A DNA stretch of 64,000 bases, taken from Diprion similis (Eukaryota > Arthropoda > Insecta > Hymenoptera > Diprionidae). This document shows, piece by piece, positions 1-64,000 of the stretch. Position numbers and translations under genes: made by a program. The DNA lies in contig NC_060113.1 in the NCBI RefSeq assembly GCF_021155765.1, positions 10,307,001-10,371,000 of the forward strand, read 5' to 3'. Position 1 is the stretch's first letter; every line of letters begins with the position of its first letter. Under the pieces are notes generated by a model. It had not been told where the DNA came from, did no database searches, and was given only the letters and a program-made list of their open reading frames with translations.

Positions 1-1655
1 TCGCTGCATCCCTCGGCGTGGAGGTTCGGAATTCGAACGCTTACCGGTTATTCGTTTCTCGTCAACCACGCGCAGAGTCAGAGTTTCCGTGTTTTTGAAA
101 AGATAGTAATAATATTCCAACTTATTGTTCTCTTTTCAGCGTTTATGAATTTTTTCATAACTTCTTTAAACTATTCCTCTTCGCGCTCAATATTAATTCG
201 ATTCGGTGCGTTATCATTATTTCCGCGTCGTAATATCCGATCTTTGTTTTTGTCCTGCAATACTCAATCGGTATTTTTCTGTTTTATTTTTCATCATTTA
301 TAAAATATTTTCAATTTTTTTTATCCAATTTTTTTTTGAAGCTTATATTTATTCTATTCCGTGCGTCATTAATATTCCCGCTTCGTGTTGTTCTGCATTT
401 GTGTACGTTCGAAAATTCTCGATCGGTACCACATTGTACAGCGTCTCTGTAAATTTTGAATCTTTGCCTCTGCGAACGCGAAAACGCGGTGTTTTCGAAG
501 TCACGCCGTTCTCGGTTCTCAACCGCCGTGCAGCCGCTGCATCCCTTGGCGTGGGAGTTCGAAATTCGAACGTTTACCGGATATACGTTTCTCGTCAACC
601 ACGCGCAGAGTTAGAGTTTCCGTGTTTTTTAAAAAATTGTAATAATATTCCAACTTATTGTTCTCTTTTCAGCATTTATAAATTTTTATAACTTCTTTAA
701 ACTATTCCTCTTTGCGCTCAATATTAATTCTATTCGGTGCGTTATCATTATTCCCGCGTCGTGATATCCTATCTTTGTTTTTGTCCTGCAATACTGAATC
801 GGTAACTTATTGTTTCAGTTTTCATCATTTATAAAATATTTTCAAATTTATCCATCCCATTTCTTTTAAAGCTTATATTAATTCTATTCCGTGCGTCATT
901 AATATTCCCGCTTCGTGTTGTTCTGCGTTTGTGTACGTTCTAAAATTCTAGATCGGTACCACAATATACAGCGTCTCCGTAAATTTTGATACTTTGCCTC
1001 TGCGAACGTGAAAACGCGGTGTTTTCGAAGTCACGCCGTTCTCGGTTCACAACCGCCGTGCAGCCGCAGCATTCCTCAGCGCGGGAGTTCGAAATTCGTA
1101 CGTTTACCGGATATTCGTTTCTCGGCAACCACGCGCCGAGTCGGAGTTTCTCGTGTTTTCAAAAAGATGGTAATGATATTTTGACCTATTGTTTTCTTTG
1201 TATTATTCCTAAATTTTTTAATAACTTGTTCAAACTTTTTCTCTTCGAGCTCAATATTAATTCTATTCCGTGCGTTATCATGATTTCCGCGTCGTGATAT
1301 CCTATCTTTCTTCTTGTCCTGCAATACTGAATTGGTTACTTACTGTTTCACTATTCATTATTTTTAAAATATTTTCAAATTTATTCACCCTATTTTTTTT
1401 AAAGTTCATATTAATTCTATTCCGTGCGTCATTATTATTCTCGCTTCGTGTTGTTCTGCGTTTGTGTACGTTCTAAAATTCTCGATCGGTACCACATTGT
1501 ACAGCGTCTCGGTAAATTTTGAATCTTTGCCTCTGCAAACGCGAAAACGCGGTGTTTTCGAAGTCACGCCGTTCTCGGATCTCAACCGCCGTGCAGCCGC
1601 TGCATCCCTCGGCGTGGGAGTTCGAAATTCGAACGTTTACCGGATATTCGTTTCT
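1..1655. repeat. tandem satellite, ~530-bp unit, about 3 copies
   Basis: The same block recurs at about 1, 527, 1057 and 1588, marked by a GC-rich motif (cgtgcagccgctgcatccc or a variant). This gives a unit near 530 bp. Each unit has a GC-rich half and an AT-rich half holding cgcgtcgt and ggtaccacat motifs. Copies differ by scattered substitutions and small indels. The array enters from outside the window, so its full size is unknown. Short open frames on both strands repeat with the unit and are not genes. Confidence 0.9.
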
Positions 1656-4600
1656 CAGCTGCCACGCATCAAAAATTCAGAAAAAAGTTAGTATTTGGCT
1701 GAGAAACCCTAGATTCTCGTCGGTTCTGACCGTTCCGACCAAGTTACGGATGAGACCTCCGAGTGCAATGCGCGTTTGTCAGAATCACAGACATTCAGAG
1801 CAGCCAGCAGCAAAATTAAAGATATCTTAATTTAGAGACGAGATCGCCAGGGATTCTACATTTTTTCAACAAATCTCGGCTATTCATGAATCGATCCTGA
1901 AATTCTTAGGTGGGTTCGACAGAGCTCCGGACACTCAGCTGCCCTGCACCGAAAATTCAGAAAAAAGGTGGTTTTTGGCGGAGAAACCCCAGATTCTCGT
2001 CGGTTCTGACCGTTCTGACCAAGTTACGGATGAGACCTCGAAGTGCAATGCACATTCGTCAGAATCGCAAAAATCCAGGTCAGACCAGCAGCAAAATTGA
2101 AGATATCTCGATTTAGAGACAAGATAGCCAGGAATTCTACATTTTTCAACGGATCTCGGCGATTTATGAACCGATCCTGAAATTCTTGGGTCGGTTCGAC
2201 AGAGCTTCAGACACTCAGCTGCACCGCACCGAAAATTCAGGAATAAGTTGGTATTTGGCTGAGAAACCCTAGATTCTCGTCGGTTCTGACGGTTCTGACC
2301 AAGTTACGGTTGAGACCTCGAAGTGCAATGCGCGTTTGTCAGAATTACAGACATTCAGGCCAGACCAGCAGCAAAACTGAAGATATCTCGATTGAGACAA
2401 GATAGCCAGGACTTCTACATTTTTCAACGGATCTCGGCTATTGATGAACCGATCCTGAACTTCTTGGGTCGGTTCGACAAAGCTCCAGACACTCAGCTGC
2501 ACCGCACCGAAAATTCAGAAATAAGTTGGTATTTGGCTGAGAAACCCTAGATACTCGTCGGTTCCGACCGTTCCGACCAAGTTACGGATGAGACCTCAGA
2601 TTGCAATGCGCTTTCGTCAGAATCGCGAACATTCAGGTCAGACCAGCAGCAAAATTGAAGATATCTCGATTGAGACAAGACAGCCAGGACTTCTACATTT
2701 TTCAACGGATCTCGGCTATTTATGGATCGATCCTGAAATTCTTGGGTGGGTTCAACAGAGCTCTAGACACTCAGCTGCACCGCACCGAAAATTCGGAAAA
2801 AAGTTGGTATTTGGCTGAGAAACCCTTGATTCTCGTCGGTTCCGACCGTTCCGACCAAGTTACGGATGAGACCTCAAGGTGCGATGCGCGTCTGTCAGAA
2901 TCACAGACATTCAGGGCAGCCAGAAGCAAGATTGAAGATATCTCGATTTAGAGACAAGATAGCCAGGAATTCTACATTTTTTTAACGGATCTCGGCTATT
3001 TATGGATCGATCCTGAAATTCTTGGGTGGGTTCAACAGAGCTCTAGACACTAAGCTGCACCGCACCGAAAATTCGGAAAAAAGTTGTTATTTGGCTGAGA
3101 AACCCTTGATTCTCGTCGGTTCCGACCGTTCCGACCAAGTTACGGATGAGACCTCAAAGTGCGATGCGCGTCTGTCAGAATCACAGACATTCAGGGCAGC
3201 CAGCAGGAAAATTGAAGATATTTCGATTTAAAGACAAGACAGCCAGGAATTCTACCTTTATCAACGGATCTCGGCTATTTATGAACCGATCCTGAAATTC
3301 TTGGGTGGGTTGGACAAAGCTCCAGACACTCAGCTGCCCCGCACCGAAAATTCGGAAAAAAGTTGGTATTCAGCCGAAAAACCCTGGATTCTCGTCGGTT
3401 CTGACCGTTCTGACCAAGTTACGGATGAGACCTCAAATTGCAATGCGCGTTTGTCAGAATCGCAAACATTCAGCTCAGAACAGCAGCAAAATTGAAGATA
3501 TCTCGATTTAGAGACAAGATAGCCAGGAATTCTACATTTTTCAACGGATCTCGGCGATTTATGAACCGATCCTGAAATTCTTGGGTCGGTTCGACAGAGC
3601 TTCAGACACTCAGCTGCACCGCACCGAAAATTCAGGAATAAGTTGGTATTTGGCTGAGAAACCCTAGATTCTCGTCGGTTCTGACGGTTCTGACCAAGTT
3701 ACGGTTGAGACCTCGAAGTGCAATGCGCGTTTGTCAGAATTACAGACATTCAGGTCAGACCAGCAGCAAAATTGAAGATATCTCGATTGAGACAAGATAG
3801 CCAGGACTTCTACATTTTTCAACGGATCTCGGCTATTGATGAACCGATCCTGAACTTCTTGGGTCGGTTCGACAAAGCTCCAGACACTCAGCTGCACCGC
3901 ACCGAAAATTCAGAAAAAAGTTGGTATTTGGCTGAAAAACCCTAGATTCTCGTCGGTTCTGACCGTTCTGACCAAGTTACGGATGAGACCTCAAATTGCA
4001 ATTCGCGTTTGTCAGAATCGCAAACATTCAGCTCAGAACAGCAGCAAAATTGAAGATATCTCGATTTAGAGACAAGATAGCCAGGAATTCTACATTTTTC
4101 AACGGATCTCGGCGATTTATGAACCGATCCTGAAATTCTTGGGTCGGTTCGACGAAGCCCCAGACACTCAGTTGCACCGCACCGAAAATTCAGGAATAAT
4201 TGGTATTTGGCTGAGAAACCCTAGATTCTCGTCGGTTCTGACGGTTCTGACCAAGTTACGGTTGAGACCTCGAAGTGCAATGCGGGTTTGTCAGAATTAC
4301 AGACATTCAGGTCAGACCAGCAGCAAAATTGAAGATATCTCGATTGAGACAAGATAGCCAGGACTTCTACATTTATCAACGGATCTCGGCTATTTATGAA
4401 CCGATCCTGAAATTCTTGGGTGGGTTCGACAAAGCTCCAGACACTAAGCTGCACCGCACCGGAAATTCGGAAAAAAGTTGTTATTTGGCTGAGAAACCCT
4501 AGATTCTCGTCGGTTCTGACCGTTCCGACCAAGTTACGGATGAGACCTCAAAGTGCGATGCGCGTCTGTCAGAATCACAGACATTCAGGGCAGCCAGCAG

Positions 4601-7600
4601 CAAAATTGAAGATATCTCGATTTAAAGACAAGATAGCCAGGACTTCTACATTTTTTAACGGATCTCCGCTATTTATAAACCGATCCTGAAATTCTTGGGT
4701 CGGTTCGACAAAGCTTCAGACTCTCAGCTGCACCGCACCGAAAATTCAGAAAAAAGTTGGTATTTAGCTGAGAAACCCTAGATTCTCGTCGGATCTGACC
4801 GTTCTGACCAAGTTACGGATGAGACCTCAAATTGCAATGCGCGTTTTTCAGAATCACAGACATTCAGGGCAGCCAGCAGCAAAATTAAAGATATCTCGAT
4901 TTAGAGACAAGATAGCCAGGAATTTTACATTTATCAACGGATCTCGGCCATTCATGAACCGATCCTGAAATTTCTGGGTGGGTTCGACAGAGCTGTAGAC
5001 ACTCAGCCGCCCCGCACTAAAAATTCAGAAAAAAGTCGGTCTTTGGCTGAGAAACCCTAGATTCTCGTCGGTTCTGACCGTTCTGACCAAGTTACGGATG
5101 AGACCTCAAATTGCAATGCGCGTTTTTCAGAATCACAGACATTCAGGGCAGCCAGCAGCAAAATTAAAGATATCTCGATTTAGAGACAAGATAGCCAGGA
5201 ATTTTACATTCATCAACGGATCTCGGCCATTCATGAACCGATCCTGAACTTTCTGGGTGGGTTCGACAGAGCTGTAGACACTCAGCCGCCCCGCACTAAA
5301 AATTCAGAAAAAAGTTGGTATTTGGCTGAGAAACCCTAGATTCTCGTCGGTTCCGACCGTTCCGACAAAGTTACGGATGAGACCTCAAAGTGCGATGCGC
5401 GTCTGTCAGAATCACAGACATTCAGGGCAGCCAGCAGCAAAATTGAAGATATCTCGATTAAGACAAGATAGCCAGGACTTCTACATTTTTCAACGGATCT
5501 CGGCTATTCATGAACCAATCCTGAAATTCTTGGGTCGGTTCGACAGAGCTCCAGACACCCAGCTGCACCGCACCGGAAATTCAGAAATGAGTTGGTATTT
5601 GGCTGAGAAACCCTAGATTCTCGTCGGTTCTGACCGTTCTGACCAAGTTACGGTTGAGACCTTAAAGTGCAATGCGCGTTTGTCAGAATGACAGACATTC
5701 AGGTCAGACCAGCAGCAAAATTGAAGATATCTTGATTGAGACAAGATAGCCAGGACTTCTACATTTTTCAACGGATCTCGGCTATTGATGAACCGATCCT
5801 GGAATTCTTGGGTCGGTTCGACAGAGCTCCAGACACTCAGCTGCACCCCACCGAAAATTCAGAAAAAAGTTGGTATTTGGCTGAGAAACCCTAGATTCTC
5901 GTCGGTTCCGACCGTTCCGACAAAGTTACGGATGAGACCTCAAAGTGCGATGCGCGTCTGACAGAATCACAGACATTCAGGGCAGCCAGCAGCAAAATTG
6001 AAGATATCTCGATTTAAAGACAAGATAGCCAGGACTTCTACATTTTTTAACGGATCTCCGCTATTTATAAACCGATCCTGAAATTCTTGGGTCGGTTCGA
6101 CAAAGCTTCAGACTCTCAGCTGCACCGCACCGAAAATTCAGAAAAAAGTTGGTATTTAGCTGAGAAACCCTAGATTCTTGTCGGATCTGACCGTTCTGAC
6201 CAAGTTACGGATGAGACCTCAAATTGCAATGCGCGTTTCTCAGAATCACAGACATTCAGGGCAGCCAGCAGCAAAATTAAAGATATCTCGATTTAGAGAC
6301 AAGATAGCCAGGAATTTTACATTTATCAACGGATCTCGGCCATTCATGAACCGATCCTGAAATTTCTGGGTGGGTTCGACAGAGCTGTAGACACTCAGCC
6401 GCCCCGCACTAAAAATTCAGAAAAAAGTTGGTCTTTGGCTGAGAAACCCTAGATTCTCGTCGGTTCTGACCGTTCTGACCAAGTTACGGATGAGACCTCA
6501 AATTGCAATGCGCGTTTTTCAGAATCACAGACATTCAGGGCAGCCAGCAGCAAAATTGAAGATATCTCGATTTAGAGACAGGAAAGCCAGGAATTCTACA
6601 TTTATCAACGGATCTCGGCTATTTATGAATTGATCCTGATAGTCTTGGGTCGGTTTGACAGAGCTCAAGACACTCAGCTGCACCGCACCGAGAATTCAGA
6701 AAAAAGTTGGTATTCGGCTGAGAAACCCTAGATTCTCGTCGGTTTTGACGGTTCTGACCAAGTTACGGTTGAGACCTCAAAGTGCAATGCGCGTTTGTCA
6801 GAATTACAGACATTCAGGTCAGACCAGCAGCAAAATTGAAGATATCTCGATTGAGACAAGACAGCCAGGAATTTTACATTTATCAACGGATCTTGGCTAT
6901 TTATGAACCGATCCTGAAATTCCTGGGTGGGTTCGACAGAGCTCTAGACACTCAGCTGCCCCGCACCGAAAATTCAGAAAAAAGTTGGTATTTAGCTGAG
7001 AAACCCTAGATATTCGGCGGTACTGACCGTTCTGACCAAGTTACGGAGGAGACCTCAAATTGCAATGCGCGTTTGTCAGAATCGCAAACATTTAGGTCAG
7101 ACCAGCAGCAAAATTGAAGATATCTCGATTTAGAGACAAGATAGCCAGGAATTCTACATTTTTCAACGGATCTCGGCGATTCATGAACCGATCCTGAAAT
7201 TCTTGGTTGGGTCCGACAGAGCTCCAGACTCTCAGCTGCCCCGCGCCGAAAATTCAGAAAAAAAGTTGGTATTTAGCTGAGAAACCCTAGATATTCGGCG
7301 GTACTGACCGTTCTGACCAAGTTACGGAGGAGACCTCAAATTGCAATGCGCGTTTGTCAGAATCGCAAACATTCAGGTCAGACCAGCAGCAAAATTGAAG
7401 ATATCTCGATTTAGAGACAAGATAGCCAGGAATTCTACATTTTTCAACGGATCTCGGCGATTCATGAACCGATCCTGAAATTCTTGGTTGGGTCCGACAG
7501 AGCTCCAGACTCTCAGCTGCCCCGCGCCGAAAATTCAGAAAAAAAGTTGGTTTTTGGCTGAGAAACCTCAGATTCACGTCGGTTCTGACCGTTCTGACCA

Positions 7601-7659
7601 AGTTACGGATGAGACCTCAAAGTGCAATGCGCGTTCGTCAGAATCACAGACATTTAGGG
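1656..7659. repeat. ~279-bp satellite array, left part (~21 monomers)
   Basis: The motif gatatctcgat recurs about every 278-281 bp from about 1820 to 7410, and whole monomers align between occurrences. Some monomers resemble the monomer five units away more than their neighbour: blocks at 2269-2502 and 3664-3897 lie 1395 bp apart, and blocks near 4641 and 6033 lie 1392 bp apart. This suggests a five-monomer higher-order repeat. Recurrent ~75-aa frames are satellite shadows. The array resumes at 21897 after G1. Confidence 0.93.
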
Positions 7660-7663
7660 CAGC

Positions 7664-8168
7664 TGTGACGAGGCAATCAGCAGTCGGGCCGAACACCTGT
7701 TCACCCGTTAACCGATTCCTGAAATCAACCCGCTGCCGCCGCCTCGTCACTAGGCCCCAAACCCTTCGGGCCGCGCGCGACCCCGCGAGCTGCACGCAAC
7801 CCCTAAGGGCCCTAAGTGCCCGCCAGGCACGCGCGCTGCTCGCATCAAGGGTTCCGCGAGCCAACCCTTATGAAGGGCCGTTTGGCCCATTGTAAAGACA
7901 GTTTTCGCTACACTAGGCTCAGACTCATCCAGGTAACAGGCGCGACATGCCGTAGTTGGAAGTGCGAATAGATTGTGCTAGCCGCATATATCTATATCAC
8001 ACCATAGAATCACCTGTCCGGCCTTCCGCCGAAATATACATATACACTGTTCCGTCATAGTTATAAATATATGTACCATTCCGATACAAATACGTATCAT
8101 CACCGGCCGTACGCCATTTGCTAAATATTCATATATCATAATATATAGTATACCTTCTTCTTACCTTG

Positions 8169-8236
<68 letters not shown>
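7664..8236 (+). repeat. G1 5' LTR, partial, ending in (AT)n
   Basis: This is a direct repeat of 13353-13730, with few substitutions over the first 350 bp. It is GC-rich with many short inverted repeats (for example gtgcccgccaggcac). After about 8033 it becomes AT-rich and runs into an (AT)n tract at 8169-8236. The second half of the LTR, seen in the 3' copy at 21452-21892, is absent here. The 5' LTR is therefore truncated or replaced at the microsatellite. Confidence 0.8.
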
Positions 8237-8239
<3 letters not shown>

Positions 8240-9892
8240 AACGGGCTTCTTACTTCGCCCGGGGGAAAGCGGGGTCGGCACAGAGGCTCGTTTACAAAAA
8301 TGGCGTTGACCAACACAGCAATAGAAAGATGAAAAAAAAAAAAGATTGACGGCACTGCAGAACAGGTGTTGGGCGCCAGGCTCGAGAGAGCCGTAAGAGA
8401 ATACACTCTTACCAGATTCGAAATTCACCGTCCAATAGTATTCGTTCGCCGACTCGAACGGCGAACCTAACTCACACCACCAAATCTCAAAGCGAAACTA
8501 TAGCAGGGGCGAGCACACACAAAAACAGCCGAATAGCTAGCGGTGAGGGGAACGTGGGCGCGAAGGTGAAATAGTATAGATAATAATCGAATGATTATAG
8601 ATGTAATTACCTGCGTTTATTAACAAACAGTGCCGTTACGGCAAGGCAGAAGGCAACAGGCAATAAAATAGTTATTTACACGGCAAGCGGTCTTATCGGT
8701 GGCGGTACGCTCCGATACAATTCAAAAATAAATAAAAATCGAACAAAATAGCATAAAATATAACACAGCAACAAAGTTCAACAAGTCCATAGAACATGGC
8801 AAAATCAAGCAGTATAAGCTAGAAGCGGCGAGCGGCAAGCGACCAAGATAAGCGAGTAATAAGCGGCATAAAATCAGTAACAATTCAATAACTCATGCGA
8901 CTTCGGACTCGTGGTGAAGCAAGTTCGTTAACAATTTCAAAACTCAAACCAAGGCAGAACAATTCTGAAAACAAGCTTGCTAACAATCTAACGGCTTTAC
9001 AAACACGAGATAATCCTCCTTCACTTTTTCTATATTATCGGCACGGTCGCCTGTCGCTGCTTGACGGTGGTAGTCACGCTCGGCAACGACGGCACGGGCG
9101 CACACACTCACTCACAGATTCTCTCTCTCTCTCATACTCACGTACTCGGTACGCGGCCGGGAAGCGGCACGGTACACGATCTATTACAAAGTATACGCTA
9201 CCATAAAGTGGCAAAAGATTACCGAATGAACAACCAGAGTATCTTATCGTAATTAGAATAAATCCAGGTAGCAATTAAAATCAGAAATACAATTGAATAG
9301 AAAAGCTTAGCTACCACGAGGCTTGCGGGCTTTCACACAAAATGGCCGACCGAAGCCGGCCGGCAACCTGTTGCAAAAGGAAAAATGGCCTGAGGCCGTT
9401 GAGAATCTATAGCCAGCGAGATTCGGGATAGCGACAGCCTACCTTTTTACGGCACGTCCTTTCTGAACAAACGGCAGCTACTTCTTGTTTCAAGCGGTAC
9501 ACCAGAGGACTCGATTTCCAATTCTCGCAACTACTACACAGTCCACTAAGCAATTTATAGCACTACGATACGTCCGAAGCTATGAGCAACGAGGCGCAAG
9601 GGAGAGTGAGGTGGCCGCCGGCCCTCGGCGATCGCGATCCCGCGGTAGCGCTACGGGGGGGGGGGGGGGGGGGGGGATGATAGGTAGATTGGCGAGAGAC
9701 CGGCGGGAGCCTAGGCAGCCGGTCTGTTCGCCGCGCTGTGCTGCGTGTTGCGAGGGTGGTCTGGCGAAGGCGGAAATGTCCTGTCGGCATCGGCGGGCCC
9801 AGGGGGAGACTGAGTCCGGTTATTTGTGGGTGCCGGGTGGCAAGGCCGGTCTTATCGGAGGCTCAGGGGGAGGCAACTCGACCCCTGGGCGG
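8237..9892. other. unassigned sequence between the G1 5' LTR and pol, with a 22-nt G run
   Basis: It begins TGTAACGGGC directly after (AT)n, like other LTR ends that abut AT tracts in this window, so it may start with a foreign LTR. I found no matching right end. A run of 22 G at 9655-9676 separates an AT-richer left part from a GC-rich right part leading into pol. The short open frames here show no recognisable domain. It occupies the position where gag and the protease N-terminus of G1 should be. Confidence 0.5.
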
Positions 9893-9895
9893 TAG

Positions 9896-12717
9896 CGGCA
9901 GCATGCACTATATCACCGTTTTCCGGTTCTACCCACCCTCGACTATGACGTCTTGATCGGTACCGACCTTCAAAGACGGCTTGACCTCCGAATCTACCTG
10001 AATGGGCACGTACTCCATCCTGAGGGATGTGATTCAACCGTGTTCACCGTACGGGACACCAGACACCCAGAGGGTCTAGCCACCGCGGCACTACACGAGC
10101 AGAAACAGCTCCAACAATTTCTGGACAGGGAACTGCCCAGATTCGACTCCGTCAATGGTCCGACTCCCTTGGCTACACACCGTATCCGACTAAGAACCGA
10201 CCAGCCGAGAAAACAAAGGTACCGCCCTAGAAACCCGGCGATGCAAGAGATCATCGATACCGAGGTTCAGAAGATGCTTTCGGAGGGAATAATCGAACTC
10301 TCCGACAGCCCTTGGAGCTCTCCAGTGGTAATCGCCAAGAAAAAGGACGGGAAACCAAGATTCTGCATTGACTACCGGAAGGTCAATGAGGTCACGGAAC
10401 GAGATGCATATCCCCTGCCACAGGTAAACGCCACCCTCGACAAACTAAGAGGAGCCCGGTACCTAACAACTATTGACCTCAAAAACGGGTACTGGCAGGT
10501 CCCTCTAACAGATCAGAGCAAGAAAGTTACCGCCTTTACCGTACCGGGGAGGGGACTGCTTCAATTCACCGTAATGCCTTTTGGGCTCCATTCCGCCCCC
10601 GCTACTTTCCAACGACTCCTCGACCGAGTCATTGGACCTGAGATGGAGCCACACGCTTTCACCTACCTCGACGACATTATCATTATAAGTCAAACATTCG
10701 AGGACCACCTGCAACACCTCCGCGAAGTGTTTCGCCGATTACGGAACGCAAACCTCCGGATGAATCCAGAGAAATGCCATTTCTGCGTTCCCCGCCTTCG
10801 GTACCTTGGCCACGTAATCGATGAGCGCGGGATCCGTACCGACCCCGAAAAACTCGAGGCGATAAAAGAGATGAATCCACCGACCAGCACCCGGGAACTC
10901 CGCCGATTCCTGGGACTCATCTCATGGTATCGCCGCTTCATACCAAACGTAGCTACCGTCACCAGCCCGCTAAACGAGCTGCTCAAAAAGCGGACCAAGT
11001 GGCGCTGGAAGACACCCCAAGAAGAGGCCTTCCAGCAATTGAAGGTCCACCTCACGACGACACCGATCTTGGCTTGCCCTGACTTCAACAAACCCTTCAC
11101 CCTTCAGACCGACGCCAGCGCCACCGGACTGGGCGCAGTCCTGACGCAACAGGAGGGTGAAGAAGAGCGCGTTATAGCTTATGCAAGTCGGACTCTCAAC
11201 AACGCCGAGAGGAATTATTCCGTAACTGAAAAAGAATGCCTCGCCGTGGTCTGGGGAATACGAAAGCTGCGCGCATACCTGGAAGGGTACAAATTCACCG
11301 TTCTTACCGACCACCAGTCTCTCAAGTGGTTACAGAAATTAGATACCCCTTCCGGCCGACTCGCACGATGGGCACTCGAACTCCAACAATACGAGTTTAA
11401 GGTGAACTACCGCAAAGGGGGGGAAAACCTCGTAGCTGACGCGCTATCAAGAAACAGCCTCCTCGCCCTGCACCGACCAGTACAATGTAAATGGTACAAG
11501 GAACCATACCGGACCACCAGGAATAACCCTGACGCTAATGCAGATTATTGCATAAGAGACGGCAAACTATACCGACACATCCTCCACACACTAGACTATA
11601 ACGACACCAGCCCAGAGAAAGAATGGAAGAGATGCGTTCCCAAGGAGCTACGGCCGCACGTACTGCGAGAAAGCCACGATGAACCAACCGCGGGACATCT
11701 AGGTGTCGCCAAAACCCTCAGTAGGCTCGCCCGAAATTATTACTGGCCAGGCATGCTGAGGGAGGCTACCCAGTACGTGCGAACGTGCACCAGTTGTCAG
11801 AAGCACAAGGCAATGCAACAAGCCACAGCCGGGCAGATGCACGCAACACCGGTTTCGACTCCATGGGAGCACATATCCGTGGACCTTGTCGGCCCATTAC
11901 CACGGTCGAAAGCGGGGCACTCTACCCTGCTTGTCCTCCAAGACCGCTTCACAAAATGGGTCGAACTACGGCCATTCCGTACGGCAACCGCCGCCACCGT
12001 AACCCGTGCCGTACGTGAATTGGCTATACTCCAACACGGATGTCCGAATACCGTCACCAGCGATAACGGGAAGCAATTCGTTAGCAACGAATTCCAGGGG
12101 ATGCTGCAACAGTTCGGCATCAGCTACCGCCGTACCCCCCCGTACACGCCGCAGTGTAATCCAGTAGAGCGCGTCAACCGGGTGATAAAGACTATGGTCA
12201 GGCAGTACATTAAAAAAACACAAAAGACCTGGGACGAACACTTATCCGAGTTCGCCTTCGCCTATAATACGTCTAAGCATGATACCACTGGGTACTCGCC
12301 TGCCTATCTGAACTATGGACGCGAACTCCCCATCCCCGGGGGGGGGGGGGGGTACAGAAGAGCAAGAATGGACTTCCCCTAGAGTGCCGACATAAACGGC
12401 TCCGGGAAGCCTTCGAGTTCGTCCGCATCAACCTGGCCCGTGCGTTTCAAACACAACAGCGGTATTACAACCTGAGGCACCGCGATTGGCGTCTGCAGAC
12501 CGGACAGTATGTGTGGAGGAAAACACACATACTGTCCAACAAAGCCGCAAATAGAAACGCCAAACTTGAACCGAGGTATGACGGGCCGTACCGGGTACAC
12601 AAAATTGTATCACCCGTTATCGTCGATCTGCAAGCAACAAACGGAAAAATCATAAGAAACATCCATGTGCGGGACCTGAAACTGTATGTCCATGAAACAA
12701 ATGACACGCAACAGTGA
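9896..12717 (+). pseudogene. pol: G1 pol (protease tail, RT, RNase H, integrase) with a G-run frameshift
   Basis: The open frame starts after a stop at 9893 and enters at the protease C-terminus (DYDVLIG). RT follows with FCIDYRK and YLDD at 10664. RNase H has TDAS near 11107. Integrase has an H2C2 finger near 11690-11800 and D, D, E residues near 11882, 12062 and 12165. The frame breaks at a run of 15 G (12338-12352), and a stop follows at 12380. The integrase C-terminal region continues without stops in another frame from 12352 to 12717 (WRLQTGQYVW, RYDGPYRV). One base of homopolymer error or real slippage explains this. No start codon is visible because the upstream protease and gag are missing. 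Confidence 0.88.
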
Positions 12718-12817
12718 ACAATTTACTATATAAGCACTTACCGAGGCCTGAGATAATCAGTTATATCTGGGGATTGACCGAGATACAACTTGTAAAAAAA
12801 AAAAAAAAAAAAACAAC

Positions 12818-13285
12818 ATGGAACGTAAAGCAACAAGGCCAGTGCTATACATCCCGGCCGTCAGACCACCGACGGCCGAGGTAGATGGCCCGAGGAGGCC
12901 GGCCATCGTCCCGAACACCCGGACGTTGGCCGACCGACCGAGACCACCAGCTACAGCACCGACACCAGAGTTAAAGGTCATCAAGGCGCCGCTGATGAGC
13001 CGGTACCGAGGGACGCTCCGAATCCTGACCACCCCTCGACCAGCAAGAACCACCCCCATCCGCACCGCCGTCCACCAGCGGACACAGCCGGCTACCAATT
13101 CTGGGTACTCGACCGGCCAACCCGTCCCATCAAGGCTGACAGCCTGCCACCAGCTGCCCGACGGCGGGGAGGTAGAGATCCTGGTCGGGACCCGGAAATG
13201 GCGTCATCACCGGCACGGGGTGGTGCAGGTCATCCGTTTGGACCGGACCGGCAACATAACGTTCATCAGCACCCCCAAACCGTAA
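12818..13285 (+). CDS. hypothetical Pro/Arg-rich 155-aa protein downstream of G1 pol
   Basis: This complete ATG-to-stop frame lies between G1 pol and the polypurine tract, directly after a run of 19 A (12794-12812). The N-terminal two thirds are rich in proline, arginine and threonine. The C-terminal third is better ordered, with alternating hydrophobic and charged residues (GGEVEILVGTRKW). I recognise no domain, transmembrane segment or signal peptide, so it is not an ordinary envelope. Its position is that of an accessory ORF of a gypsy element. GC-rich sequence can keep such frames open by chance, so whether it is expressed is uncertain. Confidence 0.45.
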   Translation: MERKATRPVLYIPAVRPPTAEVDGPRRPAIVPNTRTLADRPRPPATAPTPELKVIKAPLMSRYRGTLRILTTPRPARTTPIRTAVHQRTQPATNSGYSTGQPVPSRLTACHQLPDGGEVEILVGTRKWRHHRHGVVQVIRLDRTGNITFISTPKP

Positions 13286-13337
13286 GCCTCAAATCACCAC
13301 CCAACACCCGTCTGTATAGCGTAAAATCACGCTTCCC

Positions 13338-13352
13338 GAAGGAGGAGGGGAG
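13338..13352 (+). other. G1 polypurine tract
   Basis: Fifteen purines, gaaggaggaggggag, lie immediately before the TGTGACG start of the 3' LTR. This is where plus-strand DNA priming occurs in LTR retrotransposons. Confidence 0.85.
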
Positions 13353-13814
13353 TGTGACGAGGCAATCAGCAGTCGGGCCGAACACCTGTTCACCCGTTAA
13401 CCGATTCCTGAAATCAACCCGCTGCCGCCGCCTCGTCACTAGGCCCCAAACCCTTCGGGCCGCGCGCGACCCCGCGAGCCGCACGCAACCCCTAAGGGCC
13501 CTAAGTGCCCGCCAGGCACGCGCGCTGCTCGCATCAAGGGTTCCGCGAGCTAACCCTTATGGAGGGCCGTTTGGCCCATTGTAAAGACAGTCTCTGCTAC
13601 ACCAGGCTCAGACTCATCCAGGTAACAGGCGCGACTGTTATCCCGTAGTTGAAAGTGCGAATAGATTGTGCTAGCCGCATATATCTATATCACACCATAG
13701 AATCACCTGTCCGGCCTTCCGCCGAAATATATACACCGTATATATATATTTCAGATATACATATATATATATATTATTATATTTATATATAGATATATAT
13801 ATATATATATATAT
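13353..13814 (+). repeat. G1 3' LTR, first part
   Basis: It repeats the 5' LTR (7664 onward) and ends in an AT-rich stretch with (AT)n, where G2 has inserted. It continues after G2 at 21452. The two copies differ at a handful of sites over ~350 bp and diverge in the AT tract. Confidence 0.85.
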
Positions 13815-14098
13815 TGTTACAAAGGGTAAAATCACCCGCTTTACCCCCTTTTCTAATGATCTAGTAGTCAGCATGTGACGCAAGAAAACTAAGTCTTCTT
13901 ATGTCATCAAATGAATAAGGTTGCTGCGTCAACCGCTATTATTGTAAAAACAGATCTGTTTCGGACTTTGAGCTGATAACACGTTCTTTACCCCAAATAC
14001 AATTTTCTCAAAGCATATTTCTCATTAAGCGCCTTTTAATTGCTCACCTAACTAAGCTTCTTACCCTCGTTTTACTCGTTACGCTAAAAAGTGTAACA
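13815..14098 (+). repeat. G2 5' LTR
   Basis: 284 bp, starting TGTTACA and ending TGTAACA, matching 21168-21451 with about nine substitutions. TG...CA ends and short inverted termini are typical of LTRs. It lies against an (AT)n tract. Confidence 0.95.
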
Positions 14099-14099
14099 C

Positions 14100-14119
14100 T
14101 GGTGTCAGAATCGGGATTT
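14100..14119 (+). other. G2 primer-binding site, tRNA-Leu type
   Basis: One base after the LTR the sequence reads tggtgtcagaatcgggattt. This is complementary to the 3' end expected of an animal tRNA-Leu (CCA plus acceptor and T arm). The tRNA identity is from general knowledge of tRNA-Leu acceptor stems and was not searched. Confidence 0.75.
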
Positions 14120-14162
14120 AAAGCTTTTCTTTCGTGAGTCAATTCAGTGCGCGAATTTGAAG

Positions 14163-15617
14163 ATGAGTGTCAGTCGTTCGACCCGCTCATGCCGCCGGGA
14201 AAGTTGTGGAGATAGCCCCTCACTGAGAGGAGACCTACAAGTTCCCGAGCCAACTTTTGCGGCTCCAGAAGCTGCACCGACGGTGACCCCTGTTACAACA
14301 CCTTCGACGTCCACCGTCACCGCTTTAGACCTTCTGAAGGTCCTTCAGGCTCAACAGGAAGCAGCTGAGAGACAACGAGAAGCCGCTGAACGACAACGTG
14401 AAGCAGCTGAATGTCATCAGCAGCATCTGATGGATCTTCTACGGGGACAACAAGAGGCTCAGACACGTTCGGAAGAACGGTTCCATGATCTATTTACTAC
14501 GACGATGTCCACCTTCCAGTCGTTACACCAGTCTGCAGCCACACCTCAAAATTCTCCTGTCCTCACGCCTCATCCTTCTCCTCGCCAGGTCTTTTCGGAT
14601 CAGGCTCCCCAGGATTCAAGGTCTGTCCCTTTTATTAGAGAACTTGACTGTTCTCCGATTTCGAGACCTAGAATAATAACCGAGACCTACTTTCCCGAGC
14701 CACCATCAAATGCTCAACCTCATTTCCCACAATCAAATCAAATAGATAATCAGAGAGTATTCCGAGTCCCCTCTCAAACATGTGAAAAACCTATCTGTGC
14801 GTTAAAACCGCCTATTTTTGACGGAAAAATTCCGTGGGCAGAATATGAAAGACAATTTAATACAATTGCTAGACATAATCAATGGGACTCCGCCATGAAA
14901 GTTCATAGCCTTGCCTCTTGTCTTAGAACGCCAGCTTCGAACGTATTGACAGCTTTGTCAGAAGAAGAAATTTCTGACTTCGAAAAGCTCAGCTCCGCGT
15001 TAAAATTAAGATACGGTAATGATCATTTGACAAAATTATATACTGCTCAATTACAAACTAGGAGACCAGGACGAGACGAAGACCTTGCCTCTCTCGGACA
15101 AGACATAGAGCGACTGTCGCGAATAGCTTTGCCAGACCACGAACCGTCACGTAATATTTTAGCGACACAAGCTTTTTTAAACGCTATTAACGACCCGGAA
15201 GTTAAAATGGCCGTTGGAACGTCGGGTTTAACTTCCTTACGAGAGGCAATGGCCAAAGCTCTCGAGGTGGAGGCCATGCGAAAACAATATTTTGGAGCGG
15301 GCAAACTCCGCCAAGTACAGGTGGATAATAACACCTCTACAGAAAAGAGAGGTTGTCGCTCGGAAGAGACCGAGTCTCATAACCCGAAAAATAATAAAAA
15401 TTACAATAATAATAGAAATTTTAAAGATAAGAATAGTCGCGGTTCTTCTCAGAACCACATTAGAAGACCTCAGTACGCCAATGAGAGAGTAGACAATAGG
15501 TTTACTACCCTCACTTGCTTATTTTGCAACCAAAAAGGCCATGACGCCAATCACTGCTTCGCGTTAAAACGCAGAGCTCAAATTCAAACGCTAATAATTG
15601 GCGAAATAGTAAAGTAG
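14163..15617 (+). CDS. gag: G2 Gag polyprotein
   Basis: The first ATG, at 14163, opens a 484-codon frame. The N-terminal third is Pro/Thr/Ser-rich. It is followed by a glutamine- and glutamate-rich coiled coil near residues 60-105 built on tandem EAAERQR heptads. A Gag capsid-like region has PIFDGK and WDSAMKVHSL. A CCHC zinc knuckle, C-x2-C-x4-H-x4-C, lies at about 15523-15567. The frame stops at 15615. Just downstream, another frame stays open from about 15575 to a TAG at 15680 that sits on a slippery site. The original gag therefore probably ended there, and this copy has a 1-nt lesion between the knuckle and 15615. Gag packages the element RNA into virus-like particles. Confidence 0.87.
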   Translation: MSVSRSTRSCRRESCGDSPSLRGDLQVPEPTFAAPEAAPTVTPVTTPSTSTVTALDLLKVLQAQQEAAERQREAAERQREAAECHQQHLMDLLRGQQEAQTRSEERFHDLFTTTMSTFQSLHQSAATPQNSPVLTPHPSPRQVFSDQAPQDSRSVPFIRELDCSPISRPRIITETYFPEPPSNAQPHFPQSNQIDNQRVFRVPSQTCEKPICALKPPIFDGKIPWAEYERQFNTIARHNQWDSAMKVHSLASCLRTPASNVLTALSEEEISDFEKLSSALKLRYGNDHLTKLYTAQLQTRRPGRDEDLASLGQDIERLSRIALPDHEPSRNILATQAFLNAINDPEVKMAVGTSGLTSLREAMAKALEVEAMRKQYFGAGKLRQVQVDNNTSTEKRGCRSEETESHNPKNNKNYNNNRNFKDKNSRGSSQNHIRRPQYANERVDNRFTTLTCLFCNQKGHDANHCFALKRRAQIQTLIIGEIVK

Positions 15618-15645
15618 CCAGGGAAGATAGTCATCAGAATTCTAA

Positions 15646-18600
15646 TCCCGACACCTCGACCATGGCTATCTCAAAAAACTAGATTCAGATGATTTAGGAG
15701 GGCGAAAATCATCGCAGGTTGTTAGAGTAGAAAGCCCTTTTGCGACTCAGTTTTTACTAAGGAGTTTAAGACAGTCTGGTCTTTACGCACGCGGAACTGT
15801 CAATGGCGTTGACTGCCTCTGGGTAATTGATACCGGAGCAGAGGTAACCGTTGTTCGGTCGGATCTTTTAAAATCTGACGACCAGACTGTTCCCTCTTTA
15901 TCTTTGCGAACAGCCACTGGAGAGACGACCCCGGTTTTGGGAGAGGTTAGCGTGCAGATTAACCTCTTCGGATGTATCGACTCTCCACACAAGGTTTTTG
16001 TCGCAGATATCGAGGATGAAGGTATTTTGGGTTTAGATTTCCTCACAGCTCACGATTGCGTGATTTCCACCAAGAGGAATTCTCTGACGTCTAACAGCCG
16101 CGAAATCCCTCTCTGCTCGAAGAAAAGAAGAGTGTACTGGACTCCTCCAAGAATACGAGAAGTAGAACTCTCCAAAGACAATCATCAAAATCTGCTCCCT
16201 TCACATCTAGAAAATCTTTTTGAAAAATCGTCGACCACGCTGGGTTTACAACAGAAGGAATCCTTTAAATCTGTTTTATTTAAGTACGCAGATTCTTTTG
16301 CAGTTAACAGCGGAGACAAGGGGAGATGTACGTCGGTAAAACATAAAATCGACGTCGGAAACAATCCTCCAATTAAACAAGCTCCCCGGAGACTCGCTCT
16401 CAACGGCAGAGAAGAGGTGAAGAAACTCGTTGAAGATATGCTGACCAACGACGTAATCGAGCCTTCTTCCAGTCCCTGGACTTCTCCGATCGTCCTGGTC
16501 AACAAAAAGGACGGCTCCAAGCGATTTTGCATAGACTACAGAAAGCTGAACGACATAACCAAGAAGGACTCCTATCCTCTCCCCAGAATCGACGAAACGC
16601 TCGATCTGATTGCTGGCGCGACCTGGTTTAGTACCATTGATCCTCAGAGTGGCTATTGGCAGGTTCAGATGGATCCCCTGGACAAGGAAAAGACAGCTTT
16701 CGTCACAGGACTAGGAGGATTATGGCAATTTAAGGTAATGCCTTTTGGCTTAAGTAACGCCCCGGCTACCTTTGAACGGATGATGGAGACTGTTCTCCAA
16801 GGACTCACAGGAAAAATTTGCCTCGTTTATTTGGACGACATAATCGTTTTCGGGAAAGACTTTGAAGAAGAAGTGTACCACCTCGAACAAGTCTTCTCCA
16901 GGTTAAAACAAGCAGGGCTAAAGATGAGTCCAAAGAAATGCCATCTGTTCCAGAAAGAAGTCAGCTTCCTCGGTCACATAGTCTCCGCTGAAGGAGTGAA
17001 GACCGATCCCTCCAAGATCGAGAAGGTCTCTGCTTGGCCGACACCGACGAACAAAGAGCAAGTTCAGAGCTTTTTGGGTCTCTGCACTTACTACAGAAGA
17101 TTTGTAAAAGGTGTCGCCACGATAGCCAAACCCCTCCATCGTCTCACAGGAATCAAGATTCCATTCGATTGGACTCCAGAATGCGAAGAAGCCTTCAAGA
17201 AATTGAAAGAAAATCTTACTTCTTCCCCGATTTTAGCCTATCCAGAGGTCGAACTTCCTTTTATTTTAGATACAGACGCCTCTTTGTCAGGGATAGGTGG
17301 AGTCTTGTCACAGATTCAGGAAGGTCAGGAGAGAGCGATTAGCTATTACAGCAGAGTCCTTAGTAAAACCGAGAGGAACTATTGTGTAACTCGTAGAGAA
17401 CTCTTAGCTGTTGTTAAAACCGTAGTCCACTTTCATCATTATTTGTACGGAAGGAAATTCTTGATTAGAACAGACCATGCTTCTTTAAGGTGGTTACTTT
17501 CGTTTAAATCCCCCGAAGGTCAGGTAGCTAGGTGGATTGAGAGGCTCGGACAGTACGATTTCGAAATTCGTCATCGAGCAGGTTTACAACATGGAAACGC
17601 TGACGCTCTTTCTCGAAGACCCTGCGAAGAAACGACAGATTGTAGGCAATGTACTCGCCTTAAAAAATACAGAGATCCTCCTCCTACAATACGGAAGATT
17701 TCTCTTGGAGAAAACCTCGAAGATTGGAAAAGATCTCAACAAGAAGATTCTACTCTGTCTCAGGTTAAATCTTGGAAAGAAACACAAACTCGCCCAGACT
17801 GGCAAGAAATATCCTCAGCTGAGTCTGACGTCAAAGTTCACTGGGCTCAATGGGACTCTATTCTTTTAATAGACGGAATATTATACCGCAAATGGGAATC
17901 CGCAGACTTGAAAGAGATCAAGTGGCAATTTTTGGTTCCCAGAAATCGAGTTCCAGAAATTCTTGCTCTTTACCACGATTCTCCTGCAGGTGGACACTTT
18001 GCCTGGAATAAAACTTTAGGCAAGATACGCGATCGTCATTTTTGGCCACGATGTCGTGCCGACGTAGAAGACTGGTGTCGGAGATGTCAAGTCTTTACGT
18101 CGAAGAAAGGACCTCGAGATAAAGGACAAAGCTCTCTCCAAGTTTACAACGTGGGAGCTCCTTTCGAGAGGGTAGCAATGGATATCCTCGGTCCTCTTCC
18201 TATAACCTACAGTGGGAATAAATACGCCTTAGTCATCGCTGATTATTTTACCAAGTGGCCCGAAGTAATTCCACTCGCCAGTCAGGAAGCCTCTACCGTA
18301 GCTCAGGCGTTCGTAAAAGAATTTATCTGTAGACACGGAGTACCTCTAGAATTACACACCGATCAGGGCCGAAATTTTGAGTCAAGCTTAATGAAAGAAG
18401 TTACTCAAATTTTAGGGGTTAGAAAAACTCGTACTACTCCCCTCCATCCTCAGTCTGACGGCATGATAGAACGTCTGAATAGGACTTTACTCCAATATTT
18501 GTCGTCCTTCGTAGAGCAGAATCAGAGAGATTGGGACACCTGGATTCCTTTTTTCCTCCTGTCTTATAGATCTGCGATTCACGAGACGACAAAACAGACG

Positions 18601-19068
18601 CCCGCTTGTATGCTTACGGGGAGAAATCTTCGACTCCCGTCAGATTTAGAGAAAGGCCCTGTTCCCGTGCAAACTCAACCTCAGACAGATTATGCCTCTG
18701 ATTTACAACAACGCCTAGAAGAAATTCATAATTTTGCAAGGGAAAGAATTTCTATGGCTTCAGATAAATTAAAAGCTCGCTACGATATACGAGCTAGAGA
18801 TTTAAAATATAATCCCGGAGATTCTGTCTGGCTTTTCCAACCTAGAAGACAGAAAGGAAAATGTCCAAAACTCCAACGAAACTGGGAAGGTCCATATTTA
18901 ATAGTTAACCGGATCAACGATGTCGTTTACAGGATCCGAAAAACGCCTCACTCTAAAGAAAAGGTCGTACACCTGGACCGTCTAGCTTCGTTCGAGGAAC
19001 ACACTCGAACGGAATCACCCGGACCTGGAACATCCTCCCAGGTTAGACCACCTTTGAATCAACCCTGA
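15646..19068 (+). CDS. pol: G2 Pol polyprotein (protease, RT, RNase H, integrase)
   Basis: This uninterrupted frame of about 1140 codons has no early ATG and lies in the -1 frame relative to the terminal gag frame, so it should be made as Gag-Pol. Protease has DTGAE at 15829. RT has FCIDYRKLN and YLDD at 16828. RNase H has DTDAS near 17270. Integrase has an H2C2 finger near 17970-18090 and the catalytic residues in MDILGPLP, TDQGRNF and DGMIERLN. The C-terminus has a GPY-type module (NWEGPYLIV). No chromodomain is seen. All catalytic motifs are intact, so this copy looks nearly competent apart from the gag lesion upstream. Confidence 0.94.
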   Translation, partial: SRHLDHGYLKKLDSDDLGGRKSSQVVRVESPFATQFLLRSLRQSGLYARGTVNGVDCLWVIDTGAEVTVVRSDLLKSDDQTVPSLSLRTATGETTPVLGEVSVQINLFGCIDSPHKVFVADIEDEGILGLDFLTAHDCVISTKRNSLTSNSREIPLCSKKRRVYWTPPRIREVELSKDNHQNLLPSHLENLFEKSSTTLGLQQKESFKSVLFKYADSFAVNSGDKGRCTSVKHKIDVGNNPPIKQAPRRLALNGREEVKKLVEDMLTNDVIEPSSSPWTSPIVLVNKKDGSKRFCIDYRKLNDITKKDSYPLPRIDETLDLIAGATWFSTIDPQSGYWQVQMDPLDKEKTAFVTGLGGLWQFKVMPFGLSNAPATFERMMETVLQGLTGKICLVYLDDIIVFGKDFEEEVYHLEQVFSRLKQAGLKMSPKKCHLFQKEVSFLGHIVSAEGVKTDPSKIEKVSAWPTPTNKEQVQSFLGLCTYYRRFVKGVATIAKPLHRLTGIKIPFDWTPECEEAFKKLKENLTSSPILAYPEVELPFILDTDASLSGIGGVLSQIQEGQERAISYYSRVLSKTERNYCVTRRELLAVVKTVVHFHHYLYGRKFLIRTDHASLRWLLSFKSPEGQVARWIERLGQYDFEIRHRAGLQHGNADALSRRPCEETTDCRQCTRLKKYRDPPPTIRKISLGENLEDWKRSQQEDSTLSQVKSWKETQTRPDWQEISSAESDVKVHWAQWDSILLIDGILYRKWESADLKEIKWQFLVPRNRVPEILALYHDSPAGGHFAWNKTLGKIRDRHFWPRCRADVEDWCRRCQVFTSKKGPRDKGQSSLQVYNVGAPFERVAMDILGPLPITYSGNKYALVIADYFTKWPEVIPLASQEASTVAQAFVKEFICRHGVPLELHTDQGRNFESSLMKEVTQILGVRKTRTTPLHPQSDGMIERLNRTLLQYLSSFVEQNQRDWDTWIPFFLLSYRSAIHETTKQTPACMLTGRNLRLPSDLEKGPVPVQTQPQTDYASDLQQRLEEIHNFARERISMASDKLKARYDIRARDLKYNPGDSVWLFQPRRQKGKCPKLQRNWEGPYLIVNRINDVVYRIRKTPHSKEKVVHLDRLASFEEHTRTESPGPGTSSQVRPPLNQP
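15673..15679 (+). promoter_or_regulatory. -1 ribosomal frameshift site, A-AAA-AAC
   Basis: The heptamer aaaaaac is read tcA-AAA-AAC-TAG in the frame that continues gag. Slipping back one base gives AAA-CTA-GAT, exactly the pol frame. X-XXY-YYZ heptamers of this type are classic retroviral -1 frameshift signals, and the gag stop follows directly. I did not fold the downstream RNA. Confidence 0.75.
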
Positions 19069-19090
19069 GAAAAGTAAAGAAACTTCGAGT

Positions 19091-19105
19091 CTTCTTGTTT
19101 TCTAG
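19091..19105 (+). promoter_or_regulatory. candidate 3' splice site before the kinase ORF
   Basis: The sequence cttcttgttttctag is a pyrimidine tract ending in AG, placed exactly where the kinase frame opens (after TAG at 19103-19105). A matching donor-like GTGAGT lies at 14134-14139 between the primer site and the gag ATG, as in retroviral leaders. Together they suggest a spliced subgenomic mRNA for the kinase, as for env in errantiviruses. This is inference from motifs only. Confidence 0.5.
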
Positions 19106-19782
19106 TCTTTGATTGATTGGGAACATAACCTTCCCTTCGGAATTTCACTCCATAAGAAGAAGTCACTTTCTATTATCATCGAAGGGAATATCGGATGCGG
19201 GAAGACAACCTTTACTAAAAGATTCTTGTCGGACCCTCAGGTTTGCACCCTATTAGAACCCCTCGATCAGTACCGTGATGTTGCCGGAGTCAACTTATTA
19301 CAATTGATGTATGAAGACCCAAATAGATATTGCTACCAGTTCCAGCATCACGTTCAACAAGTTATGTACGATAGACATCTTCTTTTAACCTCTCGGCCTG
19401 TCAAAATTATGGAAAGGTCGATGTTTAGCGGCGATTGTTTTATCGAAACTCATCGCAGGTTAGGAAATCTTCGAGATTTCGAGGCTCATCTACTCAGAAA
19501 AAATTCCGCTCTTCTCATTCAAGCGTTCCAACTCGGAGTAGATTTAATAGTTTATTTGCGAGTTTCCCCAGAAACCTCTTTTGTTCGGATTAATTCTCGT
19601 GCACGCAAGGAAGAAACAGAGATTCCTCTGCAATTGCTTAGAACTATTCATGAAGTTCATGAAGATTGGTTGGAGGCATTTTTTCTTCCTTACCTGCCCC
19701 CGTGATAGTTATGGATGCAGAGAATACGACTGAACAGATCTATTTAGATTTTACAGAAAGACTAATCTCCAATCTCTACTAA
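19106..19782 (+). CDS. deoxynucleoside kinase carried by a gypsy retrotransposon
   Basis: The product should phosphorylate deoxynucleosides to monophosphates using ATP. Numbering from the TTG at 19109: P-loop GNIGCGKT at residues 26-33; LEPL at 49-52; GVNLLQLMY at 60-68; FQ at 78-79 in the position of the base-contacting Gln; MERS at 101-104 (catalytic Glu-Arg); lid RARKEE at 164-169. This is the TK2/dCK/insect dNK family pattern. Residue 55 is Tyr where insect dNK usually has Trp. The frame ends at 19703 after a C5 run, but the family-like C-terminus (VIVMDAE) follows in the frame starting at 19702 and stops at 19780. One missing C explains this, and total length would be about 225 residues, normal for the family. 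No ATG precedes the P-loop, so a spliced leader or a non-AUG start is needed. Confidence 0.92.
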
Positions 19783-19838
19783 TTAACACAATAACAAAGA
19801 ACATATGAAATTTTATTTTATTTTATTTAAAGATTTTT

Positions 19839-20301
19839 TTAAATATGGGATAATTCCATGATTTTTTTTATCGAATCTTTAACCTCCTCACAAGATTCAC
19901 AAATGTTAGTATTTCTTTCCAAGGTGATTAGTTCCGCATCACAATCCATACATTTTGGTCCATCTCCTCCAAAAGTGATATAAATACATAGTTCTTTAAT
20001 TTCTTCTATTGGAACTTCGAAATGGAAACTATAAAAAAAAAAAAAAATTCGAAGTATTGAAAGATGAAGAATCCTTATTCTTTCGAGAATTTGTCACCAA
20101 GACTTACAATCTTAAGAAGCAGCGTCGGCACCTTATGCCGCATTCCCTCCGAACATGAAAAGCATTCAGTTGTCCACATTTTAATTTAGCCCATTCTTCT
20201 GCGAATTTGGTTTCTATCATCTCAGCAGAAATTTCGTTGAAATCGGGAATTGAAAACTTTTTTACTAAAATAGCGGCGTTAATGAAATTATGTCTCGACA
20301 T
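19839..20301 (-). CDS. antisense, spliced, cysteine-rich zinc-binding-like protein in G2
   Basis: Exon 1 runs from ATG at 20301 to 20108. Exon 2 runs from 20028 to the stop at 19839. Between them is a 79-nt intron with GTAAGT donor and a T-rich tract ending TATAG. The 194-nt and 190-nt exons join in frame as 127 codons. Exon 1 ends with a cysteine cluster (CGIRCRRC). Exon 2 has CMDC and CESC about 15 residues apart, like a zinc ribbon, then a short acidic helix. AATAAA signals on this strand follow the stop near 19810-19830. The 3' end faces the kinase gene about 57 bp away. I do not recognise the family. The intron lies antisense to the retroelement RNA, so it would not be removed during retrotransposition. 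Retroviral antisense genes such as HTLV-1 HBZ are a loose precedent. Confidence 0.62.
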
Positions 20302-20491
20302 TTTTCGGCAGACTGGAGGATTCAAGTTTTGTTTTGAAGAAGCTTTTGTTCTCGCGTCGGTTTTTGTTTTCTTCTAGAAGATTCTTCTCATAAATCGAGT
20401 TTTGTATCAGATTGGCTCTGATTTCTTTGTGGTTTGAACAGAGCCGCGATTGTTATTTTTCATGGTCGATAAGCGATTATTTGATTCTCAC

Positions 20492-20651
20492 ATTTTTCTA
20501 ACCCATGTGTCAGTTTTTGTCAGCTCTTTTTCAGGTTGTTTTATGACGTAACCTGATTTTCCTTTACCTTCTCCTGGGATTTGAGGATGACTGAAGGCCC
20601 CGATTTTAAAGAAACACTCAACGATAATCCAGATGAGATCGTTTATTTTCT
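20492..20651 (-). CDS. possible upstream exon of the antisense gene
   Basis: An open minus-strand stretch of about 53 codons begins after an acceptor-like tttttaaaag and ends at a GTGAGA donor-like site (20491). A GTTAGA at about 20505 is an alternative donor. Composition looks coding (EGKGKSGYVIKQPEKEL). The phase with the exon at 20301-20108 works through the GTTAGA donor and an acceptor near 20374 (cttctag), but not through GTGAGA with that acceptor. The plus strand also has a 23-codon frame here. Treat it as a candidate exon only. Confidence 0.3.
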
Positions 20652-21155
20652 CTTTTAAAAATAATAAAATTTATACGATCCGTGCTTTTCTCAAATTCGC
20701 TTAGCGAATTCGGATTGGTCTGCCTTCACTCACGTTTGTCCTCCCAATCTAGGGTGTGCAGTTTCCGAAAGAATTCGGGACCGGCTCGCCTCCTTTTCCT
20801 CTCCTGTTCCCGTGGTCCTTTTCCCGAATCATTTTGACCAAATTTGGATTTTCCTGATTTCCGGAATTTGAAACTGACCGCTCCTTCGGATTTTACACGA
20901 AGCTATACACTACACACTTTTTACACTGACCTTTGTGAAAACACGGCACATAAAATTTTGAAAATTCAGTTCAATGCTCGACTATCTGCTCAAGGTTTTC
21001 TGTGGTTTACCTTGAGACTGTGGGCAAATGCCAGATAGCAGAAAGGGAGTCTTTGAATTTTTAGAGCCACAGCTCCGACTCACCTTCGAGCGTCGTATGC
21101 TAGATCAAGATCATTATTGTTTCAATTTGTTCGAGTCGGGACGACTCTTTTCCTC
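20652..21155 (+). other. G2 3' untranslated region, no clear gene
   Basis: This lies between the antisense-gene region and the polypurine tract. I see no domain-bearing frame on either strand. On the minus strand there is a strong donor-like AAG|GTGAGT near 21083-21091 and another GTGAGT near 20728-20735. These would suit noncoding 5' exons of an antisense transcript starting in or near the 3' LTR. No product can be supported. Confidence 0.5.
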
Positions 21156-21167
21156 AGAGGGGAGTAG
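21156..21167 (+). other. G2 polypurine tract
   Basis: The sequence agaggggagtag directly precedes the TGTTACA start of the 3' LTR. It has one interrupting T. Confidence 0.75.
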
Positions 21168-21451
21168 TGTTACAGAGGGTAAAATCACCTGCTTTACCCC
21201 CTTTTCTAATGATCTAGTAGTCGGCATGTGACGCAGGAAAACTAAGTCTTCTCATGTCATCAAATGAATAAGGTTGCTGCGTCAACCGCTATTATTGTAA
21301 AAACAGATCTGTTTCAGACTTTGAGCTGATAACACGTTCTTTACCCCAAATACATTTTTCTCAAAGCATATTTCTCATTTAGCGCCTTTTAATTGCTCAC
21401 CTAACTAAGCTTCTTACCCTCGTTTTACTCGTTACGCTAAAAAGTGTTACA
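21168..21451 (+). repeat. G2 3' LTR
   Basis: 284 bp, matching 13815-14098 with about nine substitutions. It is followed by (AT)n and then a 16-bp inverted copy of its own last bases, giving the palindrome at 21436-21487. Confidence 0.95.
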
Positions 21452-21892
21452 ATATATATATATATATATATTGTAACACTTTTTAGCACAAATACACATG
21501 TAACACTTATATATCTATAAAGATATATAACATAAATATATAAACATATATATCCATTGTACCAGCACCGCCGATCTATTACCTGTCATACCTTGTCTAA
21601 TACATAAAGATATTTCTTGACCTTTTGCACATATATATATGTTAGTTATAATTAATTGTTAAAAACCAAGTTGATTGCAGCATACGCTTTTTGTATTTCT
21701 GTTTTTTTCCTAGCGATCCGAAGTGACGCTTGAATAAACCTACAATTATCAATTTAATAACGTGTCCAATTATTTACTTATCCTACTTCCTCCTAAAAAC
21801 TGACCCTGGTCGACTCCGAGCACCCGGATGGGGGGGGGTGCAACCACCACCAAAGGGTAATCCAACCGACTAGGACCGGTAACACCGTTACA
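21452..21892 (+). repeat. G1 3' LTR, second part
   Basis: This continues the LTR interrupted at 13814. It is AT-rich, has a likely polyadenylation signal (gaataaacc near 21733), and ends ggtaacaccgttaca at 21892 before the CAGC duplication. It contains a run of 9 G at 21830-21838. No copy of this half exists at the 5' end of G1. Confidence 0.78.
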
Positions 21893-23658
21893 CAGCCAGC
21901 GGCAAAATTGAAGATATCTCGATTTAGAGACAAGATAGCCAGGAATTCTACATTTTTTTAACGAATCTCGGCTATTTATGAACCGATCCCGAAATTCTTG
22001 GGTGGGTTCAACAGAGCTCCAGACACTCAGCTGCCCCGCATCAAAAATTCAGAAAAAAGTTGGTATTTGGCTGAGAAACCCTAGATTCTCGTCGGTTCTG
22101 ACCGTTCTGACCAAGTTACGGATGAGACCTCAAATTGCTATACGCGTTTGTCAGAATCGCAAACATTCAGGTCAGACCAGCAGCAAAATTGAAGATATCT
22201 CGATTTAGAGACAAGATAGCCACGAATTCTACATTTTTTTAACGAATCTCGGCTATTCATGAACCGATCCTGGAATTCTTGGGTGGGTTCGACAGAGCTC
22301 CAGACACTCAGCTGCCCCGCACCGAAAATTCAGAAAAAAGTTGGTATTTGGCTGAGAAACCCTAGATTCTTGTCGGTTCTGACCGTTCCTTCCAAGTTAC
22401 GGATGAGATCTCAAATTGCAATGCGCGTTTGTCGGAATCGCAGACATTTAGGTAAGACCAGCAGAAAAATTGAAGATATCTCGATTCGGAGACGAGATAG
22501 CCAGGAATTCTACATTTTTCAACGGATTCTGGCTATCCATGATCGATCCTGAAATTCTTGGGTGGGTTCGATAGACTCGCAAAAACTTAGCTGCCGCGTA
22601 GCGATGAATCAGAAGAAAGTTGGTATTCGATCGAGAAAATCTCGAATCTCGTTGTTCCTGACTTCTCCGATCAAGTCACGATTGGATTCAGAAATTCTTG
22701 GAACCGTTTGTCGGACTTGCGAACACGTAGTTCAGCCCAGCATAAAGAATTGAAGATGTCTCGATTCTGAGACAAGATAGCCAGGAATTCTACATTCTCC
22801 GAAAGATTTCGGCTATTTTTGAATCGAACCTGAAATTCTGGAGTGCGTTTGACAGACTTGCAGACACTTAGCTGATCCGCACCGAAAATTCAGAAAAAAG
22901 TTGGTATTTGGCCGAGGAAATCTCGAGTCTCGTTGTTCCTGACCGTTTTGACCAAGTTACGAGCAAATTCAGAAATTCCTGGATGCGTTTGTCAGACTTG
23001 CGGACACTTAGGTTAGCATAGCAGAAAAATTGAAGATATCTGGACTCTGAGACAAGATAGCCAGGAATTCAAATTTTCCAACGGATTTTGGCCATTTATG
23101 CATCAAACCTGAAATTCTCGCGTGCGTTCGACAGACTTGCAGACACTCAGCTACCCCGCACTGAAAAATCAGAAAAAAGTTGGTATTTGGCCGAGAAAAT
23201 TTTGAATCTCGTCGTTTTTGACCGTTCAGACCAAGACACGATTGAATCCAGAAATTTTTGGATGCGTTTGTCAGACTTGCGAACACTCAGGTCAGCACAG
23301 CAGAAAAATTGAAGATAACTCGATTCTGAGACAAGATAGCCAGAAATTCTCCATTCTTTAACGGATTTCGGCCATTTATGATTCGAACCTGAAATCCTTC
23401 TCTGCTCTAGACAGACTTGCAGACACCCAGCTGCCCCGCACCAAAAAATCCAAAAAAAGTTGGTATTTGGCCGAGAAACCCTTGATTCTTGTCGGTTCTG
23501 ACCATTTCGACCAAGTTCCGAATAAAGCCTGAAATTGTTGGGTTCATTCGTCAGAATTGCTGACACTTAGGTCAGCACAGCCGAAAAATTGGAGATATCT
23601 TGATTTGGAGACAAGATAACCAGGAATTCTACATTTTCCGACGGATTTTGGCTATCTA
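21893..23658. repeat. ~279-bp satellite array, right part, decaying at the edge
   Basis: It resumes after the CAGC duplication exactly where the monomer broke off at 7659. The first two monomers (to about 22530) match the left array closely. From about 22560 to 23658 roughly four more monomers diverge strongly but keep landmarks (gaattctacatt, ttggtatttggc, ttgaagata). The array stops at the LTR beginning at 23659. Confidence 0.9.
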
Positions 23659-25252
23659 TGTGACGTCCCGGAGGGAATGTTCAAAAAAAAACCAAATTTT
23701 TCATCTTTACAGTCGCGACCGACACTTCGCCTAAGAGTCTAAGGAGCCCTGTTTTAATTTGTGGGAGCCGGGCCCCTGCTACGGATTATATTTCACGGTT
23801 TTTTTTTAGAAGAATGAGACTTCATGGAATATAGTAACGTGGAATCTTTTTACTTACTTTTCAAATAATCGTGATAACCTCAGGTATTCTGATTACCTGC
23901 TGTGTGACCTCGCGGACTACTCCGTCTTCGGAATGTGTTGAATTAGGGCTTGTATCTGCCCGTGGAGGAGACTCTTAATTGTGAATTGGATAACTTCGAA
24001 TTTGGGTATTTCACTGACTTCATTTTCTGAATACTTTCTAAGAAATGAATACACTTTGTTTAACTCTGGGCCTGTAACCCATATATTGTTACAAACTCTT
24101 ATAATTAAATCTTATGAATAAATGTACAAGTGATGAAGAAGTTATACGCTAAAGTTAATATTCAAGATCAATATTCAGGAGAACAAATCTTGAAGCGTGT
24201 AGACAGAACAAAACTCGGTGAAAAAGTGACATTTCAAAGTTAAGATTTAAGATTTAAGATTCAAGATTCAAGATTCAAGATTCAAGATTTAAGATTCAAG
24301 ATTCAAGATTTAAGATTTAAGATTCAAGAGAACAAGTTTTATGCGTCCAGACAGATCAGAACTCGGCGAAGAAGTAAGGAGTCCGCGCTCCGCAGTCGAC
24401 CACCTTAGTTGTGTGGTGGGAGGTGCTTTTGCAAATGGCCGCTTTCCTTTCTCCAGTCCGGGGGTTCACGCGTAGCATTCCCACTCCAAGATGGCGGTGG
24501 TCCGAGAGCCTGAGAATGTTTATTCGACTCGGTTCCCGGGCGTCGGGCTATCGCCTTATTGATAGATACTTAATACTTGTTTATCTTGGCATAAACATTT
24601 AAAAATCGTGGCCGCAAGTTTATTCTACTATAAACGTTTATGAATTGTAACCAAAAGTATATTTTAATATAAACGTTCACAAATCGTGACCAAATGTATA
24701 TTTTGATATGAACGCTTAGAAATCGTGTTGTCAATTGTATATTGAAATATACTCATTTACAACGTTCTTGGATGTGGCTTTTCTTTGACGCGAGATACAC
24801 TCGTCTCCTTAGATATTGTTTGATATTATTCTCAATACATTTTCTTAGTTAATATAATGATATCCATTATTGTATGAATATCGAGTATTGTTTCTCGCAA
24901 CTTAGTTATAATTCTAATGATCATATACTTTTTCCCAATAATAATGTTTTTTAGCGGAACTACAAATCTGATATACATATGTGTGTCTATGTATGTTGCA
25001 GAGTGAAGACGGAATAAGATGGTCGCTGACAAATCTCATGAGGCGAGCCATATTCGTATGCATTAGAATAATGTCATTTCTCTTCCATGTTATTTTGTCT
25101 TTTTTATAATGAATAAAATATATAAGCAAAAGTTATTCTGTGTACCTTAGTTAATACACAATATTTCCACCATGGGTAAGAAAGAGAGCATCAGTATTAT
25201 AATGTATATTGTTGTGAAAAATATATATAGGACGTTACCTGGGGACGTCACA
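23659..25252 (-). repeat. GA 3' LTR (1594 bp)
   Basis: In minus orientation it starts TGTGACGTCCCC and ends GGGACGTCACA, an 11-bp near-perfect inverted terminal pair. A polypurine tract precedes it. It holds a 7-bp tandem array (aagattc/aagattt) at about 24242-24330 and three to four ~55-bp repeats at about 24600-24770. No second copy is in the window, so the limits rest on the TG...CA termini, the tract and the satellite junction. Confidence 0.78.
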
Positions 25253-25264
25253 CCCCTTCTCCTT
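25253..25264 (-). other. GA polypurine tract
   Basis: On the minus strand aaggagaagggg lies directly before the TGTGACG of the LTR and 35 bp after the glycoprotein stop. This is the key evidence that the glycoprotein sits inside an LTR retrotransposon. Confidence 0.8.
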
Positions 25265-25298
25265 ATTCCAAGGAAATAATGGTTCATTTTCTGAAAGA

Positions 25299-27266
25299 TC
25301 ATTGTACTATATCAAGATCTTTCGCTCGCTTTTGCGCTCTTTCTTCCAATTTTCTTAATTCTATGTCAGAATTCATTACTTCATAAACTCGGATAGGCTG
25401 TGTTGGTGAAGGACAGGAGGTTTGTTTAATGTTTTCCTGATCGTTTGACACAGTTTCGGTCGTAGATTTATTAATTTTACGATGACTTAAATGCATTAAC
25501 AGATGAGTTATAGAGTCCCATAATGCTGCTATTAAATGAAAACTCCACCCGTACGCGGCATGAAGTGTATAACCATGTACACAAGTGTCAATAAGAAATT
25601 TTAAAAGTGACCATATGGCCCACAATCCCCAAATTCCTCCAATTATACTTCCAAATGTTGTGAAACCTGAGAATAGCTTGCGTGCCGTTGATTCTGCAAT
25701 TTTAGATAACGTCTTTTCGTCGAATAGATTGTACATATTAATTGAACCTGAGTTTATGTTCTCGCCTCGCGCTCCTCTTGAGATTGTGTCCAGTAGCACG
25801 GGTTTCTCAACCGGAAACATGATGTGGTCCCTCAATTTTTTCAATTCCTTTTCTGTGTAAATCCCGCTCGTTCCAAGTGGTCCGGGGCTGGTGTATTTTC
25901 ATTTCATTGACGTCAAAGGCTTTAGTCTCTGTGGTATTTTACTGACTTTGTGTCCTCTACTTTAAACATAGGTGGTACGATTTCGTTACAATTTCCTGAA
26001 ATTCCTGCTTTAACAATAATTCTTGATTTGGTTCATAGGAATATACTCTTGTTTTGGTATCTAACTGGTAAGTCGTTATAACATCCTTCGATCTTTCTAA
26101 ACTCAACTTCCACTGGTATGCATTTCATAATGTATGTTTACTTCTCCAGCGACTGTAGCGAAGTATCCTGGTCCTTTCATCAAGTTATATGCAAAGTAGT
26201 CTGGCGATATTTCAGCTAAATTTAATGCATTTTTTAACACTTGTTGTTCTAATTTACATTTTTGTTCAATTACGTCTCGATATAAATTTGTCGTCTGTGT
26301 TCGTATATGTTTTTCTACATAAATAAATTTAGAGTTTATGTATGAAAACATGTCGATGTTTGATACTGCTAATCTCGTTCGCTGTTTGAACGTTTCAGTT
26401 GGATTTGTTTCGAAAATATATAATCTTGGGTGTACCGTATTGATGATGCGGTACCCGCAAACGTTGGTTCTTGATTTTTTCATTGAAGCGAGAGTCGTTT
26501 CTTCTGTTTCCAAGGAGTAAATTGTAGGTGAATTTGTTGCATTCATTCTGTTTGCATATCCTGGATATAAGACATCGTAGTTATCGAATTTACATTCGTC
26601 GAATGGCATGGTGGTCCAATATGTGTGTCCGCCGTCTTCATCGATGCAATGTCCGTCGGCGAAGGGGCATACTGTTCCGCCTTTTAAAATCATCTGATTC
26701 CTGGAAATCTTGACATCTGCAGTATAAGATTGGGTTGAAATCTTAATCATAGCTTGCACCACGGCCTTTTCCTATTGTCCGTAGCCGTCATTATAGTATT
26801 CGCCTTAGCAGGTTCCGTCTGACGTCAGGCTTCCCGCTAAGGTAGCGTCGCGTAGCGTCGTTGCATTAACTGGAATTTCCACAAGATTGGTTTTTGTGCC
26901 TACAGCAATTGTTCCGGAGCGGTGCAGTAGTTCGCATGCTTCTCTTGATACTCGAGGGAGGTAGGCCTTCCTTCCGCCATCGGTTACCGAATTGTGTGAA
27001 AATGATCCGCATATGTACACCGTCCGATCTATTTCCACTTTACATTGTATGACATTTGTCTGCTTATATTCCGTCAACTGCAGCAACTGTATATAAGTTT
27101 TTTCTGTCTGTGTCTGTTGGGGGTCTATATCGGACTCGTCTATCTCCAATAAACTAATAGTTGTTACGTTTAAGGCTGCTCCGCCGCAGTCATATCCAAT
27201 GAGGCTGAGCGCTCCATTGTTCCATAATAGGATGATGGTGATGGTTACCACGAATTTTACCACCAT
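25299..27266 (-). pseudogene. chuvirus-like glycoprotein in env position, broken
   Basis: Three same-strand pieces, 27266-26805, 26762-26103 and 25844-25299, make up a class III-type fusion glycoprotein. The first begins with a hydrophobic signal peptide followed by the family start motif (IGYDCGG). The second has the conserved Cys-rich GTVC...HC...TYW region. The third has a long hydrophobic stretch near 25560-25690 that would anchor it in the membrane, then a charged tail. Pieces one and two are in one frame, separated by two in-frame stops (26805 and near 26766). Between pieces two and three (about 26102-25845) there is at least one frameshift. The family call rests on recognition of chuvirus G-like sequences known as insertions and retroelement envelopes in insects. 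This copy cannot encode a complete glycoprotein. Confidence 0.8.
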
Positions 27267-27359
27267 AACCTGGAAGGTTTATTCGTACTGAATTTCTGAC
27301 AATTGCTTAATTTTATCTTAATTTTAAATGGTTAATTTATATCTCTATATCACTGTCCT

Positions 27360-27797
27360 CTAACAGTTTGTTATAATTTTCGGTTTCCATACAAGTGATT
27401 TTATTATTTTCCCAGAATATTCCGAAAGTATCCCAATGGTTCCCTGGCCCATGAAGATAAAGCTCGGTGGGTACCATTTTTCATTATGAATCTTAATGAA
27501 AAACAATATCTGTTTCTTTGTTACGTCTACTAATTGGAAATTAGTTATCATATCATCTACATCGTCTACACTCTCTATTATTTCACCGAAAAATTTATAA
27601 ACGCCTTCAGCTATGTTTGTTTTACAAACTAGTTCTACAAGGGTAAATTTCGTGAGTGCATCGCATCTAAAATTTGTTATAATTTTTACTGAATACATCT
27701 TAATTTCAACAGTAACTAACCGTTTGTTATTAAGGACAGGTTTTTGTAGGAAAATTACCTCAAAGTCAAACGCATCTTCGATTGCCGGTAACTTCAT
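27360..27797 (-). CDS. hypothetical 145-aa protein between pol and the glycoprotein
   Basis: ATG at 27797 starts a complete frame of 145 codons. Open sequence upstream is only translated AT repeat, so this start is preferred. The product looks like a small beta-rich globular protein with hydrophobic strands (FEVIFLQKPV, YSVKIITNF) and no signal peptide or membrane segment. It lies 93 bp before the glycoprotein on the same strand, inside GA by position. Such a gene between pol and env is not standard for errantiviruses. It could be a viral gene taken with the glycoprotein or an element-specific accessory protein. I do not recognise the family. Confidence 0.6.
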   Translation of the reverse strand: MKLPAIEDAFDFEVIFLQKPVLNNKRLVTVEIKMYSVKIITNFRCDALTKFTLVELVCKTNIAEGVYKFFGEIIESVDDVDDMITNFQLVDVTKKQILFFIKIHNEKWYPPSFIFMGQGTIGILSEYSGKIIKSLVWKPKIITNC

Positions 27798-27888
27798 CGT
27801 TAGGTTTTTCCTCTTAAAACTATTTATACGTGTATATGTATACTTATGTGTATATCGAGTATATATTTTTATGCGTATACATGTAACA

Positions 27889-27897
<9 letters not shown>

Positions 27898-27948
<51 letters not shown>
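27898..27948. repeat. (AT)n microsatellite
   Basis: This nearly pure AT tract lies inside GA. The solo-LTR-like element at 27949 starts immediately after it. Confidence 0.95.
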
Positions 27949-27951
<3 letters not shown>

Positions 27952-30408
27952 AACACGGCGATTTGCACCGCGTTATATGACCTCCGATATCCCCGTTATC
28001 GTGAAAAGGCAGCAAGGATTATTGGCAGTCGATATGGTCATACATGTGATTTTAAGTGTTGTTACTAATTTCTTTCGATTTTGTTTCCCCTTCTTCCCAC
28101 CTATCCTGAGATATCCTGAGAGATAAAGGCGGTGAGGGAGAGAGGAGGGAAAAGAACAGCTACCGACAATTCGACAACGCCAAGGGTACATCTACGAGGA
28201 TGAAATCGTCCTGGCAGGTGGCTCAACGCCTCGCAGCTAGTACCCGTGCCTCCCCCGCATATGTTCCGGAGAGCTACGAGGCTGCCGCCTACTACATCAT
28301 CCACGGAGCCGAGAAATTTGGGCGAATCGGCTCACTTGGAAACCATACCCCCTCAGCTGTTTCGTCGCCCTGGTCCGAAGAAATTAAAAGTTCGGCCAGA
28401 TTATTCAGGAGGGAGGTCCAAGGCCGTGATGTGATGTTCACCAACAACGTCGGTGAACGTTAAAGAGCCCTCTACTGGCTCAGTACCGCTGAAAGTACCG
28501 CCCGTGCATCTTAAAGGGGTTAGGCACGGCGAAAGCTGCGAGTGCTGCGAGGCCTGCCAGAAGACCTGCCCAGGAGGTGCTGCCAACCGACGTCCTGAAA
28601 AAGAAGTTCGGCAAACAACGCCGTTGCAACTACGACGCTGCGCGGAAGAGTCCCCGAACGACTTACTTCTGCATCTTGGCTTGAGCCGATCAGACGTGTT
28701 TTGGTCTTCGCTGCCTTTTCGAGTTTTATATCGTTTCTTCATTCAATCGTTCCCTTCTTTGTTACCGCATTTTACCTTTTTATCGTTTTTTTTTTAACGT
28801 TTCCTTTTGTGTCATTTGTGAGTCTGTGAACCCAGAACTCTAATTATTGTGTGTGAGAACACCGATCCTGTTCGACTAACGTAAGTGAGCTTTTGTTACC
28901 GCTCGAACCCCTGAGACGCAATTGCTTATCTTTTGTCTTGGTGACCGTTTGGGTCGTAATTTTCCGTATCTCGGGTTTTCGTGTGGCCTATTAATTTATT
29001 CAATGACCATTTCGACGAGCCTAACCAATTATTAACTTCCTTACTTTTGTTCCCGAATTTTTTGCTGTTAATTTTACCCCGCATGGCCCCCTCTCCCCGC
29101 GTCCGCGTGGCGACGGCGTCATTCTAGTCCTTTGTGTTTTCGGGTAACTTAACCGCGATACCGTGAAGAAATATCGTTTCGATAGTTGCTCTCGTTTAAT
29201 TAAATATCGTATTGGATCTCGTTATCGTGTTACCGTTCATCAAAAATCCCGTCGTATATAATTGCGCAACACCCGTGTAATATTACGCAATAGCGTCGGT
29301 TGCGGCCATCTTTGTGGCGTCGTTGTTTGAATCGTCCCCGCGCTATCTCCCGCTACCGCGTGGCGCTGGATCCGATATATCGAAACATCGCGGAGAACCG
29401 AAGCCGCCATGCCACTGTGCCTTTCGAGAGTTGTCGAGTTACAAATCGAGCGCTCCCTGGATGGTTACGCCACCGTACTTTATTCCCGTTGTGTCGTGCG
29501 CCGCGTAACCGTACGCTCCCCTTTAAGGTAGATACAACGCGTGCGCAAGAAGTGAATATCTTGTATCGTTTAAAATATTGTTACCGGTCATAATTTAAGG
29601 TTAAGACTCTTGTATTATTACTTTGTAATTAGACGAGTTCTAGTCTTGTGACAGCTGACGCTGTGTTTCCCGTTTTCGGCTCCTTTGCATTATATCGAGT
29701 CCTTCGTCACCAGCTGTCACGTTGCGTTGGTTCCGTACCTTATTCCGTTAAGATTTCTTGTATCTTATTTATCGAAGATTGTCTTTTAATTCGAGTTATC
29801 GTTATTATTCTCGCGTGATATTAAGTTTAAGATTTCTTGTATTTTACTTACCGAAGATTGTTTATAGTCATTTAAGTTACTATCCCTGTTTGGTTACGAG
29901 TTTCTTTCTATCATTCGTGTATTTCAATCAGTGAAGATTGTTTTATTTTGTTACGCTATTATTTCCGTTTCCGGTATCGAGTCTTTTAAACCATCCTTTG
30001 TTTTTGTCACCACTCTTCCTCAAGGACTGTGTACGACCTAGGTAACTTTGAGACCTACTTCCGTCCCTGCTAATAAACTAACATTTCGTTACCTTTACTC
30101 TTGGGTAATTTTTTTTATAATAGAAAAGTGTGTTGTCCGTTCACTATCCGGCCACTCCCCTCCGCCAAATACTGAGCTACCGAGTTCCCTTTTCCCTTTT
30201 TCCCTTTTTACCTTTCAGATTATCGTGGTACAGCTTACCTGGCGCCCAACAAAATTTTCCTTCCGTTTATTTCGGAGAATTATTATTTTGCAGCTTGATT
30301 CACCGATTTAACCATTCTTTAATTTCGTGACGTATCGTAAGCCTCATTTGTCCTCATCCTTGCTGCTGACACGATCCTCAGTAGGCGTGCATCGATTGAC
30401 GGGTCGCA
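27949..30408. mobile_element. solo-LTR-like insertion, 2.46 kb
   Basis: It starts TGTAACACGG and ends GGGTCGCA, with ATAT on both sides (27945-27948 and 30409-30412). It thus obeys the TG...CA rule and has a 4-bp duplication. Inside is a GC-rich block (28090-28720) with overlapping frames but no domain, and loose ~75-bp repeats at about 29745-29960. I found no gag, pol, primer site or second copy. It separates GA pol from the downstream ORFs, and its removal restores a compact element. Confidence 0.5.
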
Positions 30409-30535
30409 ATATATATGTACAAGCCTTATATAGTAGCTTATATTGAAATGGTGTTAAACGAAAGGTTTCAAGTGTTATGTGTTCGTGTAGACAAAAATCG
30501 AAGGGTCGGCATTAGTTTTTTTTGTAATTCAAAAA

Positions 30536-31399
30536 TCACTTAAGATTACTTCTTGCCTTCTTCAGTTTGTCCATGTGGTAAACTCGGTTCTTACCACATA
30601 TGGATAGCTTAACGTTATTATTAGGTAATATCTCCAAAACTTCATACGGGCCTGTATATTGGTCTCCTAATTTACCTTTATGAGGTTCGTTTAGTAAAAA
30701 TACTTCGTCTTTAGGTTTTAATTGCAATGGTCTTATCCTTTTACCGTAATAGAATTTATATTTATTCTTTGCCTGGACAAGGTTCTTTCCCGCTTGAGTT
30801 TGGAGCTCGCGCAGTTTTTCACACAAAGTGATCAAATATTCTTCATACGCCCTATCCGTCACAGGTTCAATTGACGCATAGTTTGAAGGGACTCTGGCTT
30901 TTGTGCCAAAAACTAGCTCGTATAGCGTGTATCTAGTACCTTCATGGGTACTAGTGTTGTATGAAAACATTGCTAATTCTATCCACTCGTCCCAATCGGA
31001 TTTATTACTTACGAATTGTTTGAGATATTCTACTAATACGTGATGTGATCTTTCTATCGATCCATTAGACTGTGGGTGAAATGCTGTAGTTTTATTTTGA
31101 GTTATGCGGAGACTTTTTGCTATTGCTTTCATTAGGGAGCTTGTTAAATTTGATCCTTGATCCGTTAGGATATGTCTAGGCGCACCGGGCGCACCATAGA
31201 TACAAATAAAATTTTTAATTAAAGCGTCTGCGATAGCCACAGAATCGGTTTCTTTAAGAGGTATTGCTAAAGAATATTTTGTAAGTAAGTCTTGAATTGT
31301 TAATATATAATTATTATTCATTCTTGTCATAGGCAGAGGGCCTACGATGTCCATTGAAATTTTCTCAAAAGCTGATTCTGGGGTATCAGTAATTACCAT
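30536..31399 (-). CDS. pol: GA integrase
   Basis: This is a 287-codon part of pol. The D, D, E catalytic core is visible in MDIVGPLP, LTDQGSNL and NGSIERSHH. The C-terminal part has a GPY-type module (YTGPYEVLEIL). The N-terminal H2C2 finger lies just upstream (31400-31560), where an in-frame stop near 31489 interrupts it. Integrase joins element DNA to the host genome. The sequence groups with the gypsy/17.6 type by its motifs. Confidence 0.85.
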   Translation of the reverse strand: MVITDTPESAFEKISMDIVGPLPMTRMNNNYILTIQDLLTKYSLAIPLKETDSVAIADALIKNFICIYGAPGAPRHILTDQGSNLTSSLMKAIAKSLRITQNKTTAFHPQSNGSIERSHHVLVEYLKQFVSNKSDWDEWIELAMFSYNTSTHEGTRYTLYELVFGTKARVPSNYASIEPVTDRAYEEYLITLCEKLRELQTQAGKNLVQAKNKYKFYYGKRIRPLQLKPKDEVFLLNEPHKGKLGDQYTGPYEVLEILPNNNVKLSICGKNRVYHMDKLKKARSNLK

Positions 31400-31653
31400 A
31401 GGTTGCTTATGCTTTACACGAGTGAGTTTTTTTGTTGCACACTCGAAATATTTACTTATATATTCTTGTATCTGGCGCTTCGAATTTGGTCATGAATATT
31501 TTTGTCTGATTCTAAGGTAAGTTTCAGTAACACCCTTATGTCCGCCTATAGCTGATTCATGATTTTCTCGTATTAAGTCGTTTCTATTGAGTCGTTGTGA
31601 ATAGTAAGCGTACACGGACAGTCGTTAAGCGTTGCTTTCATTCGACTGAGTAT

Positions 31654-32493
31654 TTATTTCCGTAATATATTGTCAATGAAATTAGTTCTATAAATTGCTA
31701 CTTCTGGAAGCTGAATCTGCATGATGACGTCCAATAGGGACGCCATTGCTTCGATGAATATTTCTGGATCTACTTTTCGTTTGCTCGATTCCTTAATTGG
31801 CAGAGCTATAATCTTCCTATTTTCTCTTTCTATCAATCTTGCTCTACCCAACGTTAAATCTTCGAATTTCCATGTTCTGTATTTAGTCAGCATGTCGTGT
31901 GCTCCGCGATCAACAGGTTTGCCCTGCTGTGTTATAAAGAAAGCTACATTACCTTTATGCATTGACAGTTTTTCTTCGCTCCTTGTGACCTTGAGTTCCG
32001 AGTCCGTTTGTAACTTATAAGGTCTTGAACCGGGTTCTAAAATTTCATCGGTGTCGTCTATGTCACTATCAATGTGTAAAAGTTCGTCATTGTCTGATTC
32101 GGAATCTGTATTCTCTTCCTGATCACTCACATCTGAATTATCCTGATTTTCTATAGGATTATCAACCTCATTATCTTTGAATGTTACGTTTAAATTTTCA
32201 GGTAACCTGGGGAGGGAAGCTCCGCTGGTTTCTGCCTCTTCTACCTGATCGGGTACCTCTGCTATTGTCTCGAGGTCTGTGCTTCGATTAAACGGTCGTA
32301 CCTCCTCAAAGGGGGTGATCGTCATGTCACCTAAATCATCGGCCAAAGTAAGTTCGGCTTCTTTATCTAAATTTTCTTCTGGGTTTGGTAAAGAATAAAT
32401 TTGAATTTTGAAAGAATATTTAAAGATTTTGTTAATTAATTTATTAACCGTTTTCCATGACAACATGTCTAGACCGCTACCTATTTTGGGCAT
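31654..32493 (-). CDS. GA pol insert between RNase H and integrase
   Basis: A 279-codon frame has a long acidic Glu/Asp-rich linker in its middle. Its C-terminal half contains VAFFITQQGKP and KIIALPIKE, then an amphipathic helical stretch. Similar FIT...LPIKE regions occur between RNase H and integrase in many arthropod gypsy elements as I recall them, but I cannot name a biochemical function. It is on the pol strand between the two enzymes and is probably part of the polyprotein, with frame breaks on both sides in this copy. Confidence 0.6.
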   Translation of the reverse strand: MPKIGSGLDMLSWKTVNKLINKIFKYSFKIQIYSLPNPEENLDKEAELTLADDLGDMTITPFEEVRPFNRSTDLETIAEVPDQVEEAETSGASLPRLPENLNVTFKDNEVDNPIENQDNSDVSDQEENTDSESDNDELLHIDSDIDDTDEILEPGSRPYKLQTDSELKVTRSEEKLSMHKGNVAFFITQQGKPVDRGAHDMLTKYRTWKFEDLTLGRARLIERENRKIIALPIKESSKRKVDPEIFIEAMASLLDVIMQIQLPEVAIYRTNFIDNILRK

Positions 32494-32749
32494 TGCGAGT
32501 CGATAATCATTATTTTCGATTAATCATTATTGAAATTTTCATCTACAGTGAATAAATCTCCTGTCAATTCTTCTATTACTGGCGGTTGTTCAAAAATATC
32601 TTCATTAGTTGTTTCTAATTCGTTTGTCGTTTCTATCTCCATAGTTTGTATAGTTGCAACTCCGGGTTCTAATGGATTCGGATCGTTTTCGTCTATTGGG
32701 TTTCTGGATAGCGCGTCGGCATTCGTGTTAGCGCGTCCTTCTCTTTACT

Positions 32750-33172
32750 TTATAGTGCATTGCAATTCTGCAAGTACTGTTTTCCACCTGACCAATCGTG
32801 CACAAGGGTTCTTATCTGTGTGAAACCACGACAACGCTTTTGGTCGGATACTACGGTAAACTCTCGTCCATAAAGATAAGGTCTGAAATAATTTACACAC
32901 CATACTACGGCCAATAATTCTTTTTGAAATGTGGAATAGTTTCTTTCCGCTGACGTTAAAACTCTAGATATATATGATATGGGTAAGTCCTTTCCTATTT
33001 CACCTTGACTTAATACGCCTCCGATTGCGTGTCCCGATGCATCTGTTGTAAGTAAAAACGGACGTTCAAAGTCCGGGTACTGGAGAATGGGTTTTTTGCG
33101 CAATTTATCACGCAATATCTCGAAAGCTTCCTGATGTTCGCTTTTCCATTCGAACTTTATATCTTTTCTCAA
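32750..33172 (-). pseudogene. pol: GA RNase H region
   Basis: The frame includes the connection (HQEAFEILRDKL) and the RNase H start (TTDASGHAIGGVLSQ, FQKELLAVVW). It ends early at about 32750, before the end of a normal RNase H, with a frame change around 32810. Between this and RT (33173-33205) another stop interrupts pol. Confidence 0.8.
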
Positions 33173-33205
33173 TAAATTTGTGAGGGGTTTTGCTAATTTT
33201 GAAAA

Positions 33206-34187
33206 TCATAGAATAAAGCGACGGTAATACCCTGCTAGTCCAAGAAACTGCTTGATGTTTCGCGCTGTTTTAGGCGTCGGAAATTTTTTTACTGATTTAA
33301 CTTTTTTCGGATCTGGCTCGACTCTTTTATCACTGATTATATGACTTAGGTACGTGACCTCGTGTCTCAAAAATTCACATTTGTCTGGTTGCAAAACTAA
33401 ATTGGCATTGCGGAATTCGTTCATTAATCTATTTATTTTTGTCTCGTGTTCTTTGAGTGAAGTAGCATAAACGACATTGTCGTCTAGATAAACGAACAAT
33501 TCTATTCCTTGTAGATCCAAAAGTACTTGGTCCATTAATCTCTGGAAAGTCGCAGGTGCGTTTTTCAATCCAAAGGGCATTCGCATGAATTCGTAATGTC
33601 CATATTGAGTACAAAATGCGGTTTTACATGCATCTTCTTCGTCCATTTGTATTTGATGAAAACCTGATGCTAAGTCGAATATTGAAAAGTAACGCGCGCT
33701 TCCCAACTGATCCAAAATTTCTGTGATATTTGGTAATGGGTACGCGTCACCGATTGTTTTTTCGTTTAAGCCTCGGTAATCTATCACGATTCGCCATTTT
33801 TTATTTCCTTTCGAATCGGGTTTTTAGGCACGATCCAGAGAGGAGAACTGTATGGTGATACTGATTGTCTAATTATATCATTTTTCCCATCTCTTTAACT
33901 TGCTTTGCTATTTCTTTCTTGTGTATTGGAGGAAATCTGTATTGTTTTGTGTGTACAGGAATACTATCTGTAGTTGTTATTTTATGTTTTACGGCTGTGG
34001 TGCTACCTAATGCTTCACTGGGAATATGGAATATGTCGGCATTTTCCCTAACGATTCTTTCGACACTATCTCGTTCTTCTTTGGCAAGGTGATCTAACCG
34101 GAGTAGTTCGATTATGGCATCTGAACGCTCTCAAGAGTTGCAAGTTGATATTTTAATATTATTACTTTCCGTTTGCTCATCTGCGTC
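33206..34187 (-). pseudogene. pol: GA reverse transcriptase
   Basis: The frame 33787-33206 carries RT motifs: IDYRGLN, FDLASGFHQI, MPFGLKNAPATFQ and the catalytic YLDD, here followed by Asn-Val rather than the usual Ile-Ile. Upstream, RT N-terminal sequence continues in shifted frames to 34187, where it stops abruptly at the Maverick terminal repeat. A frameshift lies near 33820. Motifs place it with gypsy/17.6-type errantiviruses. Confidence 0.85.
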
Positions 34188-35004
34188 AGTAGCAATCCAA
34201 GGGGGATTCTGCGCCAGGCATCCTACTTTATCGGCAAAGCACCTTCCCCCGGCCGCCGCTTATCCCGGACGCAAACCCATCAAGGTTATCCATACTCCGG
34301 CGAGCCGTCAGCGTTCTGCGTTACCATCACTTTGAGTTTTGTCGGTAAGGGGTTATCATCGTTTTGATCCTTGTCGGTAAGAAATCCCCTAGATTGGCGT
34401 GTCAGTCGGTAAGACATTCCCTAGATTGACGTGCCGGTCTGTAAGAAGTGCTGTCAGTTATCATAGGGGTCTTACCCTTACTATGCTTATTGAGCGTGAT
34501 CGAGCGACTGCATTACCGAGCGCAACCGCGACTCTCAACCGTTCAACGCCGAACCCTCGCACGTCGAGCTTCTGGAAGGTTCCATGAGTCAGCTTCTGGA
34601 AGATTCTTCCTCCGACGACCGAGAGGTTTCAAGGCGGAAGTGCAACGTTGGGAGGCGTATGCAATGACACTCCGACAAGTTTCGACTTGACGTCGAGCGG
34701 CCCGAGGTCAAAGGATGTCGGTGCGACGTTGAACGTGACGACCCTGAACGAATTCCCGGAATTTTAGGCCGACATACAGTTCTCGGAATCGGTCGACGAG
34801 TTTCGACTTGACGTCGAGAGGCCTGCGCCCATCGGTTTTCGGTGCAACGTTGAATTCTGGAAGGTTCCGGAGCCGTGAGAAAGATAACCTGCGACCCTGA
34901 ACCGATTCTCGGAATCGTCCGACGAGTCGCGACTTGACGTCGAGAGGCCTGCGTCCATCGGTTTTCGGTGCAACGTTGAATCCTGGAAGGTTCTGAGCGC
35001 TTGG
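34188..35004 (+). repeat. Maverick left terminal inverted repeat
   Basis: It aligns in reverse complement with 44788-45684. Sub-repeats include tracts holding cttgacgtcgag and ggaaggttc (several copies) and about two copies of a ~32-bp unit near 34375-34445. It is slightly shorter than the right copy, mainly through repeat-number differences. Confidence 0.88.
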
Positions 35005-35018
35005 TGGGAGAAATATGG

Positions 35019-35025
35019 TATAAAA
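35019..35025 (+). promoter_or_regulatory. TATA box inside the left end of the Maverick
   Basis: The sequence tataaaa lies 46 bp before an ATG (35071) and just inside the terminal repeat. It is placed to drive the rightward small ORF and the following gene. Confidence 0.5.
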
Positions 35026-35070
35026 GTCTGAATTTCAGTACGTTATTCTCACAACGATTCTTCAGCTCTC

Positions 35071-35211
35071 ATGAAAAGAACCTCCGACAAAGCACAACTA
35101 CGCCGGCGAATTGATCTGTTCTTAAAAAATCTTGTAGACTTGAAAAAAATTGTTCATCAAAAATCTGAACTTAACAAAGTGACAAAGAAGTTAGAAAGTT
35201 TGAAATTGTGA
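35071..35211 (+). CDS. 46-aa lysine-rich coiled-coil peptide
   Basis: This complete small frame, ATG to TGA, follows the TATA box. The product is highly basic and helical (LKKIVHQKSELNKV). The next gene starts 17 bp downstream. No family is recognised. It could be a real short Maverick protein or a leader ORF. Confidence 0.35.
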   Translation: MKRTSDKAQLRRRIDLFLKNLVDLKKIVHQKSELNKVTKKLESLKL

Positions 35212-35228
35212 AAAAATTAACACCAACA

Positions 35229-35549
35229 ATGGATTTCACAAAATTGAACCAAATTGGCACACTGCAAGAATTCCTACCAACGAGGAAGCTATCCGACTTG
35301 GAAGTTTTAAAAAATTACCGAGTCACAAGTGTCAGGAGGGTACAGACTCGATTTGGTCAACGGGTGGTCGTCGATGTGGATGCGACGTTCAGCGTCTTTC
35401 TCCCGGCACGCATGGCTAAGGTACTCTGCAAGGACGACGGTCTGATGCAGAACTCGGTGCAGGCTGTCGAGGAGGATCGCTTGCTGCTGAAGTATCTGGG
35501 CGGTCAATATAACCCGGTGAAATTCACCGATGCGTCTACTCTCGAATAA
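35229..35549 (+). CDS. putative ssDNA-binding (OB-fold-like) Maverick protein
   Basis: ATG at 35229 gives 106 residues. The centre has a strand-turn-strand pattern (VQTRFGQRVVVDVDATFSVFLP) like OB-fold proteins often seen in arthropod mobile elements. An origin-proximal replication role, such as single-strand binding, fits its place just inside the terminal repeat, but this is inference. A complete frame with no visible lesion. Confidence 0.5.
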   Translation: MDFTKLNQIGTLQEFLPTRKLSDLEVLKNYRVTSVRRVQTRFGQRVVVDVDATFSVFLPARMAKVLCKDDGLMQNSVQAVEEDRLLLKYLGGQYNPVKFTDASTLE

Positions 35550-35934
35550 GTTTGCACTTAATTTAAGTTTTAGACATTTAAGCAAAATTATGTGCATTAT
35601 TGTTTTTTAAAGAATATATTTTTTCACAAAATTACAAAATACTACTACTACTACGACTGTACTACGACTGTACTACTACTCCACACATGATTATAATGAG
35701 GGGTCTCTCGAAAGCTGTTACATTGATCTGAAATACACACAAACACAACAAAAACTGTAACTTTAGAAAATTTTAATATACCCTAGAATCACATAAGTTT
35801 TGTAGTTTTCATTGCAAAATAAAGAAACCAATTAATCGAACTTGTTATAAAAGTTATCACACCATTGTCCAAATACTTAAGAAAAAATCTTATCAGCGAA
35901 CGAATTATGTAAAAAATTATAATATAACTTGATC
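35550..35934. other. AT-rich spacer with (act)n microsatellite
   Basis: There is a triplet repeat of actactactacg type at about 35641-35685. No gene is seen on either strand. It separates the rightward OB-like gene from a leftward small ORF. Confidence 0.7.
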
Positions 35935-36141
35935 TTACACTTTGAGGAATAACCACGAACCATCCCCCACTCTTTCCAAGCGGGCTGTCACACCCGCTTG
36001 GTGAACAAAAATATCGTTTCGGTCCCCATCGCCATAGATCATAATGGCAAGTTGAACCGATCGAACGAGGAACCCTCGAGGTAGGTGCTCAGCCCATTCT
36101 CGAGGCACTTTCACGTTCGGTAGAATGTGGACATACTCCAT
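35935..36141 (-). CDS. hypothetical 68-aa Maverick protein
   Basis: ATG at 36141 opens a frame of 68 codons. A pyrimidine tract ending cag lies two bases before the ATG, so it could also be the last exon of a spliced gene. The product is a compact mixed sequence with alternating hydrophobic residues (FLVRSVQLAIMIYGDGD). No family is recognised. Confidence 0.4.
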   Translation of the reverse strand: MEYVHILPNVKVPREWAEHLPRGFLVRSVQLAIMIYGDGDRNDIFVHQAGVTARLERVGDGSWLFLKV

Positions 36142-37084
36142 TTCTGAGAAAAAAAACATAATTCCGTTAGATATCCAAAGTCTTGATTGCCCATCACACA
36201 CAGACGAAAAAATTTCGATATTCTGATAAAACTCACCGATATTTTTTTTGAAACGATTCCCTTTTCTAAATTCCCGGGAAAAAAGAATCTGAAAAAAAAG
36301 GCACACACGCTAAATTATTTCTCTTCGTTCGAGTAAAAATCCAAAGTTGTTGCACAATAAACGTTAAATACTTTATAACTGCATTGATTTCGATCACCCA
36401 CCTTGACGCTTTGACGGTTCGACTGCGAATGATTTCATCAGGCTTATGGAGCACCCCACTCTTCGTGCAGCTTCTTCAAGTGTTTAGGTTCACAATTAAA
36501 CCTATACGAAATCTCGAAGTGGTTGACACTTGTCGGTTACGTTTGTAAATTACCGCTGTCTTACTCTGCTCTACTGAACTAATGCAGAGGTCTCGAAATC
36601 GTAAACCTGACACCGCTGGCAAGGTAAAAACATTCCCATCGCGCGCTCAGAGAACGATATCTACTAACACTATTGCACTACCACAGCTCTGTCTCGTACA
36701 TGAAGCGTGTGAAACTTTATCGTCGAGTTCCAAGAACTGTCTTACCATCTTACACGAGCAGCAGATTCGCTCGAAAAGATCTCAAAATTTTCGTTAAAGA
36801 ATATTGTTCGCTCAAGTTCGATGATATGTGTGAGTCACGATGTACCATAAAAGGGACCGCGTCGGCATAGAGCAATCATTACGATGCAGGCTTTGCAACG
36901 ATAACTCTTGTCAAGTGTGCGATTGAAGAAGAAATAAACACGGATTCCGAAAAGTGCTTGAAATTGATAAAAATCATGGAGACGGCGTTCAAGATTTTGA
37001 GCGAGAAATCTTCACCGGCCGAGGTTCAGAAATGGATGCGATTTGGAACCCAAAATACAAGGCTTCTGAACAATCTCACATCAC
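36142..37084. other. deleted or scrambled region where most of the DNA polymerase should be
   Basis: There are only short frames and no polymerase exonuclease or palm motif. The frame at 36582-36797 is arginine/serine-rich without a domain. A frame of about 60 codons near 36890-37070 (EEEINTDSEKCLKLIK) looks helical but unidentified. A Polinton polymerase would need over 3 kb here, so a large deletion or replacement has occurred. Confidence 0.6.
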
Positions 37085-37532
37085 CGTCCCCGACGTATAC
37101 CAGTGTATGAAAGTGGACTTGCATAAATTCGACACATCTGATTACTCAGTCGATAACGCTTACGGAATGCCTTTATCAAATAAAAAAGTCCTCGGCTTGA
37201 TGAAGGATGAAAACAACAGTCGAATAATGTTAGAATTTGTAGGATTAAGAGCAAAGTTATATTCATTCAGGGTCTTAGGAGATAAGAACGACAAAAAACA
37301 TGCCAAAGGGGTTAAGGGATCAACGTTGAGAACAATAACTTTTAATGATTATTTGGAATGTGCTTTTCAACATGAAAATTTGATCAAAAGTCAGAATTTA
37401 TTCTTGAGTCAAAAGCATGAGGTTTATACTGTGGAACAGAAGAAGGTGGCACTGAGCTGGAATGACGACAAGCGGATCGTGTTTCACAACACGACCGACA
37501 CGCTTCCGTGGGGCTATAAGCCTGGACCTTAG
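37085..37532 (+). pseudogene. protein-primed DNA polymerase B, C-terminal fragment
   Basis: About 145 residues match the end of arthropod Polinton polymerases: FDTSDY near the start, then VLGLMKDE and FVGLRAK, ending shortly after a Lys-rich segment. The exonuclease, palm DxD and terminal-protein-priming regions are absent, so no polymerase activity is possible. Open frame extends upstream to 36954 but resembles nothing. A polyadenylation signal (aataaa) lies near 37625. The gene faces the leftward integrase. Confidence 0.85.
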
Positions 37533-37676
37533 CTTATACGTTTGAGCTTTGTAATCACCGTATCGTGATCTATAGGTTATGAAATATAATTGTACAACGT
37601 TGTATATAATTATATAGGATGTAAAATAAAGACACATGCCTATTTGCAATAGAATCTCTCTTATTCAATAATGATG

Positions 37677-38603
37677 TTACACGTCAGATTCATTTATCCA
37701 ACTGTTGTGTGTACTGTCAAAACCTAACCATTTAACATATAATTTCTTTCCACGCTTTTTGAGAACCTTCTCCACGAGATAGATGTCCGGATGTTCAACC
37801 TTGAGGAGCTCCTGTTCGTAGAAACCGCCAGCGATGGGTTGATTTTGATAGTCTTTGAGCTTGTACGTGAGGTGATGAGTATTTTCCACTCGGCTTATTG
37901 TGAATATTTCAGTCGTCCAATTGGGAGTATAACCTTTCTCGAAGACGTTTTTGAATTTGCTGATTCGGACTTTGTCGCCAGTTCTGAACTTTGTCGGTTT
38001 GATAGGTATCGCTCGAAGCCCTCCGTACGCCTGACGCAATAATTGCCTCTCGTTTGCAACCGTGACGTCCGATGGTTTCATTCGTATGGTTCGGTGTTTG
38101 GTGTTGTTGTAAGCCAATACCAAATCAGATAAGATGTCGAGCCACTTGTAGCTTCCTTGCATGCTGAACTGTGTCCACATTTTGCTTTTCAGCGTACGAT
38201 TGAAACGTTCACAGATCGAAGCCTTCAAATTACTGTACGTGGAGTAAAGTTTGACTCCACAGCGTGTCATAAGAGATCCGAATTTTGAGTTGTAAAATTC
38301 TGTTCCTCTGTCGACGTGTAATTTTTTCGGTACACGTCCTTGAACAAGCACAGATTCCATCGCCTTTGTAACATCATCCCCGGACTTGCTCTTTATCGGT
38401 ACAGCCCACGCATACTTTTAAAAAATATCAATGACTGTGAGCATGTACTTGTAGCCTTTGTTTTGTCCAGCGTACGAAATCATATCAACAAGATCCGCCT
38501 GCCAGGTCTCGTCGATGCCACGCACATCTACACGACGACGTGGGTAATTCCGGCGTGCAGGCTTATGCAGTTCCGTCACCAGCGCTAGCTTTTCCCCGTT
38601 CAT
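37677..38603 (-). pseudogene. Maverick integrase (rve family) with chromodomain, one in-frame stop
   Basis: ATG at 38603. The first catalytic Asp is in WQADLVDM, the second in HVDRGTEF, and the Glu in ICERFNRT, the DDE core of Polinton and retroviral integrases. The C-terminus has a chromodomain-like segment (YVKWLGFDSTHNSW) that may guide insertion to chromatin. A TAA at 38418-38420 interrupts the frame shortly after the first Asp, and both halves are otherwise in one frame. The integrase is thus a recently disabled pseudogene. It overlaps the next leftward ORF start by about 40 bp. Confidence 0.88.
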
Positions 38604-38964
38604 CTTCCAATGCTCTCAGTCTGGTATCCAATTTGGAAAGAATTTCAGCGTTTCGAATCGACAGGTCTCTGCCTGTTCTAAAATCTGTGTAGAAGGTGTC
38701 CAAGGCTTTCCCTGTGGTGGTATCCAATGCTTTGATCATTTGATCAAGATTGTCGAGTTGTTTTTGCAGCAAGTGGAATTTACGACGGAAGATTTTCAAA
38801 GTTACAGCATTGTTTGGCTCCACGGGGTCAGCTATATTGCATAGTCTTTTGTTTCGTATATCGTAGTGCCCGTCCGCTGTTACGTGAAATCCGACACCCG
38901 GAGGACCTCGAGTGCTCGCAGCTGTGTTTTTGTTCAGATGACGTCCAAACACGTCGACGCTCAT
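38563..38964 (-). CDS. hypothetical 133-aa Maverick protein
   Basis: ATG at 38964 with a complete frame. The N-terminus has GPPGVGFHVTADGHYD and NKRLCNIADP, resembling proteins repeatedly found beside Polinton integrases in insects. The C-terminal half is a long heptad-like coiled coil. A structural role, for instance as an attachment fibre, is conceivable from the fibre-like N-terminal repeat, but this is not shown. It lies between the integrase and a ~300-aa gene on the same strand. Confidence 0.6.
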   Translation of the reverse strand: MSVDVFGRHLNKNTAASTRGPPGVGFHVTADGHYDIRNKRLCNIADPVEPNNAVTLKIFRRKFHLLQKQLDNLDQMIKALDTTTGKALDTFYTDFRTGRDLSIRNAEILSKLDTRLRALEDERGKASAGDGTA

Positions 38965-38997
38965 CTCGTAAATGATTGCAGAAACGGCGTGAGTTGA

Positions 38998-39906
38998 TTA
39001 ATAAATGATTCCAGCTTCCCGCAATTCTTCGAGAATCGACATAATTTCGTTGTTGTGACTTGTATTCCCAGCCGCTTGAGATGCCGTAAGCAAACGAAGA
39101 CGTTCCACCAACTCGTTTGCGTCGTCCCAGAAAATATAATCTGTTTTAACACCCTGTCGTGTAACTCAAGCCTGAGGTAGCAAAACACCTTTGCCCGTAC
39201 GCTTCGATGACGATGGTGATGATGTATTGATGTTGAGCAGCTCTGCAATTAGGTGCTTGAATTTGGCGCTGGGGGTGTTTCGGATAGGCTTGGTGGCGCT
39301 GTAATACTTTCTGTGAGCATTTCTTGCGAGAAGGATGTTCTTGTAATTCTTCTTGTCGTTGGGGGTAACGTGAACGCTGTTCGGCATCTTCTTGAACGAT
39401 AACTCCAGCAAACCTTGAGTTTTCGGGTAGACTGTACTCCCTATGCGAATGGAATTGCGCTCGAAGCTTATCGGTGAGTCACCAACCATCAGCCCGGCGG
39501 TAGAAAGGTTCCGTACCCCGTATAAAGTATGCAGCTCGTTATGTCTGTTTTTATCCTCGAGCGTTCTAAGATATTCATCTTCTAATCCTGCAGATGATTC
39601 TGTGATTGTTTGATCCTCTTCCTCTGCAGTTGCAAAAGAGACTTCAGCTTCAGATTCCATTTCGTTCTTCGGTTCATCCATCGTTTCAGTTTTGATTTCT
39701 TCCTTCACCTCCTGCTTTACAGGTTTCGTATCTCGAGAGACGTTGACTAATTCCTGCAGCGGGGTTACCACAGGTTTGAAGACATCCTTCATTGTTTTCT
39801 GCAGCGACTCTTTTCCCGTCTTGAGGATTTTGTGCTTCCGTCGAATTGCATCACTCGCTTGAGCAATACGGCGCAAGACTTGTTTTTCCTTCCGAATTTC
39901 CTGCAT
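38998..39906 (-). pseudogene. Maverick protein of unknown function (~300 aa), one in-frame stop
   Basis: ATG at 39906. There is a basic helical N-terminus, an acidic middle (KEEIKTETMDEPKNEMESE), then a conserved core seen in many insect Maverick copies (LYGVRNLS, VYPKTQGLLELSFKK, NAHRKYY). A TGA at 39166-39168 ends the main frame. The same frame then continues with a typical C-terminus (DDANELVERLRLL, SILEELREAGI) to the stop at 38998. Function is unknown. The neighbouring genes suggest a virion or morphogenesis role. Confidence 0.75.
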
Positions 39907-39963
39907 GTTGACACAACTAGCTCAGCAACGCTACTGTTTCGTTTCCCTCGATGACCGTGTACT

Positions 39964-40668
39964 TTATTCCTTTGTCATGTTTATAAAATTGTCGAATCCC
40001 TTCCTATATCGACCGTTGTCGAGCTCTCGATCCTTGTCGATCACGAGGAACCCATATTTGTCACCGTTCCAGCATGCCACACACGAGTCTTCAAACTCTG
40101 TGTACGTCATATCGGTGTTTACGTGATCGTTGTATACGTGTCTCAGGTTCATTTCGTGTTGTTTGAATAAGACCAGCAGGTTAGTGTTATCGCGTCCGAG
40201 ATGCTTGGGGATCCGCGCGTACGTCTGACAAAGATAGGAACAGTCTACGTCGTGATGTCTACCCATGCAAAAGTATGCGCGTACGTTGTCCTGCTTCTCG
40301 CACGCTACGTCATCGAATATCATGATTGAGTTAGGTTGCGTCTCTTTCGGTGCGATGACGTGCTCATGCTCGTTAAAGGGGAAGTATTCAACACCGTCGA
40401 CGCTTTCAAGCACTTGACTGAGAAACTTGTATTTCGGTTGATTGAGAGATTTTGAGTAAACGTACAGGTTTTCAAACCTCAAACCGTTCGGATGCGTTAT
40501 AAGTGAGAACAATGCGTTGGTTTTGCGACAGCTGGAAGGTCCACAAAATACCGCACGTACACTACTCGGTAACAGTTCACCGTGGCGTTTTTTCGGTTTT
40601 TCATTTTGCTGCGTATATTTGTCAAAGTTCACCACAGGTAGCTTGATCGATTGTGTCTCAAACTTCAT
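39964..40668 (-). CDS. Maverick packaging ATPase (FtsK/HerA, A32-like)
   Basis: ATG at 40668, 234 residues. The Walker A region reads GPSSCRKTN, where the family has Gly just before the Lys, so this copy has an Arg at a key site. Walker B is SIMIFDDV. A downstream motif (LCQTYARIPKH) fits the arginine and sensor part of A32-like ATPases. Such enzymes pump DNA into capsids in Polintons, virophages and adenovirus-like particles. The frame is complete but activity is doubtful. Confidence 0.85.
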   Translation of the reverse strand: MKFETQSIKLPVVNFDKYTQQNEKPKKRHGELLPSSVRAVFCGPSSCRKTNALFSLITHPNGLRFENLYVYSKSLNQPKYKFLSQVLESVDGVEYFPFNEHEHVIAPKETQPNSIMIFDDVACEKQDNVRAYFCMGRHHDVDCSYLCQTYARIPKHLGRDNTNLLVLFKQHEMNLRHVYNDHVNTDMTYTEFEDSCVACWNGDKYGFLVIDKDRELDNGRYRKGFDNFINMTKE

Positions 40669-40739
40669 CTCGAACTTGACTGCTCGATTTTCTATAAATG
40701 CATCGTTTATAAGGACTTTCCCTCAGTCGAAGAGCGAAC

Positions 40740-41426
40740 ATGATTGTGCACACACGCGATCGTAAGCGATCCTCGAAAAAACGATCACGTGGGAGAGGAT
40801 TGGTGAATAGCATCATCAACAAACTCCCGATCGAGCTACATGTTCCCGGTTACCAATACTGCGGTCCTGGTACAAAGTTGACGAAAAGACTCGCGAGAGG
40901 CGATCCTGGTATCAATCCTCTCGACGCAGCGTGTAAGGAACACGATATAGCATATTCGAAAAATCGTGAAAATCTCGAGGCTAGAAACGTCGCGGATAAA
41001 ATATTAGCCGAGAAAGCCTGGAAACGGGTTTTAGCAAAAGACGCAAATTTAGGCGAAAAAGCAACCGCTTGGGCTGTAGCGAACACGATGAAGGTAAAAA
41101 CAAAGTTAGGCATGGGTTGTCGAAAACCCAAGAGCGTTCCCTTGAACAAAATCATACGCGCGGCAAAGCAATCCATGATACCGAGCCACAAAGCGAAAAC
41201 AAGCATCAAATCTGCACTGAAAGGTGCTCGAGAAGCTGTGAAAAAAGAAGGTGGTAAACATAACGTGCGATCACCGCGCATTCTACCGGTACCCTCAAAA
41301 GTTGGTGGATTTCTACCTTTTCTCATACCAATTTTTGCCGGTCTAAGCGCTACGGGTGCATTAGCGGGGGGTGCTGCAGGTATAGCAAAAGCTGTCAACG
41401 ATGCGAGCGCGGCTAAACGAGAATGA
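40740..41426 (+). CDS. PLA2-domain virion protein (parvovirus VP1-like)
   Basis: ATG at 40740, divergent from the ATPase gene by 71 bp. After a basic N-terminus, residues 36-75 hold the parvoviral-type PLA2 core: YCGPGT for the Ca-binding loop and DAACKEHDIAYS with the catalytic His-Asp. A basic middle follows, then a Gly/Ala-rich hydrophobic stretch near residues 185-215 that may insert in membrane. Similar proteins occur in adintoviruses and arthropod Mavericks, where the enzyme is thought to help particles cross endosomal membranes. The frame is intact. Confidence 0.85.
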   Translation: MIVHTRDRKRSSKKRSRGRGLVNSIINKLPIELHVPGYQYCGPGTKLTKRLARGDPGINPLDAACKEHDIAYSKNRENLEARNVADKILAEKAWKRVLAKDANLGEKATAWAVANTMKVKTKLGMGCRKPKSVPLNKIIRAAKQSMIPSHKAKTSIKSALKGAREAVKKEGGKHNVRSPRILPVPSKVGGFLPFLIPIFAGLSATGALAGGAAGIAKAVNDASAAKRE

Positions 41427-41453
41427 GAGGAAAGTAAACGGCACAACAAAACA

Positions 41454-41525
41454 ATGGAAGTGATCGCATTGGGTAAAGGTCTCCATCTCAAACCGTACAA
41501 GAAAGGTTTTGGTCTTTATCTTTAA
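41454..41525 (+). CDS. 23-aa core or minor-capsid-type peptide
   Basis: A tiny complete frame lies between the PLA2 and protease genes. It holds GKGLHLKPY and GFGLYL, a Gly-rich repeat like the short adenovirus pX/mu-type peptides reported for adintoviruses. It is too short for gene callers. Support is the motif plus conserved position; expression is not shown. Confidence 0.55.
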   Translation: MEVIALGKGLHLKPYKKGFGLYL

Positions 41526-41536
41526 AAAAACTAAAT

Positions 41537-41914
41537 GTGACACTACCACGCCAAGCGTTAACCAATTGGGATTTGTTGAAATATGCAAAACTTATGAAAA
41601 TTCCGTATTTCCGAGGTATCTTTATGCGAAACGAAATGCCCAAAAACGGACCGCGTAAAAACGAGGCAGCCGTCGTCAATCTTGACGATAAAGACGGTCC
41701 TGGGACACACTGGGTTGCGTATAAGAAACGTGGCAACGATGTCATCTATTTTGACAGTTTCGGTCATCTTCAACCTCCGTTGGACTCCGTGCAATATTTC
41801 GGTGTTGGTAGCGTGAAATATAACGATGAAAGATATCAAGACTACGGTACGTTCGATTGCGGACACTTGTGTCTGAAATTTCTGAGCGATGAGCTATATA
41901 AACGTCGTACATAA
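41537..41914 (+). CDS. Maverick adenain-like cysteine protease
   Basis: The frame of 125 codons starts at GTG (41537), where family members I recall start with a similar N-terminus (LPRQALTNWDLLKY) after Met. The first ATG, at 41594, would remove part of that conserved region, so the start codon may be lost. The catalytic triad is visible: His in GTHWVAY, Asp in YFDSFG, Cys in FDCGHLC. The enzyme would process capsid proteins during particle maturation, as adenovirus protease does. It lies between the core peptide and the penton gene. Confidence 0.85.
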   Translation: MTLPRQALTNWDLLKYAKLMKIPYFRGIFMRNEMPKNGPRKNEAAVVNLDDKDGPGTHWVAYKKRGNDVIYFDSFGHLQPPLDSVQYFGVGSVKYNDERYQDYGTFDCGHLCLKFLSDELYKRRT

Positions 41915-41944
41915 TTTAGTGAAGACAGTTCAACACTTGCAGCC

Positions 41945-42631
41945 ATGGATGATTCGTTTACGTTAACGATACCGGGAACGTCTTCGATTCTCGAAGCGCA
42001 ATATTTCCCCCCGATCGAACTTGCTTCAGACAAAAATTACACTCTCGGTCTCGTTGAATTGTTAACCTTCAATTCCATTCCCAACGTTGACGCTGGCCAC
42101 AATAAATTGTACATAGGTGATAAGGTAGTCACCATATCTACCGGCAGCTATAAAATTGAAAATATCGAAAAGTATGTTCAAGACGCTGTGAAGAATACAG
42201 ACATTGAAATCAGCATCAAACCTAACAATAATACGTTATGCAGCGAAATCAAATGTAACCACGTCGTGAATTTTGAGCCTAGTGATTCTATTGGTCAGCT
42301 TCTTGGATTCACACCGCGTGTATTGACGGCTAGCCAAACTCACCAATCGGATATGCCTGTAGCTATTCTCAAGGTCAACGCGTTGCGAGTCGAATGTAGC
42401 ATTACAACGGGTGCCTACGTCAATGAGCGCAAAGTTCATACTATTCACGAATTTTTCCCCATCGTTCCACCGGGATATAAGATCGTGGAAGTGCCGTCGC
42501 ACGTCATTTATCTTCCGATCACCGTAAAGACCATAGATCACGTACAGCTTCGGTTAGTAGATCAAGACGGTGACTTGGTTAATTTTCGTGGAGAAGTTAT
42601 ATCTGTGAGACTGCACATCAAATCGCAATAA
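41945..42631 (+). CDS. Maverick penton-type minor capsid protein
   Basis: ATG at 41945, 228 residues, no visible lesion. The sequence is beta-rich with spaced hydrophobic strands, as expected for a single jelly-roll penton protein: FTLTIPGTSS at the start, LGFTP in the middle, and a C-terminal strand pair (VISVRLHIKS). The position between protease and major capsid genes matches Polintons. The identification is by pattern and gene order. Confidence 0.72.
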   Translation: MDDSFTLTIPGTSSILEAQYFPPIELASDKNYTLGLVELLTFNSIPNVDAGHNKLYIGDKVVTISTGSYKIENIEKYVQDAVKNTDIEISIKPNNNTLCSEIKCNHVVNFEPSDSIGQLLGFTPRVLTASQTHQSDMPVAILKVNALRVECSITTGAYVNERKVHTIHEFFPIVPPGYKIVEVPSHVIYLPITVKTIDHVQLRLVDQDGDLVNFRGEVISVRLHIKSQ

Positions 42632-42634
42632 AAT

Positions 42635-42808
42635 ATGGGTATTGTATATAACAGATTACCCAACAAGAGTTATATTGGTAAGGCGGCATGTCCCGATCAA
42701 GTCAGTCATCGATCGATTGCCAAACCGTTAACGCGTCAAAACGTGGAATTCCTGATAGCTCCGGGTCTAAAAGTGACACCTTTTGGAAGAGGAATTTCCA
42801 ACGAATAA
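42635..42808 (+). CDS. hypothetical 57-aa Maverick protein
   Basis: This complete small frame starts 4 bp after the penton stop, suggesting co-expression. It contains VEFLIAPGLKV, a motif I associate with short ORFs upstream of insect Maverick capsid genes. Function is unknown. Confidence 0.45.
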   Translation: MGIVYNRLPNKSYIGKAACPDQVSHRSIAKPLTRQNVEFLIAPGLKVTPFGRGISNE

Positions 42809-42845
42809 AACAGCGGTTCTGCTGTTTCGTTGTCTGCTACGTACC

Positions 42846-44068
42846 ATGGAGGAGGAAATCTTGAGCATTCAAACACCCGTCGCCTTCGATGAGTCGATCG
42901 CTCACCAAGAAATACATGCACACAAGCCGTATGCGTCATCAACTTTTTACAACAGCGACGAGATTCGCATCACCGTTCAGCATCAGGAATTATGCATATT
43001 ACCAAGCAAGAGTTCGCTGCATATCTCGGGAAAATTGGTCAAATCAGATGGCAGTCCAGCAGCGGTTACAACCGTGGTCAACAATGCCATCTGCCATCTG
43101 TTCGAAGACGTACGGTACGAGCTGAACGCTGTAGAGATTGACAAATGCAAAAACGTTGGTCTAACCAGTCTGCTGAAGGGTGTCGCCTCGCTCAACCCTG
43201 GTCAGAGTTGGCTCATGGAAAACGCTGGACTGGATGGCTCGATGTTCGAGAAACGAAAAAATTAACTGACGCCGATGGTAACTTCGATGTGGTTATTCCC
43301 TTGAGCATGATATTGGGCTTTGCCGGAGACTATGGCAAGATCATCGTCAACGCGAAGCATGAGCTGATTATCACAAGATCAAAGAGCGATTCAAATGCCA
43401 TTGTTCAAAATTAAGACGAAGACTTTCGAGTCGTGATCGATCAAGTGGATTGGTTAGTACCGTACGTGAAGCTTTCGGATCAACGAAAAATTGCTCTGTT
43501 GAATTTCATCGAGAAAGATACACCTGTCTCCATGAGCTTCCGCAGTTAGGAGATGTACGAATATCCTCTGCTACCGGCAACCACGAAACACGTGTGGACT
43601 GTAAAAACGTCCACTCATTTCGAAAAACCGCGATTCGTTATTCTGGGTTTTCAAACAAATCGAAAAAACAAAGCCGACAAAAATGCCAGCCATCTTGATC
43701 ACTGTAACATCACCGACGTCAAGCTCTTCTTGAATTCCGATTATTATCCGTACGGTAACCTGAACCTGGACATGAGTCATAATCGCTTCGCCCTTCTGTA
43801 CGAAATGTATGCCAACTTCCAGGCTACGTACTACGGCAAGGAACCCGAACCTTTGTTGACAAAGAGCGAATTTCTACAGTACGAACCTCTGATATTCATC
43901 GACTGTTCAAAACAAAACGAGGCTCTGAAATCTGGACCGGTTGACATTCGTATCGAATTTAAGGCTAAAAATAACTTTCCCGCCGGTACATCTGCCTATT
44001 ACTTAATTTTACACGATCGTATAATCGAGTATAATCCGCTGAGTGGTGGGGTGAGAAAATTGGTATAA
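42846..44068 (+). pseudogene. Maverick major capsid protein, broken
   Basis: ATG at 42846 opens the N-terminal part, which runs to a stop at 43263. A 1-nt shift in the A run at about 43255-43260 moves the coding sense to another frame. That frame then runs to 44068 with two further in-frame stops, TAA at 43412 and TAG at 43547. Sequence after 43553 is uninterrupted and beta-rich. Length (about 400 residues), gene order and composition fit the double jelly-roll capsid protein of Polintons and adintoviruses. It cannot make a complete protein as it stands. Confidence 0.8.
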
Positions 44069-44109
44069 AAACCTTGAAGGCTGCGATTTTCGATTCAGTC
44101 TTATTCACG

Positions 44110-44673
44110 ATGGAGTTCATAGTTGACGTGCAAGGATTCAACAGACCAGGCCCTGGTTTTACGCCAAAAGAGTTGGCAGTTATATCAGTCAACGAAGAAA
44201 CTAACCCGTCAATTTTTCTCTTCCAACCGCCGTACGATTGGAATTCCTTACTCGCTCCGTTTAAGAGCGAAAATTTGTAGCTGTCACGGAATTATCACGG
44301 GTTATCCTGGGAAGGCGGTGACGTACCTCTCGAGAAGCTCAATTTCACCGTCGAATGCGTGTCGCTGCGTGACGCGTCAGCGGTTTACGTAAAAGGATTG
44401 GAGAAGAAGATTTGGCTGCAGAAAGTTCTAGGCGAAAACGTTGAAGTTGTCGATCTGATCGATTTGGGTTGTCCGTCGTTGCAAAAATTGAACAAAATGT
44501 CAGATACTAAATTGAACTGTACACATCACTCTATATCACATCCAAACTGTGCTGCTCAAAACGTATTGTTACTGCGAAATTTCCTGTTGAAATACAAAAG
44601 CCTGTTGGCATCTACTCGACCAGTTCTTAATTCTTACTGTCCGGAGCTTGATGGTCAGGATACCGTTGAATAA
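44110..44673 (+). pseudogene. Maverick-associated protein (MEF..VDVQGF family), one in-frame stop
   Basis: ATG at 44110 begins MEFIVDVQGF. A TAG at 44278-44280 interrupts, and the same frame continues to 44673 with VKGLEKKIWL and DLGCPSLQKL and a His/Cys-containing end (CTHHS). Proteins of this kind are common next to Maverick right ends in hymenopterans and other insects as I recall. Acidic residues in the first block and the general layout suggest a nuclease fold, but that is speculation. A polyadenylation signal follows near 44707. Confidence 0.65.
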
Positions 44674-44787
44674 GAGCAAACATGTAAAACTGTACTCTTT
44701 ATTATCAATAAAAAAAAGTTTTTCACCAATATCAACCGTTGATTCAAAACCTTTTCCCTGCTAGTTAAGAGTTAGCGTTAACAAATT

Positions 44788-45684
44788 TCAGAACCTTCCA
44801 GAATTCAATGACGCGCTGAAAACCGATGGACGCAGGGCCTCTCGACGTCAAGTCGCGACTCGTCGGACGATTCCGAGAACTGTTTGTCTGCCTCAGATTC
44901 CGAGAATCGGTCCAGGGTCGCAGGTTATCTTTCTCACGGCTCCGGAACCTTCCAGAATTCAACGTCGCACCGAAATCCTTTGACCGCGGGCCGCTCGACG
45001 TCAAGTCGAAACTCGTCGACCGATTCCGAGAACTGTTTGTCAGCCTAAAATTCCGAGAATTTGTTCAGGGTCGTCACGTTCAACGTCGCACCGAAATCCT
45101 TTGACCTCTGGCCGCTCGACGTCAAGTCGAAACTTGTCGGAGTCATTGCATAAGCCTCCCAACGTTGCACTTCCGCCTCGAAACCTCTCGGTCGTCGGAG
45201 GAAGAATCTTCCAGAAGCTGACTCATGGAACCTTCCAGAAGCTCAACGTGCGAGGGTTCGGCGTTGAACGGTTGAGGGTCGCGGTTGCGCTCGGTAATGC
45301 AGTCGCTCGATCACGCTCGATCACGCTCGATAAGCATGGTAAGGGTAAAACCCCTATGATAACTGACAGCACTTCTTACTGACCGGCATGATTTCTTACC
45401 GACCGGCACGTCAATCTAGGGGATTCCTTACCGACCGGCACGCTAATTTAGGGGATTTTTTACCGACCGGCACACCAATCTAGGGGATTTTTTACCGACA
45501 AGGATCAAAACGATGGTAACCCCTTACTGACAAGACTCGAAGTGATGGCAACGCAGAACGCTGACGGCTCGCCGGAGTGGGGATAACCTTGATGGGTTTG
45601 CTTCCGGGCTGGCGGGCGGCGGGGGGAGGGTGCTTTGCCGGTAAAGTAGGGTTCGTGGCGCAGAACCCCCCTTGTATTGCTACT
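44788..45684 (-). repeat. Maverick right terminal inverted repeat
   Basis: Reverse complement of 34188-35004. It has at least three 32-bp tandem units (taccgaccggca at 45397, 45429, 45461, with a partial at 45493) and several cgacgtcaagtcg blocks internally. It ends ATTGCTACT at 45684. Confidence 0.88.
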
Positions 45685-45743
45685 AAAGAGTAAGAGCGCG
45701 GTCTGCGTGCAAACGAGCGAGAATGCGATAACGGATATGTGCG

Positions 45744-46879
45744 ATGCCGGACAGTAACGGAGATTGGTCAGGAGATTCGGATAGTGATTTTGAACAAACA
45801 ATTATTGAATCAAATAACAAAATGAGTGACGACGAACAACGAAGAGACAATCGAGGTGCTAAACAGTTAAATATGGAACAGCTATCAGCGATTATGATCG
45901 AAAAAAATCGACGTCGCAATGCGGAAGCAAGCCGTCGAGATGAATTACTACAGGCACTCGTACAAAAATTAAATTCTACCGAGCCAAACCTTCAAGTAAA
46001 CGCCGAAAACAGTGCGTCAAATGCGTACCAGATTATGCCCGATCTGGTTCGTAATATTCAAGACTTTTACGGCGATCAAGGTGCTACTGTGGCGAAGGAA
46101 TGGATAAGCAATCTAGACAGTATGCGTCAACTGCACCGTTGGCCGGATGGCTTCGTGTTGGAATCAGCACGCACTCACCTACGAAAAGGGGCATATCATT
46201 GGCTCCAACCACAGCTAGCGGAAATAAATAGCTGGCAAAAATTCGAAGAAGCGCTTGTAAAAACTTTTGTCGGTAAGGAAGATCAGATGACGAAATGGGA
46301 TAGAATGGTGAAAAGAACTCAACGAAAAGGTGAAGCGACTATTGCCTATTTCTACGAATAAGTGAAGTTATGCAAGAACCTGAAACTCTCGGTGACGGAG
46401 ACTAAGGAGCAGGTGCTTATCGGATTGTGGTCCAGAGAACCATGAACTTCACCAGCAACAAACGAGTATGCGGCTCTGGATGATCTGTTTCATGCTTATA
46501 TTAAATATCGAGAAACTAACCGGTCGTCGCGGTGATATGGATCAGGTCTCATCAAAAGAGTACGGAGACTGAAAAACCCAAGACAACTTCGAAGACGACG
46601 AGTTCTGTCCATGCGAGTACATCGTCATCGACCTCGTTGCAGTCAAACGCAAAAAACATCGTGGTTACGACAAAACTGGAGACAGAGAGACGACCTCCAG
46701 GTAGGAATGAAAACGAAGAATACAAATGCTACAATTCTCAAGAGTTCGGGCATTTGTTAAGAGATTGTACTAAGGAGCGAAGAGAGCTACGCTGCAGGAA
46801 CTGCAACGGAACTGGCCACACGCAGAAACATTGCAAGCAAGAACCGAGCAATGTGACGAAATCGGCGGAAACCATTTGA
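45744..46879 (+). pseudogene. gag: GB Gag with two zinc knuckles
   Basis: ATG at 45744 opens 205 codons with an acidic N-terminus, a coiled-coil-like basic stretch and a retrotransposon-gag domain (LESARTHLRKGAYHWL). It stops at 46359. Gag sequence goes on in shifted frames, then 46532-46879 encodes the nucleocapsid part. The first CCHC knuckle has Ser in place of the second Cys (CYNS). The second is normal (CRNC...H...C). The element is not functional. Confidence 0.78.
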
Positions 46880-48749
46880 ACGGCATGAGTAAATATTTGA
46901 AGAGAATTCACATAGCAGATCACGATTTGGTAGCATTGGTGGACACGGGCAGCGCGGAGTGCACAATTAAAATGTCAGCGGTAACAGAGCGATCATTTCA
47001 AATCCAGGACGTAACAATGGAGTTACGAGGCTTAGGAACACCCCCGAGATCGACGATTTCACTCGGATAGATTGATGCTACCATAATTGTGCATACTGTG
47101 AAGGCAATTAATGTCCCTGTACGCCTAGTCCCGGACGAGGCACAGTCGATTGATGTAATTATCGGGCGGACTTCTACGGAACTACCTTACGTCGGTAACT
47201 AAAAACGCGGTGATGAGCTGAGATTTTACGAATGTAACGCGAAAGATCCTTTCGCGAGAATGACTCTAAACACGAACGATACCAATATAGTGCACGCGGA
47301 ACACGAGTTATCCTTACCTGGGGGAACAATAAACTTTATCACAGCGGTGGATGGCTCAAAGGAAGTCGAGTTACTGATGATTAATTTGACCAAAAAAAAA
47401 ATCGACATTCTTAAGGATAAAGCTATCGAGTGCCACACCGTATGCGTTGTGGAATGTGAAATGAGCGAGAACGACGAAATTACCGAACCACGCGCGGCGA
47501 TAACTGTAGATGATGGTAATATAGGCGAAGAACAGCCTCTTAAAGTGATTCAAGAACTCATTGAATTTCTCAACCAATATCGAGACTGTGTAGCTATGCA
47601 TCTAACCGAATTAGGATGCACCAACAGAACGAGCATGGACATTATTAAAAAACTGGGAAGTAAACCGTTTCGAATGAAACCGTATCGTGCGAGTGCGAAG
47701 GAAAGGGAGCAAATAAGTACTATTGTGAGAGAGTAGAAGGACGCAGGAATCGTGACGGAAACCAATTCACCTTATGTGCTGTTGTACCAAAAGCCCTGTG
47801 CTGTTGGTACCAAAGAAAACGGGTGAAGCGAGACTCGTTGTGGATTATCGGCGTTTAAATCGACAGACAGTGCCGATGTCTTTCCCGCTTTCTAAACTTG
47901 ACGATCACATAGATATGATGAGTGGAAGCACGATGTTCACGATGATCGACCTAGCAAATGGATATTTGCAGGTAACACTGAAGGCGGAGGCGCGTCCGAA
48001 GACTGCCTTCATCACACCAGACGAAACGGGTGAATTCACACGGATGATGTTTGGACTGGTAAATGCTCCAGCGGAATTCTCACGTTTGATGAAGAGTGTG
48101 TTGGGTGAATTAATGCAAAGAAAAATTGCGATGTTTTATCTAGACGATATATTACTGGGAGAGACTGGGAAGACCATAAAACGAGGTTGAAACTTGTGTT
48201 TGATGCGTTAAAGGAAGCAAGGTTGACGATAAAGCTCAGTAAGTGCGAATTCCTGAAAGAACGGCTGATGTGTTTGGGGTTTGAGATAACTCGCCATGGG
48301 ATCTCACCTGGTGAATGAAAAGTACGCGCTATTGAAGACTTTCCGCGACCGGGAAATGTGCATGAAGTACGGAGATTTATCGGACTGATAAGTTTCTTTC
48401 GGAGATTCGTCGTACGATTCGCACATCTGGCGGAGCCGTTGTATGAACTGCTTAAACGGACAAATATTTTGAGTGGACAGAAGAACATGAGGCGGTATTT
48501 GTAAACATGCAGAAGAAAATAATTGAGCGGCCGATATTAGCGATATTTGATTCCAGCAGACCAACAAAACTTCATACGGATGCCTCTGCCCAAGGGTTGG
48601 CTGCGATGTTGCTTCAGTTGGGAGACGACGATCAATTGCATTTGGTTTATGCAATCAGCCGCAGAACGAGCGGACCCGAAAAATTATACCACTCTAGCAA
48701 ACTCGAACTTATGGCAATAATATGGGGGGTAACCAGACTGCGTGTGTAA
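46880..48749 (+). pseudogene. pol: GB protease, RT and RNase H
   Basis: Protease has LVDTGSAECT near 46935. A stop at 47068 and another near 47201 interrupt. The frame 47260-47736 is the linker into RT. RT in 47774-48190 has VVDYRRLN, FTMIDLANGY and YLDD. RNase H in 48507-48749 has HTDASAQGL and KLELMAIIWG. Frame changes lie near 47736-47774, 48185 and 48318. Confidence 0.82.
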
Positions 48750-49136
48750 CTGATTAATATTCCCTTTAAATTTGTGACTGACTGCCAATCATTAGTGTAC
48801 CTAAACGAGAAAAAGACTACCGTACCTCAAGTAGCCAGATGGTGAAACCTACTGAGCGAGTACGTTCTTGATGTGGTTCATCGACCAGGAGAGAAGATGC
48901 AACACGTGGATGCTCTGAGTAGAGCCCCTACTGAGGAACCAAAATGTGATGGATATACGGAACGCAAGGGTATCTTTGTAATCAATAATCCGGAAGACGA
49001 AATAGTTATGTATCAAAGTCGAGATGAGGATTCACGTCAAAGAGTTGTTATTCTGAAGAAACCTCTTGAGAAACGAAAAGGATTCGAATGAAGCAGAGTC
49101 GAAGGGTATGAATTAAGTGGCGGGATTCTATACAAA

Positions 49137-50600
49137 ATGGTTAACGACCAACGTAAATACGTAATACCCAAGGCAATGCGGAAAAGTATAACTGTACGAT
49201 TTCACGACCTGATGGGACATTTTGGTATCGATCGTATGTACGCGAGAATCTCTAAGTATTATTATTTTCCCAGGATGAAAGATTACCTACGACAACACAT
49301 CCGAGCGTGTCTACATTGTCTACTAAGTAAGACCCCGACAGGTGAGCTAGCGGGCGAATTACATCCAATATTACCTGGCAAGACTCCATTTGCAGTTGTG
49401 CACTTGGATCACATTGGACATTTTGTGACTAGTAAAAGAGGAAATAAGCATGTGTTAATGACAGTGGATAACCTAACCAAATTTGTTCGACTGGATGCCG
49501 TTAAGAGTACAGATACGAAAGGGATAATAAACAAAATGGAAGATTTTTTGTTGGATTTCGGAGCACCGGAGCGATTCATTACGGACCGTGGACGAGGATT
49601 CATGTCAAAAAAATTAGAGGCGTTTTGTCGGACGCATGGAATTTATCATAGCGTAACGTCACCAAGGCATGCTCAAGCGAACGGGCAAGTAGAGAAAGTG
49701 AATCGAACCTTGCTCCCAGTAATACAGGCAAACTTATTGGAGCAGGAGCACGATAGACATTGGGATAAGAACCTCAAGAGGGTAGCATGGAGCTTGAATT
49801 CAGCGATCAACAAAACTACCGGGAGGACTGCCTTTGAAATGTTGTATGGTTACAACCCAAGGATCGGGGACGGACTTTTGCGACAGATCACTATCCAGGA
49901 AGAAGCTACTCGTTACTGAGAGCCTACTCAACAACGAGAAGAATCGAGAGCAAGAATTATCGAGGAACAGGCGAGATATAAGGCAAGATATGACAAAACT
50001 TATCGAGCAGGCGTTGAATACCAAGTTGGAGATGTGGTCGCTATGAAAATTGTGGCACAAGCAACCGGGGATTCAACGAAGCTGCATTATAAATATCGTG
50101 GGCTGTTAGTGATCCACAAGGTATTTCCCAATGATACGTATGGAGTTACTGATCTACGTCAAACCGAGCGAGGTAGGCGTTATTCTTCAACTGCGCATGT
50201 AACGCATTCACAATTATGGAGACCTGCCGAATGTGAAGACGAATCAGAAAATGGGGCACCAGAATCAGACGATGGAGCTGTGACTATAGAATCTGAGGTA
50301 TCGACGAGTCAAGGTCATCCGTCGCAATTAACCACTTCAGAGTCGTTGAACGACGCAACCCACCCAAGATCAACTTCACGAAACAGTGAAGTTACTATTA
50401 GTGTGGTGCCAGAGATTGTGGGTATGCGAGAGTCGGATGAATGTATGGCTAAAAATGTAATTGCGGAGTCAGTGAAACATAATGTGAACGGAGAAGGTGT
50501 AAAGGACTGTGATAAAATTGAGACTGTGGTTCTGAGGAACCGATCAAAACGCCAAATAAATAAGCCTAAGAAATTAGACGACTATGTATTAGAGTATTAA
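49137..50600 (+). pseudogene. pol: GB integrase and C-terminal tail
   Basis: 49137-49919 has the H2C2 finger (FHDLMGH and CLHC) and the D, D, E residues (HLDHIGHF, ITDRGRGF, GQVEKVN). After a stop at 49917 the sequence continues in another frame, and 50034-50600 encodes a C-terminal domain followed by an acidic, Ser-rich tail ending LDDYVLEY. Function as for other integrases; this copy is interrupted. Confidence 0.82.
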
Positions 50601-50654
50601 TGGAATTTATTATATTGTTACTTTGGAAAGATATCTATAACACGTAAATATATA

Positions 50655-50917
50655 TGTCGATGATAAAGAACAAAGTTGTCGTTGCTTTTCGTCATTTGTT
50701 TTGTTGAAGAATTTGTTTAATAAAAAAAGAAGAAAGAAAAGACATCCTTCGTTGAACGTCAAAGAGAGTTGACGTATTTTGTCACGATCAATTTTTGAAT
50801 TATCTAATATCGTTTTGTTCTGAGTTCAGAGTTAATAAAATGTTCTTTTAATGGCTCAATATGCGCCCAACACGAAAAACACAAAGTTCGCGAGTGATTT
50901 CTGGCCTTTCTCCGACA
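50655..50917 (+). repeat. 5' LTR of the short element
   Basis: 263 bp, TGTCG...CGACA. It contains AATAAAA near 50837 and an ATG at 50861 that opens into the gag frame. Confidence 0.93.
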
Positions 50918-50941
50918 TCAGAAGTGGGATTACCAAGAAAT

Positions 50942-52255
50942 ATGGAGCCTGGAACATCGACCTCTCAAAATCAGAGTCTTCAACGAGACCAACGAGACAA
51001 CGAAGACCAGTGGAGAGTTTTAATTGAAAATCAGAACAAGAACATGATGGAATTAATTCGATCGATCCGTGGTCCATCAACAAATTCGCCTGAAATTATT
51101 TTTCCCGAATTTAACCCTGACAAAGACAATGTGAATCCTCGTGCTTGGTATACGACAGCTAGTCTGTGTATGCAAGAGGAGCTTCGAGGAAGCAAATTAA
51201 TCATTGCTTTGAGCAAAGCGACGAAAGGATCCGCTGCATCGTGGTTGTCCCAAATTAGTTTCGCTGGAATGACCTGGGGAGAATTTAAAAATATTTTTCT
51301 CTCTCGCTTCGAAATTGTCGAGACTCCTGCGGCAACGCTAATCTCTTTGAATTCCGGTCAGCCCAATGACGAGGAAAATTTCGCCGCATATTCAACCCGA
51401 ATTTTGAACGAGCTAATTCCACGACTTGAATCTTTGAGCAAAGAAGAAATTGCAGTTTCAATTGTGCTGGCTCATGTGGCTCAATTGGACTCACGATTGA
51501 AACGATTGGCTCTTACTTCGGAGATAAATTCTCGGAGCAAACTACAGCAAGAGTTAATGGCTGTCGAATATCGGAAAAGGGTTTTCCCTTTTTCTCAAGC
51601 AAAGGATAGCCCATCGTTTGACCCGAAAAGATCAAGACCTACTTTGAAATGTTTCAATTGTGGAAAAATTGGACATAAAATTTCTGAATGTCGAAGTCGT
51701 CCATCAAACTTCATTTCGGACAGTTCGGAAAATGTTTCCAAGAAGATACCCTCTACTGCAAAGAAATCTTCCGTCACGTGTTTCAAATGCGGAGAAGCTG
51801 GGCATATTTCTACGAATTGCAAAAAGATTTCTGATTCTGGCAAGCATATCCCTACTCAAGGTCAAATGGAGCGTCGTGTCAATTTATGCTCAATTCAACC
51901 AGTTTCCGGCGAATTATTACATTCCGGTGAGAAGTTTTCATTTTGCTTTGATTCTGGTGCTGAATGCTCTTTGATCAAAGAGAGTATTGCACAAAAATTT
52001 TCAGGAAAACGTCAACATGCTTTGGTCACTCTTACCGGTATTGGTCCGTCTAGTATTCAAAGTGTCACTCAAATTTTATCGGAAGTGACTATAAATGATC
52101 TTTGCTTTGAAATTTTGTTTCATGAGATTCGTGATGATTTTCTGAGCAATGAAATTCTTATTGGACGAGAAATATTGAGTCTTGAGTCACTGAGTATTTC
52201 AGGTATTAAATTAAAAAAAAAATTGAGATACATTATTACTGAGTCGATTTTGTGA
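50942..52255 (+). CDS. gag: Gag-protease of the short LTR element
   Basis: The frame is open from an ATG inside the LTR (50861). The second ATG, at 50942, lies after the primer site and is the more likely start, giving 437 residues. Gag capsid-like sequence has ARAWYTTASL-type spacing (NPRAWYTTASLCM) and LISLNSGQPNDEENF. Two CCHC knuckles follow (CFNCGKIGHKISEC and CFKCGEAGHISTNC). Then comes a retropepsin-like domain with FDSGAECSLI and a C-terminal LIGREIL. The frame is intact, in line with nearly identical LTRs. It can form particles and process Gag but cannot reverse-transcribe. Confidence 0.88.
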   Translation: MEPGTSTSQNQSLQRDQRDNEDQWRVLIENQNKNMMELIRSIRGPSTNSPEIIFPEFNPDKDNVNPRAWYTTASLCMQEELRGSKLIIALSKATKGSAASWLSQISFAGMTWGEFKNIFLSRFEIVETPAATLISLNSGQPNDEENFAAYSTRILNELIPRLESLSKEEIAVSIVLAHVAQLDSRLKRLALTSEINSRSKLQQELMAVEYRKRVFPFSQAKDSPSFDPKRSRPTLKCFNCGKIGHKISECRSRPSNFISDSSENVSKKIPSTAKKSSVTCFKCGEAGHISTNCKKISDSGKHIPTQGQMERRVNLCSIQPVSGELLHSGEKFSFCFDSGAECSLIKESIAQKFSGKRQHALVTLTGIGPSSIQSVTQILSEVTINDLCFEILFHEIRDDFLSNEILIGREILSLESLSISGIKLKKKLRYIITESIL

Positions 52256-52461
52256 GATATCTTATTTGATATGTTTGTTTATTACGAGTACTTGATAAAT
52301 ACTTGAGAGTATTTGAACAGGAAATGATTGTCATTCCCTTCGTGGTTTGATCATGATCTTGAAGCACACATTCATTGAGCTTAATAGTTGCAAGTCATAA
52401 AGAACCTAACTCATTTCGGTGAGCGGAGAAGGTGCAATGTAACGGCTAATGGTGTGGTGCT

Positions 52462-52620
52462 GTCGCATGAGGCGACTGTGTGTTGAAATCTTGATGTATG
52501 GACAGCTTGGTGATGTCATACAGTCAAATGAGTCGCATGAGGTGACTGTGTGTTGAAATCTTGGTATATGGATAACTTGGTGTTGTCATACAGTCAAAAG
52601 AGTCGCATGAGGCGACTGTG
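52462..52620 (+). repeat. 70-bp tandem repeat with hairpin cores
   Basis: The block gtcgcatgaggcgac begins at 52462, 52532 and 52602, so the period is 70 bp. Each copy is a small inverted repeat (gtcgc/gcgac), with one mismatch in the middle copy. It lies between gag and the 3' LTR in otherwise noncoding sequence. Confidence 0.85.
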
Positions 52621-52822
52621 TGTGTATGATAAAGAAATATTGTTAATGGTTTCTCACCGGATCAACTCTCATAATGTTGTATTTAAAATTCATGATTTTG
52701 TTTTTAATAATCAATTGATAACAAGATCAGGAAAGCCGAGCAGTCTAAAAAAAAGATCTTTTTATGTATTTTCAGAAGAACCAGATACAACACACGAGGA
52801 CGTGTGAAAGTCAGTCTGGCCG

Positions 52823-53085
52823 TGTCGATGATAAAGAACAAAGTTGTCGTTGCTTTTCGTCATTTGTTTTGTTAAAGAATTTGTTTAATAAAAAAAGAAG
52901 AAAGAAAAGACATCCTTCGTTGAACGTCAAAGAGAGTTGACGTATTTTGTCACGATCAATTTTTGAATTATCTAATATCGTTTTGTTCTGAGTTCAGAGT
53001 TAATAAAATGTTCTTTTAATGGCTCAATATGCGCCCAACACGAAAAACACAAAGTTCGCGAGTGATATCTGGCCTTTCTCCGACA
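52823..53085 (+). repeat. 3' LTR of the short element
   Basis: Same length as the 5' LTR with about two substitutions. Followed by the TATA duplication and GB-like sequence. Confidence 0.93.
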
Positions 53086-53416
53086 TATATAAGAAACGTA
53101 ACGAGGAACTCGAGGACGAGTATACTTAGGATGGTTATAATACCTAGTATTATTGTGGGGAAAAATTGAGTAAAGATACATAATTACATACATTTGCGGT
53201 TTGAGAACAATGATTTAATATTACATATAATGAGCACTTAACTTAAATTAAATTAAATTTTAAAATAATAAGAGAAATATAACAGAAAGGGCAGAATGAA
53301 ATGCAAAGTTCGACAGTATCAGACGTTCAATATTTAGCACTTAAGAGTAGAGTAAGCACAGATCAACAGCAATTAGATTAATGATAGCATGGGAAAAACG
53401 TCTTAGCACAGCAAAC

Positions 53417-55529
53417 TTATTGATCAAGATGTGGAGACTCACTGGCGAATAGAAGCGAAAAAAGGAGTGATTTAAATATAGGTAAGGAGCTCGCATTAAC
53501 AATTGATTGGGGTAATGAGTGCCAAAAACGCGCTCCGGAGATCTGGAGAGAATTTGTTAACGATGCAGTACGATGTTGAGGGATATGGTAGAAGTTAGTT
53601 GAAGCAGGATGGCAAGATGATCGTCGCAGGGTTGGATCCTCAACAACCAAAAGTTCACTAATATAGCTAGCAATACTACGATAACGTATATTATACATAT
53701 AAATTCCTAGGAAATATAGCCTACGATTTCACACCGATAACCATCCTAGGCGATGACGATATGGGGTAATGTGTTCATCTCTTCTTATACCGAAAATAAA
53801 TCTAATGGCGCAATTAACAAGACGCTGGAGCTTCGTATTGAGCTCGTCAGTTAGATCAAAATAAACCAGACAACAGTGGTCAATATATGGAAAGATGAGG
53901 GTTGTTACAAGTTTAGATTTAAGCTGCTGAGACAGAGAGTTTCTGTGGTGTTTCAATGTGTGGAGCGTATAGTGAACTTTCTGAGCAATCGTAGCAATGT
54001 GACTGCTCCATGTGAGATTGGAGCTCATTACTATACCGAGATTTTTAGCTTCTGATACAAACGGAAGAGAGACACCATCGACAACAATCGGTCTCAAGCT
54101 GCTAATATCTATTGACCTGACGTAGGCATCACTACCCAGAATCATGACTTTGGACTTTGACAAATTTAACTTCAGCCCATTGAGATTAGCATAATTGAAA
54201 ATAGCCTCTGCATCGCGCGCTATTAGGTTAAGTCCTTAAGCAAGGTTGGACGGTGGAATAGTCAGATGAATTTGCGTGTCATTAGCAAAGATCATGTGTT
54301 CGGAGTAGCTTAGAGAATGACTTATATCATTGACAAAAATCGAGAACAAAAGGGGACCGAGCACCGAGCCTTGTGGAACGGCCGAGGACGTAGGCAGCCA
54401 TTGCGAGACCTCTCTATCCTCGTCGATCACAGCTTGAGTTCGACCAGTAAGGTAATGGAAAAACCACGATAAGGTGGACATCGAGAAACCAAAAGATTTT
54501 AATTTAGCAAGAAGACGAGTATGCGGTATAGTATCAAATGCGTTACTGAAATCGAATAAAATCAAAATCGTAACCAGTCGTGCATCAATCCCCTTTCGAA
54601 CATGGTCACCTACTTTAAGCAGCGCAGACTGGGTGCTGTAACCAGAGCGGTATCCTGATTGCCTCGGATCAAACAAATTATTGTCCTCAATAAATGACAG
54701 AATCTGCTGACGCACAATCCTCTCAAATATCTTTGATACCTCTGGGAGATTAGCGATAGGCCTTGTGTCAGATGGAGATATCGGGGATCGGATCTTCGAC
54801 AGAGGTCTGATAAAAGCATGTCTCCATGCAGTAGGAAAGTAGCCAAGCCGGATAGACTCGTTGAACAAAGTTGTAAGGAGAGAGGAAATTACTGGAAAAG
54901 CAGAGTTCACACAAAAAAGTGGAATGCCGTCAGGGCCTACGGAATAAGAACGGAGAGAAGATGAATTTATAATTTCGAGTATTTTTTCCGAAGTAGTTGG
55001 AGAGAGAGAGAATTGCAGCGGTGAGTCAGGTAGAGGTGAAATGATTGAGATAAACTCGTCATAGGAGCAAGCATCGGCAAAATTTGAGATGTTGGAATAG
55101 AAACTATTCAGCTGATCTTTTGTAAAAAAATGTAGAGGAGAGGAGAGGAGAGGGTAGATTTGATCAGACCTAAGCGCCTGAGTTCTTTCCACATTTTTGC
55201 AGGATCAGTAATTTCCGCTAATAAATTATACTCGTACGCACTTTTAGCTTGTTTTATATCGGAAGGCTAGTACATTTCTAGTATGGCGATAAATTTCAAA
55301 ACCTAGCAAGCTGTTTGAGCGTTTCGCTTGTTTGTACAACACATTCCGATTTCGTATGCGATTGCGAAGGTCGTCTGTCAACCAAGGAACCGGCGGTTTA
55401 GTTACCGTGAAAGTACAAATCGGAGCATGGATATTAAGTGCATCCAAGAGGGACAACGAGATACCCTCAGTCAACTTGTCAATGTCGTTATTCGAAGTAC
55501 AGTGCACATACTCTAAAGCTAAAAGAGAG
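53417..55529 (-). pseudogene. LINE copy 1 (CR1/Jockey-type) with disabled RT
   Basis: From 55529 leftward come the end of an endonuclease-RT linker (PWLTDDLRNRI at about 55380), then RT in 55192-54236 (FNESIRLGYFPTAWR, SGYRSGYSTQSALL, VPQGSVLGPLLFS). The catalytic box reads FAND in place of the usual FADD. A stop at 54236 interrupts, and the thumb and C-terminal part follow at 54163-53729 and 53698-53417. The endonuclease is missing. The 5' side ends where the tail of LINE copy 2 begins. Confidence 0.85.
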
Positions 55530-57396
55530 ATTGATTGATTGATTGATTAAATTTATTGATGCCTTAGCGAACTTTGGGGCATAGAAGTAAAAGCTACAAT
55601 ATATAAAGGTGAATATTCAATACATAGAGTAGAGATAAGCGTGTGTACGCACGATGACTTAATACTAACGAGCAGGGATACAATGGCAAAAATACAGCAA
55701 AAGATAAGCATGAGTACGCATGATGTCTTAATATTAACGAGCGGGGATACAATGGCATAGGTCCAGCAAAAGCGAATAGTACGGGCGGAGGTAGAAATCG
55801 GAAGAATAACCGCCATGAATAGTAAGTTATGTAAAATAGACTAACTGGGTAAAATGAAGATGATAATTACTAATGTAAAAATAAAATAAAGTAAAATACA
55901 GTTGAATACATATGTAAATATATGAATAAATAAATAGAGCAACTCACTCTTGCGTGCATTGAGATGATGACATGAGATAGTAATAATAACGCATTTTTAG
56001 TGGTTGTACATAAATTTAAACGTAGAGACATTAAAATAACCAATAAGGGCACTACGTGATTTCCGGTTCTGGAGTCTCGCCGGTCTCGAGTAAGAAGAGA
56101 TGGGAATACAGGTTTGATTTGAAGGAAGTGAAAGAGGTAGCCGCAATGAGCTCGGGAGGAAGTGAATGCCAGAAGTTGATAGCGGATAGGAGAAAAGAAT
56201 TGCGATAACAGACGGTCCGATGGTGAGGGATGAGGAAGAGAGGAGATGGCGCCACAATCCGGTTGGGACGGGTGACACGAGGACGGACGAAAAGCTCAGA
56301 GATGTAGGATGGAGAGGTCAGGTTGCATACTTTATACATAAAGCATCCCAGGAAATATAGTCTTCTGCTAGTGACGCTCAGCCAACATAGTTGCCTACGA
56401 TAGGGAGTTATGTGTTCATCGCGTCTTAGGTCGAATATGAATCTGATACCACAATTCACAAGTCGCTGCAGTTTTATATCGAGTTCTGAAGTGACGTCGT
56501 GGTACACAAGACAGCAGTAGTCGATTAACGGAAAAATTAGAGATGTTACAAGTTTAATCCTGAGTTGACATGATAATGAATTTTTGTGATGCTTTAGTCT
56601 AAAGAGAGCAAAATGTACTCTTTGAGAGATTAGAGAAATATGACTCGTCCATGATAAATTCGATTTCATGAGTACACCAAGATTGCGCACCTCGGTCACA
56701 TACGGAAGTTTGGTACCATTAATTGTTATAGGTGAGAGTAACTCAAGATCAAAGGAATTTACAAGCGGAGTACTACCACAGATCATTACCTTGGATTTAG
56801 AGAGATTAAGAGAAAGACCGTTCTGAGACGCATATCTCGCAATCGCTTCTGCATCCTTTGCAATAAGAGAGAGACCATGGGCGAGTTCTGATGGGTAGCA
56901 ACTAAGATAAATTTGAGTGTCGTCGGCAAAGATCATGTGGTTCGAGTATTGAAGAGAATTTGGGATGTCGTTTATGAATAAGGAAAAGAGCAGGGGTCCC
57001 AGAACGGAGCCTTGCGGTACTCCCGAAGAGATAGGCTGTGGACAGGAGTAGTCGTTGGTATCGCTGGCAACCACTTGTGAACGTCCAGTTAGGTAGGAGA
57101 AAAACCATGTCAAGGTGGAACTTGAGAAGCCAATTTTACGCAGTTTTGTGAGGAGGAGAGGGTGAGAAACAGTGTCGAACGCTTTGCTGAAATCGAAGAG
57201 AATGAGAATGGTGATTTTACGTTCGTCAATGTTTTTTCTGATATCATCACAAACTCTGAGTAAGGCCGTTTGTGTACTGTAACTGGTTCTATACCCGGAC
57301 TGACGTGGATCGAGAATATTGTGACGTGTGATAAAATCGGAAAGTTGTTTGTGTACGATCTTTTCGAAAATTTTGGAGAATTCTGATAAATTCATT
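55530..57396 (-). mobile_element. LINE copy 2 (CR1/Jockey-type), 5'-truncated
   Basis: The frame 57395-56052 gives 447 uninterrupted residues of RT and C-terminal domain, with SGYRTSYSTQTALL, FDFSKAFDTVSH, GVPQGSVLGPLLF and the catalytic FADDTQIYL intact. It lacks the endonuclease and RT start, as expected from 5' truncation during target-primed reverse transcription. About 520 bp of 3' UTR follows and ends in a GATT microsatellite on the plus strand (55530-55548). The copy is younger than copy 1, whose reading frame it abuts. Confidence 0.87.
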
Positions 57397-57423
57397 CTAC
57401 AGAGAGAGAGAGAGAAAAAGAGA

Positions 57424-57468
<45 letters not shown>
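57397..57468. repeat. (GA)n microsatellite
   Basis: An impure GA tract at the truncated 5' end of LINE copy 2. Confidence 0.9.
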
Positions 57469-57470
<2 letters not shown>

Positions 57471-60400
57471 GATGTGGCTGCATGCGCTGCAGGGGGTTGA
57501 GGTGTGTGTGTCGAGAGAAGTTGGCGTGGGCTACAGCAAGTCCTCGAGCGCCCCTTTTATACCGTGTTCAATTATAACAATAAAGTGGTCAGTTCTTCTA
57601 AACCAGGCGAGAAGATTGTATCGGCTTCTCCCCTTCCGAAATACCATATTGCAATAGAGCAAATATAAAGGTCTAGCTCTCGACAACGCTAACATATCTC
57701 TATTGAATCATGATCAATTTAACATTTTTTTGTACTTCTTGATACTTTCACCTTCATCATTCTAGCATTGGTGTCCAAGAAGAAGCGTAGCTCCCAATAT
57801 ACAATATATATTTTTCAAATTGTCAAGTTTATATATCTGTCTGAGATATGTATTACCTGATTCGTGTCGTCCCTTCTTGAGTGTCCCTTGTCCTCTTCCC
57901 GCTATCATTTCTCTGCCATCTTCTCTTTCTCCCACTCTGCCCGATCCGCTTCTAACTCCTGGCACATCCGGATATATTTCCCGTGATCTTCTGCGGTCTT
58001 CTTTCTCACCATCGCCAACTTTTCCACCTCTGCCCCAATGCGGGCGTTTTGTTCATCAAACATCATTTTATGTGACAACGAATTGTGAGGGGAAGTATTA
58101 TGTGATTGACAAAATAGATTATGTGCGGTCAAACGAATTTGCTGCTGTCCTGCTGCTGTCGAAACCACTCATTTGCATAAATGACACTGATGGGTATTAC
58201 CCTCGCCGAAAAAACGAACTCCCTTGAGCCTCGCGCCATCTATGGCAATGATAAGGATAAAGTATTGTTCGCGTGCAAGAACATTGTGAAACTGTATGAC
58301 ATGCACGATACCGCTACAGTTCACGATGGTCGGTGATTTCAATAACTGTGGACTGAGTCTAACGAATGGGTCACCGCAACGCTGAACCACCCACGGCCGT
58401 CGAGCAATGAAGGTGATTACACACGGAAGAGAACTTCAAGCATGGCGAGTGATCCGCAGGTAAACGAATAACGCATGAAAATTTGTTTTCGGTACACTCG
58501 CACTGAACACATAATGCCGACTAGAATATGAATGAACTGGATGAAACAGACAAGTACAATTATGAACAAAAACACATGTATCAGTAAATATCAAAAGTTT
58601 TCACCGATAAGCTCCTCAGTGTTACGCAGTCTACGTTTGCCACGCTCTGGGTCTCATATAAATCCACAAAACAGTAGTGGGGTACGTAACGATGTGTTGT
58701 ACCGGCAAAGTCATTTCACCTTACAAATACATTGAGTCGTCGCTCATGCCTGTAGTGATTTTTATTGGATTTTGTTCAGACGACTTCTCAATTTTTTGTT
58801 TCATTCCGTACTGTGACCTTTTGTAGATTTTTGTTCAGGAAGAAGAAAATTGCACGTCTGCTCTACTTCTACCGGAAAACCTGGTGATCATGTTTCAACC
58901 GATTCATGAGGTATACCCGCGAGCGAGGTCTACCTTGAGCGTCCGCACTGTAGGAGTCCATTGGGATGGTATTCAACATCCCGGTTGACCGCACCAAAAC
59001 CGCACAGAATAAGAAGCTTGATTCGGCGACATCTGCTTTTGTATATGGGGCTTTCCACGCCAACCCAACGGTTGGCTATGGCATTTTTTAATTTCACCAA
59101 GGATTTTTTCTACGTTCGTGCGACTCCGGAAAAGCTTTCATGAATTGTTTCGAATATTTCGATTCTCTCGGCTGTACCCAGAGATTTTTGAAACCCATCG
59201 CGAAAGCACCGAAATTAATTCTTCTAAACAAAAAGAAAAACATCCGGCTTCCGAAACGAAACATTTTTACGGTAGATTCATAGTGAGTCGTCGGTTTTTT
59301 CAACTTTCTTAAAAACCAATATTCCACTTTCTAAATCGTTTTTTTATTTATTTCAATACCCGTTAAACACCTATTACAATACATATCGCATCTCCGATCT
59401 GATTACTGATTTTTCGAATTGTTTCTCCAGTTCTGCAACACATTAAAAAAAATTTCGCACACTTTTTATGAAGAATGATGATTCAAAAATTGTTCCGAAC
59501 AAAAAATATTTTGGAACCAGAGAAGCAATAAGAAAAATCGGTATTTCGATCGGAGATGCGACGTGTATTGAAATAGATTTGGGTTATAGAAATAAAAAGG
59601 ATGATCAAGAAAATATGATATAAAAAAATAGACACAAAAAATATAAAAAATAATTTAAAAATGAAGTCCAACCGTGAATCTGATGGGACAATGTATCATT
59701 TCGGAAACCAATTTTTTTTTGTCCGAACACCATCAATTTGGGATGTTCTCGAGATGGGTTTAAAAAATTGATCTAAATTCATGAAAGCTTTTCAGGAGCG
59801 CGATTCTGGATCTTTTTAACGCCGCTAACGACCGCGTTAACGCTCAAGTTAGCGACCCTAGCCGAGTCTATAGCAACCACATAATTTTCAACCGGTCGCT
59901 ATCTAGCGAGCAATATTGCAACAGATTTTCGCGAGGCTAGTGCTTGTAGCCAATGAAAGTCCTCTATTTCGTACCAATTTGGGTATGTGCGTAACAACTC
60001 TAGCGGCATTTCTACATTCTGTGGTGAGTTTGAAAAAGAAATTACCGCGTCCTTTTTATTGAAACTTTTTTAAATAAATGTATAAAGGAAACCAAAGATA
60101 ATGAGCTAAATACGGATTTTTACAGTATAAACGAACTTCTTTTAATTCATAAAAGAATATGTTCATCGTTATACGTAGGTACAAGTATGTATGAATGATT
60201 GATGCTGTAGAATTGTTTAGTTTATGGCGTCGTTTTTTCAACGCTTTTTTTTAATAAGTTTCATAAAATACAATACATAAATTGTTGATATGAATATATA
60301 TAAGTACCTACATCCAAATAAAATATATTTGGATATTTTCTATTTGAAGTACCTTCGGCCGAAACCTCGAATGGGTTTTTCGCGCGCTTAATTCAAGAAA

Positions 60401-60600
60401 AACCATTCACCAATTCGGCAGACAGTTTTGGGATATACGTAAAAGTTGTTGGGTCATATTTATCAACCACTTTCTTTACTTCACGATTTATCCAGAAAGT
60501 ATATCCACCGTGTAATCAAACTACATGTTTATACGTAAGATCAAATATATCAAATAAATTGGTCACAAAAGTGAATAAATATGGGTATATTTTTGCAATT
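57469..60600. other. low-information sequence, no supported gene
   Basis: A minus-strand frame at 58168-57905 encodes a charged coiled-coil stretch (VEKLAMVRKKTAEDHGKY) and may be a fragment of a transposon ORF, but nothing around it supports a gene. Other frames are short and without motifs. 59340-60560 is very AT-rich. A GC-richer patch near 59820-59950 has repeated gcta/tagc words without a clear repeat unit. Confidence 0.55.
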
Positions 60601-60611
60601 TATTCGAATAT

Positions 60612-62591
60612 ATAATTATACTTTAGCTCAGACATCAAACAAATCCGCGGTCCAAGAACTAACTTGAAGCAAAAAATGTACATCGTTGACTACATGTCGA
60701 CACATTCCGATTTCGCCGCCGGGTGATTTCGCGGGCCGACGGGTGCCGCGACCGCAAAAAAAATATGGGAGGATATTGCTAACGAAGCAAATGCCAGGGG
60801 GCCTCCAAAGACAGTGCCGCAATGGCAAAAGGTATAATTAATGCAACTTTGAATTTCAGATCATAAATATTCAATTCATTACATGTATATAATAAACGAT
60901 TCATTCAATTTGATTAGACGTGGAAGGATTTGAAAACCCGGGCACGGAAGAAGTCCACCCAGCTGGTGGCTCTTCGTAATCGAACTGGCACTTTCCCCGA
61001 CGACGCCGAACCGCTGACAGAAGACGACAAAAAAATCTTGTCGACAATCGGTTCGGCGGCGGTCGAGGGGCAGATTGATGTCCGCGACAGCTTGCCTGAA
61101 AGTGTGGTAAAAAATTTTGAATAAAATACAGCAAAATATTACCAATAATTCGGAACTCTAATGAATGATTTAAATTTTCATGAATTTATTAAAAACGTGT
61201 ACTCACTTCATATGGTATTATATTTACATTTGATCTAATTCTAATTATTCAGTAAATTATTTATCGTTGATCATGTAAATATTTATTATATGAAGACTGT
61301 ATTCATACATTCATTTTTTCTTGATACGATAATTGAAACATTACATGTTTGTTGAATTTGTAATTGGTAATTATATAGATCAATCGCTCTAATAACAATT
61401 GACAATGACTGACAGTAAATATATAATTAGTATAAAAATCGTCAATTACGCGATAAATAAAGTACCTTATTATTTCAATAATCAATTGGTCATTGCAATT
61501 GAGTGATTGCGCTATCAGTATTATCAATATTCATTTCATCAAAAAATTAATCAATCTATATTACGTGAATACTATTATCAAATTTCTTTAAACAAAGTGT
61601 AATTTAATCTACCTACTATAATAGTATACCTAAATATGACAGTGACAGCAGGAATAATAACATCCAAAAATATATTGTTTCATATGCAAGGCGTCTTTGA
61701 GGAAGATGATTAATGGTGAGGATGTCGTTGATATATGCCGTGGCAAAAGTTTATTTGAGACGTACAAAATAAAAAGGGAATTCATTGATCGAGCTGACGC
61801 AGATGACGGTATACTCGGTTAGTGAAATCATCAAGCAGTTTTTTGACGATTTTGAAAACGTGGCACTTAAACTTTATTAAAGACCACCAAGCCTGAATAA
61901 AAATATACACATATATTTTATGTAGCTTCAAGTTCACAAGCCAACGCCAGGCAGTCTGCCACATTACCACCCATACATACACAACAAACATCATCATCAT
62001 CATCCACCACACAAGCACCTGCACACATGACACACACAGAGTCCTTACTCACGCACACACAACAAATAGCCCCATCACCACTCACACAAGCACCAGTAAC
62101 ACACACGACACACACAGAGTCATTATCTGCAGGGACACCACCCATACACATACAACAAACATCATCATCATCATTCACCACACAAACACCTGCACACATG
62201 ACACACACAGAGCCATTACTGACACACACACAACAAACAGCCTCTTCATCACGCACACAAGCACCTCATGTCACACTGTCTGCACCCACAAACACACGCA
62301 AACGAAGAGCACCAGCGAAGAAGCGTCCTAGCGAAGAGAGGATGTCGCTGTTTGTTGCTCTGCAACAAAAACAAAATGAAATTCTGGAGGTTAGATTTCA
62401 TTAAATACATAATATTTCAAAAGTTACATGGTTTTAAACTCACACATTTTAAATTTGTATAATTTTTTCTGTAGAGAATGTCGGAGGCCATGTTGATTTT
62501 GGCTCAAAATGAGTCCAAGCGACTTGAGATTACCCATGAACTGTTAAAGCGTCGCAAGACGGATGAGCTGGAAACAAACGAAGACCTTTAG
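60612..62591 (+). pseudogene. Harbinger Myb/SANT-like DNA-binding protein, spliced, one in-frame stop
   Basis: Exon 1 (to 60831) has a Myb-like domain (NLKQKMYIVDYMSTH...WEDIANEANA), with an in-frame TGA at 60724. Exon 2 starts at 60918 after tttgattag and joins in phase (WQK/TWKDLKTRARKK). Its end is uncertain, near 61106. A further exon runs from about 61926 to 62389 with a Thr/His/Gln/Ser-rich repeat region and a basic patch (RKRRAPAKKRPSEE). The last exon, 62475-62591, joins in phase and is a helical acidic tail. In Harbingers this protein carries the transposase to the nucleus and to transposon ends. The TGA suggests this copy is dead unless it is a sequence error. Confidence 0.68.
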
Positions 62592-62890
62592 GCACTTTTC
62601 AAAATTTAAATTATTAATAAAACTATTTTGATAAATGATAAAAATTTAATGATTATGAAATTAAAATCAATGAATATAATATGAATGTTGAACACTTAAC
62701 TTATTTTCGTAGTATATCTGAAACAATCCCCGAAAAAGGGGTTCAGTCGAGGTAGAATACCACCTGAACATCTTACACAGCGTAGCGGTCGTGAACAATC
62801 TGCTCACGTACACGTCGACCTTCGCCAAGAAGTGCTGCTGGTGCTTCTGCAAGTTCGGGAACAGGCCTAGGCAGTTCTGCGGAAGGAGCG

Positions 62891-64000
62891 TCACCTCCTT
62901 CCTCGGAGTCGTACGGTACGTGACGTAACTGGTACGTCATCCAACGGTAAAACACCATAGTGCAAGCGCATATTGTGCAATGTTGCACATGCGTTGACTA
63001 TTCTGCCTGCCGCTTCGTGGTCGTACATGAGGACGCGTTGCTATTGCGTAAAAAATATAACTCGCTTATGCATTGTCCCAAAAATGTTGGTAAATTATTG
63101 GCGCAATTATCTTGCTTAGTTCATAGTGCAGCTTGTGGCTAATTGTCGTCAAATAAATACATAACCGACCTGCGATAAGCATCTCCAGACCACCTTGAGC
63201 ACTCCAAAACAGCGTTCGATGACAGAACGAGCCTTGCAATGAGCTGTAGTGTATGCGAACTCAGCGGTCCCAACTCGAGCGTTAGTGATTGGCGTCATGA
63301 GCCATGGCTTTAGGGGATAGCCCGAATCTCCTGGAAAGAGTGAGGTGAGAATAGTTGAGGAATATGGTACTACGGTGTGTAGAAATTCAAAAAAAATTTA
63401 AAAAGGTTTAGAACCTGCTGGATGTCGCACAATGGCAGGCATTATTCAGTATAATGAGTATTTACCTAGCAACCATGTTCCATGTTCCCCATCTCCATAG
63501 CACATTTCCATGAGTGTCCTCACCGGAGATTGCGTCCAAATCGCAGCGTCATGACGTGAGCCAGGAAACCTGGCATTCACGTTCAATATGCGCAGATTTG
63601 GATCACACACCTAAAATCAAGCATGATTTTAAAAATTGAACCTAGTAGTATTAATCAGAGCGAACAATGAGTTAATTTCAACTAACCATCTGAACATTCA
63701 AGGAATGGTAGCCGTGGTGGTTCACGTAGGCTTCTTCGTGCTCTTGCGGAGATAGAATTGCAATGTGCGTGCGATCAATAGCACCAATCGCTCCAGTGAA
63801 CGGTTGAGGCGCTCGTGGAAATTTGCGACGAGCTTCCTCTCGCTGCTGCGGTGTTGCCGGAAACTTGACCCATTGCTGCAGCAAGTGATCGTTGATTGCC
63901 GCCGACACCGATTTCAAGCAGCGACTAACCGCAGTTTGGCTAATCGCCACCATGAAATCTTGCCCTATAGCACGCTGGTATGAACCAACGGCATAGAAGC
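62891..64000 (-). CDS. PIF/Harbinger transposase, spliced, N-terminus outside the window
   Basis: Four exons with GT-AG borders join in phase: 64000-63687, 63610-63466, 63330-63171 and 63040-62891. The first has the helix-turn-helix-like region (ISQTAVSRCLKSV) and the first catalytic Asp (GAIDRTHIAI). The second has the second Asp (SRHDAAIW). The third has the catalytic Glu (SVIERCFG). The fourth has the family motif ACATLHN. A stop at 62891 comes earlier than a nearby alternative-frame C-terminus (GRRVREQIV at about 62800), so a late frameshift is possible. The triad is intact. The transposase cuts and rejoins transposon ends, usually at TWA targets. Confidence 0.83.

What the first reader, a model, noticed from the sequence alone, without database searches (positions are those of the whole stretch)
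19106..19782. A Ty3/gypsy retrotransposon carries a deoxynucleoside kinase
Seen: an ORF with dNK P-loop, EP, FQ, MERS and RARKEE lid motifs lies between an intact pol and the polypurine tract of an element with clear LTRs, primer site and 3% LTR divergence. Known: dUTPase occurs in some retroviruses, and dNKs occur in cells and large DNA viruses. I know of no LTR retrotransposon with a dNK. Inference: salvage phosphorylation could raise dNTP supply for reverse transcription in non-dividing cells.
Basis: partly seen in the sequence, partly recalled or inferred. Interest (0 to 1): 0.93.

Follow-up and report, generated by a model that had tools for sequence, protein, structure and literature searches.

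The report
Retrotransposon with spliced-on nucleoside kinase
A family of virus-like jumping genes in a pine sawfly carries its own enzyme for recycling DNA building blocks, apparently joined to its copying machinery by RNA splicing, which suggests that it brings a nucleotide-making tool to its own replication.

Summary
The finding holds and goes further. The window's genome matches Diprion similis by two exact contig lengths. A Ty3/gypsy element (LTRs 13815-14098, 21168-21451; 9 of 284 differences) has a PF01712 deoxynucleoside kinase frame directly behind pol; in this copy the frame breaks before its end. It is no single capture: 83 kinase rows in the genome, 22 nearly full-length, 14 of 22 without in-frame stops. 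Five kinase copies have LTR pairs differing at 0-1 of 284 sites. Kinase dN/dS between subfamilies is mostly 0.1-0.25, near that of pol. Element kinases form one clade apart from host-type dNKs. New: pol ends inside a 56-65-nt intron whose donor is in pol phase 0 in 21 of 22 copies, many of them near-identical, and two copies lack exactly this stretch. Splicing most likely yields a Pol-kinase fusion that serves dNTP supply; RNA splicing, activity and packaging are untested. Kinase-decayed and kinase-less relatives exist, so the kinase is not needed in every copy. Five kinase-directed searches of open papers showed no such element.

The parts
13815..14098 (+). 5' LTR (TGTTAC...GTAACA)
   Evidence: 9 of 284 differences from the 3' LTR
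14100..14115 (+). primer binding site; fits the 3' end of tRNA-Leu over 11 bases, then two mismatches
   Evidence: sequence; genome pattern search; ARAGORN named tRNA-Leu in 1 of 4 loci scanned
14163..15617 (+). gag-like ORF with a CCHC-type knuckle near its end (read by eye); no Pfam match
   Evidence: related gag frames in non-autonomous copies L036, L037
15646..19068 (+). pol ORF: protease, RT, RNase H, integrase; its stop TGA (19066-19068) lies inside the proposed intron
19042..19105 (+). proposed 64-nt intron: donor AG|GTTAGA, acceptor TTTTCTAG|; donor at a codon boundary of pol
   Evidence: exactly absent from copies L019 and L025; D. similis gene model P0001 joins the matching two sites
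19106..19705 (+). deoxynucleoside kinase frame (PF01712), in frame with pol after splicing
19706..19782 (+). C-terminal tail of the kinase, in another frame in this copy; the frame is open to the end in other copies
21156..21167 (+). polypurine tract before the 3' LTR
   Evidence: sequence
21168..21451 (+). 3' LTR

Best explanation
The element is a lineage of Ty3/gypsy LTR retrotransposons that took up a deoxynucleoside kinase long ago and has kept it. Unspliced RNA is the genome and gives Gag and Pol; Pol stops inside a mini-intron. A part of the RNA is spliced at this intron, and the spliced RNA gives Pol with the kinase as a C-terminal domain behind integrase. The fusion would be packed into virus-like particles as Pol is, perhaps released by the protease, and phosphorylate deoxynucleosides to dNMPs near the reverse transcriptase, so that cDNA synthesis depends less on the host's dNTP supply. 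Shown from sequence: many copies, pol-kinase linkage, intron-like anatomy, two copies that lack exactly the intron, purifying selection on the kinase, recent insertions. Inferred: splicing in RNA, the fusion protein, packaging, enzymatic activity, the benefit for reverse transcription.
For: Kinase in the own genome: 83 rows, 3 of them probably host exons; 22 rows reach from residue 1-2 to 189 or beyond, 14 of 22 without in-frame stops. Linkage: of 48 pol C-terminus rows at 55% identity or more, 31 have a kinase match that includes the N-terminal end within 800 nt downstream, 15 only the C-terminal part, 2 none, and those 2 pol matches are cut short. An LTR match lies downstream in 16 of 28 loci, at 68-100% identity; 7 further loci (L002-L008) end before the LTR. 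Intron: of 25 junctions examined, 22 have a donor motif; it is in pol phase 0 in 21 of 22 (L015 has a frame break in pol), and the pol stop lies inside the intron in 21 of 22; ten of the 22 (L001-L009, L012) are near-identical in the intron. Pol and kinase stand in relative frames 1, 2 and 0 in 13, 8 and 3 of 24 copies, yet the spliced joint reads alike. L019 and L025 lack the intron exactly and read straight through; L019 pairs in the kinase tree with L020, which has the intron. P0123, from a dataset without a species name, is one open protein RT-RNase H-integrase-dNK. Gene models P0001 and P0002 of D. similis both join the pol donor to the kinase; P0001 uses the acceptor proposed here, P0002 another. 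Selection: NG86 dN/dS 0.07-0.36 in 103 of 105 pairs; the other two are near 1 with dS below 0.05. Recent activity: LTR pairs of kinase copies L004-L008 differ at 0, 0, 1, 1, 0 of 284, and pol is open over 1140 codons in 4 of these 5. Tree: 9 element kinases plus P0003 apart from 24 host-type dNKs with support 100/100.
Against: No RNA or protein data were available; gene models P0001 and P0002 may be predictions only, and P0002 uses a different acceptor. Fifteen of 48 pol rows have only the C-terminal part of a kinase; in seven such loci read, the remnant carries stops in six or more places between them and the N-terminal half is gone (L029-L035), while pol is open over 1137 codons in 2 of the 15 rows. 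Recent gag-only derivatives keep only a kinase remnant. Three copies on C9 share the broken kinase tail, and the 5' flank of the window copy does not recur at the other two, so a copy with a damaged kinase seems to have multiplied. The P-loop is altered in 5 of 21 kinases and the ERS motif in 3 of 21, one of these in a copy with nearly identical LTRs (L007). So the kinase is not needed in cis each time; it may act in trans or be of use only at times. The donor GTTAGA is weaker than the usual GTRAGT (recalled).
Confidence: 0.66

Rival explanations
1. The kinase is made as a separate protein from a subgenomic RNA in which a 5' leader exon is spliced to the acceptor at 19105/19106, as env is made in retroviruses and errantiviruses (recalled), rather than as a Pol fusion.
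For: The kinase sits where env sits in such elements; it has no ATG before the P-loop and an acceptor with a pyrimidine run.
Against: A donor at the end of pol, in phase with the kinase, is kept in 21 of 22 copies; two copies have lost just the short intron; P0123 is continuous with pol. A leader donor was not looked for, so both RNAs could exist.
Confidence: 0.18
2. The kinase domain is kept for something other than catalysis, for instance as a C-terminal arm of integrase for targeting or assembly.
For: It would be fused to the integrase end. The dUTPase-related gene of bovine immunodeficiency virus is reported as critical for replication despite lacking dUTPase activity (title of PMC4261571, seen in the listing).
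Against: The P-loop is intact in 16, EP in 20 and ERS in 18 of 21 kinases, as expected for an enzyme under selection; the arginine lid varies more.
Confidence: 0.1
3. The kinase is a passenger: an old capture that is copied along without benefit.
For: Relatives with a decayed or mostly lost kinase multiply.
Against: dN/dS mostly 0.1-0.25 over dS up to about 2.4 between subfamilies; a passenger would drift towards 1.
Confidence: 0.04
4. Pol and kinase are joined by frameshifting or stop-codon readthrough instead of splicing.
For: The distance between pol stop and kinase frame is short.
Against: The relative frame differs among copies (13 in frame 1, 8 in frame 2, 3 in frame 0 of 24), a further stop lies directly before the kinase frame in the window copy, and the two intron-less copies break exactly at AG|GT and AG|.
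Confidence: 0.02

Closest known systems
dUTPase of betaretroviruses, non-primate lentiviruses and some LTR retrotransposons (passages of PMC4531489, PMC5408684 and PMC6431247)
   Same: A nucleotide-metabolism enzyme made as part of a retroelement polyprotein and, in MMTV, found in virions.
   Different: Different fold and reaction (dUTP hydrolysis, not deoxynucleoside phosphorylation); placed at gag-pro or within pol, in betaretroviruses reached by frameshifting, not at the end of Pol by splicing.
Bdelloid rotifer LTR retrotransposons with enzymatic ORF3 (GDSL esterase, DEDDy exonuclease; passages of PMC5408684)
   Same: An enzyme taken up behind pol in place of env.
   Different: Other enzymes; the authors report no significant departure from neutrality for their ORF3s within genomes, whereas here the kinase is under strong constraint between subfamilies. 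The word kinase does not occur in the main text.
Orchid Ty3/Gypsy elements with an AlkB-type m6A RNA demethylase (passages of PMC9289625)
   Same: A cell-type enzyme gained by a Ty3/gypsy lineage and reported active in vitro.
   Different: Separate ORF, plant host, RNA demethylase; the word kinase does not occur in the main text.
Insect deoxynucleoside kinase (Drosophila dNK, 1J90)
   Same: Same family, shared catalytic motifs. Of 11 substrate-pocket residues recalled from the literature, 8 are kept.
   Different: Element kinases form their own clade on a long branch. Positions 57, 110 and 118 of the fly enzyme (list recalled, residues read off) are changed, so the preferred substrate may differ.
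Cer1, a Ty3/gypsy element of C. elegans (start of the abstract of PMC10309623, seen in the listing)
   Same: A Ty3/gypsy element whose genomic RNA carries splice sites and must leave the nucleus unspliced.
   Different: No nucleoside kinase is mentioned in what I saw.

Membership tests
Ty3/gypsy LTR retrotransposon | LTR pair with primer site and polypurine tract | tested here: met
   primer site fits with two mismatches
Ty3/gypsy LTR retrotransposon | pol order protease-RT-RNase H-integrase | tested here: met
   protein 2
Ty3/gypsy LTR retrotransposon | place in an RT tree | not tested
   only protein matches by name (412-like); no RT tree was built
Deoxynucleoside kinase family (PF01712) | profile match above the curated cut-off | tested here: met
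   135.6 bits, cut-off 27
Deoxynucleoside kinase family (PF01712) | P-loop, EP, ERS and arginine lid | tested here: met
   all present in the window copy; over 21 copies P-loop intact in 16, EP in 20, ERS in 18
Deoxynucleoside kinase family (PF01712) | phosphorylates deoxynucleosides | not testable with these tools
   needs an enzyme assay
Errantivirus or retrovirus with env | env gene between pol and 3' LTR | tested here: not met
   the sense-strand frame behind pol is the kinase; no other sense frame of 80 aa or more before the 3' LTR
Processed pseudogene of the host dNK | near identity to the host gene, single insertion | tested here: not met
   likely host exons 38-53% identical; many copies; separate clade

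The most novel reading that the evidence does not exclude
A retroelement lineage, spread beyond one species, controls by splicing of a mini-intron how much of its Pol carries a nucleoside kinase, and so takes its own dNTP salvage enzyme into the particle to copy its genome in cells poor in dNTPs.
Probability: 0.45. Interest if true: 0.9.

Novelty: new variant of a known kind. Interest (0 to 1): 0.85.

Why it matters
Low dNTP supply limits reverse transcription in resting cells, and retroviruses are known to answer it with dUTPase or by removing SAMHD1 (recalled; a review on SAMHD1 came up in the listing). A retroelement that makes deoxynucleotides itself would be a third answer. It would also show Pol gaining a domain through splicing. 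The copies are recent and numerous, so the question can be tested directly with sawfly RNA and a recombinant enzyme.

Tried and rejected
Single-copy artefact: rejected. Host pseudogene: rejected. Duplication of one C9 copy with its surroundings: the 5' flank (window 12800-13700) does not recur near the other two (40 of 49 candidates scored); the 3' flank test says little, as much of it is satellite and only 15 of 2368 candidates were scored. Other hosts: the kinase part of P0123, used against proteins of about 520-1670 aa, found only P0123 itself and P0241, a fusion with an unknown N-terminal part. P0241 and P0123 gave no locus in viral contigs. The codon model in IQ-TREE gave a tree but I found no omega in the part of its output that I read, so pairwise NG86 was used. 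Structure prediction was asked for seven times and the machine was busy each time. The antisense ORFs downstream have no Pfam match above a cut-off. A tRNA search without mismatches found nothing. Papers: five searches were aimed at a kinase in a retroelement. They held 3, 488, 1, 0 and 630 papers, of which 3, 15, 1, 0 and 10 were listed; no title or abstract start listed reports such an element. I read passages of four papers only.

Full report
What is in the window. Between 13815 and 21451 lies a 7.6-kb LTR retrotransposon. Its LTRs are 13815-14098 and 21168-21451 and differ at 9 of 284 sites. Behind the 5' LTR a primer site fits the 3' end of tRNA-Leu over 11 bases and then has two mismatches. 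That tRNA end stands 7 times in the genome; ARAGORN named tRNA-Leu at one of the four loci scanned. A gag-like ORF (14163-15617, no Pfam match) and pol (15646-19068: protease, RT, RNase H, integrase) follow. At 19106-19705 comes a frame with PF01712 at 135.6 bits that aligns with fly dNK over residues 21-189. Copies elsewhere are open to the end.

Which genome. The window's genome has 269 Mb in 60 contigs. Two of its contigs have exactly the lengths of the contigs that bear proteins P0001 and P0002 of Diprion similis (18,130,230; 22,560,868).

Copies. A search with the 199-aa frame gave 83 rows. Three rows on C2 (13551782-13552620; 38-53% identity) are probably exons of the host gene. 22 rows span residues 1-2 to 189 or more, and 14 of the 22 have no stop inside. 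Only 150 of 354 first-look candidates were scored. Of the 48 rows, 31 have a kinase match that includes the N-terminal end within 800 nt downstream, 15 have only the C-terminal part, 2 have none, and both of these stop short in pol. An LTR match lies downstream in 16 of 28 loci, at 68-100% identity, in part over only half of the LTR; L002-L008 end before the LTR, and 5 loci (L017, L019, L020, L026, L027) show none downstream.

The intron. In the window pol ends with a TGA at 19066-19068, and the kinase frame opens at 19106 directly behind a TAG. The stretch 19042-19105 begins GTTAGA after CAG and ends TTTTCTAG. I examined 25 junctions. One (L018) has no pol match and no donor motif. 22 have the donor motif; in 21 of 22 the donor lies at a codon boundary of pol and the pol stop lies inside the intron. 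In the other (L015) a frame break in pol comes first. Ten of the 22 (L001-L009, L012) are near-identical there, so the number of independent cases is smaller. Intron length runs from 56 to 65, and pol and kinase stand in relative frame 1 in 13, 2 in 8 and 0 in 3 of 24 copies; removal of the intron gives a like joint in each. Two copies, L019 and L025, lack the stretch exactly and read from pol into the kinase; they come from different subfamilies (69% and 85% identity to the window kinase). These look like insertions of spliced RNA. Gene models P0001 and P0002 of D. similis join the pol donor to the kinase, P0001 at the same acceptor, P0002 at another; they may be predictions. P0123, from an assembly of unnamed origin, runs from RT to kinase in one open frame that the contig cuts off, so the fusion exists elsewhere, as spliced RNA or without intron.

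Selection and age. Pairwise NG86 on 15 kinases, in-frame stops masked, gave 105 pairs. dN/dS lay between 0.07 and 0.36 in 103 of them, dS up to about 2.4; the two near 1 (L001-L004, L022-L023) have dS below 0.05. In eight chosen pairs of stop-free copies dN/dS was 0.11-0.24, with bootstrap upper limits from 0.20 to 0.58, the highest for the closest pair. For the pol C-terminus five pairs with dS above 0.5 gave 0.13-0.21, and three close pairs 0.09, 0.27 and 0.57. The kinase has thus been under about the same constraint as this part of pol. LTR pairs of 13 elements were compared: window 9 of 284; kinase copies L004-L008 0, 0, 1, 1, 0; one kinase-decayed element 8; six short elements taken as non-autonomous 0 or 1. 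Of these six, two were read in sequence, three have a kinase-remnant row between their LTRs and one was judged by LTR spacing alone. Kinase copies have moved very recently.

Origin. In a tree of 133 rows (quick method; the careful search did not finish) the 15 element rows plus P0003 fall on one side with support 100, and the 15 without P0003 with support 78. In a careful tree of 34 rows the split between 9 element rows plus P0003 and 24 other dNKs, most of them insect or unnamed, has support 100/100 and is in all 200 bootstrap trees. The branch is long, the root is unknown, and the donor cannot be named. P0003, from a short contig, may be another element kinase; its surroundings are not known to me.

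Results against a simple story. One subfamily has a decayed or half-deleted kinase but open pol in some copies. Short gag-only derivatives with a kinase remnant are recent and numerous. The window copy and two others on C9 share the broken kinase tail, and the 5' flank of the window copy does not recur at the others. Five of 21 kinases have an altered P-loop and 3 of 21 an altered ERS motif, among them L007, whose LTRs differ at one site. So the kinase can be absent or damaged in a copy that moves, which fits help in trans but also a conditional benefit.

Mechanism. The best reading is a Pol-kinase polyprotein made from spliced RNA, packed with Pol and acting on deoxynucleosides close to the reverse transcriptase. 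The anatomy, the intron-less copies and the constraint are shown from sequence; RNA splicing, the protein, its packaging, its activity and its benefit are inferred. It would work like retroviral dUTPase in that a nucleotide enzyme rides in the polyprotein (passages of PMC4531489), but it is another enzyme, in another place, reached in another way.

Novelty. Domain gains by LTR retrotransposons are known, including dUTPase, GDSL esterase, DEDDy exonuclease, AlkB and the many domains of Burro (passages read). Ten paper searches were made, five of them aimed at a kinase; none of the listings shows an LTR retrotransposon with a nucleoside kinase. The library holds open papers only, and long result lists were seen only at their top. 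I call it a new variant of a known kind.

Noticed in passing
window 19839-20373 (-): Two antisense ORFs (84 and 89 aa), one with a CxxC...CxxC zinc-ribbon-like motif, between kinase and 3' LTR; the region is present in only part of the copies and has no Pfam match above a cut-off.
   Followed up: partly
L036, L037 (C2 and C6): Non-autonomous elements of about 3.5 kb: LTR, gag frame, no pol, kinase remnant, LTR; LTR pairs identical. A gag-only derivative of the kinase element.
   Followed up: partly
protein P0241: 532-aa protein from a public assembly (source ena) with a dNK behind about 300 residues without a Pfam match above a cut-off; possibly another mobile element with a kinase.
   Followed up: partly
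window 25299-25898 (-): Fragment matching a Monjiviricetes fusion glycoprotein (PF24664).
   Followed up: no
window 9896-12382; 30563-33793 (-); 37947-38480 (-); 47792-50123: Further gypsy-type pol regions in the same window.
   Followed up: no
window 21904-23660: Satellite with a 280-bp period, also on C3, C5, C13 and elsewhere on C9.
   Followed up: no
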